DNA from: Candidatus Latescibacterota bacterium
GTDB taxonomy: Bacteria > Latescibacterota > UBA2968
Direction: 5' to 3'
DNA: 64,000 nt
NCBI GenBank assembly: GCA_022823725.1
Contig: JAJEHL010000026.1
Span: 1 to 64,000 of the forward strand
Of the stretch, positions 1 to 64,000 are shown in pieces (within the stretch, counting starts at the first letter, position 1; the number at the start of each line of letters is the position of its first letter). The notes under the pieces were generated by a model. It had not been told where the DNA came from and made no database searches. It was given only the letters and a program-made list of their open reading frames with translations. The position numbers and the translations under genes were made by a program.

Positions 1-195
1 CGCTGATTAAACCCTGCCGCGATGACAATCAAAACCAACAGCAAAACCCAACCCTACATTCTGGATCTCAGCAAAACCCTTCTGGATCGCGGCTTGAACC
101 CTGCCGCGATGACAATCAAAACCAACAGCAAAACCCTTCTGGATCGCGGCTTGAACCCTGCCGCGATGACGGGCGAGGCATGCCTCGCCCCTACA
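1..195 (+). repeat. Repeat A cluster (partial plus two copies) with one repeat B
   Basis: Two full copies of repeat A (73-113 and 130-170) follow a right-half fragment near 10-33. Each copy starts AAAACCCTTCTGG and contains ATCGCGGC, a short spacer, then GCCGCGAT, so it can fold into a hairpin. A longer unit (about 10-49 and 97-136) is tandemly duplicated around them. The second copy runs directly into the 20-bp palindrome GGGCGAGGCATGCCTCGCCC (repeat B, 171-190) followed by CTAC. No gene is supported here. Confidence 0.85.
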
Positions 196-213
196 ATACA
201 CAGCATCTTCCCC

Positions 214-320
214 ACTTCTTACTTCACACTTCTTACTTCACACTTCTTACTTCACACTTCTTACTTCACACTTCCTACTTCACACTTCTTACTTCACACT
301 TCCTACTTCACACTTGCCTC
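214..320 (+). repeat. Pyrimidine-rich tandem repeat (TTACTTCACACTTC units)
   Basis: A direct tandem repeat of about 14-15 bp, with TTCTTACTTCACAC and TTCCTACTTCACAC variants, fills the space upstream of the HAD hydrolase gene. Related tracts occur at 55164-55201, 62171-62219 and 63287-63326, always with the pyrimidine-rich strand on the given strand. The remaining bases to 373 show nothing beyond an AT-rich stretch. Confidence 0.85.
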
Positions 321-373
321 ATTCCCCATCTCATTATATAATTTGGAAACACAGTAAAAATGGACATACAACC

Positions 374-1225
374 ATGGAACCACAAAACCCAAAAAACATG
401 CGTGAACGCACGCCTGAAACCGTCCGCGGTGAAGAAACCGAGGAAGAGCAGATCATCGAGGAAGAAACCCTTGAAGAAACGCAACCCCTGCTCGAAGAAC
501 GGCTCACCTTGCGAAAACCGCTCGGCATATTATTTGACCTGGGCGACACCCTCTTGACATACCTCAAATTCGACCCAGAAGCCGGGCATGCAGCCACACT
601 TAACATCGCCAACAACCCATTGGGTTACACAGTCGCAGACATTGACAACCACATAAAAAGACTCAACCGCGACCTCATACCCCGCAGAGAAAAAGCACAG
701 GTAGAATTTCACCCCCACATCATCCAGCGCCACGTCTATGAAGCCCTGCACATCACCTTTGATCGCACACCTGAAGAAGTCGAACGCGTATTCTGGCGTG
801 CGGCAACATCCTGGCAGCCAGAACCGGGCATAGAATACGTCCTCGAAATATTGCGAAACAAAAACATCCCAATGGGCATCGTCAGCAACGCCGCATTTTG
901 CGGCCGCACATTGATGTGGGAAATCGAACAGCAGGGACTCGCGGACTACTTCCGCTTCCTCATGTCCAGCGCAGACTACTGGGTACGCAAACCCCACCCC
1001 CTCCTGTTGGAAACGGCCGCCGCCAAACTCGGCTTCAAACCCGCCGACATCTGGTATGTGGGCAACTCGCCGCAATACGATATCGCAGCCGCGCACAACG
1101 CCGGCATGGGCGCCGTATGGTACAACCGTCTGGACGACCCCCTCGATGGACCCGACCCCCATGTCGAAATCAAAAGCTGGCGCGAATTTTTAGAACTCGT
1201 CGAAGGCTTTTATTTAAAAATATAA
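374..1225 (+). CDS. HAD-superfamily hydrolase
   Basis: A 283-residue protein with the HAD phosphatase core. Motif I is LFDLGDTLL (about residue 53), with the nucleophilic Asp first. Motif II is IVSNAAF, and the motif III/IV region is KPHPLL followed by WYVGNSPQYDIAAAHNAGM, where the GNSPQYD acidic patch binds magnesium. The first 45 or so residues are an acidic, low-complexity extension rich in Glu. I chose ATG 374 because the upstream in-frame sequence lies in a simple repeat. The uronate isomerase-like gene starts 13 bp downstream, so the two are probably co-transcribed. Family knowledge points to a small-molecule phosphatase; the substrate cannot be read from the sequence. Confidence 0.85.
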   Translation: MEPQNPKNMRERTPETVRGEETEEEQIIEEETLEETQPLLEERLTLRKPLGILFDLGDTLLTYLKFDPEAGHAATLNIANNPLGYTVADIDNHIKRLNRDLIPRREKAQVEFHPHIIQRHVYEALHITFDRTPEEVERVFWRAATSWQPEPGIEYVLEILRNKNIPMGIVSNAAFCGRTLMWEIEQQGLADYFRFLMSSADYWVRKPHPLLLETAAAKLGFKPADIWYVGNSPQYDIAAAHNAGMGAVWYNRLDDPLDGPDPHVEIKSWREFLELVEGFYLKI

Positions 1226-1238
1226 AGGGAGAACCACG

Positions 1239-2474
1239 ATGTCCGATTTTTCAATCGCAGAAGCTGTACACAACGCATTTCAAAACCACGCCATCGTCGA
1301 TATACACACCCACCTCTACCCCGCCTCAATGGGCGAACTCTACCTGGCGGGACCCGACGAACTCCTCACCTATCACTACCTCAAAGCCGAATGCTCGCGC
1401 ATGTTACCCGACGGCGTCGCAGTTGACACATTCAACAACATGCCCACAGTCGAACAGGCCGACATCATCTGGCAACAACTCTTCGTTGGCAACAGTTCCC
1501 CAATCTCCGAAGCCCAACTCGGCGTCGTCACCGTCATGAACTGCCTGGGACTAAACCCCCGCGCAAAAGACCTGTCCGAATTTCGCGCATTCCACCAATC
1601 AAAAACACCCGAAGAATACACCGACATGGTCTTCGAAAGTGCTGGCGTCGCCTGTGTCTATATGACCAACGACCCCCTCGACGACACCGAAGGACCCATG
1701 TGGCAACAGGGCATCGACATCGACGCCCGCTTCAGGGCAGTCCTGCGCCTGGACAGCGCGCTCATGAACTGGCCCGCCCCCGCCGACAAACTCCGCGCAT
1801 TGGGATACGACGTCGAAGACCACCTATCCGACAAAACCTTTGCGGAACTGCGTCGCTACCTCACAGACTGGGCACAAAAAATGAACGCCCGATACATGGC
1901 CATATCGCTCCCCCCGGACTTTGCCTATCCCTCTGAAGACAGCATCTCACAAATGATGGGCAACGTCGTATATCCCACAGCCCGGGAACTGCAAATCCCC
2001 TCGGCAATGATGATCGGCGTCACCCGGCAAGTCAACCCAACCCTCAAAGACGGCGGCGACAGCCTGGGCAAATGGGACATCGCCAACCTCGAACGCATCG
2101 CACGCGACTGGCCCGACGTCAACTTCCTCATCACATTGCTCTCGCGCGAAAACCAGCACGAACTCTGCGTCACCGGACGCAAATTCCCCAACGTACACCC
2201 CTTTGGCTGCTGGTGGTTCTTGAACAACCCCAGCATCATCCGGGAAATCACAGCCGAACGCCTCGAACTCCTCGGCACCAGCTTTGTACCCCAGCACTCC
2301 GACGCCCGCATCCTGGACCAACTCCTCTACAAATGGACCCACTCCATCGGCGTCATAGCCCCGGTCTTCATCGACAAATACGAATCGCTGCGCGCCGCGG
2401 GCTGGCCCCTCACCCCGACGGACATCCAGCGCGACATCGCCACCATGTTTGGCGGCGGCAAATTACTGGACTAA
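1239..2474 (+). CDS. Uronate isomerase-like amidohydrolase-superfamily protein
   Basis: A 411-residue protein resembling the glucuronate/uronate isomerase family (UxaC-like, amidohydrolase fold). DIHTHLYP at residues 21-28 supplies the first metal-binding HxH. LLTYHYLKAE matches the HYxxR-like substrate loop region, and a late SDARILDQLLYKW resembles the family's C-terminal Asp segment. It is shorter than typical UxaC (about 470 residues). A ribosome-binding site (AAAGGGAGAA) precedes ATG 1239. Its partner upstream is a HAD phosphatase. A role in sugar-acid catabolism is an inference; other metal-dependent hydrolase activities of the superfamily are possible. Confidence 0.7.
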   Translation: MSDFSIAEAVHNAFQNHAIVDIHTHLYPASMGELYLAGPDELLTYHYLKAECSRMLPDGVAVDTFNNMPTVEQADIIWQQLFVGNSSPISEAQLGVVTVMNCLGLNPRAKDLSEFRAFHQSKTPEEYTDMVFESAGVACVYMTNDPLDDTEGPMWQQGIDIDARFRAVLRLDSALMNWPAPADKLRALGYDVEDHLSDKTFAELRRYLTDWAQKMNARYMAISLPPDFAYPSEDSISQMMGNVVYPTARELQIPSAMMIGVTRQVNPTLKDGGDSLGKWDIANLERIARDWPDVNFLITLLSRENQHELCVTGRKFPNVHPFGCWWFLNNPSIIREITAERLELLGTSFVPQHSDARILDQLLYKWTHSIGVIAPVFIDKYESLRAAGWPLTPTDIQRDIATMFGGGKLLD

Positions 2475-2482
2475 TAACAACC

Positions 2483-2549
2483 AAAATCTTCTGGATCGCG
2501 GCTAAGCATGTCCCCGCATGATTTAAGCGGGGAACCCTGCCGCGATGAC
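2483..2549 (+). repeat. Repeat A with a nested GC hairpin
   Basis: A repeat A copy opened by an insertion. Between ATCGCGGCT and GCCGCGATGAC lies a second stem, CCCCGC (2512-2517) with GCGGGG (2527-2532). This nested hairpin resembles the repeat D stem-loops at 4754 and 13013. Confidence 0.8.
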
Positions 2550-2572
2550 AGCTCTATCGACAGGGTTAAGTG

Positions 2573-3103
2573 ATGCATAAGATGATTACTAAAATCTTCT
2601 GGATTGTAGTCGCCCTTCTTCTCTCATCCGGATCGGGGTTGTGTACACCCTATAAAATCTATATCTTTATGGGAGAAACATGTCCGATCTCGCGGCATTA
2701 CACCTTGACACTCAAAGAATTGCACGCGCAGTACGCATCTGAAAAACTCGAATTCACCGGCATATTCCCCAATCGACTCTCTACCCCAGCCACAATAGCC
2801 GCGTTTAAAGAAAAATACGCCTTGCCATTCACCTGCATCGGGGACGCCACCCACACATGGGTGAACCGACTGGGAGCAACCATCACGCCAGAAGTCGTCG
2901 TTGCCGACACATCGCACACAGCCATCTATCGGGGGCGCATTGACAACACCTTTGCGAGCCTGGGCAAAAGACGCCGCGTTATCACCGAACACGACCTCGC
3001 AGATGTACTGAATGCTCTGAAGAATGAAAAAACCCCGGCATTTCGCCAAACCCGGGCCATTGGCTGCATCATAACCTCAGGGCAAAAAACAAAACAGGAA
3101 TAA
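2573..3103 (+). CDS. Exported thioredoxin-like (redoxin) protein
   Basis: A 176-residue protein with an N-terminal hydrophobic segment (about residues 6-20, signal peptide) followed by a thioredoxin-like beginning. In YKIYIFMGETCPISRHY, CPIS sits where thioredoxins carry CxxC. The single Cys suggests a CxxS-type or structural redoxin rather than a classic disulfide reductase. It ends 4 bp before the cytochrome/copper monooxygenase gene, so the two form an operon. In related gene pairs a redoxin precedes such copper proteins, and a role in metal or disulfide handling is plausible. ATG 2573 is preferred for its AGGG spacing; ATG 2582 is possible. The first codons overlap a sequence that matches repeat A. 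Confidence 0.7.
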   Translation: MHKMITKIFWIVVALLLSSGSGLCTPYKIYIFMGETCPISRHYTLTLKELHAQYASEKLEFTGIFPNRLSTPATIAAFKEKYALPFTCIGDATHTWVNRLGATITPEVVVADTSHTAIYRGRIDNTFASLGKRRRVITEHDLADVLNALKNEKTPAFRQTRAIGCIITSGQKTKQE

Positions 3104-3107
3104 AGCC

Positions 3108-4649
3108 ATGCGCCCAATATCCCTCTCCATACTCGCGATACTCCTCGCCGTTGCTTCGCCACATGCGAAACCTCCCACCTTTAGCGAACACGTCTCGTCA
3201 ATCATATACAACAACTGCACATCGTGTCATCGAAACGGTGAAATAGGGCCTATGCCCCTCACAAATTACAGCGAAATCGCGGCTTATGCAGACATGATCA
3301 AACACGTCACAGAAACCCAGTACATGCCCCCGTGGAAACCCGATTACAACTACAGCCAGCACATCGGCGCAAGAACACTCACCAAAACAGAAATCAACAC
3401 CATCGCAAACTGGGTCAACGCGGGCTTTCCCCAGGGCGATATCGCCCTTGAAGCCTCCATGCCGGAATTTCCAACAGGCTCTGTACTCGGCACCCCCGAC
3501 CTCGTACTCACCATGGCAGAACCCTTTACCATCCGCGGCGACAATGAGGATCAGTACCAGGTCTTCGTCATCCCGACCCACCTCACAGAAGACCGGGAAG
3601 TCGAAGCCGTTGAATTTCGCCCTGGCAACAGCAGAATCGTCCACCACGCCCTCATTGGTGCCGACATCACCGGCACTGCCCGCCAAAGAGACCTCGAAAC
3701 CCCGGAATACGGCTACGAATCCTTTGGTGCATTCGGCGCGCCAACCGCTGTTGTCCTGCCCGGATACACACCCGGCGCAAAACCCTCGATATATCCCAAA
3801 GGCGTTGGACACATACTCCCCAAAAACTCCGACTTATTGATCCAGGTACACTACGCACCCTGGCCGCTTGCAGAATCCGATCAATCCAGCATCAACATAT
3901 TCTTCAAAAAAGAACCCATCGAAAGAGAAGTGGGCTTTATCAGCTTTGCACCGCTCACCACCGACGGTAAAACACTCAGCAGAATATTCAGGGTCCTGCT
4001 CGGAGAGGAACGACACGGCGGCACTCCCGTAGAAAAGATTCGAATCAACGATATCTTTATCATCCCGAAAGATCGGGTCAAAACATTTCACACGACACTC
4101 TTCATCAATCGGGATATCAGCCTTCTGTCCATCTACCCACACATGCACTTGCTGGGCAAATCCTGGGAAATCTATGCCACGGATCCACAGGGCAACCGCA
4201 CCAACCTCATCCGTATTGAAGACTGGGATTTTAACTGGCAAGGCAATTACACCTTCACCCAATATCAGAAAATAACTGCGGGATCCCAAATCCACGCCAT
4301 TACCACCTACGACAACACCACAAACAACCCGCTCAACCCCAACTCCCCCCCCCGCCAATCGACCTGGGGCGAAAAAACCACCGATGAAATGCTCCTGGCG
4401 GTCATGGAATACATACCCTACCGACCAGGCGATGAAAACATCGCCCTCACCGTTGGCAGGGGCGGCGAAATAAGCATAGACTTCAATGGCAATGGACAAA
4501 AGGACTTTGCCGACTTTCTCCTATTCGTCCAGAACTTTGGCCTGACCCGAAGCGACGCCAGCTATCAGCGTCACTTTGACCTCAACGGAGATGGACACAT
4601 CAACTTTACCGACTTTATCATCTTCGCCAATCAATTTAGCGCGGGATAA
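3108..4649 (+). CDS. Cytochrome c / type II copper monooxygenase fusion with dockerin-like C-terminus
   Basis: A 513-residue exported protein. Residues 1-20 look like a signal peptide. CTSCH (37-41) is a c-type heme site, and QYMPPW downstream is typical of the cytochrome module fused to these enzymes. The middle resembles the copper type II ascorbate-dependent monooxygenase fold (PHM/DBH). It has a His pair (179-180, VHHALIG), His 248 (IQVHYAP), an HxH (345 and 347, YPHMHLLGK) and Met 428 (DEMLLAVM), matching the expected CuH and CuM ligands. The C-terminus holds two calcium-loop repeats like dockerin type I (DFNGNGQKDFADF and FDLNGDGHINFTDF). It likely acts outside the cytoplasm with the redoxin encoded upstream. 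The substrate is unknown. Confidence 0.8.
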   Translation: MRPISLSILAILLAVASPHAKPPTFSEHVSSIIYNNCTSCHRNGEIGPMPLTNYSEIAAYADMIKHVTETQYMPPWKPDYNYSQHIGARTLTKTEINTIANWVNAGFPQGDIALEASMPEFPTGSVLGTPDLVLTMAEPFTIRGDNEDQYQVFVIPTHLTEDREVEAVEFRPGNSRIVHHALIGADITGTARQRDLETPEYGYESFGAFGAPTAVVLPGYTPGAKPSIYPKGVGHILPKNSDLLIQVHYAPWPLAESDQSSINIFFKKEPIEREVGFISFAPLTTDGKTLSRIFRVLLGEERHGGTPVEKIRINDIFIIPKDRVKTFHTTLFINRDISLLSIYPHMHLLGKSWEIYATDPQGNRTNLIRIEDWDFNWQGNYTFTQYQKITAGSQIHAITTYDNTTNNPLNPNSPPRQSTWGEKTTDEMLLAVMEYIPYRPGDENIALTVGRGGEISIDFNGNGQKDFADFLLFVQNFGLTRSDASYQRHFDLNGDGHINFTDFIIFANQFSAG

Positions 4650-4654
4650 AACCA

Positions 4655-4684
4655 AAAAAGGGGCAACCTTCGTGGTTGCCCCAA
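4655..4684 (-). terminator. Rho-independent terminator for the PhyH pair
   Basis: Stem GGGGCAACC (4660-4668) pairs with GGTTGCCCC (4674-4682) around a 5-base loop. The given strand has an A-run just before the stem, so on the minus strand the hairpin is followed by a T-run. This suits termination of the minus-strand dioxygenase operon; it lies 11 bp past the convergent plus-strand gene. Confidence 0.75.
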
Positions 4685-4688
4685 TAAT

Positions 4689-4776
4689 GGGCGAGGCATG
4701 CCTCGCCCCTACCGTTTCATCTGCGTCATCCCTGCTTACACCCGCAGAGCCTGCCCCGTAGTGTTTTTATACGGGG
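4689..4776 (+). repeat. Repeat B palindrome and a repeat D stem-loop
   Basis: GGGCGAGGCATGCCTCGCCC lies at 4689-4708, followed by CCTAC as in other copies. At 4754-4776 CCCCGTA pairs with TACGGGG around a T-rich loop. The same stem occurs at 13013-13035. The segment sits between convergent genes. Confidence 0.8.
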
Positions 4777-4792
4777 GACATGCCTGCGGATT

Positions 4793-5671
4793 TCACTCCA
4801 CAACCCGCGTTGTCTCGCCATCGGACTCCAGCAGAGGTAGCTGGCCCCCGTGGTGAACCCCAGGACCGTACAAAACAGCCTGTTGTTCTGGCGTCAATTC
4901 ATCGACCCAATCGCCATAGCGTTCCTGGGGCGTAAAATACTTACCCACAGCGCGCGCCGCTGCGCGAGAAGCGTACTTATAAAGCACAGAACGCCGTTCG
5001 CCATCGCTGCGCCACGGCAGTGTGCCATGCGTCATCGTCTCGGCAAAAAACAGCACATCGCCCGCCTTCATCACAGGTTGATAAACCAGACCCATATCGT
5101 CCTCTACGGAACGCACCTCAGCGGGTGTCGGCTCAGCCGTCTTATGACTCCCCGGCACACAGGCAAAACCACCATCCCCCTCATTCACATCCGTCAACTG
5201 CCACGCCACAGTAATCCCCCGGCAGAAAATCTTTCCATTCTGCTGGTGATACCACACCGACTGGCTAAACGGCTCCCCGCCACCGTGCAGTGTATGACCC
5301 TCTGCACCCTTGTGCGCGCTAATCAACAGCGGTCCGTGATCCAGGCGAAAACCCTTACCGCTAAACTCATTCAAACGGCTCACCACAACCGGATGAACCA
5401 ACAACTTCCGAAACGGCTCGCGATAGGGTTCGGGCCAGCCCAGCATACCCGTAAGCTCGCGCCTGCCCTCTTTGCCCGTAAGCGCAGACGAACCCCGCGC
5501 CAGACCGCCATCTTCAATAGACCGCGTCCTGATCTCATCCCCATAGTGATCAATCGCATCGTTACACGTCTTGACCTCATCTGCAGATAATGCCCCCCGC
5601 ACGACCAGATAGCCACGCAGGTCAAAAAAGTACTTCTCCTCTTCACTCACTGTATAAAGGTTATTGCCCAT
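4793..5671 (-). CDS. Phytanoyl-CoA dioxygenase (PhyH) family protein
   Basis: A 292-residue protein of the PhyH Fe(II)/2-oxoglutarate oxygenase family. It starts with FFDLRGYLVVRGALS, the usual opening of the fold, and contains WQLTDVNEGDGGFACVPGSHK followed by HGTLPW and RRSVLYKYA, which supply the distal His and the 2-oxoglutarate-binding Arg. Where many members have HxD there is YHQQNGK, so the iron site of this branch differs or uses other ligands. GAGGAG lies 9 bp upstream of ATG 5671. It is the second gene of a two-gene operon, 23 bp behind a paralog. The substrate is unknown. Confidence 0.85.
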   Translation of the reverse strand: MGNNLYTVSEEEKYFFDLRGYLVVRGALSADEVKTCNDAIDHYGDEIRTRSIEDGGLARGSSALTGKEGRRELTGMLGWPEPYREPFRKLLVHPVVVSRLNEFSGKGFRLDHGPLLISAHKGAEGHTLHGGGEPFSQSVWYHQQNGKIFCRGITVAWQLTDVNEGDGGFACVPGSHKTAEPTPAEVRSVEDDMGLVYQPVMKAGDVLFFAETMTHGTLPWRSDGERRSVLYKYASRAAARAVGKYFTPQERYGDWVDELTPEQQAVLYGPGVHHGGQLPLLESDGETTRVVE

Positions 5672-5694
5672 GGTAAAACGCTCCTCTTCTTATA

Positions 5695-6552
5695 CTATGC
5701 CTCTATCCGCACGACCCCATCATCACAGACCTCCAGAGACGGCACGCGGCCCTTGTGATTGGAATAAGGACCATACATAACCGACAACTGCTCGGGCGTC
5801 ATATCCTCGACAATCTCTCGATCCCAATAAATCTCCGGTGGCGACACCTCATGCGCAAGACCGCTGCGCGCACAGGTGCGAGCTGCGTATTTGAACAAAA
5901 TGGACCGCCGCGTCGTATCCAACTTCCACGGCGTTGCCCCGTGAGCTTGCGCGCTATCCATAAAAAAGATGACATCGCCAGCCTCCACCACGAGCTGTTG
6001 GATCAAACCCATATCATCATCTCCTGTATGCACGCCTTTTGGCAGGGGAAACATCGCTTTATGGCTCGATGGCACACAGGCAAACCCACCCATCCCCTCC
6101 TTGCAATCGTGCAACTGCCACGCCACAGTCACACCACCCACCCACGGCTTGCCGTTCTGATGGTGATACGCGACATGCGGCCGATGCGGATCGCCATTTC
6201 CGTGCATCGTATGGCCTGCCGTACCCTTATTACTCACAATAAACATCGGACCGTGATCCAGCCGAAACCCCGTGCCACACATCACATTGAGATACTGCAC
6301 CAGCACCGGATGTGCCAGCATCTCCCGAAAAGGATCGCAATCTGGCTCTGGAAACTCGAGAATACCGGGCAACATAGGACGCCCCGTACCGGCAAAAGCA
6401 ACCGAATCCCTCGCCGTAGAACCACCGACCTGAACCCGATCCCAGTAGCGATCCACAACATCATTCGCCCGCGCAACCTCCTCTGTTGACAACACACCTT
6501 TCACAACGAGGTATCCCGTCAAATCCCAGAAATACCGCTCGCGCGCATCCAT
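5695..6552 (-). CDS. Phytanoyl-CoA dioxygenase (PhyH) family protein, paralog
   Basis: A 285-residue paralog of the following gene, with matching blocks YFWDLTGYLVVKGVLS, GFRLDHGPMFIVSNKG, HHQNGKPW, GGFACVPSSHK, HGATPW and RRSILFKYAAR. I chose ATG 6552 (MDARERYFWD) because GAGGAG precedes it at good spacing. The upstream extension to 6675 is AT-rich and unlike the family. As in its partner, HHQNGK stands where HxD would be expected. The pair probably arose by tandem duplication and may act on related substrates. Their divergent neighbour is the toxin-antitoxin pair. Confidence 0.85.
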   Translation of the reverse strand: MDARERYFWDLTGYLVVKGVLSTEEVARANDVVDRYWDRVQVGGSTARDSVAFAGTGRPMLPGILEFPEPDCDPFREMLAHPVLVQYLNVMCGTGFRLDHGPMFIVSNKGTAGHTMHGNGDPHRPHVAYHHQNGKPWVGGVTVAWQLHDCKEGMGGFACVPSSHKAMFPLPKGVHTGDDDMGLIQQLVVEAGDVIFFMDSAQAHGATPWKLDTTRRSILFKYAARTCARSGLAHEVSPPEIYWDREIVEDMTPEQLSVMYGPYSNHKGRVPSLEVCDDGVVRIEA

Positions 6553-6764
6553 AAGGCATCTCCTCTTGAGACAGGTGAATATTTTTTTAACATGAATATC
6601 AATGAACCTAAAATTTTCAAAAGTCAATTTTTTTCGACAGGGCGCAGGGAGAAAATTACGGCACAGGAGATACATTCTATTTTAAACTGAACTTTGAAAC
6701 CAAATTTTATTCAAAGAAATCCTTGATGGTGTACAGAATTGTGCATACATTTTGGGTAATTATT

Positions 6765-6786
6765 TGGTATAATTTTGTAAAAGGAG
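6765..6786 (+). promoter_or_regulatory. Extended -10 promoter and RBS for the toxin-antitoxin pair
   Basis: TATAAT at 6768-6773 is preceded by TGG, giving an extended -10 (TGnTATAAT). No strong -35 is visible. The antitoxin ATG is 19 bp further on, with AAGGAGA (6780-6786) as ribosome-binding site, so the leader is very short. The surrounding 200 bp are clearly AT-richer than the neighbouring genes. Confidence 0.6.
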
Positions 6787-6792
6787 ATAGAT

Positions 6793-7041
6793 ATGGCAAC
6801 CACAACCGTGAGAATTGACGAAGCAACCCGGGATAAACTCAGAATCATTGCGAACAGCGAAAACGAGCCTATACACGTTATTCTGGAGCGTGCAATTGAA
6901 GATTATCGCCGCAAGCGTTTCTTGGAAGATGCGAATCGCGCTTACAACGCGCTCCGTCAGAATCAAAAGGCCTGGGCAGAAGAATTAGAAGAGCGTGCAG
7001 TATGGGATGCAACACTTTCAGACAACCTTGAGGATGAGTAA
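6793..7041 (+). CDS. Ribbon-helix-helix antitoxin (MazE-like role)
   Basis: An 82-residue protein whose N-terminus (TTVRIDEATRDKLRIIA) fits a ribbon-helix-helix DNA-binding domain. The acidic, helical C-terminal half (about 45-82) is the sort of segment that wraps the toxin. Its last codons overlap the toxin start (ATGAGTAA), implying translational coupling. It would repress its own promoter and neutralise the MazF-like partner. The gene is AT-rich compared with the dioxygenase genes beside it, consistent with acquisition by transfer. Confidence 0.8.
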   Translation: MATTTVRIDEATRDKLRIIANSENEPIHVILERAIEDYRRKRFLEDANRAYNALRQNQKAWAEELEERAVWDATLSDNLEDE

Positions 7042-7408
7042 ACATCTACACCATGAGAAATTAAGAATGCCAGAAATATTAAGAGGAGAAATTTGGTTGG
7101 TTGACTTGAATCCAACCCGAGGCCATGAACAAGCAGGTACACGTCCTTGTTTAATTGTATCAGTAGATATTTTTAATCAGGGACCAGCAGGTCTGGTTGT
7201 CGTTCTTCCACTCACTACTCAAAATAAAAGAATTCCCTTCCATGTGGAAGTATCTCCACCAGAAGGTGGAATAAAAACACTGAGTTTTATCAAGTGCGAA
7301 GACATCCGAGCCGTTAGCACAGGACGGCTAAAAAATAGATGGGGTGCGGTTTCCGTAGAAACTCTAACAGCTATTGAGGATCGACTACGCATTTTGCTCA
7401 ATATCTAA
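7034..7408 (+). CDS. MazF/PemK-family endoribonuclease toxin
   Basis: A 124-residue protein (113 if started at ATG 7067). It carries the MazF/PemK pattern: RGEIWLVDLNPTRGHEQAGTRPCLIVS, then VVVLPLTT, then LSFIKCEDIRAVSTGRL. These are the usual beta-barrel core and the Arg/Thr/Ser active-site region of mRNA interferases. ATG 7034 overlaps the antitoxin stop; ATG 7067 (MPEILRGEIW) is the start usual in the family. The proteins likely form a toxin-antitoxin complex in the cytoplasm. Confidence 0.85.
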   Translation: MSKHLHHEKLRMPEILRGEIWLVDLNPTRGHEQAGTRPCLIVSVDIFNQGPAGLVVVLPLTTQNKRIPFHVEVSPPEGGIKTLSFIKCEDIRAVSTGRLKNRWGAVSVETLTAIEDRLRILLNI

Positions 7409-7424
7409 ATTCATCATTTTTGGG

Positions 7425-8294
7425 TCAAAACAAATCCATTTGCACAGGCGCCTCTTCCACCTGTTCCGCGGGCCAGGGCGGCATCTCGCCGACATCTATA
7501 TCCCCGGACAGCATCTGGTGAAAATGGCGCGCCAACTGCGGCGCGTAAAAATCATCGGGTGCGTGCATAAACACAAAAGGCGTTCGCCCCTCGCGTATCC
7601 AATTGGCGACCACCGGCACCCACTCTTTAAGAAGCGGCAAATTCTTCTCAACCTCGGGATGCCCGACAAATCTCACAAAAGGAAAACGCCCCGTCGCAAG
7701 AAACCGAACGGGGACCTTTGGCTTTTTTCGCTGTGCTTCGCGCCCTGCAGCATCATCCGACCGCGTACTGTGCAACCCCCGCGTATCAAAAACCACGCGA
7801 TCCACCCCATGGCTCTTGAGCACAGCATTCAACTCATTTTCTGCCTCGGCAAAAAACAGATGGTGCCGGATCTCCACCGCATAAGAAAACGTATCGGGTA
7901 GCGCGTCTAAAAACCTGTCCAGCACCGGCAAATCAGCCGGCCCAAAAGAGGGCGGCAACTGCAAAAATGACGGACCCACCCGACCCTGTAACACCGTGAG
8001 AACATCCAAAAACGCAGCCGTCTCCAACTCGGCATTTCGCAACCGCTTATCGTGGCTAATCGCACGCGGAAACTTGAGCGCAAAGCGAAAACCCGGCGGC
8101 GTATCAGCCAGCCAGCGCAACGCGGCTTTTTCCGAAGGCAAACCGTAAAAAGTAGTATTGCCCTCCACAGTATTAAACACAGAAGCGTATTGTTTCAAAA
8201 AATCTTTCTGCGCAACATCGGGCGCAAACAACTCGCCCACCCACGCTTTATTGCCCCAAATCGGACAGCCCAAAAAATATCGTTCAATGCTCAT
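7425..8294 (-). CDS. DUF72 family protein
   Basis: A 289-residue TIM-barrel-like DUF72 protein. Recognisable blocks are FLGCPIWGNKAWVG at the N-terminus, YASVFNTVEGNTTFYGLPS, GFRFALKFPRAISHDKRL, and the later FVFMHAPDDFYAPQLARHFH. The family's reaction is unknown. I chose ATG 8294 (MSIERYFLG) over an upstream start because AGGGGCGG lies before it. It follows the glycosidase gene on the same strand with a 17-bp gap, so they may share a transcript. Confidence 0.85.
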   Translation of the reverse strand: MSIERYFLGCPIWGNKAWVGELFAPDVAQKDFLKQYASVFNTVEGNTTFYGLPSEKAALRWLADTPPGFRFALKFPRAISHDKRLRNAELETAAFLDVLTVLQGRVGPSFLQLPPSFGPADLPVLDRFLDALPDTFSYAVEIRHHLFFAEAENELNAVLKSHGVDRVVFDTRGLHSTRSDDAAGREAQRKKPKVPVRFLATGRFPFVRFVGHPEVEKNLPLLKEWVPVVANWIREGRTPFVFMHAPDDFYAPQLARHFHQMLSGDIDVGEMPPWPAEQVEEAPVQMDLF

Positions 8295-8311
8295 GACCGC
8301 CCCTGTATAGA

Positions 8312-9871
8312 TCACTTCCCTCCTACCCACAATCCCACAACACACGGCTGATCTTTATCCTCAAACGGATTGATTAAATCGGTATTAAACCCGCCCCAAT
8401 CACTCGATTTTTTCATCTTACTACTACTCCGTTCACCCGTCAAAATCGCCATCCAATCCACAGCGATTTGCGTATCCCCACCCACGACAGACAAATCGAT
8501 ACGCGTATCCCCGCCCTCGGGCAAATACACCAGATACGCATCTCCCGCCTGCGCCAGACAAAGACCCCGCTCTACATATTCATTATCCCCAACCATCTGA
8601 TTAAACGGAAGCCCCTCCAAAAAATCCCGCAACTCTCGATACCTCATCCAACTCGCTGGCACCGGCTCAAACTTAATCAAATCCCACGACGTATTATCGT
8701 AATAATAACACGGATACGCGCCCGCCGCGTAAATCGCCCACGTCCACTTCAGAATATCATCCCATTCGGCAGTCGTGCGCCCGCGATACGTCTTGAGCTG
8801 TTCCTCGGCAAGCTCATACCCGTATTCCACATTCACATACGGCGTACCCGAATTGCGCATCCTGCGAATCGCCTCTCGATTATAGCGCGCAGCATCGGAC
8901 AAATGCACCTGATCCGTCACAAAATCCGACTGGCGATCCGGTTCAGACAGCGTACCCGCGTTTCGGATCTCAACATCGTGTACCGTCAGCAAATGCCCAT
9001 ACGCATCCGCCTTGCGAATAATATCCATACGATCCAGAACATAATCGTGATCACCCATCTCTCGATACAGATTCTTACTCTCCTTGCCCACATCCCAGAT
9101 CACATTCCCAAAAGCCTGGTACCGCGCAACCGCATAGCGCCAGAACCGATCATCTGCCTCTGTCTCGCGCGCCGGCCAATTCACCTGCTTATTTTGCACC
9201 TGCAACATCAGATGAACTGCAATCCCCTTCCCGTGTAAATAGTGCATCAAGCGATCAAAATCGCGAAAAAAATCGATATTCATCCGCTCGTGATCCGGCG
9301 CATCATTCGCACCCTCAAACAAATACATCTCCGGCGGCCCAAAAATATATTCGGGCAACACAGGGCGCGTATCGTCATTCGGACGCGAACCAAAACCCGT
9401 GTGGGCGTACAAATTCATCACAAAACAATTGAACCCCCGACTCGCAACCAGATCGACATGCCGATAACACCGCTCCGCATCTGCCTGGTGATAACTAAAC
9501 AGCCAATCGCACTCAAAACCCAAATATAAAAACGGCGTACCATCAGACCATGCAAACCGCTGTGGGTACTCCGGATCAATACCCACCAGACCATGCACAT
9601 CAGCGTTCTCATTCCCTACGCACTGCAACTGCCACTCAGCCCCATCCAGATCTGAATGCCCAGACCGCGAACACCCCGTCCAAACACCTTCTACACCCGG
9701 ACTAAACCGCACAACCCACTTATCCCCATCAAAAAAACCGGGCAAATCTTCAACCACCTCGCCCAGTTCGTGTGTAAAAGTTGCCGTCACCTCCACCGCA
9801 AACGGATTTCTATCACCCACATCTGCATACAACTCAAAATCGCACACCGCATATTGTTGCACTTCTAACAT
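8312..9871 (-). CDS. Putative glycoside hydrolase (DUF5060/DUF4038-like)
   Basis: A 519-residue protein. Residues 1-90 form a beta-rich N-terminal domain (AVEVTATFTHELG, WVVRFSPGVEGVWTG) typical of DUF5060. A TIM-barrel-like section follows (RFAWSDGTPFLYLGFECDWLF, GFNCFVMNLYAH, GKGIAVHLMLQVQNK, GNVIWDVGKESKN, YVNVEYGYE), resembling DUF4038 and apiosidase-type enzymes. Acidic residues in WDVGKE and NVEYGYE could be the catalytic pair. No signal peptide is seen, so it may work in the cytoplasm. A small C-terminal beta domain ends the protein. Family assignment is by motif impression only. Confidence 0.65.
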   Translation of the reverse strand: MLEVQQYAVCDFELYADVGDRNPFAVEVTATFTHELGEVVEDLPGFFDGDKWVVRFSPGVEGVWTGCSRSGHSDLDGAEWQLQCVGNENADVHGLVGIDPEYPQRFAWSDGTPFLYLGFECDWLFSYHQADAERCYRHVDLVASRGFNCFVMNLYAHTGFGSRPNDDTRPVLPEYIFGPPEMYLFEGANDAPDHERMNIDFFRDFDRLMHYLHGKGIAVHLMLQVQNKQVNWPARETEADDRFWRYAVARYQAFGNVIWDVGKESKNLYREMGDHDYVLDRMDIIRKADAYGHLLTVHDVEIRNAGTLSEPDRQSDFVTDQVHLSDAARYNREAIRRMRNSGTPYVNVEYGYELAEEQLKTYRGRTTAEWDDILKWTWAIYAAGAYPCYYYDNTSWDLIKFEPVPASWMRYRELRDFLEGLPFNQMVGDNEYVERGLCLAQAGDAYLVYLPEGGDTRIDLSVVGGDTQIAVDWMAILTGERSSSKMKKSSDWGGFNTDLINPFEDKDQPCVVGLWVGGK

Positions 9872-9926
9872 CGGTCAAATCCTTTCTATTCTGTATAGAT
9901 GTTACGTGATGCGTGACTTTAAAGAC

Positions 9927-9946
9927 GGGCGAGGCATGCCTCGCCC
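9927..9946 (+). repeat. Repeat B palindrome
   Basis: A perfect copy of GGGCGAGGCATGCCTCGCCC, flanked by GAC on the left and CTAC on the right, between the glycosidase start and the small membrane peptide. Confidence 0.85.
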
Positions 9947-9984
9947 CTACAATGAATAGCTGACCATTGCTGCTGATTTTTGCA

Positions 9985-10077
9985 TTATTTATACGACCTG
10001 ATCACATAATACAACAACACACCCAGCACAATAACCACAACCCCCACCCAGATCAGTGCCCAAAATCGAACATCCAT
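9985..10077 (-). CDS. 30-residue single-span membrane peptide
   Basis: A short frame starting ATG 10077 encodes 30 residues: a charged start (MDVR), a strongly hydrophobic stretch from about residue 5 to 25 (WALIWVGVVVIVLGVLL), and a basic end (RSYK). A strong ribosome-binding site, GGAGGA, lies about 7 bp upstream. It begins 18 bp after the stop of the PhyH gene on the same strand, so it should be on that transcript. I know no family for it. The hydrophobic profile plus a good RBS argue that it is translated. Confidence 0.6.
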   Translation of the reverse strand: MDVRFWALIWVGVVVIVLGVLLYYVIRSYK

Positions 10078-10095
10078 CTGGTAGTCCTCCGCCTG

Positions 10096-10905
10096 CTATT
10101 CCCCGTCCTCAATCGACACATCCCGCACATCATCTGTCCAATCGACCCAGATATCATCTCCCGGGGGTTCTTCCTGAAGCTGGGGCATATCGTTCAGCTT
10201 AAAATCGTACAACACCGCCTTTCGGATCTGCCGCGAATAATTGGCCGACGCCATATGCCCGATGCGGTGGTGCCAAAAAACAATATCGCCGGGTTCGCCA
10301 TGCGTCTGATATGAATTCTCGTCACAAGATTGAAACTGTTCTCTATGCCCCTCCAACCGGGGCAGTGGCTCCTTGAGATAGCGCGTCTGGTAATCGAAAA
10401 AAAACGTGCGATGGCTCCTGGGCCACACCGTAAAACCGCCGCCATCCTCGGGCACATGATCGATATAGCCCACCACTGCAAAATTGAATGCATGGGCATC
10501 CACATGCAAATGACGCGGTTGGCGCTCCACATCGCCATAGGGCAACGTGCAATAAATACCGCGCACACCCGTAGGCTCGGGAAAATTCCCCTTGCCCAGC
10601 ATCTGCTCCGCAGCACCCCACACAACCGGATTTTTTGCCAGCAACTCAACCATCCAGGGTTCTCTGCCCACCTTGCGGTATTGCCAGCGATAACCGCGCT
10701 TGTAATTGCTCTTATCCAGAGACTCCTCCTCCGGCTTAATGGGACCCACCCACGAATCCGGATCGTCTTTCTTCAGACTCGGCGGCGGATCGTCCCACAG
10801 GCGTTCGCGCGCACGCGCGCACAACTCCGGGTCCAGAGCCCCCTTCTTCACCAGATAGCCCTCGCGTTTAAAAAAACGGATCTCGTCTTCCGTAAGCACA
10901 GGCAT
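10096..10905 (-). CDS. Phytanoyl-CoA dioxygenase (PhyH) family protein
   Basis: A 269-residue Fe(II)/2-oxoglutarate oxygenase of the PhyH family. Unlike the pair at 4.8-6.6 kb it keeps a clear HxD (HLHVDAH). The distal His lies in HHRIGHMAS and the 2-oxoglutarate Arg probably in QIRKAVLYDF. The start (TEDEIRFFKREGYLVKKGAL) is typical and AGGAGAG precedes ATG 10905. Its transcript probably continues into the 30-residue membrane peptide. The substrate cannot be told. Confidence 0.85.
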   Translation of the reverse strand: MPVLTEDEIRFFKREGYLVKKGALDPELCARARERLWDDPPPSLKKDDPDSWVGPIKPEEESLDKSNYKRGYRWQYRKVGREPWMVELLAKNPVVWGAAEQMLGKGNFPEPTGVRGIYCTLPYGDVERQPRHLHVDAHAFNFAVVGYIDHVPEDGGGFTVWPRSHRTFFFDYQTRYLKEPLPRLEGHREQFQSCDENSYQTHGEPGDIVFWHHRIGHMASANYSRQIRKAVLYDFKLNDMPQLQEEPPGDDIWVDWTDDVRDVSIEDGE

Positions 10906-11011
10906 GACTCTCTCCTCTTTTATAAGAGTTGATACTGTATTAATCCAATTATAGGCACTTACGCATCGTCAATAAAGTATAAAGTGAAGTGATAAAATAA
11001 AAAACCCGGTC

Positions 11012-11377
11012 TTAAAAAGATACGCCCTCCTCATCTTCCCGCTGATACGACGCCGTAATCTCGTGATCGATACCACCGCGAATATTGAAACGGCTGATCA
11101 CCTCCATCTCGACCGGATCGCACAGCGTCACCAGATCGTTCAAAATCTGATTCGTCACAGGCTCCATATAAATCCCCTGATCTCGGAACGACCAGAAATA
11201 GTGCTTCAGCGACCGCAACTCCACGCACCGCGGACCCGGAACATACCAGATCACAATCGTCGCAAAATCCGGTTGCCCCGTCTTGGGACACAGCGACGTA
11301 AACTCCGGAAACGTAAACTCAATCGTATAACGCCGTTCCGGATTCGGATTATCAAACGCCTCTAACAGTGAACTCAT
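11012..11377 (-). CDS. queF: NADPH-dependent preQ0 reductase QueF (catalytic copy)
   Basis: A 121-residue tunnel-fold protein with the QueF active site: FTSLCPKTGQPDF holds the nucleophilic Cys 30 and the acid Asp 37. ELRSLKHYFWSFRDQG matches the family's NADPH/substrate motif. It reduces preQ0 to preQ1 in queuosine synthesis. Its ATG overlaps the stop of the upstream QueF-like gene (ATGA), so the two are translationally coupled. No other queuosine genes lie in this window. Confidence 0.9.
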   Translation of the reverse strand: MSSLLEAFDNPNPERRYTIEFTFPEFTSLCPKTGQPDFATIVIWYVPGPRCVELRSLKHYFWSFRDQGIYMEPVTNQILNDLVTLCDPVEMEVISRFNIRGGIDHEITASYQREDEEGVSF

Positions 11378-11718
11378 ACCTCATCCTCGCGCTCATACAT
11401 CACAGACACCCGCGTCACAATCCCCCCCCGCACCGTAAAATCACCCGTCACATCCAACGACAGTGGATCGCAAGCCGCTACAAAATCATCCACAATTTCA
11501 TTAACCACACCCTCGTAAAACACCTTCTCGTCCCGAAACGACCCCAAATACCGCTTCAACGACATCTGCTCCACACACACCTCTCCCGGCACATAAGAAA
11601 TCGAAATTGTCGCAAAAATCGGCTGCCCCGTCACCGCGTACAGCGCCGTAAACTCCGACGACTCAAATTCAATCGTATAAGCCCGCTCGCGCTCGGGATT
11701 GTCAACGCACGTTAGCAT
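11374..11718 (-). CDS. QueF-like paralog lacking catalytic Cys and Asp
   Basis: A 114-residue homolog of the adjacent QueF, aligning along its length (YTIEF, FTALYAVTGQPIFATI, CVEQMSLKRYLGSFRDEK, FTVRGGIVTRV). The catalytic Cys is Tyr 27 and the catalytic Asp is Ile 34, so it should not form the thioimide. It retains the structural motif around SLKRY. In bimodular QueF enzymes one of two fused domains is likewise inactive. Here an active and an inactive domain are separate, overlapping genes, suggesting a hetero-oligomer. Start ATG 11718 lies 4 bp after the stop of the upstream gene. Confidence 0.8.
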   Translation of the reverse strand: MLTCVDNPERERAYTIEFESSEFTALYAVTGQPIFATISISYVPGEVCVEQMSLKRYLGSFRDEKVFYEGVVNEIVDDFVAACDPLSLDVTGDFTVRGGIVTRVSVMYEREDEV

Positions 11719-11722
11719 AATA

Positions 11723-12889
11723 TCACTCAAACGGCACCACACTCGCGCCCACCGGATCGGGATTCGTGGGCCGAATTGGCATCTCCTCATAAGAGCGATA
11801 AGCCACATCCAAATGCGGCGTCTCAACCCGCCTGTACCCCTCATACCGCGAATTGATCAACGCCTCCAGCGCACCGGAAATCAGCAACGTGCGCTCAACC
11901 GGATACTGCGGTCGCCCCGTCAAAAACATCTGCTGAATATTCAAACTCAAATAACTGAAATGCGCGTGCGGATTATCCGGCAACAACACGCGCATATTAT
12001 CCACCTCTCCCCCGCGCCGCGCCGCAAAACCCCACCCCCGCGTGTACCCATTCAACATAAACGTCGCCGCCCTCAACCCATCTGCATACTCTATCAAAAA
12101 AACAGCCGGATTCTCGCAATGCTCGCGCACATCGCCATCCTCCTTCGCCTCAATATGCGCCACCGCCGCCGCGTACAAATCGCGATCCCACGCATCCGAC
12201 GCCCAAACATCATCCCCCTCCAAACACTGCACCGCCACAATCCCCGTCTCTCCACCTGTGCGGCGCTCAACCATACACTGCAGCGTCTCCAGCGCGTGAA
12301 ACCCGTAAGAATCAAGCCCACCAAAAGCCACCGACATCGCCGTCTCAATCTCCGTATCCAAACCGTACTCAAGCCACGGCTTGCGCCATGCAAGCGGCAG
12401 AGACGACCCCGCCATAAACGGCACCTCCAGCTCGCGCGCGCGATCGCACATCCACTTTGCATCGTGCCAATTATACGAAAGATGCTTATCGCTAAACACC
12501 GGCACAGACCGCCCCGACGAAGCGAACACCCCGCAAATCTGCTCAAAAAAATACTTGCGAGGATACATATGTTGCTCCTTCTCATTCCAGGGATAATCGC
12601 CGTGCTCGCCAATCAGCAACACACCATCCACCGCCAACTCATCACCGCCCAGAGTCAAAGCCTGGTTAATACTCCCGTACATCGGCACGCCGTATTCCTC
12701 TGCAATCGCGCACCCGATATCATCTCTAAAATGCACCTGGTCCAGATACATCGACACCACATCTACCTCTGGTGGAAGCAACCCGTCATCTGTTGGAAAC
12801 CCCTTCAAAAACTTCGTCACAATCACATCGGCGTGTGACCGCGGAAAATACGACGTAATCACCGCTGCAATTTTCTTTCGATCAGCCAT
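11723..12889 (-). CDS. Uncharacterised protein upstream of the QueF pair
   Basis: A 388-residue soluble protein I do not recognise with confidence. It begins KKIAAVITSYFPRSHADVI and has conserved-looking blocks GVLLIGEHGDYPWNEKEQHMYPR, PVFSDKHLSYNW and PFMAGSSLPLAWRKP. The C-terminal half ends with PERTL-like helices resembling Gfo/Idh accessory regions, but no glycine-rich dinucleotide loop is visible. AGGAGG precedes ATG 12889. It is the first gene of the operon with the two QueF genes. Related proteins may be annotated as oxidoreductase-like; I would not assign a reaction. Confidence 0.6.
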   Translation of the reverse strand: MADRKKIAAVITSYFPRSHADVIVTKFLKGFPTDDGLLPPEVDVVSMYLDQVHFRDDIGCAIAEEYGVPMYGSINQALTLGGDELAVDGVLLIGEHGDYPWNEKEQHMYPRKYFFEQICGVFASSGRSVPVFSDKHLSYNWHDAKWMCDRARELEVPFMAGSSLPLAWRKPWLEYGLDTEIETAMSVAFGGLDSYGFHALETLQCMVERRTGGETGIVAVQCLEGDDVWASDAWDRDLYAAAVAHIEAKEDGDVREHCENPAVFLIEYADGLRAATFMLNGYTRGWGFAARRGGEVDNMRVLLPDNPHAHFSYLSLNIQQMFLTGRPQYPVERTLLISGALEALINSRYEGYRRVETPHLDVAYRSYEEMPIRPTNPDPVGASVVPFE

Positions 12890-12956
12890 GGCTTTCTCCT
12901 CCTGTCTCGTTGTTTAATGGTAAATTATATCACAAGGAGCATAACGACAATAAAAA

Positions 12957-13062
12957 AAACCTTCTGGATCGCGGCTTACAGCCTGCCGCGATGACAAAGG
13001 CATAGGAGCCTGCCCCGTAATGCTTTTATACGGGGTCACGCCTGCATGCTTTAAGCAGGCGT
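12957..13062 (+). repeat. Repeat A followed by two repeat D stem-loops
   Basis: Repeat A spans 12957-12995. Next come CCCCGTA/TACGGGG (13013-13035) and ACGCCTGC/GCAGGCGT (13038-13062). The array fills the space between divergent operons. Confidence 0.8.
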
Positions 13063-13122
13063 CCAGAATGGGGGGAACTAACCACTAATCGTTAAATATT
13101 CTTACATCCTCACACCCAAAAT

Positions 13123-13150
13123 TTGGTATCTTAAACACCTGAAATATAAC
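13123..13150 (+). promoter_or_regulatory. Candidate sigma-70-type promoter for cysC
   Basis: TTGGTA (13123-13128) and TATAAC (13145-13150) are separated by 16 bp and lie 26 bp before the cysC start. Supported by motif match only. Confidence 0.4.
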
Positions 13151-13175
13151 CCTAACCCTTACCAGGAGGAATATC

Positions 13176-13781
13176 TTGACCGAAGTCAAAGCCACCAACA
13201 TCGTCTGGCACGAAGGCCAGGTCGCGCGCAAACAGCGCGAAGACCTGCTCGAACAAAAAGGCGCACTCATCTGGCTCACCGGACTGCCCAGCGCGGGCAA
13301 AAGCACCATCGCATTCACCACAGAACACGCCCTGATCGAACGCGGACGCATGGCCTATGTACTCGACGGCGACAACATCCGCCACGGCCTGAACAAAAAT
13401 CTCGGATTCTCAGCCGAAGACCGCGCCGAAAACATCCGCCGCATCGGCGAAGTCGGCAAACTCTTTGCCGACGCTGGCATCATCACCCTATCCAGCTTTG
13501 TAAGCCCCTATCGCACCGACCGCGACAGCGTGCGCGAACTCATGGAAAACAAAGACTTCATCGAAGTATTCATCAACACCCCGCTCGACGTATGTGAAGA
13601 ACGCGACCCAAAGGGCCTGTACAAAAAAGCGCGCACAGGTGAAATACCCAACTTCACCGGCATCTCTGACCCCTATGAACCGCCCGAAAATCCCGAACTC
13701 GTCATACACACCGTTGACAGCACCCCACAAGAGGCCGCATTGCAAATCATCGCCCTGCTCGAAACGCATGGAAACATATAG
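13176..13781 (+). CDS. cysC: Adenylyl-sulfate kinase CysC
   Basis: A 201-residue APS kinase. The Walker A loop is GLPSAGKST (36-44). YVLDGDNIRHGLNKNLGFS, the DRAENIRRIGEV block and SPYRTDRDSVR follow as in CysC, and the C-terminal KARTGEIPNFTGISDPYEPP is the family signature. It phosphorylates adenylyl sulfate to PAPS. It starts at TTG 13176, 7 bp after AGGAGGA. No ATP sulfurylase gene is nearby, so it may serve sulfation or assimilation with partners elsewhere. The next gene begins 2 bp after its stop. Confidence 0.92.
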   Translation: MTEVKATNIVWHEGQVARKQREDLLEQKGALIWLTGLPSAGKSTIAFTTEHALIERGRMAYVLDGDNIRHGLNKNLGFSAEDRAENIRRIGEVGKLFADAGIITLSSFVSPYRTDRDSVRELMENKDFIEVFINTPLDVCEERDPKGLYKKARTGEIPNFTGISDPYEPPENPELVIHTVDSTPQEAALQIIALLETHGNI

Positions 13782-13783
13782 AC

Positions 13784-14443
13784 ATGCCCATCATCGACCT
13801 CACCATGCCCATTGCCGACCACTTTCGCTGGCCCGTTGAACGCAGCCTCAATAGCAGTTTTGAAACCGGCGACATGGCGCAAGTGACCCACATGGGATGG
13901 GCTGTCCACGGATTCACGCACGTCGATGCGCCGTGCCACATGTTCCCGGAAGGACCCACCACCAGCGACACCAAACTCGACCAAATCGTGGGACAGGCCG
14001 CAGTCGTCGATCTCTCGGGCATCGCGCCGGAAACGCCGATAACCGAAAAACAAATCCGCACAGCTGGACAGCACATACAGTCTGGGGACATCGTCGTCAT
14101 GAAAACGCAGTGGGACGAAGTAGAATCGCATCAAACCCCCGAATTCTGGACCCGCGCACCCTACATGTCGCGCCCTGCCGCAAAGTGGCTGCGCGCACAA
14201 AACATCCGCGCCATCGCATTTGACTTTCCGCAAGACTATCCCATCCGCCAGTTGCTCAGTGGACAGAGAGCACCCCTCTCCGAATTCGTAACCCACGACA
14301 TACTCTTGCGCGAAGGCATCATCCTCATCGAATACATCTGCAACACAGGCATGATAACGACAGACCGCGTGGAATTTTTCGCCCTACCCTTAAAAATCCC
14401 CGAAGCCGACGGCGCACCGGCTCGCGTCATCGCAATACCATAA
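13784..14443 (+). CDS. Cyclase-family metal hydrolase (kynurenine formamidase-like)
   Basis: A 219-residue protein of the cyclase family (PF04199 type). The metal-binding signature HGFTHVDAPCH spans residues 42-52, and the start DLTMPIADHF is typical. Members hydrolyse amides or cyclic substrates, including N-formylkynurenine. The gene is tightly spaced after cysC (2 bp) and 16 bp before the broken dehydrogenase gene. The substrate is unknown. Confidence 0.85.
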   Translation: MPIIDLTMPIADHFRWPVERSLNSSFETGDMAQVTHMGWAVHGFTHVDAPCHMFPEGPTTSDTKLDQIVGQAAVVDLSGIAPETPITEKQIRTAGQHIQSGDIVVMKTQWDEVESHQTPEFWTRAPYMSRPAAKWLRAQNIRAIAFDFPQDYPIRQLLSGQRAPLSEFVTHDILLREGIILIEYICNTGMITTDRVEFFALPLKIPEADGAPARVIAIP

Positions 14444-14459
14444 CCCCCGGAAAATCACC

Positions 14460-15826
14460 ATGATCTACCACCAACTCTTCGCCCAAATTGACCGCACCGT
14501 ACGCGTTGGCGTCATCGGCACCGGACACTACGCCACAGCCCTCGTCACCCAATCGCGCGTCGTCGATCAACTCCACGTCCCCGTCGTCTGCGACACAAAC
14601 CCAGACGCAGCCCAAAATGCATATCATCACGCCGGTCTCGACTCCGACAAAACCATCATAGCCGACACCACCCAACAAGCTGCCGAAGCCATAGAACACG
14701 GCAAACACGTCATCCTCACCGACGCCATGCAAATGATGGACCTGCCCCTCGACGTCATCGTAGAATCCACGGGCGTCCCCAGCGCAGGCGCAAAACACGG
14801 CATAGAAGCCATCCGACACGGCAAACACGTCGCCATGGTATCCAAAGAAACCGACGTCACCGTCGGACCCATCCTCAAACACCACGCAGACAAAGCCGGA
14901 CTCGTCTATACCGCAGTTGACGGCGACCAGCACGGCCTGCTCATGGGCCTCGTACAATGGGCGCGCAGCCTGGGCCTCGCCTCGAAGTACTCTGCGGAGG
15001 CAAATCCCTCGACTCCGACCGCGTTTACGACCCGCAAACCAACGCCATCGTCTGGTCCAAAGGCAAAATCCAGATCCCCGACGAACAGATATTCTCCACC
15101 CAAAATCCCTCGGCCTACATCGCACAACGCCGTCAAATCATGGGCGAACTCGGCGCCATTGCCGGTTACGACGTCACCGAACTCACCATCGCCGCCAATG
15201 CCACCGGTCTCATCCCCGACACAGACACCCTGCACACACCCGTAATCCGCACCGTTGAAATACCCGAAGTCCTCGCACCCAAAGAAGACGGCGGCATCTT
15301 ATCCCATCGCGGCGTCATCGACTGCGTCTCCTGCCTGCGCCAGGCAAACGAACCCGGCCTCGGCGGCGGCGTCTTCATCGTCATCGCCTGTGAAAACGCC
15401 TACTCCCGCCACATCCTCACCACCAAAGGACTCATCCCCAACAAAAAAGGCACCACAGCCCTCATCTACCGACCCTATCACCTCTGCGGCGTTGAAACAC
15501 CCATCACAACACTCGTCGCTGGCCTCTTAAACCTGCCCACGGGCACCACCGACTACCGCCCATCCTTCGACGTTGTGGGCCGCGCAAAAGAACCCCTCAA
15601 AGCCGGCGACCAGATCGGCAACGACCACAGCAAAAACATCGAATACCTCATGCGCCCCGCGCTACCCGTCGCGCCCGACAACCCCCTCCCCTTTCACATG
15701 GCCAACGGCAATACCCTCAGCCAGGACATCCCCGCTGGCACCTTCATCACAGCAAGCGCGATACAACCCAAAGACAACGACCCCCTCTGGACAATACGCA
15801 AAGAACAGGACGCGCATTTTTTATAA
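14460..15826 (+). pseudogene. Gfo/Idh-type dehydrogenase with SAF-like C-terminus, frameshifted
   Basis: Two frames together encode one protein. The first (from ATG 14460) starts RVGVIGTGHYATALVT, a Rossmann NAD(P) loop, and runs through IVESTGVPSAG and HVAMVSKETDV. The second continues from about 14985 with VLCGGKSLDSDRVYD and ends near 15826 with a domain (DQIGNDHSK, SQDIPAGTFITASAI) resembling SAF-domain homoserine dehydrogenase-like proteins. The break is a tandem CCTCG duplication at 14975-14984. Deleting one copy restores LGLEVLCGGKS and a single frame of about 453 codons. It is either a recent inactivating mutation or a sequence error. Confidence 0.8.
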
Positions 15827-15831
15827 AACAC

Positions 15832-15895
15832 GTAGGGACAGGTTGAACTGGCCTTAGAAGCGGCCAGTTGTACCCCGCTCAAAACCTGCCCCTAC
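15832..15895. repeat. Long imperfect inverted repeat
   Basis: Outer arms GTAGGGACAGGTT (15832-15844) and AACCTGCCCCTAC (15883-15895) enclose perfect inner arms AACTGGCC (15846-15853) and GGCCAGTT (15862-15869). It could act as a transcription end for the upstream operon, although no T-run follows. The arms resemble parts of the other intergenic stem-loops. Confidence 0.65.
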
Positions 15896-15912
15896 TGTCG
15901 CAAAACGCGACA
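15896..15912. promoter_or_regulatory. Candidate activator-binding inverted repeat
   Basis: TGTCGCAAAACGCGACA is a perfect 6+6 inverted repeat. It matches the form TGTCGC-N5-GCRACA, shared with the site at 16033-16049, and lies about 220 bp upstream of the sigma-54 promoter at 16125. This fits an upstream activating site for an enhancer-binding protein. Confidence 0.55.
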
Positions 15913-16032
15913 TTTGTTTCAATTTGCGACAAACCCTCTATATCCTACCTCCAATTTTCCCATAAATCTTCTATAAACAAACGTTTGGCGCATCTCTAAC
16001 TCACAGGATATGCGTTTCCCTGTGGTTTACAA

Positions 16033-16049
16033 TGTCGCTTTCTGCAACA
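16033..16049. promoter_or_regulatory. Candidate activator-binding inverted repeat
   Basis: TGTCGCTTTCTGCAACA repeats the TGTCGC-N5-GCRACA form of the site at 15896. It is about 85 bp upstream of the sigma-54 promoter, a normal distance for an enhancer-binding protein site. Confidence 0.55.
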
Positions 16050-16124
16050 CTCCAAAAATCTGCGAATCACCTTCTTATGCTCTAACGCCTTCATATTCAA
16101 AGAATTAGCTCATTTATCACAAAC

Positions 16125-16140
16125 TGGCACGACTTTTGCA
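16125..16140 (+). promoter_or_regulatory. Sigma-54 promoter of the histidine kinase operon
   Basis: TGGCAC (16125-16130), 5 bp, then TTGCA (16136-16140) matches the -24/-12 consensus exactly. Transcription would start near 16152, which excludes start codons upstream of that point and supports ATG 16307 for the kinase. Confidence 0.8.
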
Positions 16141-16225
16141 TACATTTGCAATAGTTTTTGCATACATTTGCATCTGGTTTTTGTATATATTTGCATACAT
16201 TTGCATACATATCAAAGTGCCGAAG
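16135..16225 (+). repeat. Tandem TTTGCATACA elements in the kinase leader
   Basis: TTTGCATACA and close variants (TTTGCAATAG, TTTGTATATA) occur about six times between the -12 box and 16220. The AT-rich array lies in the early transcribed region and may bind a regulator or be a slippage product. Confidence 0.6.
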
Positions 16226-16306
16226 CCCGCATATACTGAGCAAAAAACAGGCAGCATATCGGCACTCCTGCACGATCCCCTTTCCGAAAAAAAGGATGTC
16301 AATACC

Positions 16307-19300
16307 ATGACAGACGCAAAGATCCTGATTATCCAGAACGAGCATTCTTCTGCCAAACACCTCGAAGAACATCTGACAGGAACCGCCTTTCATTCGCATC
16401 CTCGTATGAAAGCGCATTCTGTCACCCACCTCAAAGAAAGCCTGATAGCCCTGGGCTATACCGTGTGTGCCTCGGTCTCCTCTGCACAGGAAGCCATTAA
16501 AAAAGCCGCTGAAATGCATCCCGACCTGGCCCTGATCCATCTCGAACTGTTGAGAGATGCCGATGGCGTTGAAGCGACCGAACAACTCAGCGCCGATATA
16601 CCCGTAATCTTTCTCACAGATGGTTCCGAGGGCGACCTGTTGCAACGCGCCGAGGCAGTCCATCCATTCGGCTATGTACTAAAACCTTATGAAGAACAGC
16701 AACTTCATCTGAACATCCAGACGGCTCTTTCCCTGCACAAACGAGAAAGAAAGCACAAACAGACCGAGTGCGAGACAAAAGAAAAAATCGACGAACTGCA
16801 ACATCGGGCGCAACGCCTGGAAACCATTCTGGAGAACATCAGTGACGGCGTGATCGCCGCCGATGAAAACGGAAACTACTTGACTTTTAATGCCAGCGCA
16901 AAACGAATCGTCGGATCCTATATCCCAGACTCAGACCTGAATCGCCGGTCTGAAGAATACGGCCTCTTCCTCCCGGATCGCGTCACCTTATTCCCCAGTG
17001 CTGATCTCCCAATCACACGCGCCATCCACGGTGAATCCTCAGACGACGTCGAGGTATTTGTACGCAACCCGAACTTGCCGGGAGGTACTTATGTCAGCAT
17101 CAGCGGCAGACCTTTACCACCTGATGAAAGCGGGACGAAAGGCGGCGTGATCGTTTTCCGCGACATCAGCACAGAAAAAGAGACAGACGCCAAATTGGAA
17201 CAGGCAATCGGCGAATTGAGCGATCAGACCAAACTCCTGGAAACCGTCCTGAAAAATATAAATAACGGCGTCGTCCTCTCCGATGCAACAAATCGCATAT
17301 TGTTCATGAATGCAAGTGCGAAACGAATTTTGGGTATAGATCTCGACGCAGATATCCGGGATATACCCGTCAATGAACGGTCTAAAAATTACGGCGTTTT
17401 TTATGCCGATGGAAAAACGCGTGTGCCAACCGATCACCTTCCGCTCGTGCGTGCAGTAAAGGGCGAAAAAACAGAAGAGATAACGTTAGTGTTCCGCAAT
17501 GAGCAAAATGCGGATGGGACTTATGTCCGCAGCCGCGGGATACCCGTGCTGAACAGTGACGGCACAATGGTCAAAGCCGGCCTGGCCATTCTGCGCGACT
17601 TCACCGAACACGAAAAAATGAAAGAAAGATTGGCTCAAATCGATGGCGAATCACGCGATCACATCCCATTCATTGAACCCGTCTCTGACGCCGATTCCCC
17701 CGACATCGCCAGGGACACAGAGATGGCAGAGAGACAGGAACAAATCATTGAGGACTTGCGCGAACAACTCCAGCTCATGGAAGCTGTCTGTGACAATCTA
17801 AATGAAGGTATCGTCGTCGTCAGTCCAATGGGCAAAATATTATTCGTCAATAAAACTGTGGAAAGAATTTTCGGTACGTGGATCATCACGCCAGACCAGA
17901 ACGAATGGTCTAAAACTTTTGGTATTTACTACCCCGATATAAAAACGCCCATCCCCGTTGAGCAACTTCCCCTCACACGCGCGCTCTATGGCGAGGAAAC
18001 AGAGGAGATGGAAGCGTTTGTACAAAATAAAAAAAATCCGGAAGGGACGTACATTGCGGCTCGTGGCCGCCCCATACTCAGCAGTGACGAAAGTACGATC
18101 GTAGCCGGATTGGCCGTTTTTCGCGACCTCACGCAGGAAAAAGAGGCAGACGCCAAATTGGAACAAGCCAACCGCGAGCAGCAACGTCAGACCCAACTTT
18201 TGGAAACCGTTTTTAACAGTATCAGCGACGGGGTGATCGTGGCCAATGCAGAGGGGAAATTCACCATTTTTAATTCGAGTGCCGAACAAATTGTCGGTAT
18301 CGGTATGCTGGATATACCTCCCGATCAATGGACGAAAGAATACGGCATCTTTTTACCCGACCAGAAAACGCACGTACCAGCCGATCAAATTCCACTCGTG
18401 CGCGCCATTCAAGGTAAAAACACGGACGATATGGAGTTGTTTATACGCAATAAGAAAAAGCCCGACGGGGTTTATATCAGCGTCAGTGGTCGCCCCCTGA
18501 AAAAAGATATAGATGGGCACGGAGGAGGCGTGGTCGTTTTTCACGACATCACCGCGCGCAAAATAGCAGAGATGGAGCTGGAACAAACAACGCGTGAATT
18601 GCGAAACCAGAACGAACTGATTGAGACCGCTTTTAATAGTATCAGCGATGGCGTCGTTATTTACGATCTATCCAAACGCTCCCTGCACCTCAATTCCAGT
18701 GTCACACAAATTACCGGCATAGAAGGGGTAAATGTACCGCTAACTGAATGGCCGAGAACAAATGGCGTTTTTTATCCCGATCAAAAAACGCTCATTAAAA
18801 TCAGAGAACAACCGCTCACCCGCATCCTGTTTCGCGGAGAGTCCATTGACGATGAGGACGTATTCATTCGCAATGAAAAAAAGCCAGAGGGCGTTTATAT
18901 CCGCGCAAGCGGGGGACCGCTCTACAACGAGGACGACGTGGTTAGAGGGGCTGTACTTACTTTCCGCGATATCACCGAACAGATGATCAACGAAGAAGCG
19001 TTGGCGCGGGCATTCGCACAAGGCCGCCTGGAGATCCTCGATACCATCCTCCACAACATTGGCAATGCCGTCAACAGCGTAACAGCGGGTATTGAGACCG
19101 TTCGCCAGCATCTGGTGGAAAACCCACTCATACACCGCCTCTGCGCCCTTGCCGAGGCGATAAAAGCACACAGAGACGATTGGGACAATTACATCCAAAA
19201 TGACCCGCAAGGCCAACAGGCATTGCCGTTTGTTATCGCACTCGCCGAAGACTTTAGCCAGCAGGATGCCGCACTGATCAAAACGGTTAATCGCGTGAAA

Positions 19301-19876
19301 GACCGGGCGGATCACATCGCCGATATTATCCGCACTCAGGAGACATTAGACGGACCCAATATGAACCTGAAAGACATCGACCTTCAGCACGCGTTCTCGA
19401 CAGCTATCAAGGTCTTGCAAGAGTCGCTCGAAAAAAGAGGGATCGAGACAGTTATTGACTGCGAAGACAGTACGCCACAAGAAATTCGGGTTCAAGAGAG
19501 CAACTTCCACCAGATGATGATCAACCTGATCAAAAATTCGATAGAAGCCATCAATGAACTCGCAGCAGCAGGCGGTCTCAATGCACCGCCTCGCATTCAT
19601 ATCCGCGTCTATGCCAGGGGGAATATTCTCACCCTCGAAGTAGAGGATAACGGCATCGGCATTGACATAGAGAACACCAGGCGGATATTTGCCTCTGGTT
19701 ATACCACAAAAGAATCGGGGAGTGGCCTCGGTCTCTACTCGGTAGCCAATTTTGTCCTCAGTTCTGGCGGACAGATTCGCGCAATGAGCGACGGCATTGG
19801 CAAGGGGGCAATCATTCGGATCAAACTGAACCTTCCCACCCTTCTCCCACATAAAAAATTCTACAATATCCGCTAG
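16307..19876 (+). CDS. Multi-PAS sensor histidine kinase with degenerate receiver
   Basis: A 1,189-residue soluble sensor kinase. Residues 1-150 resemble a response-regulator receiver, but the phosphoacceptor Asp is His 78 (LALIHLEL), and about 20 extra residues sit after the first helix. Five PAS modules follow, each opening like ETVFNSISDGVIVAN. Then come a dimerisation helix with the phosphorylatable His 916 (ILHNIGN) and a catalytic ATPase domain with NLIKNSIEAI, DNGIGID and GSGLGLYSV. There are no membrane spans, so it senses cytoplasmic or small-molecule signals. A sigma-54 promoter lies upstream. It is followed by a related truncated kinase and a sigma-54 activator, its likely partner. 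Confidence 0.9.
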   Translation: MTDAKILIIQNEHSSAKHLEEHLTGTAFHSHPRMKAHSVTHLKESLIALGYTVCASVSSAQEAIKKAAEMHPDLALIHLELLRDADGVEATEQLSADIPVIFLTDGSEGDLLQRAEAVHPFGYVLKPYEEQQLHLNIQTALSLHKRERKHKQTECETKEKIDELQHRAQRLETILENISDGVIAADENGNYLTFNASAKRIVGSYIPDSDLNRRSEEYGLFLPDRVTLFPSADLPITRAIHGESSDDVEVFVRNPNLPGGTYVSISGRPLPPDESGTKGGVIVFRDISTEKETDAKLEQAIGELSDQTKLLETVLKNINNGVVLSDATNRILFMNASAKRILGIDLDADIRDIPVNERSKNYGVFYADGKTRVPTDHLPLVRAVKGEKTEEITLVFRNEQNADGTYVRSRGIPVLNSDGTMVKAGLAILRDFTEHEKMKERLAQIDGESRDHIPFIEPVSDADSPDIARDTEMAERQEQIIEDLREQLQLMEAVCDNLNEGIVVVSPMGKILFVNKTVERIFGTWIITPDQNEWSKTFGIYYPDIKTPIPVEQLPLTRALYGEETEEMEAFVQNKKNPEGTYIAARGRPILSSDESTIVAGLAVFRDLTQEKEADAKLEQANREQQRQTQLLETVFNSISDGVIVANAEGKFTIFNSSAEQIVGIGMLDIPPDQWTKEYGIFLPDQKTHVPADQIPLVRAIQGKNTDDMELFIRNKKKPDGVYISVSGRPLKKDIDGHGGGVVVFHDITARKIAEMELEQTTRELRNQNELIETAFNSISDGVVIYDLSKRSLHLNSSVTQITGIEGVNVPLTEWPRTNGVFYPDQKTLIKIREQPLTRILFRGESIDDEDVFIRNEKKPEGVYIRASGGPLYNEDDVVRGAVLTFRDITEQMINEEALARAFAQGRLEILDTILHNIGNAVNSVTAGIETVRQHLVENPLIHRLCALAEAIKAHRDDWDNYIQNDPQGQQALPFVIALAEDFSQQDAALIKTVNRVKDRADHIADIIRTQETLDGPNMNLKDIDLQHAFSTAIKVLQESLEKRGIETVIDCEDSTPQEIRVQESNFHQMMINLIKNSIEAINELAAAGGLNAPPRIHIRVYARGNILTLEVEDNGIGIDIENTRRIFASGYTTKESGSGLGLYSVANFVLSSGGQIRAMSDGIGKGAIIRIKLNLPTLLPHKKFYNIR

Positions 19877-19938
19877 AAGCGGGAATCCAGTCTATCAGAT
19901 TTTTTTGACAGACCAATCATCGAAAAGGATGAAACGCG

Positions 19939-21171
19939 ATGATAAAACAGCAATCTCCTTCAAAGATCCTGATCGTGCAAAGCGATCATTCTGCTGCCAC
20001 CCACCTCGAAGAACGCCTGAAAAACCTGGGCTATACCGTGTGCGCCACGGTTTCCTCTGCACGGGAGGCCATTGAAAAAGCCGCCACCATGCGTCCCGAC
20101 CTGGCCCTGATTGACCTCGAACTCAAAGGCGAGATCACGGGCATTGACATAGCCGAACAAATTGGCAGTCGCATGCCCGTGATCTACCTGATGGACGAGG
20201 TAGAAGAAGACCAGTTGCAACAGGCACAGGCGACCCGGCCATTTGGTTATGTGCTGAAACCCTATGAAGAACAACAACTTCATCTGAACATCCAGACTGC
20301 ACTTTCCATGCACGAGCGGGAAAAGCAGCAAAGAGAAACCGAGAACGAGTTATACGATCAAATCCAACTCACAGAAGCGATTTTTGACAGCATGGGTGAC
20401 GGCGTGATCGTCACGGATGAACACAGGAAAATTTTGCTCTGGAATTCAAGAGCGACACAAATTGGTGGCGTCAATACACCGACCTACCATACAGATCAAT
20501 GGGTAAAAGAATACGGCTTCTTTCTTCCCGACAGAGAAACACCTCTGACACCAGAGACCAGCCCGCTCAGGCGCGCTATCAACGGTGAAGCGACAAACAA
20601 TGTCGAGATATTTATACGCAACGCGCAAAAACCGGATGGGGTTTATACCAGCGTCAGTGGCAGACCGCTGCTGAGGCAGGGAGGTATTTCGAGAGGGGCG
20701 GTGCTGATCATCCGCGATGTCACCGAGCAAATAAACGCCAAAGAAGCGTTGGCGCGGGCATTCGCACAAGGCCGCCTGGAGATCCTCGATACCATTCTCC
20801 ACAACATCGGCAATGCGATCAACAGCGTAACAGTGGGCATTGAGACCGTTCACCAGAATCTGATCAACGATCCGTTCTTACACCGCCTCTGCGCCCTTGC
20901 CGATGCCGTAGAAGCGCATCGAGACAATTGGGTTGATTACATCCGCAACGACCCGCAAGGCCAAAAAGTAATCCCTTTTATTATCGCCCTCGCCGAAGAC
21001 TTTACCGGACTAAATGAAAGGTTGATAAATACAGTTGCCCGCGTGAAAGACCGGGCGGATTACATCGCTGATATTGTCCGCACCCAAAAAGCATTTGGCA
21101 GTCCGAGTATGGATCAAAAAGACATCCACTTAAAGGACATAGACGAAAGGACCACAGATGACACTCAGTAA
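19939..21171 (+). CDS. Receiver-PAS-DHp protein lacking the kinase catalytic domain
   Basis: A 410-residue paralog of the upstream kinase. The receiver has the acceptor Asp 59 (LALIDLEL). One PAS module ([15 protein letters not shown]) and the dimerisation domain with His 288 (ILHNIGN) follow. The protein stops shortly after [10 protein letters not shown], where the larger kinase goes on to its ATPase domain. The stretch around the His is nearly identical at DNA level in the two genes, showing recent duplication. Without an ATPase domain it cannot autophosphorylate; it may be phosphorylated by the larger kinase and act as a relay. Its 3' end overlaps the next gene by 14 bp. Confidence 0.88.
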
Positions 21172-23038
21172 TTACGACAACAATCGCGTCTTGATCGTTG
21201 ATGATCAGGAAGATATCCACGACGACTTTGAAGAAATGTTGAAGCCCAACCTATCGACGCAGTCAACAGATGAGTTGGCGGTCGCCTTCATCCGCGAAAA
21301 AGACAAGCCCTTTTTGCCAGAGTTTGAACTTTTGCACGCAACGGGCGGAGAGGAGGCCTGCGAAATCGTACAGAAGGCAAAGGAATCGAACCGCCCCATT
21401 GCCATTGCGTATATCGACATCAGAATGCCGCCGGGTATCGATGGGATTGAAACGATCCGTCGGATCAGAAAAATAGATCGCGACATCGAGATCGTCATCA
21501 TGACCGCGTACACGGACAAGCCGCTGTCCGAGATCATTCACGAAATGGAATTGCTGCACAAAGTCCTCTATATCAGAAAGCCCTTTGCACACGAAGAGAT
21601 TCAGCAGATCGCGCTTTCCCTCGTCGGCAAGTGGAACGTCGAACAGGCATTGGCCGAGAAACAGCAGCAACTCACTGCCAGCCATCAAAGACTGGAAGCC
21701 GTGCTGAATGCCACAGGAGACGCCATGGCCATGTACAATGCCACCGGGCATCTGATGTTTGCGAATCAGGGCTACGAAAAATTGTTTAATCTGAAGGAAA
21801 ACGAACTGAAGAAAATTCCGCCGGACGCGCTCACGGCGCGATTCAAAGAGCGGTTTCAAGAACCCGGTCTGCCGGAATTAGAGGGCAAGTTCCTCCTTGA
21901 AGACAACGCGAAAAAAGAAACCCGTACGGGTCAGTTGCCAAAGCAACGCCTGTTCTACCAATCCACCGCCCCGGTGCGCGATGGTTGTGAAAACGTCATC
22001 GGCCGCCTGATGGTATATCGAGACGTATCCAGAGAAATCGAAGTCGAGCAAATGAAAGCCGAAGTGCTGCGCCTGCGGACCGAACTGGGAACGACCTACT
22101 CGTTCGACGGCATCGTGGGCGACAGCCCCAAAATGCAACAGATGTACGCGCTGATCAAACAGGCAACCGAAAGCGATATCACGGTACTCATTCGCGGCGA
22201 AAGCGGAACCGGTAAGGAACTGATCGCCAGACTCTTTCACTTCAACAGCCCGCGCAAGGAGGAGCCATTTGTGGCGATCAATTGCGCCGCCCTTCCCGAA
22301 CCCCTGATTGAAAGCGAATTATTCGGCCACGAAAAGGGGGCTTTCACCGGGGCGACGTACCAGAGAATCGGGGCTTTTGAGCGCGCAGAGGGCGGAACCA
22401 TTTTTCTCGACGAAATCGGCGATATGCAACCCGTTCTGCAAGCCAAGCTCTTGCGCGTGCTGCAAGAGCGCAAAATCTCGCGGATCGGCGGATCGGCCAC
22501 GCTCCCGGTAAACGTGCGGGTCATTGCGGCGACCAACCACAACCTGGAAAATGCGATACAGGCGGGAACCTTCCGCGAAGACCTGTTCTATCGCCTATCG
22601 GCTTTCCCCATCTCAATCCCGCCCCTGAGAGAGCGCCGAGAAGATATTCCCCTGCTGGCCAACCACTTTATCGAAAAGTGCGCCACACGCATGGACAAAA
22701 CCATCAGCGGCCTTTCCAACGCGGCACTGCGCGTATTGCTCCAGTACGATTGGCCCGGCAACGTACGAGAACTGGAAAACGCCATCGAGCGGGCCGTTCT
22801 GCTGGAAACGACCGGGGTACTGCAAGCCAGCAACTTCCCATCCGAATTATCGCCGCTCCTATCGGCGCAAAGCGACCAGCCCACAGGGATCCTGCCCCTT
22901 GAGAAAGTCGAGTGCCAGGCCATAGCCCACGCGCTCGAAGCCTCAGACCACAACGTTACCAGAGCAGCTCAAGCACTGGGAATCAACAGAGCGACTCTGT
23001 ACCGGAAATTGAAGAGATACGATTTGATTTTGAAGTGA
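21158..23038 (+). CDS. Sigma-54-dependent response regulator (NtrC family)
   Basis: A 626-residue enhancer-binding protein. Order: receiver (VLIVDDQED, acceptor Asp 87 in YIDIRMPP), a PAS-like segment (about 175-300), an AAA+ domain with Walker A GESGTGKE (347-354) and the sigma-54 contact loop GAFTGA (394-399), and a Fis-type helix-turn-helix at the end ([20 protein letters not shown]). It overlaps the truncated kinase gene, so the three genes form one operon. It is the obvious activator for the two sigma-54 promoters in this block, at 16125 and 23309. Confidence 0.93.
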
Positions 23039-23046
23039 GCAATGAC

Positions 23047-23066
23047 GGGCGAGGCATGCCTCGCCC
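23047..23066 (+). repeat. Repeat B palindrome
   Basis: A perfect GGGCGAGGCATGCCTCGCCC with GAC before and CTAC after, 8 bp downstream of the activator stop codon. Confidence 0.85.
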
Positions 23067-23100
23067 CTACCGTTTCCTCCTTTATACTTCCCTCCATACC

Positions 23101-23133
23101 GTTGCAAAATGCGAATCGCGTTGCAAAATGCAA
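23101..23133. promoter_or_regulatory. Two phased candidate activator sites
   Basis: GTTGCAAAATGCGAA (23101) and GTTGCAAAATGCAAT (23120) are 19 bp apart, about two helical turns. Both fit GTYGC-N5-GCRA, the core of the inverted repeats upstream of the kinase promoter, and lie about 200 bp upstream of the sigma-54 promoter at 23309. The rest of 23134-23300 shows no other clear feature. Confidence 0.5.
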
Positions 23134-23308
23134 TTCGCGCCCTCCTACGCAATATAACCTCTTGAAATAAAATAACTTACTACTCTAAATCGGCCTCAGA
23201 CCGACATGTAACCATTGCATTTTGCCCAGTTTGCAGACGATCCAGATATTGGAGACAGATGTGCCTAAGTAATTGTATTGAAATGGGTTAGGAAATTTCC
23301 GAGGACAT

Positions 23309-23324
23309 TGGCACGGTTTTTGCA
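23309..23324 (+). promoter_or_regulatory. Sigma-54 promoter of the giant adhesin
   Basis: TGGCAC (23309-23314), 5 bp, TTGCA (23320-23324) is a perfect -24/-12 match. The start site would be near 23336, so translation begins at ATG 23374 rather than at an upstream GTG. Confidence 0.82.
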
Positions 23325-23373
23325 TCAAGGATAAGTGCAACGATTTGTAAATCCTCAGCGAAAGGAATCAACG

Positions 23374-26300
23374 ATGCATTTTTCAGGCAAGTTCTCTACC
23401 AGCTCAACCCCATCCATTATCACACGACTTCTCAGTTTGTTACGACTCTCCAGAGCCGCCGGTATCGCGATCCTGCTCGGCGCAGCGTCGGTGTTTCCGG
23501 CGAGCGCGGGCACCGAGGTGATCGAGGGTGGGCTAGCGCGTTACACGATAGAATCTTCGGTCTCCGAAGGCCTGCTTCCGACCGTCACCATCACCTCAAA
23601 GGTACCCAGACTCAAGGTCAGTTACGAGACCAAAAAATCCCCCAAGGAAAGTGACTGCTGCGACATAGCGCTTCCGATTTCAGACTTTGTTCATAAGAGC
23701 GGTGGCGCCACTGTCCTGGGGGTAGGCACCCCATTCCTCATCTTCCTGAGCACCGTAGAGGATGACAATGTAGAGCATGACGAGCACTTTGATCTGAAAG
23801 TCACTGTAACCGACGGCACCGACAAAGTAATTAGAACGTTCAAAATAAAGATACTCAACGATGACCGGGCAACGATCGCGCTGTCGAAACCACATGCACT
23901 GGAAGGCGGCGATCTGGTCTTCACGGCAACGCTGGACAAGTTAGTGGTGCCCAGCACAGTCACCGTGACGCCGACATTCACCAATGGAACCACCACTGCG
24001 GCCGACTATACCGCGAACACCTCGCCGATCACCTTCACCGGCTTTAAAGGAGAGAAGAAGACTTTCACGGTGAGCACGACCGAGGATACGGAAGATGAAA
24101 GTCTCGAGACGTTCACAGTGGGGCTTACCGTCTCGGAAGGTAGAAAGCCCTGGAACTACGACGGAGACGGAAGCGCGATCGCGGTCAAGTCCGGGACCGG
24201 CACGATCCACGATAGGACGGGTGTGGCGGTCAATATTACGGGACCGACATATACGGTTGGGAACCATCCGTTTGATGTAGATATCACCTTTGCGAAGTCA
24301 ATGTTCGAGTTCGTGCAGAGCGACGTGACAGTGGGCAACGGAAGGATAACGGATTTCTCCGGTTCGGGGACCAGCTACACGGTCACGATCTGGCCGTCGG
24401 CCAGCGGCACAGTGACCGTAGATGTGCCAGCAAACGTCGCCCACACGGGCGAACAAGGAATCAGTGTTATCTTGCGCAAATACAACTGGGCAGCGACACA
24501 ATTCTCAGTGCAGGCAGACCTGGATCCTCCGTCAGTCGGTATCTACGGTTCATCGGATGTTCAGACCGGTGCGTTCTACGTGACTATCTTGTTTTCAGAA
24601 CCAGTCGGTGAGTACGGGAACCCGTTCGAGCAGGACGATATAACGGTGGGCAACGGGACGGCGACGGAGTTCTACCTCCGTGAGGGTTCAAAGACCACCT
24701 ACTCGGCCAAGATCACACCGTCGGCCAGCGGGACGGTGACCGTAGATGTGCCAGCAAACGCGACCACTGATGCAGGGGGCAACGGCAACACGGCGGCGAG
24801 CCAGTTTTCAGTAGAGGCGGATCTGCCTCCGACAGTGACCATCACGGGACCAACCGATGCTCAGAACAGTGCATTTGACGTAAATATCACCTTCTCCGAA
24901 TCCGTCACAGGATTTGAGAGGGGTGATATAACAGTCAGCAATGGCTCCATCACGGCCTTCTCCGGCTCGGGAGCCAGCTACACAGCCACCATCACCCCAG
25001 CGGCAAGTGGAACCGTCACAGTAGATGTGCCAGCAAACGTCGCCACTGGTGGTGCAAGCGACGGCAACACAGCGGCGCCGTTCCCATTCTCCGTGCAGGC
25101 AGACCTCGATGCGCCAACGATCAGCATCACGGGACCAACAGATGATCAGGACAGTGACTTTGACGTAACGGTCACCCTCTCAGAGGACGTCACAGGATTC
25201 GAGCAGAGTGATGTAACAGTCGGCAATGGCTCCATCACTGCATTCTCCGGCTCAGGAACAAGCTACACCGCAACCATTACGCCAACAGCCAGTGGAACCG
25301 TGACCGTAGATGTAGCAGCAGACGCCGCCACCGATGGTGCAGGCAACGGCAACACAGCGGCGAGCCAGTTCTCTGTGCAAGTGTATCTGCCGCGGTCAAT
25401 CCGGTTCGAAGGCCCGACCACGGTGCGCACGACCGAGGACGCGTTCCAGGTAAAAGCCATCTTCTCGGAAGCACCTGAGTCATACGATTTTGAGCCGTGG
25501 AATTGCACGATGTCCTACACCCAGGAAGGGGCAGTCTTTAACATAACGCTGACGCCGGGCTATTATGCAGGATCTGGTGGACGCGGGTCGTGGCCATACA
25601 CATGTCACATAAGAGCGATATGGCCCGGAGTCAAGAACGGCCCTGCCACTCTGAGGGAAGGTTATCTGGTGGACGTGGACGCGGACCCGCCGGGCTTCTG
25701 GTGGAATTCCGGGATCACCGGACCGACGACGCCTCAAAACGGACCCTTCGATGTCAGGCTCGGCGTGACCGAAGGCAATCTCGTCGGGTTCGACGCGGAA
25801 GATATCACGGTGACAAACGGCACGGTCACGTCTTTCGAGGCCGATACCGATTACGGGTGGAACTACACCGTGCAGATTACACCGACCGCAAGCGGCGAAG
25901 TGACCGTACAGGTCGGCGCGGCGACGTTCAAGGACGGCGCAGGCCATGACAACAGGGCATCCAGGCGGTTTTCGGTGCAGGCGGACTTCGACGCCCCAAC
26001 GGTCAGCATCGCGGGACCCACGGATACTCAGAACGGTCCGTTTGACGTAACGATCACTTTCTCAGAGGACGTCACAGGGTTCGGGCAAGGGGACATGACG
26101 GTAGGCAACGGATCGGTGACGGCCTTCTCCGGTTCGGGAGCCAACTACACCGCCACCGTCACCCCAGCTGCCACCGGCACCGTGACCGTAGATGTGGCGG
26201 CCAACGTGGCAGAGGATGCGGCGACTAACGGCAACACGGCGGCGAGCCAGTTTTCAGTAGAAGCGGACTTGAATGCGCCCACGGCCAGCATCACGGGACC

Positions 26301-29300
26301 GACGGATGCTCAGAACGGGCCATTTGACGTAACCATCACATTCTCCGAATCCGTCACAGGGTTCCAGCAGCGTGATGTAACAATCGGCAATGGCTCCATC
26401 ACTGCATTCTCCGGTTCGGGAGCCAACTACACCGTCACCATCAAGCCAGCGGCCACTGGAACCGTGACAGTAGATGTGCCAGCAAACGTCGCCACTGATG
26501 TCGCAGGCAACCGCAACCAGGCAGCCAGCCTATTCTCAGTGACGGCCACAATCAGGGATACTCAGACAAGAGACTTAGATAAACCGACGGTCAGCATCAC
26601 GGGACCAACCGATACGCAGGAGGGGCCATTTGACGTAACCATCACATTCTCAGAATCCGTCACAGGGTTCCAGCAGAGTGATGTAACAATCGGCAACGGA
26701 ACCGTCACAGCCCTCTCAGGTTCAGGCGCAAGATATACCGCCACCATCACGCCAGCGAGCAATGGAACCGTGACAGTAGATGTGCCAGCAAACGTCGCCA
26801 CAGATGGTGCAGGCAATGGCAACACGGCGGCGAGCCGATTTTCCGTACAGGCAGACCTCGATGCGCCGACGGTCAGCATCACGGGACCAACCGATACGCA
26901 GGAGGGGCCATTTGACGTAACCATCACATTCTCGGAAGCCGTCACGGGGTTCGGGCTGAACGACGTGACAACGGACAATGGAATTGTGACAGCATTCTCA
27001 GGTGCGGAAGCAACTTACACCGCCACCATCACGCCGATAGCCACTGTTGCTGCCGCAGGCAAGCGAACCGTGCCAGCAAACGTCGCCACAAAGCGAATCG
27101 TGACAGTAGATATGCCAGCAAACGTCGCCACAAATAACGCAGGCCATGGAATCGTGACCATGGATGTGCCAGCAAACGTCGCCACTGATGACGCAGGCCA
27201 TGGCAACCTTCCAGCCAGACCATTCGCAGTCCCGGTCAGCATACCGGCGGATACGCCGGGGAACCCGGATCCGAACAATCCGCCAGCAGACTCGAATCGC
27301 CCCACCGTGACCATCACCGGACCGACGGATACGCAAACGGGGCCATTTGGTGTAACCATCACCTTCTCGGAACCCGTCACAGGATTCGAGCCGAACGACG
27401 TGACAATCGGCAATGGAGCCGTCACAGCATTCTCAGGTTCACAAGCAACTTACACAGCTACTATCGAGCCACAGGCCAATGGAATAGTGACCGTGGATTT
27501 GCCAGCAGACGCCGCCACCAATAACGCAGGCCATGGCAACCTTCCAGCCAGACCATTCGCAGTCCCGGTCAGCATACCGGCGGATACGCCGGGGAACCCG
27601 GATCCGAACAATCCGCCAGCAGACTCGGATCGTCCCACCGTGACCATCGCTGGTCCAACAGATACGCAGAACAGTGCGTTTGACGTAACCATCACCTTCT
27701 CGGAACCCGTCACAGGATTCGGGACGAACGACGTGACAACCGGCAACGGGGCCGTCACAGCATTCTCTGGTTCAGGAGCAAGATACACCGCCACCATCGA
27801 CCCAGCGACCAATGGAATAGTGACCGTAAATGTGCCAGCAAACGCCGCCACAAATAGCGCAGGTCATGGCAACCTTCCAGCCAGACAATTTTCTGTGCAG
27901 GCAGACATAGGGCAGACCGAGTTAGATGAGCCGCCGGACCCCAGGCCGACAGTGACCATCACGGGGCCGACCGATACGCAGACGGGACCATTTGACGTAG
28001 AGATCACCTTCTCGGAGGACGTCACAGGATTCGAGCAGAATGAAGTGAGAGTGATTAAAAATGGAACCGTTACAGCATTCTCAGGTGCGGGGGCAATCTA
28101 CACCGCCACCATCACGCCAGCGGGCAATGGAACTGTGGTCGTGGATGTCCCGTCAGACGTCGTCACCAATAGCGAAGGCAATGGCAACGATCCGGCAGAG
28201 CGATTTTTCATGGTGATGGCACATCTGGGGCCGCCAACGGTGACCATCACCGGACCAACCGATACGCAGACGGGGCCATTCGACGTAACCATCACCTCAT
28301 CTGAGCCACTTAAAGGGTTCGAACTGAACGACGTGACAGTCGGCAATGGGTCCGTTACAGCATTCTCCAGTGCGGGAGCCTTCCACACAGCCACCATTGA
28401 GCCAACCGCCAGTGGAACCGTAACCGTAGATGTGCCAGCAAACGTCGCCAAAGGATACGCAAACACCGGCAATGAAGCGGCGCGTCAGTTTTCCGTGCAA
28501 GCAGACATAGACGCACCAGCGGTGGTCATCACCGGACCAACCGATACGCAGACGGGACCATTCGACGTAACCATCACATTCTCAGAAACCGTCACAGGGT
28601 TCGAGCAGAGTGATATAACAGTCGGCAACGGAGCCGTCACAACCTTCTCAGGTTCAGGAGCAACCTACAAAGCCACCATTACACCAGCGGCCACCGGAAC
28701 CGTAAGAATAGATATACTGGCAAACCTCGCCAACGATGCCGTAGGCAACGGCAACGAGACAGCCAGACAGTTTTCTGTACAAGTACAAGCAGACACAGAC
28801 GCACCAGCGGTGGTCATCACCGGACCAACCGATACGCAGACGGGGCCATTCGACGTAACCATCACATTCTCAGAGACCGTCACGGGGTTCGAGCAGAGTG
28901 ATTTAACAGTCGGCAACGGAACCGCGACAGCATTCTCAGGTTCAGGAGCAACCTACACCGCCACCATTACACCAGCGGCCACCGGAACCGTAAGAATAGA
29001 TATAATAGCAAACCTCGCCAGCGATGCCGCAGGCAACGGCAACGAGACAGCCAGACAATTCGCAGTCATGGCAGACCTTGAGCGTCCCACTGTGACCATC
29101 ACGGGACCAACGGATGCTCAGGAGGGGCCATTCGACGTAACCATCACATTCTCAGAGACCGTCACAGGGTTCGAGCAGCGTGATTTAACAATCGGCAACG
29201 GAGCCATCACAGCATTCTCAGGTGCGGAAGCAACCTACACAGCCACCATCACACCAGCAGGTAATGGAACCGTAAGGATAGATGTAATAGCAAACGTCGC

Positions 29301-32300
29301 CAACGATGCCGCAGGCAACGGCAACGAGGCAGCCAGACAATTCGCAGTCATGGCAGACCTTGAGCGTCCCACTGTGATCATCACGGGACCAGCGGATGCT
29401 CAGAACAGTGCCTTTGACGTAACCATCACCTTCTCAGAGACTGTCACAGGATTCGAGCAGCGTGATGTAATAATCGGCAACGGAGCCGTCACAACCTTCT
29501 CAGGTGCGGAAGCAACCTACACAGCCACCATCACACCGACAGCCAGTGGAACCGTAACCGTAGATGTGCCAGCAAACGTCGCCAACGATGCCGCCAGCCA
29601 GGGCAACCGTGTAGCCAGACAATTCGCAGTCATGGCAGACTTTGAGCGTCCCACTGTGATCATCACGGGACCAACGAATGCTCAGAACAGTGCCTTTGAC
29701 GTAACCATCACCTTCTCGGAGACCGTCACAGGATTCGAGCAGCGTGATGTAACAATCGGCAACGGAACCGTCACAGCATTCTCAGGTGCGGAAGCAAGAT
29801 ACACCGCGACCATCGAGCCAGTGGTCAGTGGAACCGTAACCATAGATGTGCCAGCAAACGTCGCCAACGATGCCGCCAGCCAGGGCAACCGTGCAGCCAG
29901 CCAGTATTATGTACAGGCAGACATAGACGCACCAGCAGTGACCATCACGGGTCCCGTGGGTATTCAAACAGAGGCCTTTAACGTAAAGATCACCTTCTCA
30001 GAGGACGTCACAGGATTCGAGCAGCGTGATTTAACAATCGGCAACGGAACCGTCACAGCATTCTCAGGTGCGGAAACAAACTACAAAGCCACCATCACAC
30101 CGACAGCCACCAGAACCGTAACCGTAGATATACCGACAAACGTCGCCACAGATGACGCAGGACATGGCAACCGTGCAGCCAAATATTATGTGCAAGCAGA
30201 CATAGACGCACCAGCGGTTGCCATCACTGGTCCAGTGGGGATTCAGAACAGCGCGTTTGACGTGGAGATCACCTTCTCAGAGGACGTCACAGGATTCGAG
30301 CAGAATGATATAACAATCGGCAACGGAACCATCACAGCATTCTCAGGTGCGGAAACAAGCTACAAAGCCACCATTGAGCCAGCGGGCACTGGAACCGCGA
30401 CCATAGATGTGCCAGCAAACGTCGCCACAGATGACGCAGGACATGGCAACGATGCAGCCAGCCAATTCGCAGTGCAGGCAAACCTGACGCGCCCAGCGGT
30501 GGTCATCACAGGGCCGCCGGACACTCAGAACGGTACATTTGACGTAAAGATCACCTTCTCAGAGGACGTCACCGGGTTCGGGCAGGACGACATCATCGTA
30601 AATAACGGCTCCGTTACAGCATTCTCAGGTGCGGGCAGCAGCTACACAGCCACCATCACGCCAGCAGCCAATGGAACAGTAACGATAGATGTGATGCCCG
30701 ACGCCGCCAGGGGTACGGCCAACGGCAACACAGCAGCAGAACAAATTTCAGTAAAAATAAACTCAGCACCGGATATAACCGTCGCGACATTGGGTCTGAC
30801 AACGACCGAAACCCTGACAACGACCGAAACGGGCGACACAGCCACTTTCACGGTGGTGCTGAACAGCCCAGCAGCGGTGACACTTTCCGTCAGCAGTTCG
30901 GATATAACCGAAGGCACAGTGGCGCCCCAATCTCTCACCTTCACAGACAAAAACTGGAATATTCCGCAGACCGTGACCATCACCGGCATGGACGACAACA
31001 TCGACGATAGCGATCAGGACTATAAAATTGTGCTGAAAGCAATGAATGATCATCCCGATGGCGCCGAGATAGACCTTCCCCATGTATCGGTGACCAACCG
31101 CGACGACGATGTAGCGGGGATCACGGTGGTCCCAATTTCCGGAATGATCAGGACCAAAGCGGGAATCGAACCAATCTCTGAAACAACTGCCAGCACGGCT
31201 GACCTCAATTCGCAGTTGATCACCACTGAAAGAGGCCACGCCGTCAGTTTCAAAGTGGTACTGGATAGCCAGCCCACAGCAGCGGTGACACTCTCAATCA
31301 GCAGTTCAGATATGACCGAGGGCACAGTGACGCCCCAAACGCTTACCTTCACGCCCGGTCGGGGTACAGGTCAACCCATAATCAGCTCATCATTTGGTCC
31401 CGCATTCGGCGCCACGACCTGGAACACGCCGCAAGTGGTGACCGTAACGGGCCTCGAAGATGGCCTCGAAGATGGCGACCAGCCCTACACCATCACCATA
31501 TCGCCAGTCGCAGGCGCCGATCTCAACTACAACAATATAAACGCCAAAGAGATCGCACTGACCAACCTCGACAATATAATCCTGCGCAATCTGACACTCT
31601 CGGCAGGCACACTGACACCGGCATTTACCAGCGAAACAATAACCTATGAAGCCACGGTTGCAAACGCGGTTGAAAGCCTTTCAGTAACACCTGTGGCGAG
31701 CGACGCGGCCGCAACCATTCTTGTCAACGGCATGCCAGTACCCAGCGGCACGCCGAGCCAGGACATCGCATTGGCGATCGGTCCAAACATCATTGAAGTC
31801 ACTGTGGGGAACACGGCCTATACAATAACACTCACGCGCACCGCGAACGGCGCACCCGCCATGCCAGTCCTGCAGAACCAGACTGCGACAGTGGGCGAGG
31901 CATTCCAATATGCGTTCCCCGAAGTGAACGACCCGGACCCCGGCCAGACCGTGACCTACACGGCGACACTTGAAGGCGGCGGTGATCTGCCGACCTGGCT
32001 GCACTTCGATGCGCCCAATCGCACATTTAGCGGTACGCCAGGCCGCACCGATGTGGGGGTCATAAGCATTGCAGTGACAGCGACAGATGACGGCACACCG
32101 CCAATGTCTGCCAGCACGACCTTCACACTCTCGGTGGTCGTGCCAGATATCAACTCACATGCCCTGGAGTTGGCCCTGGCCAGCTTTGGGCGAACCGTGG
32201 CTACCAGCGCGGTAGATGCCATATCTGATCGCTTCACAACGCCACGGGCAGCAACTGCAATGATAGGTGGACAACCCTTGACACTGCGCTCAGATCACGG

Positions 32301-33612
32301 CATCGTCGGACTGGTGCAGAACGCGGCGAGAACGGCAGGCCTCAACATCAACCTGCCGTTGGGACAGTTCGGAGCAGCATCCCCCATGCAAAATCCATTC
32401 GACGTTGATGGGGACAAGCAGATTCGGTTCCATCCCCGCTCTATACGCGACATCTTATCACAGAGCCACTTCGCCCTCCCCCTGGGAGGCGGAGACGAAA
32501 ACGCAGATGAAATGCCGTCCTGGGCACTGTGGGGACAGGGCAACATGAACGGATTCTCGAGTCTTTCCGAAGATAATCTTTCACTGGATGGACGCGTCTT
32601 TTCGACCTACCTGGGCATGGACTATCGTTTGGACAACCCCTTGACGCTCGGCATGGCATTGTCTCACAGCACCGGAGAGATCGATTACACCGGCAGTGAT
32701 GCAGGTGTAATGAACATGAACCTCCTCAGCGTCATATCCTACGCGCACTATGCAGCAGGCACGGGCCTGGATGTGTGGGGGATGGGCAGTGCGGGCCGGG
32801 GCGAGGCGCATGTGAAGGATCAATTCAGCGAAGCGCGCACCAATATCTCCATGCTCATGACCGCGGCGGGCATGCGAAACGCAGTCGCAAAAATGGGCGC
32901 TATAGATCTGGCCCTGAAAGGCGACGCCCTTGCCGTGTGGATGGCATCGGATGAACAGGAAAACTTGCCCTTGACCCGGGCAGATGTGCAGCGCATTCGG
33001 TTCGCACTGGAAGGCGAGTCCAGATACGCAATGTCGCAAACCTCATTGCTGACCCCGCGCCTCGAACTGGGAGGACGCTGGGATGGCGGCAGCGCAGAGA
33101 CAGGTCTGGGCACAGAAATAGGCGGCGGCCTGGGATATTTGCATACGTCCAGCGGGTGGGGCTTAGAGGCACGCGGTCGCTACCTTCTGGCACACCAGCA
33201 CGCCAACTTTGAGGATTGGGGCACCAGTCTGATGTTGCGTTTCGATTCCGGGATAAGGAATCACGGTCTGAAGCTGACGCTAACGCCCACATGGGGCAAT
33301 CCCGTCAGCCATACAAATGCCATGTGGGATAATATCAGTACAGCGCGTGTCACCCCCGGTTCAGGCGGTCCTTCGGCCTATCAGCCACAGCAACTTGACA
33401 TGGAAATCGGTTATGGTCTCCCATTTAAAGCCGGGTTACTCTCCTCGTATAGCGGATTGAGTACAACCGGTGCTGGCGCAATGCGCTACCGGCTGGGTAG
33501 CCGTCTGGAACTGGATCGAACCGCATATCTGAACGTCGAAGCCGAGCACAGCAAACAGGCTGTCGGGACCTCTGACTCTCGTGTTATGTTCCAGGGGCAG
33601 ATATACTGGTAA
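23374..33612 (+). CDS. Giant Ig-repeat autotransporter-like adhesin
   Basis: A 3,412-residue surface protein. A long signal sequence ends near PASAG (about residue 46). A Calx-beta-like N-terminal region follows, then about 22 copies of a roughly 95-residue Ig-like repeat (residues about 285-2460) with the pattern TITGPTDTQ..FDVTITFSE.VTGF. Next are two Calx-like modules, a cadherin-like sandwich (LTLSAGTLTPAF), and a putative Ig module (QNQTATVGEAFQY). The last 360 or so residues, from WALWGQGNMNGF, alternate like an autotransporter barrel and end in YW, an outer-membrane assembly signal. AAAGGA precedes ATG 23374. Probable role: adhesion or matrix binding, displayed under sigma-54 control. 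The passenger may remain attached; no cleavage motif is evident. Confidence 0.85.
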   Translation: MHFSGKFSTSSTPSIITRLLSLLRLSRAAGIAILLGAASVFPASAGTEVIEGGLARYTIESSVSEGLLPTVTITSKVPRLKVSYETKKSPKESDCCDIALPISDFVHKSGGATVLGVGTPFLIFLSTVEDDNVEHDEHFDLKVTVTDGTDKVIRTFKIKILNDDRATIALSKPHALEGGDLVFTATLDKLVVPSTVTVTPTFTNGTTTAADYTANTSPITFTGFKGEKKTFTVSTTEDTEDESLETFTVGLTVSEGRKPWNYDGDGSAIAVKSGTGTIHDRTGVAVNITGPTYTVGNHPFDVDITFAKSMFEFVQSDVTVGNGRITDFSGSGTSYTVTIWPSASGTVTVDVPANVAHTGEQGISVILRKYNWAATQFSVQADLDPPSVGIYGSSDVQTGAFYVTILFSEPVGEYGNPFEQDDITVGNGTATEFYLREGSKTTYSAKITPSASGTVTVDVPANATTDAGGNGNTAASQFSVEADLPPTVTITGPTDAQNSAFDVNITFSESVTGFERGDITVSNGSITAFSGSGASYTATITPAASGTVTVDVPANVATGGASDGNTAAPFPFSVQADLDAPTISITGPTDDQDSDFDVTVTLSEDVTGFEQSDVTVGNGSITAFSGSGTSYTATITPTASGTVTVDVAADAATDGAGNGNTAASQFSVQVYLPRSIRFEGPTTVRTTEDAFQVKAIFSEAPESYDFEPWNCTMSYTQEGAVFNITLTPGYYAGSGGRGSWPYTCHIRAIWPGVKNGPATLREGYLVDVDADPPGFWWNSGITGPTTPQNGPFDVRLGVTEGNLVGFDAEDITVTNGTVTSFEADTDYGWNYTVQITPTASGEVTVQVGAATFKDGAGHDNRASRRFSVQADFDAPTVSIAGPTDTQNGPFDVTITFSEDVTGFGQGDMTVGNGSVTAFSGSGANYTATVTPAATGTVTVDVAANVAEDAATNGNTAASQFSVEADLNAPTASITGPTDAQNGPFDVTITFSESVTGFQQRDVTIGNGSITAFSGSGANYTVTIKPAATGTVTVDVPANVATDVAGNRNQAASLFSVTATIRDTQTRDLDKPTVSITGPTDTQEGPFDVTITFSESVTGFQQSDVTIGNGTVTALSGSGARYTATITPASNGTVTVDVPANVATDGAGNGNTAASRFSVQADLDAPTVSITGPTDTQEGPFDVTITFSEAVTGFGLNDVTTDNGIVTAFSGAEATYTATITPIATVAAAGKRTVPANVATKRIVTVDMPANVATNNAGHGIVTMDVPANVATDDAGHGNLPARPFAVPVSIPADTPGNPDPNNPPADSNRPTVTITGPTDTQTGPFGVTITFSEPVTGFEPNDVTIGNGAVTAFSGSQATYTATIEPQANGIVTVDLPADAATNNAGHGNLPARPFAVPVSIPADTPGNPDPNNPPADSDRPTVTIAGPTDTQNSAFDVTITFSEPVTGFGTNDVTTGNGAVTAFSGSGARYTATIDPATNGIVTVNVPANAATNSAGHGNLPARQFSVQADIGQTELDEPPDPRPTVTITGPTDTQTGPFDVEITFSEDVTGFEQNEVRVIKNGTVTAFSGAGAIYTATITPAGNGTVVVDVPSDVVTNSEGNGNDPAERFFMVMAHLGPPTVTITGPTDTQTGPFDVTITSSEPLKGFELNDVTVGNGSVTAFSSAGAFHTATIEPTASGTVTVDVPANVAKGYANTGNEAARQFSVQADIDAPAVVITGPTDTQTGPFDVTITFSETVTGFEQSDITVGNGAVTTFSGSGATYKATITPAATGTVRIDILANLANDAVGNGNETARQFSVQVQADTDAPAVVITGPTDTQTGPFDVTITFSETVTGFEQSDLTVGNGTATAFSGSGATYTATITPAATGTVRIDIIANLASDAAGNGNETARQFAVMADLERPTVTITGPTDAQEGPFDVTITFSETVTGFEQRDLTIGNGAITAFSGAEATYTATITPAGNGTVRIDVIANVANDAAGNGNEAARQFAVMADLERPTVIITGPADAQNSAFDVTITFSETVTGFEQRDVIIGNGAVTTFSGAEATYTATITPTASGTVTVDVPANVANDAASQGNRVARQFAVMADFERPTVIITGPTNAQNSAFDVTITFSETVTGFEQRDVTIGNGTVTAFSGAEARYTATIEPVVSGTVTIDVPANVANDAASQGNRAASQYYVQADIDAPAVTITGPVGIQTEAFNVKITFSEDVTGFEQRDLTIGNGTVTAFSGAETNYKATITPTATRTVTVDIPTNVATDDAGHGNRAAKYYVQADIDAPAVAITGPVGIQNSAFDVEITFSEDVTGFEQNDITIGNGTITAFSGAETSYKATIEPAGTGTATIDVPANVATDDAGHGNDAASQFAVQANLTRPAVVITGPPDTQNGTFDVKITFSEDVTGFGQDDIIVNNGSVTAFSGAGSSYTATITPAANGTVTIDVMPDAARGTANGNTAAEQISVKINSAPDITVATLGLTTTETLTTTETGDTATFTVVLNSPAAVTLSVSSSDITEGTVAPQSLTFTDKNWNIPQTVTITGMDDNIDDSDQDYKIVLKAMNDHPDGAEIDLPHVSVTNRDDDVAGITVVPISGMIRTKAGIEPISETTASTADLNSQLITTERGHAVSFKVVLDSQPTAAVTLSISSSDMTEGTVTPQTLTFTPGRGTGQPIISSSFGPAFGATTWNTPQVVTVTGLEDGLEDGDQPYTITISPVAGADLNYNNINAKEIALTNLDNIILRNLTLSAGTLTPAFTSETITYEATVANAVESLSVTPVASDAAATILVNGMPVPSGTPSQDIALAIGPNIIEVTVGNTAYTITLTRTANGAPAMPVLQNQTATVGEAFQYAFPEVNDPDPGQTVTYTATLEGGGDLPTWLHFDAPNRTFSGTPGRTDVGVISIAVTATDDGTPPMSASTTFTLSVVVPDINSHALELALASFGRTVATSAVDAISDRFTTPRAATAMIGGQPLTLRSDHGIVGLVQNAARTAGLNINLPLGQFGAASPMQNPFDVDGDKQIRFHPRSIRDILSQSHFALPLGGGDENADEMPSWALWGQGNMNGFSSLSEDNLSLDGRVFSTYLGMDYRLDNPLTLGMALSHSTGEIDYTGSDAGVMNMNLLSVISYAHYAAGTGLDVWGMGSAGRGEAHVKDQFSEARTNISMLMTAAGMRNAVAKMGAIDLALKGDALAVWMASDEQENLPLTRADVQRIRFALEGESRYAMSQTSLLTPRLELGGRWDGGSAETGLGTEIGGGLGYLHTSSGWGLEARGRYLLAHQHANFEDWGTSLMLRFDSGIRNHGLKLTLTPTWGNPVSHTNAMWDNISTARVTPGSGGPSAYQPQQLDMEIGYGLPFKAGLLSSYSGLSTTGAGAMRYRLGSRLELDRTAYLNVEAEHSKQAVGTSDSRVMFQGQIYW
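24228..30750 (+). repeat. Coding tandem array of about 22 Ig-like repeats
   Basis: Units of roughly 270-340 bp begin at ACCATCACGGGACCAACCGA-like sequence. Units between about 28,500 and 30,500 are the most alike, implying recent expansion. Two units (about 25,390-25,980) are divergent. An exact block of about 95 bp encoding a Pro/Asn-rich linker occurs twice (near 27,199 and 27,534). Copy number is likely to vary between strains. Confidence 0.85.
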
Positions 33613-33627
33613 ACTCTGCAACACAAA

Positions 33628-33667
33628 AAGCCGGGTGCATCGCAAGAATGCACCCGGTTTCTTTTCA
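33628..33667. terminator. Bidirectional Rho-independent terminator
   Basis: CCGGGTGCAT (33631-33640) pairs perfectly with ATGCACCCGG (33648-33657). T-rich sequence follows on the plus strand and an A-run precedes it, so it serves the adhesin and the convergent Uma2 gene. Confidence 0.88.
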
Positions 33668-33683
33668 ACATTATCCGATCTAT

Positions 33684-34271
33684 TCACCAAATTTCATCCA
33701 AATCCAGTTCAAATCCCCGCAAGACGGGATCGCCAGAAATGCGCGAAGGCCTCTCCAATTCTTCTATGGGCAAGCCAGAGCGATACACATAAACGCGCTC
33801 TGTATATGGATCGATCAACCAACCCAAACTCAGGCCATTATCGAGATACTCCTGCATCTTTTCCTGCAATGGGGTCAATGAATCACTTTCCGACCGCAAC
33901 TCAATGACAAAATCGGGACACAATGGAACAAACCTGCGTCGGTCTCCCAGAGACAACGCATTGAGCCGCGTATGTTCAATCCATGCGGCATCGGGCGACC
34001 GCACTGCCCCATTGGGCAACCGAAACCCACCTGACGAATCAAAACTCGCACCCGTACCATCCCTCTTTGCCCAAAATCGCAACTGCATAGTAATCTCTGC
34101 ATTGCGCTCGCTCGTCTCACCGCCCGCTGGTGGCATAATAATTACGTCCCCCTGCGCATTGCGCTCAATGCAAACATCGCGATTGAGCCTACAAAACGCG
34201 TAAAAATCCTCATCATTCACCTCGATCACCGGCTGAAAATGCAAGACAGTTTCCATCTCCGCGATCTCCAT
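33684..34271 (-). CDS. Uma2 family PD-(D/E)XK nuclease-like protein
   Basis: A 195-residue Uma2/DUF820 protein. Family marks are MPPAGGETSERNAEI, RSPDAAWIE (the Asp of the PD motif), FVIELRSESDSL (ExK-like segment) and LGWLIDPYTERVYVYR. These proteins have a restriction-endonuclease fold but unknown biological role. It starts 3 bp after the aconitase stop on the same strand and may be co-transcribed. Confidence 0.85.
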   Translation of the reverse strand: MEIAEMETVLHFQPVIEVNDEDFYAFCRLNRDVCIERNAQGDVIIMPPAGGETSERNAEITMQLRFWAKRDGTGASFDSSGGFRLPNGAVRSPDAAWIEHTRLNALSLGDRRRFVPLCPDFVIELRSESDSLTPLQEKMQEYLDNGLSLGWLIDPYTERVYVYRSGLPIEELERPSRISGDPVLRGFELDLDEIW

Positions 34272-34273
34272 TA

Positions 34274-36952
34274 TTATTCCTTCAAAAAACCCCGCAACAC
34301 CGTATGCAAAATCCCGCCATTGCGATAATAATCGATCTCCACTGGCGTATCGATACGCACCGTCGCAGAAAACGACCGTACATTCCCATCCTCATCCGTC
34401 GCCGTCACCGTCACATCTTGCAAAGGCTGCAAATCATCGCTCAGACCCGTAATATCGTACACCTCCCGCCCCGTAAGCCCCAGCGACTCGGCATTCTCAC
34501 CCGCCACAAACTCCAGCGGCAACACCCCCATACCCACCAGATTACTGCGGTGAATGCGTTCAAAACTCTCCACAAGCACCGCGCGCACGCCCAAAAGTAA
34601 CGGACCCTTAGCCGCCCAATCGCGCGACGACCCCGAACCGTACTCCGCCCCCGCAATCACAATCGACGGCACGCCCTCATCCACATACCGCATCGCCGCA
34701 TCGTAAATACTCATCTGATCACCCGAAGGCAGATGCACCGTCACACCGCCCTCTGTACCTGGCGCCAGCGAATTGCGAATGCGAATATTCGCAAACGTAC
34801 CCCGCATCATCACCTCGTGATTGCCCCGCCGCGAACCATAAGAATTGAAATCCTTTGGCTCAACACCCTTTGAAATCAAATACGCCCCCGCCGGACTATC
34901 CACCGCAATCGAACCCGCCGGAGAAATGTGATCCGTCGTCACGGAATCGCCCAATTGCGCCAGCACCCGCGCGCCTTTAATATCTGCAATCGCATCTAAC
35001 TCCGGCGACAAATCCACAAAAAACGGCGGCTCCTGCACATAAGTACTCTCCCCCTGCCACCCATAGAGATCCCCCGCTTGCCCGCCAACCGCATTCCACA
35101 TCTCATTGCCCTCAAACACATTGCCATAACGCGCCTCAAACATATCCGGCCTGAGCGCCCGCGCAATCGTATCGCCAATCTCATCCTGACTGGGCCAGAC
35201 ATCGCGCAAAAACACCGCATTGCCATCCCCATCCAGCCCTATCGGCTCCGCAGTCAAATCCAAATCCACCCGCCCCGCCAGCGCATAAGCCACAACCAGC
35301 GGCGGCGACGCCAGATAATTCGCCTTCACATGAGGATGCACGCGACCTTCAAAATTGCGATTGCCACTCAACACCGACGCAGCCACCAGATCCCCCTCGT
35401 GAATCGCGGCAACCACCGGATCGGGCAACGGCCCGCTATTGCCAATACACGTCGTACAGCCATAACCCACCGTGTAAAAACCCAACTGCTCCAAATACGG
35501 CGTCAAACCCGCCTGATCAAGATAATCCGACACCACGCGCGAACCCGGCGCCAGACTCGTCTTGACATGTGCCTGAACCTTCAACCCCTTTTCCACCGCC
35601 TTCTTCGCCAACAAACCAGCAGCCACCATCACAGAAGGATTGCTCGTATTGGTACAACTCGTAATCGCCGCAATCACCACCGCCCCGTGCCCGAGCGCGC
35701 CATTCGTCTTCTTTTGAGCATCATCATCATCCAGCCCAAAACCACTATTGCCCACAGGTGCGCGCAACGCGCCCTCAAACGCCCCCTTCATCTGCCCCAG
35801 CGCAATGCGGTCCTGCGGTCGCTTTGGACCTGCCAAACTCGGCTCCACCGTACTCAAATCCAGTTCAAGCGTATCCGTAAACCGCGGCTCTGGCGTATCA
35901 TCTGTGCGGAACAAACCCTGCTCCTTCGCGTACCGCTCAACCACATCCACCTCTTCCGCCGTGCGACCCGTGCGCGCCAAATAACGCAACGTCTCGTCAT
36001 CCACCGGGAAAAACCCCATCGTCGCCCCGTATTCCGGCGCCATATTCGCAATCGTCGCGCGATCTGCCAGCCCAATACCCGTCAACCCCATACCGTAAAA
36101 CTCGACAAACTTATCTACCACACCCTTCTCGCGCAACATCTGAACCACCGTCAACGTCAAATCCGTCGCCGTCGTACCCTCGGGCAACTGCCCATCCAAC
36201 TTGAACCCGATAACCTCAGGCGTGAGCATATAAATCGGCTGCCCCAGCATCACCGCCTCTGCCTCAATACCCCCCACACCCCAGCCCACCACACCCAGAC
36301 CATTGATCATCGTCGTATGGGAATCTGCCCCCACCAGACTATCGGGGAAAGCCACGCCATCCCGGGCAATAACCCCCTTCGCCAGATATTCGAGATTGAC
36401 CTGATGCACAATACCCGTCAGCGGCGGCACCACCCTGAAACTCTCAAACGCATTGGCACCCCAGCGCAAAAACTCATACCGCTCCCGATTGCGCTCAAAT
36501 TCGATCTCCGCATTTCTCTGCAACGCATCCGAATTTGCAAAACTATCCACCTGCACCGAATGATCCACCACCAGATCCACCGGAATCAACGGCTCAACGC
36601 GACTTGCATCGCCTCCCATGCGCCCCATAGCCGAACGCAACGCCGCCAGATCCACCAGCGAAGGCACACCCGTAAAATCCTGCAACACCACCCGCGCGGG
36701 CTTAAACGGTATCTCTATCGGATTGGGATTGGCCGCATTCCAATTCGCCAGCGTCCCCACATCTTCTTCGCGCACCTGATACCCATCCAAATTTCGCAGC
36801 GCCGCCTCGAGCAACACCCGCACGGAAAACGGCAAACTCGACACAGCCCCAACCCCATCAGCCTCCAACCTGTCCAACCGAAAAATTGCGAGATCACCCG
36901 CTTTTGTAGAAAGCGTATCGCGCGAATTCAAAGGATTATGCGTTTGACTCAT
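34274..36952 (-). CDS. acnA: Aconitate hydratase AcnA
   Basis: An 892-residue aconitase of the AcnA/IRP type, full length for the family. The iron-sulfur cluster Cys residues are visible in [10 protein letters not shown] and [31 protein letters not shown], and the C-terminal swivel domain with [20 protein letters not shown] and [17 protein letters not shown], are intact. It interconverts citrate and isocitrate in the TCA cycle, in the cytoplasm. AGGAAC precedes ATG 36952. It is probably the first gene of a two-gene unit with Uma2. Confidence 0.95.
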
Positions 36953-37089
36953 AAACAGTTCCTCTTTTCGTGTTATTCATTTTTAATTGCACAGGAAAAG
37001 AAAAATACCATAACAACTCATCTTTTCAAACTCTTTTTATACGGTTCGCACTTGATTGGAACGGAAAGAATATATATGTTCTCTCGTTA

Positions 37090-37222
37090 ATCTTCTGGAT
37101 CGCGGCTCAAAAACATGCCGCGATGACGGGCGAGGCATGCCTCGCCCCTACGGTTGCTTCACACTTCACGGCCCCTCTTTTTTATCTGCGTTCATCTGCG
37201 TTCATCTGCGGATTACACTTCC
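37090..37222 (+). repeat. Repeat A + repeat B + simple repeat tract
   Basis: Repeat A (37090-37127) joins repeat B (37128-37147). TTCACACTTCAC and a TCTGCGTTCA tandem run right up to the phosphoglycerate mutase ATG at 37223. The composite order A-B-tract is also seen at 60152-60304. AT-rich sequence at 36953-37089 could hold the aconitase promoter, but I see no clear boxes. Confidence 0.85.
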
Positions 37223-38779
37223 ATGACCAACCAACGCTTTGTCGCACTCATCATCCTCGACGGCTGGGGATTAAACCCGCGCCGGGACCACAACGCCGTG
37301 GCCCTTGCCAGCACCCCGACAATGGACCGCATCTGGGCCAATTGCGCCCACACCACCCTCAACACCTCGGGACGCGCAGTCGGCCTCCCCGACGGGTTAA
37401 TGGGCAACTCCGAAGTCGGGCACCTCAACCTGGGCGCTGGGCGCACCGTCATGCAAGCCATGACCCAGATCGACGACCGCATACGAGACGGCAGCCTGTA
37501 CAAAAACGAAGCACTAATCGCCGCCATAGACCGCATCAAAAACCACAACCGCAACCTCCACCTCATCGGCCTCGTCTCCGACGGCGGCGTACACTCATGG
37601 CCCGGACACTACGAGGGCCTCATCAAAATGGCAGCCGAGCGCGGCCTCCCCCCAGACCGCCTCTTCATCCACGCCTTCACAGACGGACGCGACACACCGC
37701 CCCAAAGCGCAATCCACCGCATGCGCGAACTCCTCGCCATGTTCAAAACCTATGGCATTGGCCGCGTCGCCTCCATATCCGGGCGCTATTACGCCATGGA
37801 CCGCGACCACCGTTGGGAACGCACCCAAATCGCCTACGACCTGCTCACACAGGGCAAAGGCATCACAGAAACCGACCCCATCACAGCCATAAAAAACGCC
37901 TATAACAAGGGTGAAACCGACGAATTTATCAAACCCATCGCCATCGCCGACAGCACAGGCAAAACCACCATAAAAGATGGGGACAGCGTCATATTCTTCA
38001 ACTTCCGCGGCGACAGACCCCGGCAAATCACCCGCGCCTTTGCACTCAAAAACTTCGACGGCTTTCAACGCCATATCTGGCCCAAAGTACACTTCACCAC
38101 CCTCACCCGATACGAAGCCGACGTACCCGTCACCGGCATCGCCTACCCCCCCGAAACCCTCTCGCAAAACATGCCCAACATCTGTGGCTCCGTCATCGCC
38201 CGGGCGAACAAACGACAACTACGCATTGCAGAAACAGAAAAATACGCCCACGTCACCTTCTTCTTCAACGGCCAACGGGAAACACCCTTTGACGGCGAAG
38301 AACGCATCCTCGTACCATCCCCCAAAGACGTCCCCACCTACGACCACAAACCCGAAATGAGCGCACCTGAAATCGCAGACCGATTCACAGAAGCCATCGC
38401 AACCAACCAATACGACACCGCAATATGCAACTTCGCCAACCCCGACATGGTGGGCCACACCGGCATCCTCGACGCCGCCATACAGGCCGTCACCACCGTT
38501 GACACCTGCCTGGACCGCGTCCTCAAAGCCATAGAAAAAGCAAATGGCGCGGCCATCGTCACCGCTGACCACGGCAACGCCGAACAAATGATCCACTACA
38601 ACACCAGCGAACCCCACACCGCACACACCACCAACCCCGTACCCTTTGTACTCGTTGACCCCACCTACAAGGGAAAACTGCGCGAAGGCGGCACCTTGCG
38701 CGACGTTGCCCCCACCCTGCTCTCCCTCCTCAACCTGTCAAAACCCGATGAAATGACTGGGAAGGATCTGCGAAAATAA
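37223..38779 (+). CDS. gpmI: Cofactor-independent phosphoglycerate mutase
   Basis: A 518-residue GpmI of normal length. LIILDGWG supplies the first metal Asp, and MGNSEVGHLNLGAGR holds the phosphorylated Ser. DGRDTPP, GRYYAMDRDHRWER, YHxK-region residues and the C-terminal TADHGNAEQM complete the alkaline-phosphatase-like metal site. It interconverts 2- and 3-phosphoglycerate in glycolysis. The start at ATG 37223 lacks a visible Shine-Dalgarno because the repeat tract reaches the start codon. Confidence 0.95.
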   Translation: MTNQRFVALIILDGWGLNPRRDHNAVALASTPTMDRIWANCAHTTLNTSGRAVGLPDGLMGNSEVGHLNLGAGRTVMQAMTQIDDRIRDGSLYKNEALIAAIDRIKNHNRNLHLIGLVSDGGVHSWPGHYEGLIKMAAERGLPPDRLFIHAFTDGRDTPPQSAIHRMRELLAMFKTYGIGRVASISGRYYAMDRDHRWERTQIAYDLLTQGKGITETDPITAIKNAYNKGETDEFIKPIAIADSTGKTTIKDGDSVIFFNFRGDRPRQITRAFALKNFDGFQRHIWPKVHFTTLTRYEADVPVTGIAYPPETLSQNMPNICGSVIARANKRQLRIAETEKYAHVTFFFNGQRETPFDGEERILVPSPKDVPTYDHKPEMSAPEIADRFTEAIATNQYDTAICNFANPDMVGHTGILDAAIQAVTTVDTCLDRVLKAIEKANGAAIVTADHGNAEQMIHYNTSEPHTAHTTNPVPFVLVDPTYKGKLREGGTLRDVAPTLLSLLNLSKPDEMTGKDLRK

Positions 38780-38783
38780 TCAA

Positions 38784-40214
38784 TCAACCACCTTCATACT
38801 CCTCCCAAACCGGAATCGTCCCCGCAGTTGGACCATCCTTTACCAGCAGCCGTTCGCCATCTGTAAAACCTTCTGGACGCCCGGCCAATTCCCCAATAAG
38901 ACGGGACCGCCACATCGCGATCTCGTCCGCCCATCCGGGATCATCGGCGAGATTATTCATCTCGCAGGGATCATTCTCCACATCGAAAAACAGCTCTCGC
39001 CCCTGCCCTGGCAAATAAGCGAACTTGCGCTTGCCATCCGTCACATATTGCATCCCGCTATTTGACGTAGGCACACTCGCGCACTCGCCGTGAACATAAT
39101 CTCGCCACCCCGCTTGTGAATCGCGAATAATCGGCAAAACACTCTCCCCATCCACCGTATCCGGAATCGGAACACCCACCGCATCGAGCAACGTCGGCAT
39201 AATATCCATCAACTCAACCGGATGATCCATCACCTGCTCTTGCGGCAACCCCAGACTATTGGGAAACTTCATCAACAGCGGAACCCGCGCAGACGGCTCA
39301 AAAGGATTGCGCTTTCGCAACCACTGATGATCGCCCAGCATCTCCCCGTGATCAGATGCAAACACAACAATCGTATTACTCGGCAACACGCGATTGCTAA
39401 CCAGACGCGCAATCTGGTGATCGATATGCTCGACACACCCGTAATAACCCGCGCGCGTCGCCTTCATAACCGGAGGATCCAGACACAAGCGCCAGCACTC
39501 CGGCTGCAACCCCCGCACAGGACCGTCAAAAACCCGCGCCCAATCCCCCACATAAGGCTCTGGCAAATCCATCGCCATATACTTATCAAAATAATGTGCG
39601 GGCGGCGTAACCGGCTGGTGCGGATGGATAAAATTAACCGCCAGAAACCACGGCTGATCCCCCCTTTGCGAATCGATAAACTCCAACCCCTTTTGTGTAC
39701 ACCAGTTCGTAAAATGCAAATGCTCATCCAAATGCCACGGGCGCCCTGGAAAACCATTGCTATACATCCCGTGGGCATCAGAAGCCCGGTGCCACGCCGC
39801 GCCATTCTCGCGCACATACTTCTGATAATCATTATCAACCCCTGAAATCGGACTATCCGCCCATTCAGCGGAATCAAACCCCAGTTCCCTCGCGGGCGGA
39901 CCCCAGTGCGCCTTGCCCGAAAGATGGGTGCGATACCCCGCATCGCGCAAAACCCCGGGCAACGTCGGCCACGGCAGCGGTGCTGATGCATTTTGAAGCG
40001 CGCCGTGATTGCTCGGCTTGCGCCCCGTAATCACCGTACGGCGAGCCGGCACACACACCGGACAAGCCGAATAAGCACTGCTAAAACGCACTCCCGACGC
40101 AGCCATAAAGTCCAGATTGGGCGTCTGCAACACGGGATGGCCTTCAATACCGAGGCAATCGCCGCGTTGCTGATCCGTCATAATAAGTAAAATATTGGGT
40201 CTGTTATCTGGCAT
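38784..40214 (-). CDS. Sulfatase (type I, formylglycine)
   Basis: A 476-residue sulfatase. PNILLIMTDQQRGD gives the N-terminal metal Asp, and CVPAR (Cys 54) is the CxPxR site for conversion to formylglycine. VFASDHGEMLGDH is the second metal site. No signal peptide is visible from ATG 40214, the start preceded by AGGAG, so it appears cytoplasmic. Its ATG overlaps the RlmB-like gene stop by one base. The substrate is unknown; organisms of this type often carry many sulfatases for sulfated polysaccharides. Confidence 0.9.
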   Translation of the reverse strand: MPDNRPNILLIMTDQQRGDCLGIEGHPVLQTPNLDFMAASGVRFSSAYSACPVCVPARRTVITGRKPSNHGALQNASAPLPWPTLPGVLRDAGYRTHLSGKAHWGPPARELGFDSAEWADSPISGVDNDYQKYVRENGAAWHRASDAHGMYSNGFPGRPWHLDEHLHFTNWCTQKGLEFIDSQRGDQPWFLAVNFIHPHQPVTPPAHYFDKYMAMDLPEPYVGDWARVFDGPVRGLQPECWRLCLDPPVMKATRAGYYGCVEHIDHQIARLVSNRVLPSNTIVVFASDHGEMLGDHQWLRKRNPFEPSARVPLLMKFPNSLGLPQEQVMDHPVELMDIMPTLLDAVGVPIPDTVDGESVLPIIRDSQAGWRDYVHGECASVPTSNSGMQYVTDGKRKFAYLPGQGRELFFDVENDPCEMNNLADDPGWADEIAMWRSRLIGELAGRPEGFTDGERLLVKDGPTAGTIPVWEEYEGG

Positions 40215-40927
40215 TATAATCTCCTTTGAAAATGATGCATACAAATCGCAGCGGCGGCAGACACATTCAGAGACCCGATAGCACCGCGGGGAGCAATGCG
40301 GCATATTTCATCGCACTTATCGCGCGTAAGGCGTCGCATCCCGCTCTCCTCATTCCCCAGCACCAGAAGCCAGGAACGATCTGCTGAAAACGCGCTCAAA
40401 TCCTTCTCCTCATGCTCAGAAGTCCCCAAAACCCACAACCCCGCATCCTTCGCCACATCCAGAGCGCGACTCAAATTGGTCTGAACAGAAAACGGAACAT
40501 ACTCGACCCCCCCTGAAGCAACATCGTATGCCGCGCCCGTCAGCGAAGCGGAACGATCTCGGCTAAGCAAAACACCGCGCACCCCAAAAAAAGCCGCCGT
40601 GCGAAAAATTGCACCCAGATTTTGCGGATCCTGCACCGTATCCAGCGCCAAAAAAAGACCCGCATTATCGGCAAACAGTTCCGCGAGATCACAACCCGGA
40701 TGTTCTTTAATCGCCGCTTCCGCATCTCCCCCACGAGATCGCCCCTGCCGCACAGCCTCCTGTTCGCCCCGTCCAAAAAACACCCGCACACCAATCTCCT
40801 CTGCCCGTTCCCGCACAACGCCCCATGTGCCAGCCGGTTTGGAAGGCAATCGAATATCAATAACATCTTGCGGACGCTTTTCTATCACCGCCAGAATACT
40901 GTGCGGATTCTTGAGATATATCGGCAT
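40214..40927 (-). CDS. SpoU/TrmH-family RNA 2'-O-methyltransferase (RlmB-like)
   Basis: A 237-residue SPOUT methyltransferase. An N-terminal substrate-binding domain (NPHSILAVIEKRP) is followed by the three knotted-fold motifs LDTVQDPQNLGAIFRTAAFFG, LVLGNEESGMR and GSLNVSAAAAI. The layout is that of RlmB, which methylates a guanosine of 23S rRNA. ATG 40927 is chosen because the upstream extension is unlike the family. It lies between DUF2231 and a sulfatase on the same strand. Confidence 0.88.
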   Translation of the reverse strand: MPIYLKNPHSILAVIEKRPQDVIDIRLPSKPAGTWGVVRERAEEIGVRVFFGRGEQEAVRQGRSRGGDAEAAIKEHPGCDLAELFADNAGLFLALDTVQDPQNLGAIFRTAAFFGVRGVLLSRDRSASLTGAAYDVASGGVEYVPFSVQTNLSRALDVAKDAGLWVLGTSEHEEKDLSAFSADRSWLLVLGNEESGMRRLTRDKCDEICRIAPRGAIGSLNVSAAAAICMHHFQRRL

Positions 40928-40934
40928 ATTGTCT

Positions 40935-41420
40935 CTATTTGCTCTCAAATTTATCGACCCGCGGTACGCGCTTCTCCAACTCAATCTGTGACGTAACCGG
41001 CTCTGTTCCAGCACCGTAAAAATAAACCAGATGTCCCCCCGTATATCCAGCCGCGCACACCAGACCCGCGGTCACAAGACCAAAAACGAGATACACATAG
41101 CGAACAAACCCGACAAATTTCTTCTTCAAAACAAAATGCGTGCGCACCAGTACCAGAGCAACAGCGAGGAACGCGGTAACCGTACCCAGCGTATCGTGAT
41201 CCTCTAAATCTGCGGCAATACCATCAATATGTTGCGCGACCTCGGCAGCACTATCCCCGGTAAGCGCGACCGGAATCGCGCTCAAAGCACCCAGCGAAAA
41301 GAGCAAAAACCCCGCTCTCAAAAAAAAATCGCGATCATTCAATATCCCAATCGCATCGCAAACAACGCCGATGGTCAGCAACACAATGGGAAAATGAGCA
41401 ATGAAGGGATGAATATCCAT
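40935..41420 (-). CDS. DUF2231 membrane protein
   Basis: A 161-residue protein with four predicted membrane segments. It opens HPFIAHFPIVLLTIG, the DUF2231 hallmark, and ends with GYTGGHLVYFYGAGT. A redox or heme-related membrane role has been suggested for relatives, but the function is unknown. It precedes the RlmB-like gene by 7 bp and is likely first in that operon. Confidence 0.85.
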   Translation of the reverse strand: MDIHPFIAHFPIVLLTIGVVCDAIGILNDRDFFLRAGFLLFSLGALSAIPVALTGDSAAEVAQHIDGIAADLEDHDTLGTVTAFLAVALVLVRTHFVLKKKFVGFVRYVYLVFGLVTAGLVCAAGYTGGHLVYFYGAGTEPVTSQIELEKRVPRVDKFESK

Positions 41421-41513
41421 AACAAAAAAAAACTATTTCAATCGAGCGACAAATCCATTACAATGAGCGCGTTAAGATAAAAACAAACAAGACCCACCAC
41501 AAGGAAGGATTAC

Positions 41514-42845
41514 ATGAACGACCGACCAAACATCTTATTTATGCACTCGCACAACACCGGAACCTATATCGAACCTTACGGACACGCCGTACCAACGCCG
41601 CATCTACAGCAATTGGCAGAACAAGGCGTACTGTTTCGGCGGGCGTATGCCACAGCCCCCACCTGTTCCCCCAGCAGAGCCAGCTTCTTAACCGGCATGT
41701 ATCCCCATACCTGTGGCATGACGGGTCTTGCACACCGCGGCTTTGCCATGTCCAATTACGACTGGCATGCCGCCCGCATCTTCAAAACACATGGCTACTT
41801 CACCGCAACCGCTGGCGTAGAACACACCGCGCCGGACCTGGACACAATTGGATACCGCGAAATCCTCTCCGGACTGGACACAAATTACCCCGGCCAGCCC
41901 AAATGGATTGAACCCGCGGATGCCGTCGTAGATTTCTTGCAAAACGCACCCCAACAACCCTTCTTCCTCAACCTGGGATTAAACGAAACGCACCGACCAT
42001 TTCACAGCGCCGAACCCGACAAATACCCCGCAGAACGCGAACAATACTGCATTCCACCCCGGCCCCTGCCCGACACACCGGAAACCCGCGCCGACACAGC
42101 CGACTACAAAGCCTCTGCACGCATCATGGACAACCACTACGGCAACGTACTCACAGCACTCGAAGAAACCGGCCTATCCGACAACACCCTCGTATGCTGC
42201 TTTGCCGACCACGGCTTGCAATTTCCGCGCAACATGTGCAACCTCACGGACCACGGCATTGGCGTGTACCTCATCATACGCGGACCGGGTGGATTTGAAG
42301 GCGGAAAAGTCGTAAACGCGATGGTTAGCTTAATGGACCTGTTGCCCACCGCATATCGCGCTGCAGGCATTGCAATACCCGACCATGTACAGGGAAAATC
42401 CCTACACCCTCTGATAAATGAAGACCGCCACCGGGAAGAAATTTTTTCAGAAGTAACCTATCACGCCGCGTATGAACCCATGCGCAGCATCCGCACCGAA
42501 AGATACAAATATATTCGGCGATACGACAACCGCGACAAACTCGTATTGCCCAACGTGGATGACACACCGACAAAAGCCTTTTTACTCAATCAAAACTGGG
42601 AAGAATTGCCGCGCGATCAGGAAATGTTATACGATCTCATATTCGACCCCGATGAAGCGCACAACATCATTGACCGGGAAGACATGGCACCTATCCGGAA
42701 AGAGCTGAGCCACCGATTGCACGCCTGGATGAAAGAAACAAATGACCCCCTCTTACCAGACGGACACATCGCCGCACCGGGTGGTTCTAAGGTCAACAAC
42801 TCCGACGGACGCTCGCCGAATGAGGCGCCAGAGGTCGTGGTGTAG
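41514..42845 (+). CDS. Sulfatase, variant metal site
   Basis: A 443-residue sulfatase. CSPSR (Cys 51) is the formylglycine site and CFADHGLQF the C-terminal metal site. At the N-terminus PNILFMHSHN has His where the other two sulfatases have the metal-binding Asp (TDQQ, SDQQ). This could be a subfamily trait. AAGGAAGG precedes ATG 41514. It is followed by the alcohol dehydrogenase gene (28-bp gap), so desulfation and oxidation may act on one pathway. Confidence 0.88.
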   Translation: MNDRPNILFMHSHNTGTYIEPYGHAVPTPHLQQLAEQGVLFRRAYATAPTCSPSRASFLTGMYPHTCGMTGLAHRGFAMSNYDWHAARIFKTHGYFTATAGVEHTAPDLDTIGYREILSGLDTNYPGQPKWIEPADAVVDFLQNAPQQPFFLNLGLNETHRPFHSAEPDKYPAEREQYCIPPRPLPDTPETRADTADYKASARIMDNHYGNVLTALEETGLSDNTLVCCFADHGLQFPRNMCNLTDHGIGVYLIIRGPGGFEGGKVVNAMVSLMDLLPTAYRAAGIAIPDHVQGKSLHPLINEDRHREEIFSEVTYHAAYEPMRSIRTERYKYIRRYDNRDKLVLPNVDDTPTKAFLLNQNWEELPRDQEMLYDLIFDPDEAHNIIDREDMAPIRKELSHRLHAWMKETNDPLLPDGHIAAPGGSKVNNSDGRSPNEAPEVVV

Positions 42846-42873
42846 ATCATATAATTTTTTAAGGAGGAACCCC

Positions 42874-43971
42874 ATGAAAATGCAAGCATCACTACTCTAT
42901 GAACCGGGCAGGCCGCTGGAAGTGGCGGACCTGGACCTCGAAGGACCGAAGGACGACGAAGTCATGGTACGCATGATCGCCACCGGCGTATGTCACAGTT
43001 GCCTGCACGTCGTAGATGGAAGCTGGACCGGATTTCCAATGCCCATGGTATTGGGCGATGAAGGAGCTGGAATCGTAGAAGAAATAGGACCTGGCGTTCG
43101 GCACGTAAAACCCGGCGACCACGTCATCCTATCCTGGGCATCGACATGCGGGCGCTGTCACTACTGCGTAACCGGACTATCGCACCTGTGTGAACGCACC
43201 CCGCCGGGCAAAGGCGTATTGATGGACGGCACATCCAGAATGAAAATAAAAGGACAAACCGTGTACCATTACGGACCCGCGTGCAGCTATGCCTCATACT
43301 CCGTCATGCCCGCATCCTGTGCGATCCCCATACGAAACGACATGCCCCTCGAAGTCGCCGCATTAATCGGATGCTCGGTCATGACCGGCGTCGGCTCCGT
43401 CATCAACACCGCTGCCGTAACGCCTGGCGCGAGCATGGCCGTATTCGGCGCAGGGGGAATTGGCCTCAACGTCATACAGGGCGGAACCCTCGTCCAGGCA
43501 CACCCGATAATCGCAATCGACATCAACCCCGCCAAACTGGAATACGCAAAATCCTTTGGCGCAACACACACCATAGACGCCAGCAAAGAAAATCCGGTCG
43601 AAGCCATAAAAGACCTCACCGGACGCGGGGCGGATTATTCATTTGTAGCAGTCGGCAACGCGCAAGTCATCAATCAAGCGTGGGATTGTCTCGCATCCAG
43701 AGGCCAGTGCCTACTCATCGGCCTGCCCCCAACCGGCTCCACCGTCACATTTGACACCGGCAACCTCCAATCCAACGAACGCATCCTGCGCGGCTGCAAA
43801 TACGGAAGCGCGAGAACATGGGACGACTTCCCGCGCATGGTCGAACTCTATCTGGCAGGCAAACTAAAAATCGACGAACTCGTAACCCGGCGATTTGACC
43901 TCGAAGGCGCCAACGACGCATTTGACGCCCTGGCGGCTGGAGAAGTCGCGCGGGGATTGATCGTTTTCTAA
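42874..43971 (+). CDS. Zinc-dependent alcohol dehydrogenase (MDR family)
   Basis: A 365-residue medium-chain dehydrogenase. The catalytic-zinc Cys 40 is in TGVCHSC. The structural-zinc Cys cluster CGRCHYCVTGLSHLC is complete, and FGAGGIGLNVIQG is the NAD(P) loop. The usual GHEGAG is GDEGAG, so an Asp replaces the second zinc ligand His. AAGGAGG precedes ATG 42874. It is probably co-transcribed with the sulfatase upstream. Confidence 0.9.
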   Translation: MKMQASLLYEPGRPLEVADLDLEGPKDDEVMVRMIATGVCHSCLHVVDGSWTGFPMPMVLGDEGAGIVEEIGPGVRHVKPGDHVILSWASTCGRCHYCVTGLSHLCERTPPGKGVLMDGTSRMKIKGQTVYHYGPACSYASYSVMPASCAIPIRNDMPLEVAALIGCSVMTGVGSVINTAAVTPGASMAVFGAGGIGLNVIQGGTLVQAHPIIAIDINPAKLEYAKSFGATHTIDASKENPVEAIKDLTGRGADYSFVAVGNAQVINQAWDCLASRGQCLLIGLPPTGSTVTFDTGNLQSNERILRGCKYGSARTWDDFPRMVELYLAGKLKIDELVTRRFDLEGANDAFDALAAGEVARGLIVF

Positions 43972-43972
43972 A

Positions 43973-44383
43973 TCAAAGACTATCTACAGGACTGGAAGCG
44001 GGGAAAATAGTAGTAATCTGCGTAAGCGAATCTGAAAACGAAACCCGGGGAGAGTCAGTCCGGCTCGAATCCATAACAGCAGCCGGCGACTCGGGAGACC
44101 GTGTCATCGCGGGATCGGGCTGCGACTTGCGGATACCCAAAACCGCAAACAGGACAATCCCCATCGCAAAAGCCATCTGATAAACGGGCAAGCGCACCGG
44201 GAACCTGAGAAAACGCAACACATTGCCCCCACTGCGTTCTCGCGCAGACATCCGGGCAACAACAGCATTGCGAATCGCCGGATCCGGTTCAAGACCGCCG
44301 GATCTGGGAACCGCAAGCACCTGGCTCAACATCCCATCTACATCTTTTTTATTTTTAAACTCAATAGGAATAACCCGCTTCAT
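43973..44383 (-). CDS. Putative anti-sigma factor
   Basis: A 136-residue protein with a cytoplasmic N-terminal part (about 1-75), one hydrophobic span (PVYQMAFAMGIVLFAVLG) and a Ser/Pro-rich tail outside. The layout and position directly after an ECF sigma gene suggest an anti-sigma factor, though no zinc HxxxCxxC motif is present. GAGGAG spaces best to ATG 44383; ATG 44389 also exists. The RBS lies in the intergenic gap beside the sigma stop, so translation is probably coupled. Confidence 0.65.
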   Translation of the reverse strand: MKRVIPIEFKNKKDVDGMLSQVLAVPRSGGLEPDPAIRNAVVARMSARERSGGNVLRFLRFPVRLPVYQMAFAMGIVLFAVLGIRKSQPDPAMTRSPESPAAVMDSSRTDSPRVSFSDSLTQITTIFPASSPVDSL

Positions 44384-44393
44384 ATCCATCTCC

Positions 44394-44981
44394 TCATCCA
44401 CACAGGGAATTTCGCCCCTGAAGTCTCTCTGCCAACTTCTGCGTAACATGGTGCAGCCTCGATTTAACCGTCCCCTCGGGACACTGGAGAATCTGGCTAA
44501 TCTCTCGAATACTGCGACACTCCTGATGCCGCAATAAAAACGTCGTACGCTGATCCACACTGAGCTGATCCAACTCATCCATCAGCGCACTTAGAAAAGC
44601 CCGTTCATCGCACGCTTTTTCTATTGCATGATCACCGCCAATCCACCCACAATGCAAATCGATATCGGGATCATTAACCACAATTTTCCGCACACTCTGC
44701 TTGCGATACTCATTCTTGCACATATTGTGTGCAACCGTATAAAGCCAGGACGTAAACGCATGCCCCCGCTTAAACCGGGCGGGCTTCTCGACAATCTTCA
44801 AAAACAAATCCTGCAAAAAATCCTGCGCCTTCTCCTCATCCCCGCCCAGCATGCGATGAAAATAATAAAGCATGCGCTTGCTATATCGGGCATAGAGTTC
44901 GTCAAACGCGGCCGCATCGCCTCGCTGAATGCGGGACATGAGCTTTTCATCGGTAAGCGTGTGGTATTTTCTCGGGAACAT
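44394..44981 (-). CDS. ECF (extracytoplasmic function) sigma factor
   Basis: A 195-residue sigma-70-family protein. Region 2 reads FDELYARYSKRMLYYFHRML and EKAQDFLQDLFLKIV; region 4 ends with SIREISQILQCPEGTVKSRLHHV, a helix-turn-helix. Regions 1 and 3 are absent, as in ECF factors. The following gene is its probable membrane-bound inhibitor. A candidate self-controlled promoter lies at 45026-45054. Confidence 0.93.
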   Translation of the reverse strand: MFPRKYHTLTDEKLMSRIQRGDAAAFDELYARYSKRMLYYFHRMLGGDEEKAQDFLQDLFLKIVEKPARFKRGHAFTSWLYTVAHNMCKNEYRKQSVRKIVVNDPDIDLHCGWIGGDHAIEKACDERAFLSALMDELDQLSVDQRTTFLLRHQECRSIREISQILQCPEGTVKSRLHHVTQKLAERLQGRNSLCG

Positions 44982-45025
44982 AAAAATCCAAACAGTGCGT
45001 GATTTACTGCGCGTCTCTACCTATT

Positions 45026-45054
45026 GCATACACCTGACATTGCCAAAAGGTTCA
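45026..45054 (-). promoter_or_regulatory. Candidate ECF-type promoter
   Basis: On the minus strand TGAACC (45049-45054) and GTATGC (45026-45031) are separated by 17 bp, with TTTT directly after the -35-like box. The AAC core of the -35 is common to ECF promoters. It points to the sigma gene and would allow autoregulation. Motif evidence only. Confidence 0.35.
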
Positions 45055-45136
45055 AAATTTTTTTATTTTTTATTTATATTAAGGCGGTCATTGATTTTTG
45101 ATTTGTGTAACCCCCTCAATTAAACCGGAGGCAACA

Positions 45137-46246
45137 GTGGAAAGCGTAAAACGTCGCGACTTCATAAAAAAAGCCGGACTTGCTGGCGGTGCTGCATTAT
45201 TGGCGGGCTGTGCATCCCCCCAGGAAACCGGGGCACCTGCTGTACAAACGCGCAAAAAATACGAATGGAAAATGGTCACAACCTGGCCGCCGCACTTCCC
45301 CATCCTGGGAGAATCTGCTGAACACATCGCCAAATGGGCAGAAGAAATGTCTGAAGGCCAGCTCAAAATACAGGTCTATGGCGGCGGCGAACTCATCCCC
45401 CCCCTCGAAGGCTTTGACGCCGTAAGCGCGGGCACCGCGGAAATGTGCCACGGCGCCGCGTATTACTGGGCGGGAAAAGCGCAGGCAACACAATTCTTTG
45501 CCTCCGTACCCTTTGGCATGAACGCCCAACAGATGAACGCCTGGATCACCAGCGGCGGTGGCCTCGCCCTATGGGAAGAACTCTACGCCCCATTCAACCT
45601 CATCCCCATCCCCGCTGGCAACACCGGCGTACAAATGGGCGGCTGGTTCAACCGCGAAATCAACGCCGTAAGCGACCTTCAGGGCCTCAAAATGCGCATC
45701 CCGGGCCTCGGCGGCAAAGTCATCTCCAAAGCCGGCGGATCGGCCATATTATCAGCCGGAGCAGAAATCTTCACCAACCTCGAACGCGGCGTCATCGACG
45801 CAACCGAATGGATTGGACCTTATCACGACACCCTCATGGGCTTTTACAAAGCCGCCAAATACTATTACTATCCCGGCTGGCACGAACCCGGCACCGTCAT
45901 AGAACTCATCATCAACAAATCCGCCTACGAAACCCTGCCCAAAAACCTGCAAGACATCGTGCGAACCGCTGCAGCGCGCGCAAATGCCTGGGCACTATCG
46001 GAATTTGAAGCCAAAAACAATGCGTATCTGCAAACCCTCACCAAAGACCACAACGTAATCCTGAAAAAATTCCCCGACGAAGTCCTCAAAACACTTGAAA
46101 AATACGCCGGGGAAGTCATAGATGAACTCGTCGCAGCCGATGCCATGAGCAAAAAAGTCTATGAATCATTTGAAGCATTTCGGAAACAAATGAACGGCTG
46201 GGCGGCGATATCGGAGAAGATTTATTACGAGAACTTGAGTGCATGA
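45137..46246 (+). CDS. TRAP transporter solute-binding protein (DctP-type), Tat lipoprotein
   Basis: A 369-residue periplasmic binding protein. The signal has the twin-arginine motif RRDFIKKAG (Arg 6-7) and a lipobox LAGC with Cys 25, so it is probably a Tat-exported lipoprotein. The body has the DctP/TAXI-like blocks WKMVTTWPPHFPILGES, GLKMRIPGLGGKV and GVIDATEWIGPY. The last resembles alpha-keto acid-binding TRAP proteins. GTG 45137 is preferred, with CGGAGG 5 bp upstream. The permease genes lie convergently just downstream. Confidence 0.9.
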   Translation: MESVKRRDFIKKAGLAGGAALLAGCASPQETGAPAVQTRKKYEWKMVTTWPPHFPILGESAEHIAKWAEEMSEGQLKIQVYGGGELIPPLEGFDAVSAGTAEMCHGAAYYWAGKAQATQFFASVPFGMNAQQMNAWITSGGGLALWEELYAPFNLIPIPAGNTGVQMGGWFNREINAVSDLQGLKMRIPGLGGKVISKAGGSAILSAGAEIFTNLERGVIDATEWIGPYHDTLMGFYKAAKYYYYPGWHEPGTVIELIINKSAYETLPKNLQDIVRTAAARANAWALSEFEAKNNAYLQTLTKDHNVILKKFPDEVLKTLEKYAGEVIDELVAADAMSKKVYESFEAFRKQMNGWAAISEKIYYENLSA

Positions 46247-46249
46247 TCG

Positions 46250-47569
46250 TTACCCCCCCAAATATTTAGGCAGAGAAGTCGCCATCTCGGGAAACGCGAT
46301 CACGAGCGTCAGGCCAATCAGTTGAATAATAATAAACGGAATAATCCCCCGATAAATATGGCCCGTGCGGACCTCGGGCGGGGCGACCCCCTTCAGATAA
46401 AAAAGTGAAAAACCAAAAGGCGGCGTCAAAAAAGACGTCTGCAAATTCATCGCAATCAGAATACCCAACCACAGAAGATCCACCCCCAACGCCACAAAAA
46501 TAGGCGCCACAACCGGAACAATAATAAACGTAATCTCGATAAAATCGATAAAAAAGCCCGCCACAAAAATCATAACCATCACAAGCGCGAGAAACGCCCC
46601 CGGACTCATATTCGCCGAAAGAATGAGATTCGTCAAATACGCATCGCCGTGCATACCGCGAAACACCAGACCAAACGCCGTAGCCCCCACCAGAATAATA
46701 AAAACCATACACGTCAGATGGGTCGTCTCCACCATCACCGACTTCAGCGTCGCATAAGAAAACTTCTTTTGCAGCACCGTCAAAAGCGTCGCGCCAAACG
46801 CACCCACAGCCGCCGCCTCGGTAGGTGAAGCAATCCCCGCAAAAATAGAACCCAGCACCGCAACAACGAGAACAGCCGGCAGCACAAACGCCTGAAAAAC
46901 GCGCTTCACCATCGCCCTGCCGTGAAACTGCGCGAGTTCTTCCTCTGGCATCGCCGGTGCCCACTCGGACTTAAAAATCGCGACCAAAACGAGATAAACC
47001 ACATAAAGCCCCACCAGAACAAAACCCGGCACCACAGCCCCCACAAACATATCCCCAATCGAAACATTCAGCACACTACCCAACAGCACCAGCACAATAC
47101 TCGGCGGAATAATCTGCCCCAAAGTACCCGACGCCGAAATCGTCCCCGTCGCCACCTCCGCACGGTATCCCCGCTTCAGCATCGTTGGCAAACTCAGCAA
47201 CCCCATCGTCACCACAGTCGCCCCCACAATACCCGTAGAAGCCCCGAACAGCGCCCCCACAGCAACCACAGAAATCGCCAGCCCCCCGCGCAAATGACCA
47301 AAAAGCAGGGCCATAGTCTCCAGCAAATTCTCAGCCAGCCCGGACTTCTCTAACATCACCCCCATAAACACAAACAAAGGCACGGCAATCAGCACATAAT
47401 TCGTCATCACGCCCCAGATACGCAGGGGCAAAAGATTGAAAAAAGCGGGCCCAAACGTCACATAACCCAAAATAAAAGAAACACCACCGAGCGTAAACGC
47501 AACCGGAAAACCGAGCAAAAGAAGAAGGAAAAGGACACCAAACAGAATCAGGGGCATCGCCTCAATCAT
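46250..47569 (-). CDS. TRAP transporter large permease (DctM-type)
   Basis: A 439-residue protein with about 12-13 hydrophobic segments. It has the DctM blocks LLGFPVAFTLGG, VPLFVFMGVMLEKSG, GASTGIVGATVVTMG and IASPTEAAAVGAFGA. It is the ion-coupled transport subunit in the inner membrane. Its start overlaps the stop of the small permease gene (ATGA). The gene ends 3 bp from the end of the convergent binding-protein gene. Confidence 0.93.
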   Translation of the reverse strand: MIEAMPLILFGVLFLLLLLGFPVAFTLGGVSFILGYVTFGPAFFNLLPLRIWGVMTNYVLIAVPLFVFMGVMLEKSGLAENLLETMALLFGHLRGGLAISVVAVGALFGASTGIVGATVVTMGLLSLPTMLKRGYRAEVATGTISASGTLGQIIPPSIVLVLLGSVLNVSIGDMFVGAVVPGFVLVGLYVVYLVLVAIFKSEWAPAMPEEELAQFHGRAMVKRVFQAFVLPAVLVVAVLGSIFAGIASPTEAAAVGAFGATLLTVLQKKFSYATLKSVMVETTHLTCMVFIILVGATAFGLVFRGMHGDAYLTNLILSANMSPGAFLALVMVMIFVAGFFIDFIEITFIIVPVVAPIFVALGVDLLWLGILIAMNLQTSFLTPPFGFSLFYLKGVAPPEVRTGHIYRGIIPFIIIQLIGLTLVIAFPEMATSLPKYLGG

Positions 47570-48084
47570 CCATCCACCTCCTCATCCCGGATGGAAAGCA
47601 AAGACCGACACGCCAGACCCACACCCTGTAGCAAAAGCAAAACAAAACCCAGCGGAATAGCCGCCTTCAGCACCCACCGCGCGGGCAGCCCCCCCGGATC
47701 GGGCGACGTCTCCCCAATATGGAACGCACTAACCACAAAATACTGCGAACTCACAATCACAATAATGCAAAACGGAATCAAAAACAGAACACTACCAATC
47801 AGATTCACCCACGCCTGTTTGCGAGCAGAAAACCGGCTATAAAAAACATCCACGCGCACGTGTTGATCGTGCTTGAGCGAATACGCAGCGCCAAGCAAAA
47901 AAATAAGCCCGAACAAATGCCATTCCAATTCCTGAACAGCAACCAGGCTATTCTTCAACAAATACCGGGTAAAAACATCGTAACACACCACCGCCACCAG
48001 CACAGCGGTAAGCCACGCGACAACACGGCCAACGCGCTCATTTAATCCATCGACAAATCGGATATATACTCTTAAAACCTGCAA
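47566..48084 (-). CDS. TRAP transporter small permease (DctQ-type)
   Basis: A 172-residue membrane protein with four spans, matching DctQ in length. Family marks are LTAVLVAVVCYDVFTRY, ELEWHLFGLIFLLGAAYSLKHDQHVRVD and GFVLLLLQG. I chose TTG 48084 because GAGGAG lies 6 bp before it. A longer frame to 48240 would run through a repeat C element. It is co-transcribed with the large permease. Confidence 0.8.
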   Translation of the reverse strand: MQVLRVYIRFVDGLNERVGRVVAWLTAVLVAVVCYDVFTRYLLKNSLVAVQELEWHLFGLIFLLGAAYSLKHDQHVRVDVFYSRFSARKQAWVNLIGSVLFLIPFCIIVIVSSQYFVVSAFHIGETSPDPGGLPARWVLKAAIPLGFVLLLLQGVGLACRSLLSIRDEEVDG

Positions 48085-48106
48085 AATACGCTCCTCGAAA
48101 AGAGAA

Positions 48107-48147
48107 TCAGGATGTGCAGGATGAAAGGATGAACAGGATAAAATCAA
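48107..48147 (+). repeat. Repeat C (AGGAT-rich element)
   Basis: The core ATCAGGATNNNCAGGAT followed by GGATGAACAGGATAAAA recurs at 58498-58534 and, shortened, at 62026-62056. The rest of the gap to 48405 is AT-rich with no recognisable gene; it should hold the divergent promoters. Confidence 0.7.
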
Positions 48148-48405
48148 AGGCAAACACAGATAAAAGGCTGTGGTTGCTTGCGTAACGCCAATAATATAAA
48201 TAAATACGTATTGTATAAGACAAAAAACGAATACAATCACCGCAACGGGCGGTCATGGGGCACCGGCCCTACATGCGTTGTGATACAGGTTTGAAATTAG
48301 TGTAATATTGAGTATCTTTAGAAAGTCTCAAGAAAAGCATTCTGGTTTAAATTTATTGAATGATGTCCTCTCCTCTGATCATAATGAAACCAAAGGAATA
48401 AAAAA

Positions 48406-48657
48406 ATGCAGATGATTCAGATTGAAGTGCCAGAAGAGATTTTTCTATCCTTAAAAGAGACGCCTGAAGAATTTACCCAAGAGGTCCGCATGGCTGCCGC
48501 CGCCAAGCTCTATGAAATGGGTAAGATATCTTCTGGGCATGCTGCTGAATTTGCGGGCATGTCGCGCATCCAATTTCTCCAAAATATGGGTCACTACGGT
48601 GTGTCCATATTTGATATGACAGATGAAGAATTAGAACAGGACCTCCAAAATGCCTGA
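48406..48657 (+). CDS. UPF0175 family antitoxin-like protein
   Basis: An 83-residue UPF0175 protein. Typical blocks are VPEEIFLSLKETPEEF, AAAAKLYEMGKISSGHAAEFAGMSRIQFL and FDMTDEELEQDL. The middle block is a helix-turn-helix-like DNA-binding segment. These proteins usually precede a DUF3368 PIN-domain toxin. Here the toxin gene is cut to its first codons, leaving an orphan antitoxin. The AT-rich composition differs from that of the sulfatase next to it. Confidence 0.85.
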   Translation: MQMIQIEVPEEIFLSLKETPEEFTQEVRMAAAAKLYEMGKISSGHAAEFAGMSRIQFLQNMGHYGVSIFDMTDEELEQDLQNA

Positions 48658-48682
48658 GGTCGTGATCAGCAATACATCCCCA
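48650..48682 (+). pseudogene. Remnant of a DUF3368 PIN-type toxin gene
   Basis: A start codon overlaps the end of the UPF0175 gene and encodes MPEVVISNTSP. That matches the start of DUF3368 toxins (VISDTSPLIAL-like). After this the reading frame is unrelated and runs into the next gene's leader. The first 11 codons are thus all that survives; a deletion probably joined this point to the sulfatase leader. Confidence 0.65.
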
Positions 48683-48726
48683 AACGCGCCCATGAATTAC
48701 CTCAACCCACAACAAGGAGTAACCCC

Positions 48727-50157
48727 ATGTCAAAACAACCGAACATCCTCCTCTTCATCAGCGACCAACAGCGAACAGACACCTTGAAATGTTATGGCAA
48801 CGACTGGATACAATCGCCGCACCAGGACGCCCTTGCAGAGCGCAGCTTCGTCTTTGAAAACACCTACGTCACCCAACCCGTATGCACCCCTGCCCGCGGA
48901 TCCCTCATGACCGGCCTGTACCCGCACAACCACGAATGCATGGTCAACCGGGACATATTGAGCGACGACATCGCATCCATCGCAGAAATGCTACCCGACA
49001 CCTATCGAAAAGCCATGTTCGGAAAATGGCACCTCGGCGACGACTCCGTGCGACAGCACGGCTTTGACGAATGGATCAGCACAGAAGACGACCACCGCAA
49101 CAAATACTCCCGCCCCGGCTTGCCCTTCAGCAGCTATTACTACTGGATGAAAGAACAGGGCATAGAACCCCAAAACAACAGCGCCACCGGAGAAATCATC
49201 TTCTCACCGCGCCAGCGATCCCAACTCCCCGCAGAATACCAGATGGGCACCTTCATCGCCAACCACTCCGAACGATTCATCCGGGAAAACACAGACCGCC
49301 CCTGGCTCCTCGTATTCAGCACATTTGAGCCACACCCCCCAATGACCGGACCCTATGACGGCATGTACGACCCCGATACCCTGCCCGTTGGCCCCACCTT
49401 CATCAAAAAACCAGAAGGACACGCCCTATTTAACCGCGCCCGCGCAGAACACTACCTCAGCAACACCGTTGAAGGTCAAGACCTGCGCGAAGAAGCATCC
49501 TGGCGAAAACTGCGGGCGCAATACTACGGCAACGTAAAAATCATCGACGACGCCATAGGCCGCATGGTACAGGCACTGGAAGAAACCGGACAAATGGAAA
49601 ACACCGTCTTTGCCGTCACCAGCGACCACGGCGAAATGGCAGGCGATCACGCCATGCTGGAAAAACGCGCATTCTACGAAGAATCCGCGCGCGTACCCAT
49701 GATCTTAAGCGTCCCGTGGCTCACACAAACGCAAAAGCGCATCGACGGCGTCTTTGGACACGCCGACCTCATCGCCACCCTCATAGAATTGGCCAACCAG
49801 CCCCTTCCCCAAACCCTGCCGGGCCGCCCGTGTGCCGACGTCTTAAGCGGCGAAACCGACCTGCGCGACCACACCGCATTCATGGAATGGAACGGCATAG
49901 GCGACCGCAATTTGGGCAACCCCAAAATCAACCTCATGGCCAAATTGCCCTGGCGCTGTGCCGTAACCGGAGACCGGTGGAAACTCAACCTATGTGCCGG
50001 CGACCAGTGCGAACTATTCGACCTGAACAACGACCCTTATGAAGAAACCAACCTCTTTGACGACCCGGCGCACCGCGACCGGGCGCGGGAAATCGCGGCT
50101 CGCATACGACTGTGGCAACACGAAACAAATGACCATGCGCCTTTGCCGGGGATTTAA
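48727..50157 (+). CDS. Sulfatase (type I, formylglycine)
   Basis: A 476-residue sulfatase. PNILLFISDQQRTD bears the first metal Asp, and CTPAR has Cys 53 for formylglycine conversion. FGKWHLGDDS is the usual second block and VTSDHGEMAGDH the C-terminal metal site. No signal peptide is seen. ACAAGGAG precedes ATG 48727. The substrate is unknown. The gene follows the broken toxin-antitoxin locus. Confidence 0.92.
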   Translation: MSKQPNILLFISDQQRTDTLKCYGNDWIQSPHQDALAERSFVFENTYVTQPVCTPARGSLMTGLYPHNHECMVNRDILSDDIASIAEMLPDTYRKAMFGKWHLGDDSVRQHGFDEWISTEDDHRNKYSRPGLPFSSYYYWMKEQGIEPQNNSATGEIIFSPRQRSQLPAEYQMGTFIANHSERFIRENTDRPWLLVFSTFEPHPPMTGPYDGMYDPDTLPVGPTFIKKPEGHALFNRARAEHYLSNTVEGQDLREEASWRKLRAQYYGNVKIIDDAIGRMVQALEETGQMENTVFAVTSDHGEMAGDHAMLEKRAFYEESARVPMILSVPWLTQTQKRIDGVFGHADLIATLIELANQPLPQTLPGRPCADVLSGETDLRDHTAFMEWNGIGDRNLGNPKINLMAKLPWRCAVTGDRWKLNLCAGDQCELFDLNNDPYEETNLFDDPAHRDRAREIAARIRLWQHETNDHAPLPGI

Positions 50158-50178
50158 AAGCAAAGGAAAGGCAAAATC

Positions 50179-50217
50179 AAAACCTCTGGATCGCGGCTAA
50201 CACCCTGCCGCGATGAC
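50179..50217 (+). repeat. Repeat A
   Basis: AAAACCTCTGGATCGCGGCT, spacer, then CTGCCGCGATGAC, directly after the sulfatase gene. Confidence 0.85.
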
Positions 50218-50273
50218 AAGTCGCTTATCACGCCCCTACTGAATTGACATTCAAACTCCTGTAACAATTTACC

Positions 50274-50301
50274 TTGCATATAAGAAGAGAATAGCTATAT
50301 T
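50274..50301 (+). promoter_or_regulatory. Candidate promoter of the small gene at 50494
   Basis: TTGCAT (50274-50279) and TATATT (50296-50301) with a 16-bp spacer lie in an AT-rich stretch. This would leave a leader of about 185 bases before the small gene, with no clear structure seen in it. Confidence 0.35.
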
Positions 50302-50493
50302 GCATATCGAGTGAGAACGCGGAATTGCGGGTATTAGTCATTCTTTTCGCAGAGTTTCCCCTATCTCTGCTAACTGTACCCCTCTCCACCTTCCGAGTAT
50401 CTCGCTTTTTTTCCTCTACAATTCGTTCCGACTCTCTATTTCTATCAGAGAGCGGTGTAGTATGTTTCACATCTGCTGTTAAGGAATCCCGTC

Positions 50494-50706
50494 ATGAACG
50501 ACACGGCGTTGTTAAAACTGCTGGAGGCTGGGATAGACGAAGACGTTGCTGCTACACAACTGAACATTTCTCCCCAACAGGTTAAGGGACGAATCAGAGA
50601 ATATTTGCAAGCAGGCATCTTAAATTGCAATGGCGAACGCGAAACCATCAACTGGAAAGCCTTTGGCAAATGGAAAAAACTGGCACAAACTGTTGAAACC
50701 GTATAG
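50494..50706 (+). CDS. Small helix-turn-helix-like protein
   Basis: A 70-residue protein of unknown family. Residues about 15-45 (EDVAATQLNISPQQVKGRIREYLQAG) look like a helix-turn-helix of winged-helix type, so it may bind nucleic acid. It has its own candidate promoter upstream and a strong terminator 31 bp downstream, suggesting a single-gene transcript. The ribosome-binding site (TTAAGGAA) is good. The role is unknown. Confidence 0.65.
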   Translation: MNDTALLKLLEAGIDEDVAATQLNISPQQVKGRIREYLQAGILNCNGERETINWKAFGKWKKLAQTVETV

Positions 50707-50737
50707 AACAAGCAAAAACGGATTTATATAACAAGAT

Positions 50738-50772
50738 GGGCAGTCGCCTGTGAGCAACTGCCCGTTTTTTTT
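50738..50772 (+). terminator. Rho-independent terminator
   Basis: GGGCAGT (50738-50744) pairs with ACTGCCC (50757-50763), followed by G and eight T residues. Confidence 0.9.
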
Positions 50773-50785
50773 GGGAGAACGAAGC

Positions 50786-51997
50786 GTGGAAATAGGTAAA
50801 TGGTGTACCTCCATTCTCTTTCTTTCCATCTGTCTCAACTGCACCTCGCAAAAACAGGAGCTACAAATGGGTGTAGATGTATTTTTGCAACACCACACCC
50901 ATCTGGTAGCGGACGCACGGGTTGGATTGATCACCAATCCAACCGGACGCACAAAAACAGGCATCACAACAATTGATGCCCTGCAGCAACACCCGGACGT
51001 AAATCTCGTCGCCCTATTTGCACTTGAACACGGAATCAAAGCAAAAGCAAAAGCCGGCGAACATGTGAGCGACACGCAAATGGACAGCCTCCCCGTATAT
51101 TCCCTCTACGGAAGTGGCCGCTCCTTAAAATCCTCACTGGACAACATCGACGTCATAATCTACGACATACAGGACGTAGGCAGCAGAGCCTACACCTACA
51201 TCTGGAGCCTGACCAAAATCATAAAAGCCGCGGGCGAACACGACAAGCGCGTCATCGTCCTCGACCGCCCCAATCCCCTCGGCGGACTCACAGTAGATGG
51301 ACCCATAACCGAAGAAAAATGGCACTCCTTAGTCGCGGGCTATTATCCAGTACCCCGCGCGTATGGACTCACAGTAGGAGAACTCGCGCGCTACCTCAAC
51401 CGGGAACACCTGCTCGCGTGCGCCCTCACAGTCGTCCCCATGAAAGGATACCAGCGCAACACGCGCTGGACAGACATCGGACGCGAATGGATCCCGCCAT
51501 CGCCCAACATCCCATCGCCCCAGGCTGCCATAACCTTTGCCGCAACCGGAACCATTGGCGCATTGGGGACGGTACACATCGGCATTGGAACCGACATGCC
51601 CTTTCAAATCGTTGGCGCGCCGTGGATCAACGCAGAAAAAAGCACCCGCATGCTGAACGCCATGCAACTGCCCGGCGTAGAATTTCAACCCCTGATATTT
51701 GTACCCGACACATGGCTCTTTCGCAACAAAAAAGTACAGGCTATATTCCTGCACATAACAGACCCCATCGCCTTTCGCCCAACGCGCACAGAAGTGGCTA
51801 TACTCGCCCATCTCGTGGCAACATATCCCGAATTCACAATCCCAAAAGACCGGTATAAACGCTTTGACCAGGCCATGGGAACCAGCACCGTGCGCGAAGC
51901 CCTCTTAAAAGGCGACACTGCGCGGGAAATATGGGAGCGATGGGAAGAGGCGTTGGAGGAATTCGCTACTGTGAGGGAAAAATACTTTTTGTATTAA
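50786..51997 (+). CDS. DUF1343 protein, NamZ-like exo-beta-N-acetylmuramidase
   Basis: A 403-residue protein of the DUF1343 family, for which NamZ is an exo-acting N-acetylmuramidase in cell-wall turnover. Marks include RVGLITNPTGRT, LFALEHGIKAKAKAGE, YDIQDVGSRAYTYIWSL, VLDRPNPLGG and GIGTDMPFQIVGAPW. GTG 50786 starts just after the terminator of the preceding gene, with GGGAG as RBS. Residues 1-20 are hydrophobic and end in Cys (LNC), so it may be exported, possibly as a lipoprotein, though the lipobox is atypical. The relatives' function is family knowledge; the substrate here is inferred. Confidence 0.85.
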   Translation: MEIGKWCTSILFLSICLNCTSQKQELQMGVDVFLQHHTHLVADARVGLITNPTGRTKTGITTIDALQQHPDVNLVALFALEHGIKAKAKAGEHVSDTQMDSLPVYSLYGSGRSLKSSLDNIDVIIYDIQDVGSRAYTYIWSLTKIIKAAGEHDKRVIVLDRPNPLGGLTVDGPITEEKWHSLVAGYYPVPRAYGLTVGELARYLNREHLLACALTVVPMKGYQRNTRWTDIGREWIPPSPNIPSPQAAITFAATGTIGALGTVHIGIGTDMPFQIVGAPWINAEKSTRMLNAMQLPGVEFQPLIFVPDTWLFRNKKVQAIFLHITDPIAFRPTRTEVAILAHLVATYPEFTIPKDRYKRFDQAMGTSTVREALLKGDTAREIWERWEEALEEFATVREKYFLY

Positions 51998-52028
51998 ACA
52001 CGAATAGACGAACCCCTCCCAACCACCC

Positions 52029-52067
52029 AAAACCTCTGGATTGCGGCTAAAAACATGCCGCAATGAC
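52029..52067 (+). repeat. Repeat A, matched-change copy
   Basis: This copy has ATTGCGGC with GCCGCAAT instead of ATCGCGGC with GCCGCGAT. Both arms changed so that the stem still pairs, which supports a real hairpin. Confidence 0.85.
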
Positions 52068-52135
52068 GATGGATGGGATTGATCGCTGATTTTTGACCAC
52101 TGACCGTTGATTCGTTGATTCGTAAGGAGTCTCTT

Positions 52136-52762
52136 ATGCCCGGCATCATATTCTGGGATGTCGATACCCAATACGACTTCATCATGCCCGACGGCAAACT
52201 CTACGTCACCGCATCGGAAAACCGCTTGCCCAACCTCAAAAAACTCACAGACTATGCCAGACAACGGGGCATCCCCATCTACGGCTCGGTTGACAACCAC
52301 CAGATAACCGACCCCGAAATCTCCGACAACCCGGACTTTCAGGAAACCTTTCCCCCTCACTGCATAGCTGGAACCTCTGGACAAAAAAAAGTACCCGAAA
52401 CCCAACCGCAAAACCCCCTCTGGATCGACCCGGACGCCCCGGGCGACCTCATCGACCAGGTACAAAAACACCGCGGTGAAATCATCTTTCGCAAACAGCG
52501 CTTCGATGTCTTCACCAACCCCAACGTCGAACCCGTACTCAACGCCGTCAAACCCGACCGCATCGTCCTCTACGGCGTAGCCCTCGACGTCTGCAACGCC
52601 TATGCAATTAACGGCTTCTTAAAACGCAACACAGCACCGATACAACTCGTCCTGGACGCCACACAAGCCATCGACCCCAAACGCGGCGACCGCATGGTAG
52701 CCGAATGGCGACAACAGGGCGTTGAAATCGTATCGACAGATGAAATAAAATACCGCCTATGA
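52136..52762 (+). CDS. Isochorismatase-like cysteine hydrolase
   Basis: A 208-residue protein of the isochorismatase/nicotinamidase fold. The catalytic triad is visible as Asp in FWDVDTQYDF, Lys in IIFRKQRFDVF and Cys in YGVALDVCNAYA. HCIAGTSGQ resembles the family's zinc/gating region. ATG 52136 has AAGGAG upstream. Its stop overlaps the ABC transporter start (ATGA). Family members cleave amides or enol ethers; the substrate is unknown. The operon with an ABC exporter and DUF1854 suggests a shared pathway. Confidence 0.88.
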   Translation: MPGIIFWDVDTQYDFIMPDGKLYVTASENRLPNLKKLTDYARQRGIPIYGSVDNHQITDPEISDNPDFQETFPPHCIAGTSGQKKVPETQPQNPLWIDPDAPGDLIDQVQKHRGEIIFRKQRFDVFTNPNVEPVLNAVKPDRIVLYGVALDVCNAYAINGFLKRNTAPIQLVLDATQAIDPKRGDRMVAEWRQQGVEIVSTDEIKYRL

Positions 52763-54543
52763 ACGTCTTCCTCCGCCTCATCACCTATGTTCGCCCTTAC
52801 CTGGGCCGCGTGTGCATCGGCATCAGTGCCACCCTCGTCATTATTGGCCTGGATGCCGCGCAACCCCTGCTCATGCGCGAAGTCATCGACAACATATTAA
52901 CCCCCTACTTCACAGAAGGGAATTATATCGGCGGCGACTTCTCCGACACAAAAATCGCAGCCGACTTCGACCTCCTTCAATACTACGCCCTGCTCCTCCT
53001 CGGCGTCTATATACTCCACACCATCTTCAGCTTCATCAACCGCTACTTACTCAACCGAACGGGCCAGGACATCCTCTTCAGCCTCCGCGTCCAGGTCTAT
53101 GACCACCTCCAGCACCTGGGCCTGCGCTTTTACAACGACCGCAGCACCGGCGAATTGATGTCGCGCGTAACCGCCGACGTCGAATCCCTCCAATACACCG
53201 TCACAGACACCCTGGAACGCGTACTCGTCAATATCGCAACCATCGTCATCTACGGCAGCATCCTCTTTGGCCTCAGCTTTGAACTCGCCCTCATTACCCT
53301 GTTGCCCATGCCCTTATACAGCGCACTCATCATCTTCTACAACCGCACCGTACGCCCCTATTACACCATGGCGCGCGAACGCATAGCCGACATCAGCGCC
53401 CTTTTGCAAGACAACCTCTCTGGCATCCGCGTCATCAAATGCTTTGCCCGCGAAGGCCACGAACTCTCTCGCTTCACCCAAAAATGCAAAGCCTTCCTCA
53501 CCATCAGCATCACCATCATCAAAACCCGCGTCGCCTTCTTCCCCCTCGCCCGCTTCGTCATCTCTATGGGACCTCTCCTCGTCCTCCTCTTTGGCGGGCG
53601 ACAAATCATCTCGGGCGAACTCACCATCGGCACCCTCTTCGCCTTTCAAAGCTTTCTCTGGCGCTTCTATGGACCCGTAGAAAGCCTCACCCGCATCAAC
53701 GACACCATCGTGCGCGCAGCCGCCTCAGCCCGTCGCATCTTTGAAATCCTGGACACCCAACCCGAAATAAAAGACACCCCCAACGCCCTCCCCTTTGACC
53801 GCCTGAACGGCGGCGTTGAATTTCAAAACGTCACCTTTGCCTACGAACACGGACCCCCTGTCCTCCAGGGCGTCTCCCTCAGCGCACAACCCGGCCAACT
53901 CATCGGCCTCGTTGGACCCAGCGGCGCGGGCAAAACCACCATCATCAACCTCATCTGCCGCTTCTACGACCCCGACTCTGGCACCGTGAGCGTTGACAGT
54001 CATGACCTCAAAAACATGCAACGCGCATCCCTGCGCAGCCAAATCGGCATGGTCTTACAAGAACCATTCCTCTTCAACGGAACCATCCGCGAAAACATCG
54101 CTTATGGCAAACTCAACGCCACCGAAACCGACATCATCAACGCCGCCATGATGGCCAACGCCCACGACTTCGTCTGCGGATTCCCGGACGCTTATGACAC
54201 CCACATTGGCGAACGGGGCGTGCGCTTATCCGGCGGCGAAAAACAGCGCATCTCCATCGCCCGCGCCATCCTCAACGACCCGCGCATCCTCATCCTGGAC
54301 GAAGCCACATCCTCTGTTGACACCGAAACCGAAATGCTCATCCAAAACGCCCTCGAACGCCTCATGGAAGGCCGCACCACCTTTGCGATAGCCCATCGCC
54401 TATCCACCGTGCGCCGCGCCGACTGCCTCTACGTCATCGACCGCGGCCAAATCGTCGAATACGGCACACACACCCAGCTACTCGCCAGCGACGGCCTCTA
54501 CGCCCGCCTGTGCGACATGCAATTTGCGTTGGAAGAGGCGTAA
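52759..54543 (+). CDS. ABC exporter, fused permease and ATPase
   Basis: A 594-residue half-transporter. Six membrane spans occupy residues about 15-300 (LGRVCIGISATLVIIGLD and later segments). The ATPase domain has GPSGAGKTT (Walker A), LSGGEKQR (signature), ILILDEATSSVD (Walker B) and an AIAHRLSTV H-loop. It works as a dimer in the inner membrane, of MsbA/lipid-or-drug exporter type. DUF1854 genes next to such transporters are a known pairing, so it is likely the transporter of that system. Confidence 0.92.
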   Translation: MNVFLRLITYVRPYLGRVCIGISATLVIIGLDAAQPLLMREVIDNILTPYFTEGNYIGGDFSDTKIAADFDLLQYYALLLLGVYILHTIFSFINRYLLNRTGQDILFSLRVQVYDHLQHLGLRFYNDRSTGELMSRVTADVESLQYTVTDTLERVLVNIATIVIYGSILFGLSFELALITLLPMPLYSALIIFYNRTVRPYYTMARERIADISALLQDNLSGIRVIKCFAREGHELSRFTQKCKAFLTISITIIKTRVAFFPLARFVISMGPLLVLLFGGRQIISGELTIGTLFAFQSFLWRFYGPVESLTRINDTIVRAAASARRIFEILDTQPEIKDTPNALPFDRLNGGVEFQNVTFAYEHGPPVLQGVSLSAQPGQLIGLVGPSGAGKTTIINLICRFYDPDSGTVSVDSHDLKNMQRASLRSQIGMVLQEPFLFNGTIRENIAYGKLNATETDIINAAMMANAHDFVCGFPDAYDTHIGERGVRLSGGEKQRISIARAILNDPRILILDEATSSVDTETEMLIQNALERLMEGRTTFAIAHRLSTVRRADCLYVIDRGQIVEYGTHTQLLASDGLYARLCDMQFALEEA

Positions 54544-54544
54544 C

Positions 54545-55087
54545 ATGGACCTCATGATACGACAACTCATCCCAGAAACCATTGACATACGTCAAAATGG
54601 CGACAGCCTGATCCTCTTTGCCGACGGAGAAGAACGGAACATCGATCACATCGTGCGATGCTTTCCCTTTTCCACGCCCGATCAATGGATCAGCCTCCGC
54701 GACCGGGACGGAACCGAACTCGGCCTCTTGCCCACACTCGACGGACTAAATGCACAATCGCGGACACGCGTTGAAGAACACCTCAGAGACCGCTATGACA
54801 TCCCCCAAATCCAGACCATACTCAACATCGAAAGCAGCAAAGAGGGCGGCACAAACTGGGACATCAACACCAACGCAGGTCCTATGAGCTTCACACTCCG
54901 CGGCGACCAGAACCTCAACCTCAACGCATTTCCCGAAATCGTATTCACCGACGCCATAACGCGCAAACGCTACAAAATCTCCGACTATACCAAACTCGAC
55001 CGCGCCAGTCAAAAAACCGCCCGCGCGTACCTGCCCATGAGCTCTCGCCACTACTCCGGGCGGCGTGGGGGGAGGGGTAGAAGGTAA
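54545..55087 (+). CDS. DUF1854 family protein
   Basis: A 180-residue DUF1854 protein. Blocks CFPFSTPDQWISLRDRDGTELG and YDIPQIQTILNI are characteristic. It starts 1 bp after the ABC transporter stop. A basic Arg/Gly-rich tail ends the protein. DUF1854 proteins are commonly paired with ABC exporters, including ones linked to cyanophycin metabolism; no cyanophycin gene is in this window. It ends at a terminator shared with the convergent proteasome operon. Confidence 0.85.
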   Translation: MDLMIRQLIPETIDIRQNGDSLILFADGEERNIDHIVRCFPFSTPDQWISLRDRDGTELGLLPTLDGLNAQSRTRVEEHLRDRYDIPQIQTILNIESSKEGGTNWDINTNAGPMSFTLRGDQNLNLNAFPEIVFTDAITRKRYKISDYTKLDRASQKTARAYLPMSSRHYSGRRGGRGRR

Positions 55088-55124
55088 AAAAAAGCCGCTG
55101 GACAATAATATCCAACGGCTAAAA
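55086..55124 (-). terminator. Terminator of the proteasome operon
   Basis: On the minus strand AGCCGTTGGA pairs with TCCAGCGGCT (one G-U pair), arms at 55111-55120 and 55093-55102, followed by a run of eight or nine T. It lies about 60 bp after the pafA stop, beyond a repeat A. Confidence 0.85.
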
Positions 55125-55201
55125 CCCTCTGGATCGCGGCTTTAACCATACCGCGATGACAATCTTCCTTCCTCCTTCACACTTCCTACTTCCCCCTTCT
55201 C
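55121..55201 (+). repeat. Repeat A and pyrimidine-rich tract
   Basis: Repeat A covers 55121-55160. TTCACACTTCCTACTTC-type sequence follows to about 55201. The pafA stop codon (55186-55188) and its last codons lie inside this tract. Confidence 0.8.
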
Positions 55202-56643
55202 AACCCCATCATCTTCGACGCGATCTCGACCTCCTCGGCAAACGCCTCTGCCTCCTCGTCATACGTATCAAACGGATCGCGGAAGCTCAAATGGAATTCA
55301 TTTTCCAAATACACCGAATCCCAATCCACAATATACCGCACCCGATTTTGCGACAACGTCTTCACCATTGCCGCCCGCGCCTTTGCCCGCGTATCAGCCG
55401 GCGGCGTCCCACAAGCCTCTTCAACGCGCTCATCCGTCAACACGCGCTTCATCTTACCCTGTTGCTCCAGATCGAAATACAACCCGCGATTGGGATCGAT
55501 ATTGTGATACTCCAAATCCAAACTCTGCAACCACGGATCGTTCCAGCTCAAATTCTCCGACTCGCGAAACGCATCCAACAACCACTTCTTAGCCACCCAG
55601 TCCAAACGATCTGTCAACTGCATCGGATCGGACGCCAGATCATCAAGCGTGCGCTCCCACTCATCCAGCACCCAATCTGACTCCTCATCCAAACCCCTCA
55701 AATGGCGTTGCGCCAAATCCAAATACGTGCGCTGTATATCAATAGCCGAAATAGACCGCCCATTCTGCCGGTCCAGAACCCACTTGTATGTCGGATCCCG
55801 CGAAATTTCCTTCAATGCCCACACCGGATCCCCCAACTCCACATCCTGAGGAAAAATTTTGCGCTCTAAGAGATTCAACACCATCGCAGTCGTACCAACC
55901 TTCAGAGCCGTCGCATACTCCGACATATTCGAATCGCCCACCAGAAGGTGCAAACGGCGGTACTTGCTGTGATCTGCCAGCGGTTCATCTCGCGTATTGA
56001 TAATCGCGCGCGAAAACTGAATCCACTGATAAATCTCTGTAACAATATGATCGGCACGCTGAGAAATCTGGAAAGAAACCGCATCCTCTGTATCGGCGGC
56101 ATCTCGCACATTTTGCCCATAATAATAAAAACTATCATCATAACTACCCACGCGACCTGCACCGCAAAAAATTTGGCGCGTCACCAAAAACGGCAACAAC
56201 GCGGGAATAACAACCGTTGAAAACGGCACATTGCGCCTGACCAGATAATTTTCATGACAGCCAAACGTCGCACCCGTATAATGATCGATATTATTCTTCA
56301 AAAACGAAGCTTCTTTAGCCAACCCCAGCGCGTGCAATGCCCGATACAAAATACAATCGCCCGCCCGATCAAAAGCCACAATATCCCACAACCCCATACA
56401 CTCCGGCGTGGCGTATTCCAGATGCCCCATATCGATATAAACCCGCCCCGCATTAAACAAAAAACCCCCATTGCCCGGGGGTTCATCCCGCCCGCGATAG
56501 TGAATATCTACAATCCCCATTCGGTCAACGTGAAAAATGTGATCCTTTACCTTCACCGAAATCGTATCTGGACTCACAAAACCCTCGTGCTCGGGTGCCA
56601 AACACCCATACTCGGTTTCTATGCCAAAAATGCGATCTCTCAT
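55186..56643 (-). CDS. pafA: Pup/UBact ligase PafA
   Basis: A 485-residue carboxylate-amine ligase-like enzyme. It starts IFGIETEYGC (ATP/metal-binding Glu). The catalytic Asp is probably Asp 71 in VYIDMGHLEYATPE. GCHENYL, INTRDEP, VGDSNMSEYATALKVGTT and the C-terminal half match PafA and Dop. It lacks the Dop-loop insertion seen in the sister gene and sits last in the operon, as pafA does in actinobacteria. It should link the C-terminal Glu of UBact to lysines of target proteins. ATG 56643 overlaps the prcA stop (ATGA). Confidence 0.88.
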   Translation of the reverse strand: MRDRIFGIETEYGCLAPEHEGFVSPDTISVKVKDHIFHVDRMGIVDIHYRGRDEPPGNGGFLFNAGRVYIDMGHLEYATPECMGLWDIVAFDRAGDCILYRALHALGLAKEASFLKNNIDHYTGATFGCHENYLVRRNVPFSTVVIPALLPFLVTRQIFCGAGRVGSYDDSFYYYGQNVRDAADTEDAVSFQISQRADHIVTEIYQWIQFSRAIINTRDEPLADHSKYRRLHLLVGDSNMSEYATALKVGTTAMVLNLLERKIFPQDVELGDPVWALKEISRDPTYKWVLDRQNGRSISAIDIQRTYLDLAQRHLRGLDEESDWVLDEWERTLDDLASDPMQLTDRLDWVAKKWLLDAFRESENLSWNDPWLQSLDLEYHNIDPNRGLYFDLEQQGKMKRVLTDERVEEACGTPPADTRAKARAAMVKTLSQNRVRYIVDWDSVYLENEFHLSFRDPFDTYDEEAEAFAEEVEIASKMMGLRRGK

Positions 56644-57440
56644 TGGGACCTCTCAATGAACTGCGCCAGCGCGGGCGCAATTTCTTCTGCATCGACATTG
56701 CGGTACTTGTTTTTACCCAACTGCGACCGCCCGAGCACCACCGCCTCCACCTCCAAATCCACCAACTCCGTCGCGAGCACATCAGCCACATCCACCTCTC
56801 CGGCCACCTGCTCCAACTCGTCAGCATCTGCAGGGACCTCTTCCATCTTCCCAATCCACCGCCCAATTGCCCAGGCGCGAAGCGCAGCACCTGCGGCATC
56901 TGACAAAGACAACGCCCTCGTATCCAAACCCGACAACTCGCGCACCATCATCACATCCGCCTCCACAACACCCCCCACGGCAACACATCCCTCGTGCCGA
57001 TAAAACGCACCATCGTAATCCACCGTATAAAAAATCTGCGCCCCCTCTTGCCCATCTAACTCCGCCAGAAGCACCCGCGCCAAAAACGGAGACCGCACCA
57101 CATCGTCAAACCCCGCCTTCATCGCAGGACCCAGACCAAAATACACAATCTGGCGCAACGTCACATCGTCCTCTGAATAATTAAACCCTATCGAATGCGC
57201 CATATCAATCGCAGCCTGCCTGAGCTTCTCGATATCCGTCGAATGCCCAATCGCCGCGAGCAAAATGCGGTCGTACACCTCAAACACCTTTTGCTGACTC
57301 TGCGACAGCGTCAACAACAAAATCCCATCCTCATAACCCACACCCACAACCGGACTCCCCGTCCGAATCTGATCTTCAATATAATCGCGCCGATTCGCAA
57401 CAGCCTCTGCCCAGCGATACGGCTCATCTGACAACATCAT
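56640..57440 (-). CDS. prcA: 20S proteasome alpha subunit
   Basis: A 266-residue PrcA-like subunit. It opens PYRWAEAVANRRDYIEDQIRTGSPVVGV, the bacterial alpha-type N-terminus, continues with YDRILLAAIGHSTDIEKLR, and ends in a Glu/Asp-rich tail. Alpha rings gate entry to the proteasome chamber and dock the ATPase. The start overlaps the prcB stop by four bases (ATGA), so the subunits are made together. Confidence 0.9.
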   Translation of the reverse strand: MMLSDEPYRWAEAVANRRDYIEDQIRTGSPVVGVGYEDGILLLTLSQSQQKVFEVYDRILLAAIGHSTDIEKLRQAAIDMAHSIGFNYSEDDVTLRQIVYFGLGPAMKAGFDDVVRSPFLARVLLAELDGQEGAQIFYTVDYDGAFYRHEGCVAVGGVVEADVMMVRELSGLDTRALSLSDAAGAALRAWAIGRWIGKMEEVPADADELEQVAGEVDVADVLATELVDLEVEAVVLGRSQLGKNKYRNVDAEEIAPALAQFIERSQ

Positions 57441-58240
57441 GCGCGTCCCGCCTCCTCCCCATCCACGTATTGTACATAAAGCCCCCGCAACTCTTCGGTC
57501 TCGATCTCCGCCAGACCCGACGCCGTAATCGTCTTCACCGACGGAAAAATATCAGCCGACCGCTCGTATCGACCCGTCGCCGAATCGTATTCCGACGCCG
57601 TATCCAGAAGCTGAAGCGCGTGTCCGATTGCCGCATCGCGATCCATCTCTACAAACCGCCGACCGCTCCAGCGATTCAGATAATACATCGCCCCGCGAAT
57701 CGCCGGTGACCCCGACCCCGTCGTCGTAAAATCGGCACTCTCGAACTGCGCCCCCAGCGCATCGTAAAAATAAATTTTACCCCGCGCATCTGCCTGATCG
57801 TACGTCGCAAAAATCGGAATCACAGCGCCGATACCCTGCATCGCCATCGGCAAATTATCCTTAATCAGCAGCGACAACCGGCGCAATTTCGCCTGCAAAC
57901 TCATCTCCTGAAGCAAACGGCGGCGATAATACTGAAACGCATGCTCCAAAATTCGCGCAATCTCAAACGCAATCGAAGGCGATCCCGAAATCGCCATCAC
58001 CGAATACGCATCCAGATCAATCACCTTATCCGCGCGGTCGTAAAGCACCATATTGCCCGCTGTAGCGCGGCGATCACCTGCAACGAGCACCCCATCGGCA
58101 TATTGAAATGCCAGAATCGTCGTCGCATCCGTCGGCTCAAAAGGCAAATCGCGCTCGGACTGAACATCGCCCAAATTCTCACCTGGGAACCGGTAGCCCG
58201 TCTGCCGCAGCAAATCGACAAAATCCCCACCCGATTGCAT
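57437..58240 (-). CDS. prcB: 20S proteasome beta subunit
   Basis: A 267-residue catalytic subunit. A propeptide of 39 residues precedes the nucleophile: TDA then TTILAFQYADGVLVAGDRR, placing Thr 40 at the mature N-terminus. Downstream are DRADKVIDLDAYSVMAISGSPS, IPIFATYDQ and TGSGSPAIRGAMYY. The residue before the cleavage site is Ala rather than the Gly of Mycobacterium PrcB. The gene starts 3 bp after UBact, as pup precedes prcB in actinobacteria. Confidence 0.93.
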   Translation of the reverse strand: MQSGGDFVDLLRQTGYRFPGENLGDVQSERDLPFEPTDATTILAFQYADGVLVAGDRRATAGNMVLYDRADKVIDLDAYSVMAISGSPSIAFEIARILEHAFQYYRRRLLQEMSLQAKLRRLSLLIKDNLPMAMQGIGAVIPIFATYDQADARGKIYFYDALGAQFESADFTTTGSGSPAIRGAMYYLNRWSGRRFVEMDRDAAIGHALQLLDTASEYDSATGRYERSADIFPSVKTITASGLAEIETEELRGLYVQYVDGEEAGRA

Positions 58241-58243
58241 AAG

Positions 58244-58435
58244 CTACTCGCCTGTACGCTGGCGATAACGCCGCGCCTGATTGGGATCAACGCGCCGCAT
58301 GCGCCGCAGCAAATCGCGTGTATCTGGCCGCTCCACCTTCGGGCGTGCAGGGCCACCATCGCCATCATCGCCCGGACCAGGACCTCCCGGATCGACTGGC
58401 TTCGTCCGTCGCTCAAACTGCAAGACCTTATCCAT
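58244..58435 (-). CDS. ubact: UBact, Pup-like protein modifier
   Basis: A 63-residue, disordered, charged protein. The Gly/Pro/Asp-rich N-terminal half is followed by VERPDTRDLLRRMRRVDP and the terminal RYRQRTGE. This C-terminus is the UBact pattern described in Gram-negative bacteria with proteasomes, rather than the GGE/GGQ of actinobacterial Pup. It ends in Glu, so it can be ligated without prior deamidation. AGGAGG lies 7 bp before ATG 58435. It lies between dop and prcB, the place of pup in actinobacteria. Confidence 0.9.
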   Translation of the reverse strand: MDKVLQFERRTKPVDPGGPGPGDDGDGGPARPKVERPDTRDLLRRMRRVDPNQARRYRQRTGE

Positions 58436-58497
58436 CTACGGCCTCCTTTAAAAAATGTCTGGATCGGTGTACAACTGGTCGATTTTCAGACCAGTTC

Positions 58498-58601
58498 ATC
58501 AGGATTTACAGGATTATAGGATGAACAGGATAAAAAACAAAATCAAAACCTTCTGGATCGCGGCTTACAGCCTGCCGCGATGACGCATGCCTCGCCCCTA
58601 C
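58498..58601 (+). repeat. Repeat C, repeat A and a half repeat B
   Basis: Repeat C (58498-58534), repeat A (58545-58584), then GCATGCCTCGCCCCTAC (58585-58601), which is only the right half of repeat B. The loss of the left arm removes the palindrome. This array interrupts the operon between dop and UBact, and the final bases overlap the dop stop. Confidence 0.8.
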
Positions 58602-60127
58602 AGATCTACCTTCCCCAATTCCTCCAAAAACCCCTCCAACGTCTCCGAATTATCCAGCACCTCATTATACCGCTCTACCCGCTCTTTATCCACCAATAAT
58701 TTCATATCCACTGCATGCTGCCGGCCATTGCGCTTAAACACAATGCGATCCCAGTTAATCGACGACACATAATCGCCGAACTTCTCCAAACTGCGCCCTC
58801 GAAAATACGCCCGCGTACCCGAAGGCGGTTCCGACATCGCCGCAGCCACCTCATCATCGCCCACCAGACGCACCATCTGCCCCTGCGACTCCAGCAAATA
58901 ATACAAACCCGCATCCCGATCCACATTGCTATACTCCAGATCCTGACTCTGCATCCAGAACAAATCATCGGGATTATCCCACGCCAGATTCTCCGCCTCG
59001 CAAAAACTATCGATCAACCACTTCTTTGTCACCCAATCGCACACCCCCACCAGATCCATCGGATCGCGGCGCAACTTCTCTATCACATCTTCCCACGCCG
59101 ACAACACCCAATCCGTCTCTCGATCGCGCCCGGCAAACTCGCGCCGTGCCAAATTCAAAAACGCATCCTGAATCTCAACCGCGGGAACGAGGCGATGGCC
59201 GGGACCCTCCACCTCAACCAACCACGCATGCGACTGATCCCGAGCGATATTCTTCATCGCCGCTATCGGATCCTTCAGCCGATAATCCGGCAAACAATCC
59301 GCCTCAATCAAATCGATCACCAGCGCCGTTGACCCCACCTTGAGCGCCGTCATATACTCCGACATATTGGCATCGCCCACAATCACATGCAACCGGCGAT
59401 ATTGCGCTGCATCTGCGTGGGGTTCATCGCGCGTATTCACAACCGGACGCTTGTGCATCGTATCCACACTCGCGATCACCTCGAAAAACTCCGCGCGCTG
59501 TGACAACTGATAAATCGGCGCGCGATCTTCCCGCTCAACCCCCACCTTGCCAGCCCCGCAAAAAATTTGCCGCGTGGGGAAAAACAGCAACAACCCCTGC
59601 AATATACGCTCGAAAGGCACTGAGCGATCCATCAAATAATTCTCGTGACATCCATAGCTATGCCCTTCAAAATCCGTATTGTTCTTATACATCCGCACAG
59701 TGCCCTGATCGAGCATCTCCGTCCGCCGCTGCGCGCAAATATCCACAATGCGCTCCCCCGCCTTATCCTGTGCCACAAGCTCGAACAAACTCACGCACTC
59801 ACCCGTCGAATACTCTGGATGCGTATGGTCATTATAAAACCGGGACCCATTGTAAATAATCAAATCGCTCTTCAATTCTTTAAACGGAATTTTGCGCTTG
59901 CGGTCCTGTTGCAAATGCACCTTTTCATCGACATCATTCAACAGATTTTTAACTTCAAACCCCCGCTCATCCCGACGGGGGTTTTCCAATTGATAATCCC
60001 ACAACGGGACAAACTTACCCTGCTGATAGCACCGAATCAACTGCATTGACTCCTCCACCACATCGACCTTATCCACCTCGTCAATCGTGATTCCGTATTC
60101 TGTTTCCAAACCGAATAAGCGCGTCAT
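58598..60127 (-). CDS. dop: Dop-type depupylase/deamidase
   Basis: A 509-residue PafA/Dop-family enzyme. It starts LFGLETEYGIT and has the catalytic Asp probably at 100 (FYNDHTHPEYSTGE). Residues about 40-85 form an insertion (the Dop loop), which is absent in the second family member. GCHENYLMD, VNTRDEP and VGDANMSEYMTALKVGSTAL are shared. In this setting it would remove UBact from conjugates. Since UBact already ends in Glu, deamidation is not needed. ATG 60127 has only a weak ribosome-binding site. The operon position after the ATPase supports the assignment. Confidence 0.87.
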   Translation of the reverse strand: MTRLFGLETEYGITIDEVDKVDVVEESMQLIRCYQQGKFVPLWDYQLENPRRDERGFEVKNLLNDVDEKVHLQQDRKRKIPFKELKSDLIIYNGSRFYNDHTHPEYSTGECVSLFELVAQDKAGERIVDICAQRRTEMLDQGTVRMYKNNTDFEGHSYGCHENYLMDRSVPFERILQGLLLFFPTRQIFCGAGKVGVEREDRAPIYQLSQRAEFFEVIASVDTMHKRPVVNTRDEPHADAAQYRRLHVIVGDANMSEYMTALKVGSTALVIDLIEADCLPDYRLKDPIAAMKNIARDQSHAWLVEVEGPGHRLVPAVEIQDAFLNLARREFAGRDRETDWVLSAWEDVIEKLRRDPMDLVGVCDWVTKKWLIDSFCEAENLAWDNPDDLFWMQSQDLEYSNVDRDAGLYYLLESQGQMVRLVGDDEVAAAMSEPPSGTRAYFRGRSLEKFGDYVSSINWDRIVFKRNGRQHAVDMKLLVDKERVERYNEVLDNSETLEGFLEELGKVDL

Positions 60128-60151
60128 ATTATCTCACAACGCCAGTAATGA

Positions 60152-60304
60152 CAAAACCTTCTGGATCGCGGCTCAGAAGCATACCGCGATGACGGGCGAG
60201 GCATGCCTCGCCCCTACGTGTTCCATCTGCCTTCATCTGCCTTCATCTGGCCTTCATCTGCCTTCATCTGCGTCCATCTGCGTCCATCTGCGTCCATCTG
60301 CGGA
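60152..60304 (+). repeat. Repeat A, repeat B and a CATCTGCNTTCATCTGC tandem
   Basis: Repeat A (60152-60192), repeat B palindrome (60193-60212), then seven or more units of a TCTGCCTTCA / TCTGCGTCCA tandem to 60304. The tract abuts the stop codon of the ATPase gene at 60305. Confidence 0.85.
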
Positions 60305-61951
60305 TCACACAACGCCGTGCCTTGAGGTGCGTCGTTCTCGCCTGGGGCGAATCGGTGCTGCGCGCACCACATTTTCCGGATCGTAATCCAGCAACTTCAA
60401 CCAATCCTCTGTATTATCCGTCGGCGGGAAAATCTCATTCTCGCTATACTCCATCTCAATCCCCGCGAGCAAATCGTCAAAACCAATCCCATCTTCCGCG
60501 CCAGAAGCAATACACCGCTTAATCGCAATCTCCTTCGCACGCTGCGCAATAGACTCGAGAATTGCCCCACTACACAGATCTCCGCGACTCAACACTTCCT
60601 TCCGACCGCTTCTAAGCGTCACCTCCAAAAAGCGCGTATCATCGCGCCTGGCATATATCTCTGCAATCGCGCGCGCCGCTAGATCGTCAACTGCTGCCCG
60701 CACATTGCCATCATGCGCGTTTAACGCAGCCTCTGACAGCGGCAAATCAGCCGTCAAATAAATACCCAAAATCTCGCGCGCCGCATCCATATCCGGTCGA
60801 ATAACCTTGATCTTGCGGTCAATTCTCCCCGGACGCAAAATCGCCGGATCGATCAAATCGGGACGATTGGACGTCAAAATAATCACCACATCTTGCAATG
60901 ACTCGATCCCATCCATCTCGGAACAAAACATCGGCACAACCGTATTTGAAATATTGTGCGACCGAATTGCCCGCCGCGTCCCCAAAACCGACTCTGCCTC
61001 ATCGATAAACACCACCGGCAAAAATCCCTCGCGCCGCTTCTCCCGCGCCTGGGAGAAAATCTCGCGCACCTTGCGTTCTGACTCTCCCAACCACATATTT
61101 AAAATCTCAGGACCCTTAATATGCATAAAACACGCCTTGAGATTCAGGCCGTCCTCCTGCACCTGCCGCTCCAGATTGTACGCCGTTGCCTTCCCAATCA
61201 GCGTCTTGCCGCACCCCGGCGGACCGTACAACAAAAACCCCTTGGGCGTACTGTACTGAAACCGCTTAAACAACTCTGGATGCAACACCGGCATCTCAAT
61301 CGTATCTTTAATCGCCTGAATCGCATCTTTTTGCCCGCCGATCTTCTCCCAGGGTAAATCGGGCACTTCCTCCAGATAAAAATCCTTAACCTCGGAATGC
61401 GGCATCTTCTCCAGCGCCACGCGAAAATGCGGATCGATCCGCACCTCTTCGCCCGCCTTCAAAGCCTCGGCCTCCAGATCTGCCCCTCGCAGCAGAACAT
61501 GCGTCTGCGAACCGTGCTCTTGCCCCACCTGCAAACGCCCATCGTCCAGCACATCGACAATTTTGCCCACCGTACCCGACGGAGACTCGCCCATATCGCC
61601 CACCACGGCAAACGCCTCATTGACCAGCACGCGCGTCCCCACCCTCAAACTGCGGTCATCCAACCGCGAATCCACATTCGCATAATACTCCGCCCCACCC
61701 ACCGTGAGATACGCCACGCCATTCTCCGGCGGTGCCAACAGCGTCCCCACCCGATTGGCCGGCGCCGTCACCTTCTCCAGCGCCCCTTCCAGCTCCACAA
61801 TCGTGCGCCTCGCCTCCTCAAACGTAATCTCATCTTCCTGAAGCTGTCGGCGCAACTGGTACAACAGGGGCCGCCGTCGATCCGTCTCATCCATCGTCAT
61901 CAAAATTTGATCGATAATCGACAACGACTGAAACGTATGCTGCATATCCAC
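60305..61951 (-). CDS. Proteasomal AAA+ ATPase (ARC/Mpa family)
   Basis: A protein of about 548 residues with a short helical N-terminus (DRRRPLLYQLRRQLQ), tandem OB-type domains (about 65-180), and one AAA+ domain. Walker A is GPPGCGKT (243-250) and Walker B FIDEAES (315-321), and GPEILNMWLGESERKVR supplies the pore and sensor region. It unfolds UBact-tagged proteins into the 20S core. The C-terminus ends RHGVV, not the GQYL motif that docks Mpa/ARC to PrcA. The last annotated start is GTG 61951; a better ribosome-binding site lies further upstream, in front of an ATC codon. Confidence 0.88.
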   Translation of the reverse strand: MDMQHTFQSLSIIDQILMTMDETDRRRPLLYQLRRQLQEDEITFEEARRTIVELEGALEKVTAPANRVGTLLAPPENGVAYLTVGGAEYYANVDSRLDDRSLRVGTRVLVNEAFAVVGDMGESPSGTVGKIVDVLDDGRLQVGQEHGSQTHVLLRGADLEAEALKAGEEVRIDPHFRVALEKMPHSEVKDFYLEEVPDLPWEKIGGQKDAIQAIKDTIEMPVLHPELFKRFQYSTPKGFLLYGPPGCGKTLIGKATAYNLERQVQEDGLNLKACFMHIKGPEILNMWLGESERKVREIFSQAREKRREGFLPVVFIDEAESVLGTRRAIRSHNISNTVVPMFCSEMDGIESLQDVVIILTSNRPDLIDPAILRPGRIDRKIKVIRPDMDAAREILGIYLTADLPLSEAALNAHDGNVRAAVDDLAARAIAEIYARRDDTRFLEVTLRSGRKEVLSRGDLCSGAILESIAQRAKEIAIKRCIASGAEDGIGFDDLLAGIEMEYSENEIFPPTDNTEDWLKLLDYDPENVVRAAPIRPRRERRTSRHGVV

Positions 61952-62008
61952 ATAGTCCTGAAGAAAATCTTCAGGTGACTTTCTCTGACGATCAGAATCG
62001 TTGGTATT

Positions 62009-62023
62009 GATGGCTCACCTCCT
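62009..62023 (-). promoter_or_regulatory. Strong ribosome-binding site before an ATC codon
   Basis: On the minus strand AGGAGG (62018-62023) is followed, 6 bases later, by ATC (62009-62011), in frame with the ATPase. The frame stays open from there to GTG 61951 and would add 20 residues. No ATG, GTG or TTG exists in that added stretch, so a non-standard start is possible. Confidence 0.4.
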
Positions 62024-62025
62024 GA

Positions 62026-62219
62026 TCAGGATTCGCAGGATTTAAGGATGAACAGAGCCTGCACTGGAGTGGTTCTATCCAGTGATGAAAATCAAAGCCT
62101 GCCCCTGCATGATTTTGAGCAGGGGGCAAAACCTTCTGGATCGCGGCTCAAAAGCATACCGCGATGACAAGCTTCCCCTTCCCACTTCCCCTTCCCCCTT
62201 CACACTTCACACTTCAACC
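62026..62219 (+). repeat. Repeat C fragment, stem-loop, repeat A and pyrimidine tract
   Basis: A shortened repeat C (62026-62056), GCCCCTG/CAGGGGGC hairpin (62101-62127), repeat A (62128-62168) and a CTTCCCCTTC/TTCACACTTC tract. The remaining bases to 62274 include GGTTGGAAACCCGCCCCTAC but no gene. Confidence 0.75.
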
Positions 62220-62274
62220 AAGAATACCATATCTAAAAACCCATGTCAAGGACGGACGGGTTGGAAACCCGCCC

Positions 62275-63204
62275 CTACTCCTTTTCGAGTTTCTCCAACT
62301 TGCGCTCCATATCGATCTTAACCTCGGCGACAATATTGGCAATCGGATCCTTCTTCCCCGCCTTAATAACCGTGGGCTTCGTGATATCAAAATGCATCTT
62401 GTGCTCTATCACCAGCCCGCGCGTCGCATCGATCACCCACGCCCCCCCGCCTGTACCCTTCCCATTGTAATACAAAGACGCCGCACTCACCTCAATCCAC
62501 CCCGCGTACTCCACCTCACTCTTTTCATCGATATGCACCTCCACATTCCCCTTTGCATTCTTGATATTCTTCACCTCATAAGTACTCTTAATTTTAATCT
62601 GCGAATCGCGCCCCAGCATATCCATACTCGCAAAAGGACGCCAAAAAACGCGCTCACCCGTCCACGTATCGCCCTTATTAACCGGCCCATCTGGCAAAAC
62701 GGGCGCAAACGCGGGTATTGCCCCCTGGTACATATCCGTAATCAAATCCTGCCGCTCCACGCGAAACGCGGGAAAATCTGGCTCGAACTTCTGCACCACG
62801 CCCTCGGGCGTCACCTGCCAGGTAAAAACCCGATCATTAAACATATCAAACGTAAACGGAAACTGCTCATACGTCTGCTTCTCACCCAGAAAGATCGCTG
62901 CACTCGCGCCCTTCTTAATCTCAGCGCGAACCCCCATCACCCCTTCGGGAATCGTCTTCCCCGGCAATGCCTGGGGCACAACCACCTCTTCATGGCTGCG
63001 CCATTCATTATCTATAATCACGCGAATATGCCCGCTCTGCATCACAATCTGCTCGCCCTGATTGCTGTAATACTCCACCCGGAACTTGTGCTTATAACGC
63101 GCCTTGCGCCCCTCTGGGAACTTCAGTGCAAGCGCCGTGGCCTGTGCGCCAGCATCGGCGACCATGCCGATGAGCAGCCCGAGAATAATCGTTAATTTCC
63201 ACAT
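62275..63204 (-). CDS. Exported protein of unknown function
   Basis: A 309-residue protein with a signal peptide (MWKLTIILGLLIGMVADAGAQA). The mature part starts LALKFPEGRKARYKHKFRVEYYSNQG, like the beta-rich periplasmic proteins that begin with a 'lkyk' strand, and contains LPDGPVNKGDTWTGERVFW. No catalytic motif is recognisable. ATG 63204 has GGAGG 5 bp upstream, fixing the start. It may bind a lipid or polymer, but I cannot assign a function. Confidence 0.7.
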   Translation of the reverse strand: MWKLTIILGLLIGMVADAGAQATALALKFPEGRKARYKHKFRVEYYSNQGEQIVMQSGHIRVIIDNEWRSHEEVVVPQALPGKTIPEGVMGVRAEIKKGASAAIFLGEKQTYEQFPFTFDMFNDRVFTWQVTPEGVVQKFEPDFPAFRVERQDLITDMYQGAIPAFAPVLPDGPVNKGDTWTGERVFWRPFASMDMLGRDSQIKIKSTYEVKNIKNAKGNVEVHIDEKSEVEYAGWIEVSAASLYYNGKGTGGGAWVIDATRGLVIEHKMHFDITKPTVIKAGKKDPIANIVAEVKIDMERKLEKLEKE

Positions 63205-63238
63205 AAGCACCTCCAAAACTGCAACTACTGATGACAAG

Positions 63239-63326
63239 CAAAACCTTCTGGATCGCGGCTCAACACCATACCGCGATGACAAGCTTTTCCTTCACACTTC
63301 CTACTTCACACTTCCTACTTCCTACT
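63239..63326 (+). repeat. Repeat A and pyrimidine-rich tandem
   Basis: Repeat A spans 63239-63280, then TTCACACTTCCTACTTC repeats to about 63326. The stop codon of the Gfo/Idh gene (63315) lies inside the tract. Confidence 0.85.
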
Positions 63327-64000
63327 TCGCGTGCGCTTCACCCGCACCGGACGGCCATTCTTTTCTGCCGACTCCCATGCGGCCTCCGTCAACTGAATCA
63401 CGCGCAAACCGCACACCGGCGGCACCTGAACTTCATCGCGTCCCAAAATCGCATCCACAAAATTTTGATCTGGACTCACAAACCGCGACGGCAAACTATC
63501 CGCATCCACCTCTACCGGTGCGCTGCCACCGTATTTGCACGTCACCTTCCCATTGCGAGAATAAATCGCCCCCTTTGTACCCCAAATCGTAATATCCTCC
63601 CACATCCCCGGACCCGGACCTGTCCCCACAATAGAAAAATTCGCCAACGCACCATTCTCAAACACAATCGACAGCGCCGAATTGATATCCACCTCTGTAT
63701 CCAGATAATCCATAAACGCCGACACGCGCATAGGCGCCTGATCCACCATCCACAGCACAATATCCAGCAAATGGCTCCCCGAATCATTCAACTGACCCCC
63801 GCCCGACAACGCGTGAACCTGTCGCCACTTCCCCTGTTGATTCGCGTACCAATGCTGATCTTGCATCGCCTGAATAAACTGAACCTCTCCGATCTCCCCC
63901 GCCTGAATCTGATTCCGCATAAACCGAAACGTCGGCGACAGGTGCCGTTGATAGGACACCATCAAAACGCGATCCACCTCCTCTGCCTTATCCATCACCT
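63315..64000 (-). CDS. Gfo/Idh/MocA-family oxidoreductase, partial
   Basis: The C-terminal 228 or so residues of a Gfo/Idh/MocA dehydrogenase; the N-terminal Rossmann part lies beyond the window. GGGQLNDSGSHLLDIVLWM contains the conserved active-site Asp and His region, and FENGALANFSIVG and the following ITIWGTKGAIY match the second domain. It probably oxidises a sugar or cyclitol with NAD(P). Its stop codon is within the simple repeat at the 3' end. Confidence 0.85.
   Translation of the reverse strand, partial: VMDKAEEVDRVLMVSYQRHLSPTFRFMRNQIQAGEIGEVQFIQAMQDQHWYANQQGKWRQVHALSGGGQLNDSGSHLLDIVLWMVDQAPMRVSAFMDYLDTEVDINSALSIVFENGALANFSIVGTGPGPGMWEDITIWGTKGAIYSRNGKVTCKYGGSAPVEVDADSLPSRFVSPDQNFVDAILGRDEVQVPPVCGLRVIQLTEAAWESAEKNGRPVRVKRTRSRK

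Follow-up and report, generated by a model that had tools for sequence, protein, structure and literature searches.

Gene content and sigma-54 promoters of the locus

The window, i.e. the whole stretch of 64,000 nucleotides that was analysed, carries a kinase operon, an activator gene and a gene for a giant surface protein on its forward strand, with two sigma-54 promoter elements among them. The main features are as follows.

16125..16140, + strand: sigma-54 -24/-12 element TGGCACGACTTTTGCA of the kinase operon, exact TGGCAC-N5-TTGCA
16307..19876, + strand: sensor kinase HK1, REC - four to five PAS - HNIGN-type DHp - HATPase_c
19939..21171, + strand: HK2, REC (Asp intact) - PAS - DHp, without an ATPase domain
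21158..23038, + strand: activator ACT, REC - PAS-like - AAA+ (GAFTGA) - Fis HTH
23309..23324, + strand: sigma-54 -24/-12 element TGGCACGGTTTTTGCA of the surface-protein gene, exact TGGCAC-N5-TTGCA
23374..33612, + strand: giant surface protein of 3,412 aa, start ATG 23374, with Big_12, cadherin-like and He_PIG domains and a predicted C-terminal barrel

Both promoter elements, reported as perfect in the preliminary description, are indeed exact and intergenic, with the -24 GG and -12 GC of sigma-54 promoters, and they are the only two zero-mismatch matches in the window, both on the + strand. In the whole genome, 24 exact TGGCAC-N5-TTGCA sites were found compared with 0 for the reversed-pattern control, and the motif is therefore genuine here, yet not rare. 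The genome encodes about 20 sigma-54 activators, and rpoN, whose absence had been named beforehand as counting against the reading, is present as a single copy.

The listed open reading frame of HK1 starts at TTG 16136, but this start was rejected because it lies within the -12 element and the first residues would be a translated promoter repeat. Since the kinase frame of the close relative L077 starts with MTDAKILII, in agreement with ATG 16307, the latter is the likely translation start. The REC domain of HK1 has lost its phospho-acceptor, with His now at the Asp site, and no transmembrane segment was noticed by eye. HK2 is a diverged partial duplicate of HK1. The locus had been described as containing two kinases, and one of them has to be struck out: the domain search and motif check of HK2 (19939-21171) gave no match to HATPase_c, the N-box or the G-box, so that HK2 was rejected as an active kinase for want of the ATPase domain.

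The gene between the two promoters had been assigned to a sigma-54 activator with GAFTGA, and ACT is a complete one of the NtrC type. It has the AAA+ domain (PF00158, 4e-72) with GAFTGA and the Fis-type HTH (PF02954, 1e-15) of an NtrC-family sigma-54 enhancer-binding protein; in the receiver, the acidic pair, Asp87, Thr116 and Lys141 do not vary in any of the orthologues aligned (12 of 12). Its PAS region scores 19.9, slightly below the Pfam cut-off of 21.8. The REC-AAA+-Fis architecture and GAFTGA are shared with NtrC, AtoC and ZraR, but ACT differs by the extra PAS-like region, a lengthened REC and an HNIGN-type kinase partner. Its best NCBIfam scores (AtoC 412, NifA 384, NtrC 379) are all under their cut-offs.

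The giant surface protein contains 21 Big_12 Ig-like stretches besides the cadherin-like and He_PIG domains, and its N-terminus is hydrophobic by eye. For the C-terminus, an incomplete AF2 model (mean pLDDT 72.9) has 16 strands in 340 residues. When compared with the PDB, this model gave 47 matches with E up to 0.001 at low TM-scores (about 0.2-0.5), all of them outer-membrane barrel proteins by title and including the autotransporter domains of EspP, BrkA, Hbp and EstA. The C-terminus is therefore predicted to be an outer-membrane beta-barrel. A PDB sequence search with the C-terminal 440 aa returned 0 matches. The protein resembles type V autotransporter adhesins in its hydrophobic N-terminus, long repeat passenger and predicted C-terminal barrel, but differs in that no Pfam Autotransporter model matches at E 0.01 and in that the modelled strands do not make a clear 12-strand barrel. 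In the earlier designation as a 3,412-residue autotransporter, the size and, as a prediction, the barrel stand, while the family match does not.

It is quite possible, although not our preferred reading, that the protein is no adhesin and is instead another barrel-anchored protein, for example one forming a protective coat or capturing nutrients. Only Ig-like, cadherin-like and barrel regions were recognised in it and no ligand-binding domain was identified among them; on the other hand, a stalk of Ig repeats on a barrel is a typical adhesin design.

The shared enhancer

The two window promoters have one enhancer in common, consisting of two GTYGC-N5-GCRAC dyads, 19 bp apart, located 208-228 bp 5' of the sigma-54 site. 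These upstream activating sequences (UAS) and the other upstream elements are listed below.

15897..15930, + strand: tandem UAS GTCGCAAAACGCGAC and GTTTCAATTTGCGAC, 19 bp apart and 228 bp upstream of the sigma-54 site of the kinase operon
15972..15987, + strand: middle element TATAAACA-N5-TTG of the kinase promoter, at -153 from the sigma-54 site
16080..16109, + strand: AT-rich imperfect dyad CTAACGCCTT..AAAGAATTAG immediately 5' of the -24 element of the kinase promoter, which aligns among relatives
23101..23134, + strand: tandem UAS GTTGCAAAATGCGAA and GTTGCAAAATGCAAT, 19 bp apart and 208 bp upstream of the sigma-54 site of the surface-protein gene

The middle element of the kinase promoter is possibly a bend (IHF-like) site, although it fits the IHF consensus only in part. 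Its counterpart in the surface-protein promoter is weak, with 4 mismatches. An Rfam scan of 12000-36000 gave 0 matches.

The single-dyad pattern with at most 1 mismatch gave 36 rows in the source genome compared with 10 for the reversed control. An exact sigma-54 site lies within 350 bp of the dyad in 4 of the 24 loci read in this genome, all four covering the window copies, and the 5 remaining dyad places have no sigma-54 match with fewer than 3 mismatches. A third tandem UAS with an exact sigma-54 site was not found among the own-genome matches read. At C35:177088, a tandem UAS with 2 mismatches is accompanied by a sigma-54-like site with 2 mismatches at 219 bp, which would satisfy the looser test used below on related loci. 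The frame is open across all 1.2 kb read there, and the same place is also present in genomes without ACT; it was taken as coding because of this long open frame and this recurrence. An exact UAS match at C44:20071 was rejected as a target, with a frame open for 683 codons through it and a best sigma-54 match of 3 mismatches.

As the pair of shared UAS and exact sigma-54 site was found nowhere else among the matches read in this genome, an autoregulated circuit is likely, with the same enhancer and exact site before both the kinase operon and the surface-protein gene. Both the positive autoregulation and the sigma-54 circuit linking sensor, activator and surface protein, as originally proposed, are thus supported at the level of sequence.

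Recurrence of the cassette in other genomes

A search for the same gene order in related genomes had been suggested, and it was found that the kinase-ACT pair recurs repeatedly, many times in sponge MAGs, with targets that in many cases, though not in all, are giant surface proteins. ACT orthologues are 53-96% identical in 44 scored loci, from MAGs labelled Latescibacterota, Gemmatimonadota, Poribacteria, Acidobacteriota and Deltaproteobacteria. The sponge origin of many of these MAGs is in part documented and in part inferred. The source bacterium is itself related to known sponge symbionts. Of the claim of a self-contained sensor-activator-surface-protein module, the linkage is retained, but the module is not a one-off, since MAGs labelled as belonging to several phyla have the kinase-activator cassette as well.

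Within the 700 bp downstream of ACT, 29 of the 44 loci have a sigma-54 site on the same strand, compared with 1 of 44 on the reverse strand. It is missing there in 15 loci; 6 of them (L130, L131, L137, L139, L141 and L144) have one just upstream of ACT, and 9 of the 44 have it in neither position. The tandem UAS plus sigma-54 test was applied to 52 related loci (L121-L172) and detected 21 sites in 20 of them, 20 of the 21 adjoining HK/ACT genes, compared with a single one on the reverse strands and a single one across three Markov-resampled sets. Loci L140, L143, L146 and L147 failed this test despite a sigma-54 site downstream of ACT. Across 60 genomes, tandem UAS (at most 1 mismatch) and ACT occur together in 11, ACT only in 4, UAS only in 1 and neither in 44 (Fisher p 4e-8, uncorrected for relatedness), counting the frame-split ACT of G019 as present and the fused form of G001 as none. 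In G001, the UAS at both promoters have drifted jointly towards GTTTC..GTAAC; a comparison of the ACT recognition helix revealed no clear change matching this shift. Among the loci examined, putative autoregulation of the kinase gene was noted only in the window and the close relative G002 (L077/L121).

HK/ACT could also be mainly a broader regulator with the surface protein as one among many targets, which we regard as unlikely. Relatives do have further UAS plus sigma-54 promoters, before methyltransferase-like (L235) and glycosyltransferase-like (L237) genes, named by eye, and before genes for 234-252-aa proteins (L231-L233), and C35:177088 is one weaker additional match in the source genome; but the latter appears coding, and there are few tandem sites per relative. 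It is very improbable that the two promoters answer to different activators with HK/ACT merely in between, as about 20 activators and 24 exact sites might allow, because they share one tandem UAS found with an exact site nowhere else in the genome, and this UAS co-occurs with ACT across genomes and adjoins it in distant ones.

Candidate targets in Latescibacterota-type and Terriglobia MAGs are barrels with Ig repeats; in Poribacteria they are proteins of the LRR, WD40 and cadherin types that bear sorting tails. ACT is equally similar (70%) to a Terriglobia copy and to a copy from its own class while RpoN identity drops from 51% to 35%, which suggests transfer. No 16S was found in the L126 genome.

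Proposed switch and its meaning

The preliminary description knew of no system with this exact make-up, which is too strong, as PrsK/PrsR follows the same logic through different proteins (PMC1569441, available in part). In the available parts of the sources, that system has a sigma-54 box before PEP-CTERM genes (PMC1569441), and RpoN-dependence was demonstrated for pepA of A. tertiaricarbonis (PMC9850573). PrsK/PrsR/PrsT and the window have in common a histidine kinase with an NtrC-like Fis-family response regulator, and a common activator box with a sigma-54 box before exported-protein genes (PMC1569441, PMC9850573). By the same partial accounts, PrsK is transmembrane while the window has a soluble-looking PAS kinase, and the window target has a predicted outer-membrane barrel without a PEP-CTERM match, such targets often adjoining the cassette. 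Membership in PrsK/PrsR was rejected: the PrsR model TIGR02915 scores 374.2 bits against a cut-off of 502.6, the PrsK model TIGR02916 scores 51.2 against 300, and no NCBIfam match to a PEP-CTERM signal was found in the target at E 0.01. The cassette is described in none of the literature matches listed. In the available part of PMC3162934, sigma-54 is presented as a controller of the bacterial exterior, with emphasis on how envelope building blocks are made and transported; the tie to envelope functions is alike, but the type in the window pairs a single giant surface protein with its cognate cassette.

The genes, domains, motif residues, promoters, shared enhancer and conservation are established as sequence features, and the window genes with both promoters probably form a closed two-component sigma-54 switch. 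HK1, multi-PAS and soluble-looking, would sense an internal signal and pass phosphate to the REC domain of ACT. ACT would bind the GTYGC-N5-GCRAC pairs lying 208-228 bp upstream and, by looping, reach the sigma-54 polymerase positioned on the TGGCAC-N5-TTGCA sites, at the kinase promoter perhaps with the aid of the bent element at -153. It would thereby open the promoter of its own kinase-activator operon, a positive feedback, and that of the giant Ig-repeat protein, whose product may be displayed on the outer-membrane barrel and serve in adhesion. HK2, a partner without a catalytic domain, would be at most a phosphate acceptor or relay.

Eukaryote-like repeat and adhesion proteins of sponge symbionts have been proposed to help maintain the partnership (PMC8163846, PMC3909097, both available in part), and none of the literature matches listed concerns a transcriptional switch for them. 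We tentatively propose that the HNIGN-kinase/ACT pair and its GTYGC-N5-GCRAC enhancer form a portable regulatory cassette exchanged among unrelated sponge-symbiont phyla, coupling one shared signal to the giant host-contact proteins of each lineage. If true, the eukaryote-like surface proteins credited with mediating sponge symbiosis would share one switch. Most sponge symbionts have not been cultured. The conserved kinase-activator pair and its readable enhancer would offer a handle for predicting co-regulated genes across phyla, and the cassette could be tested by reporter assays in laboratory strains, with no need to grow the symbionts.

Components of the proposed switch and its sigma-54 sites

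The block consists of four genes:

16307-19876: HK1, sensor kinase with REC, four (Pfam stretches) to five (by eye) PAS domains, DHp with LHNIGNA, and HATPase_c
19939-21171: HK2, with REC (Asp present), PAS and DHp
21158-23038: ACT, NtrC-type activator with REC, a PAS-like region, AAA+ with GAFTGA, and Fis HTH
23374-33612: surface protein of 3,412 aa, with 21 Big_12 stretches, He_PIG, a cadherin-like region and a predicted C-terminal barrel

The preliminary description counted two kinases, but the ATPase domain is absent from HK2, which over a 281-aa stretch shares 53% identity with HK1. HK2 is not present in the close relative G002, where the kinase stop lies about 69 bp upstream of ACT. In HK1 the phospho-acceptor Asp of REC is replaced by His (PDLALIHLEL); this position holds Asp in the G002 locus L077, and Asp, Asn, Lys or no motif match in other relatives. 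Because the residue varies in this way, the HK1 REC domain looks dispensable, judging from sequence. For the surface-protein barrel, the AF2 model (mean pLDDT 72.9) has 16 strands. Foldseek matched it to 47 entries at E 0.001 or below, whose titles mark each as an autotransporter domain or as a transporter, porin or assembly protein of the outer membrane. Upstream, what is a single 453-aa ORF in L077 (2585-3946) seems to be broken by a frameshift in the window into ORFs 14460-15245 and 14957-15826.

The perfect sigma-54 promoters proposed at 16125 and 23309 are both exact, and a pattern search found no other zero-mismatch site in the whole window. The genome (5.34 Mb, 51 contigs, with the window at C2:1-64000) carries one rpoN copy, so that its absence, named earlier as grounds for refutation, is not the case. 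Exact sites number 24 genome-wide, compared with 0 for the reversed pattern, and there are about 20 sigma-54 activators; perfect sites by themselves are therefore nothing special here. At L006 (contig C11) and L019 (contig C42) exact sites lie near genes starting with propeller-like sensor repeats, in frames of about 1,090 aa that also encode the activator, and open towards secreted-looking proteins. The theme of a sensor-activator beside a secreted protein may recur in this genome. L007 and L015 each have an exact site before a pspA-like gene (named by eye), the L007 gene with an activator gene about 1 kb off.

Promoter layout and specificity of the candidate enhancer

A common layout was found across 21 aligned promoter regions from the window and its relatives. 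It starts with two GTYGC-N5-GCRAC dyads 18-19 bp apart (the candidate enhancer, or UAS; poor in L092-L094), followed by a TATAAACA-N5-TTR element near -155, in many cases a TTCTGCAACA half site, an AT-rich dyad near -50, and the -24/-12 site. The TATAAACA-N5-TTR consensus, derived from the same alignment on which it was scored, has 0-1 mismatches in 12 promoters and 3-5 in the remaining 9. In the window, the first dyad precedes the sigma-54 site by 228 bp at the kinase operon and by 208 bp at the surface-protein gene. The kinase leader (16134-16210) contains 3.5 tandem TTTTGCATACATTTGCAATAGT-like units repeating the -12 region; a similar array lies downstream of the L077 promoter.

The single-dyad pattern gave 36 rows in the genome and 10 in the reversed control. 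Among the 24 single-dyad loci read, 4, all covering the window copies, lay no more than 350 bp from an exact sigma-54 site, and the five remaining dyad places had no sigma-54 match under 3 mismatches. At C35:177088 (L250) there is a third tandem match, followed after 219 bp by a sigma-54-like site with two mismatches. The 34-bp match, made up of two dyad-like halves, is kept in 8 genomes of the genus (G000, the window's own, G001, G002, G004-G007 and G009). We read it as coding, because its frame is open over the whole 1.2 kb read and it recurs in four genomes (G004, G006, G007, G009) in which the orthologue search showed no REC-bearing ACT.

Over 60 genomes, the tandem pattern matched 48 sites, compared with 4 when reversed; 8 of the 48 are the C35:177088-type coding-like sequence. 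At sites away from ACT, a sigma-54-like element (1-2 mismatches) lies 217-230 bp downstream in 8 of 8, these having been picked as good-looking UAS, with other two-mismatch sites (e.g. G022, G032, G034-G036) left out. The G001 locus L096 has a kinase-less form, in which the kinase's REC-PAS is fused to the activator's AAA+/HTH; two divergent exact sigma-54 sites flank the gene, both UAS being shifted towards GTTTC..GTAAC.

Conservation and possible transfer of the kinase-activator pair

When gene order was compared in relatives, the kinase-ACT pair recurred: a kinase lies within about 500 bp upstream of ACT in 18 of 20 loci (the exceptions being L086, without a kinase, and the L096 fusion), and homology to the window surface protein lies downstream in 6 of 20, weakly in L078. 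Genome contigs were also scanned with ACT residues 1-290, and the best 79 loci among the matches listed were taken. Among these, at least 52 loci have identities of at least 48% (L172 being a 70% partial match), after which identity falls to 28-45%. Again among the matches listed, 43 of the 52 have a kinase within about 1.5 kb upstream, and 4 of the other 9 are cut by contig ends; tandem UAS with sigma-54 gave 21 sites in 20 of the 52, 20 of them adjoining HK/ACT genes, with 1 on reverse strands and 1 in three Markov sets. After removal of 8 loci with incomplete ACT or short contigs, 29 of 44 listed loci have a sigma-54 site within 700 bp downstream of ACT, compared with 1 of 44 on the reverse strand; of the other 15, 6 have one upstream of ACT and 9 neither.

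A quick ACT tree placed 49 rows in one starred clade, on which Acidobacteriota-labelled rows (submitter labels) need at least two changes. The Terriglobia locus L126 groups with L131 and L132, labelled Gemmatimonadota by their submitters; some "Gemmatimonadetes" MAGs, e.g. L124, belong to the window's own class.

Table. Percent identity to the window (ACT; RpoN)
L123 (same class): 70; 51
L126: 70; 35
L129: 67; 38
L133: 67; 39
L164: 55; 34

In three of the four genomes of other labelled phyla, RpoN identity falls and ACT identity hardly does, which suggests that ACT was transferred between lineages, the comparison being with one housekeeping gene.

Putative targets, sponge link and known systems

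The window and L121 (G002) targets are Big_12 proteins, with the barrel in the window protein. In L126, on a single 5.1-Mb chromosome, the pair is followed by a Big_12/He_PIG protein 48-58% identical to both over 1,300-2,160 aa of repeats; the whole open frame, about 10,805 aa with its pieces summed (L126/L247/L248), encodes Ig/Calx-like repeats and a barrel that shares 38% identity with that of the window protein (E 2e-52). L143 targets are tandem Calx-beta proteins with barrel homology, and L093, which covers this very region, has the sigma-54 site repeated ahead of three successive genes. Poribacterial targets are LRR/WD40 (L157, site 588 bp upstream), cadherin/LRR with Por_Secre_tail (L160, site 68 bp upstream), LRR with a tail match slightly below its cut-off (L169), and WD40/Big (L170, no site at the cut-off used). 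Counter to this surface-protein pattern, targets look cytoplasmic in L136, L138 and L162, permease-like in L159, short and secreted-like in L122-L125, and without clear type in L133 and L168; for five of the 29 site-bearing loci (L146, L148, L149, L150, L165), the rule applied, a 150-aa ORF whose start lies no further than 900 bp away, picked out no target.

The sponge link comes from MAG codes: jk18x denotes Ircinia MAGs (PMC9531527), RHO, COS, IRC and APA by inference correspond to sponge hosts of PMC8163846, and PMC10469786 mentions a RHO2_bin MAG by name. The link thus covers part of the records, with SB, PCPOR2b, Plut, CO36386, 277c, p16x and OX/CATQ outside it, and does not amount to restriction to sponges. 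The sponge literature describes numerous repeat proteins and an enrichment in genes for cadherins (PMC8163846), as well as poribacterial WD40 proteins bearing Por tails (PMC3909097). The literature searched gave no regulator of such sponge-symbiont cadherin, repeat or WD40 proteins.

Nearest in logic is PrsK/PrsR (PMC1569441); the HK/ACT system failed both the PrsK and PrsR models. The HK/ACT arrangement is real, more structured than the preliminary description saw, and mechanistically conventional; its conserved enhancer code and cross-phylum distribution are what is new when compared with the known kind.
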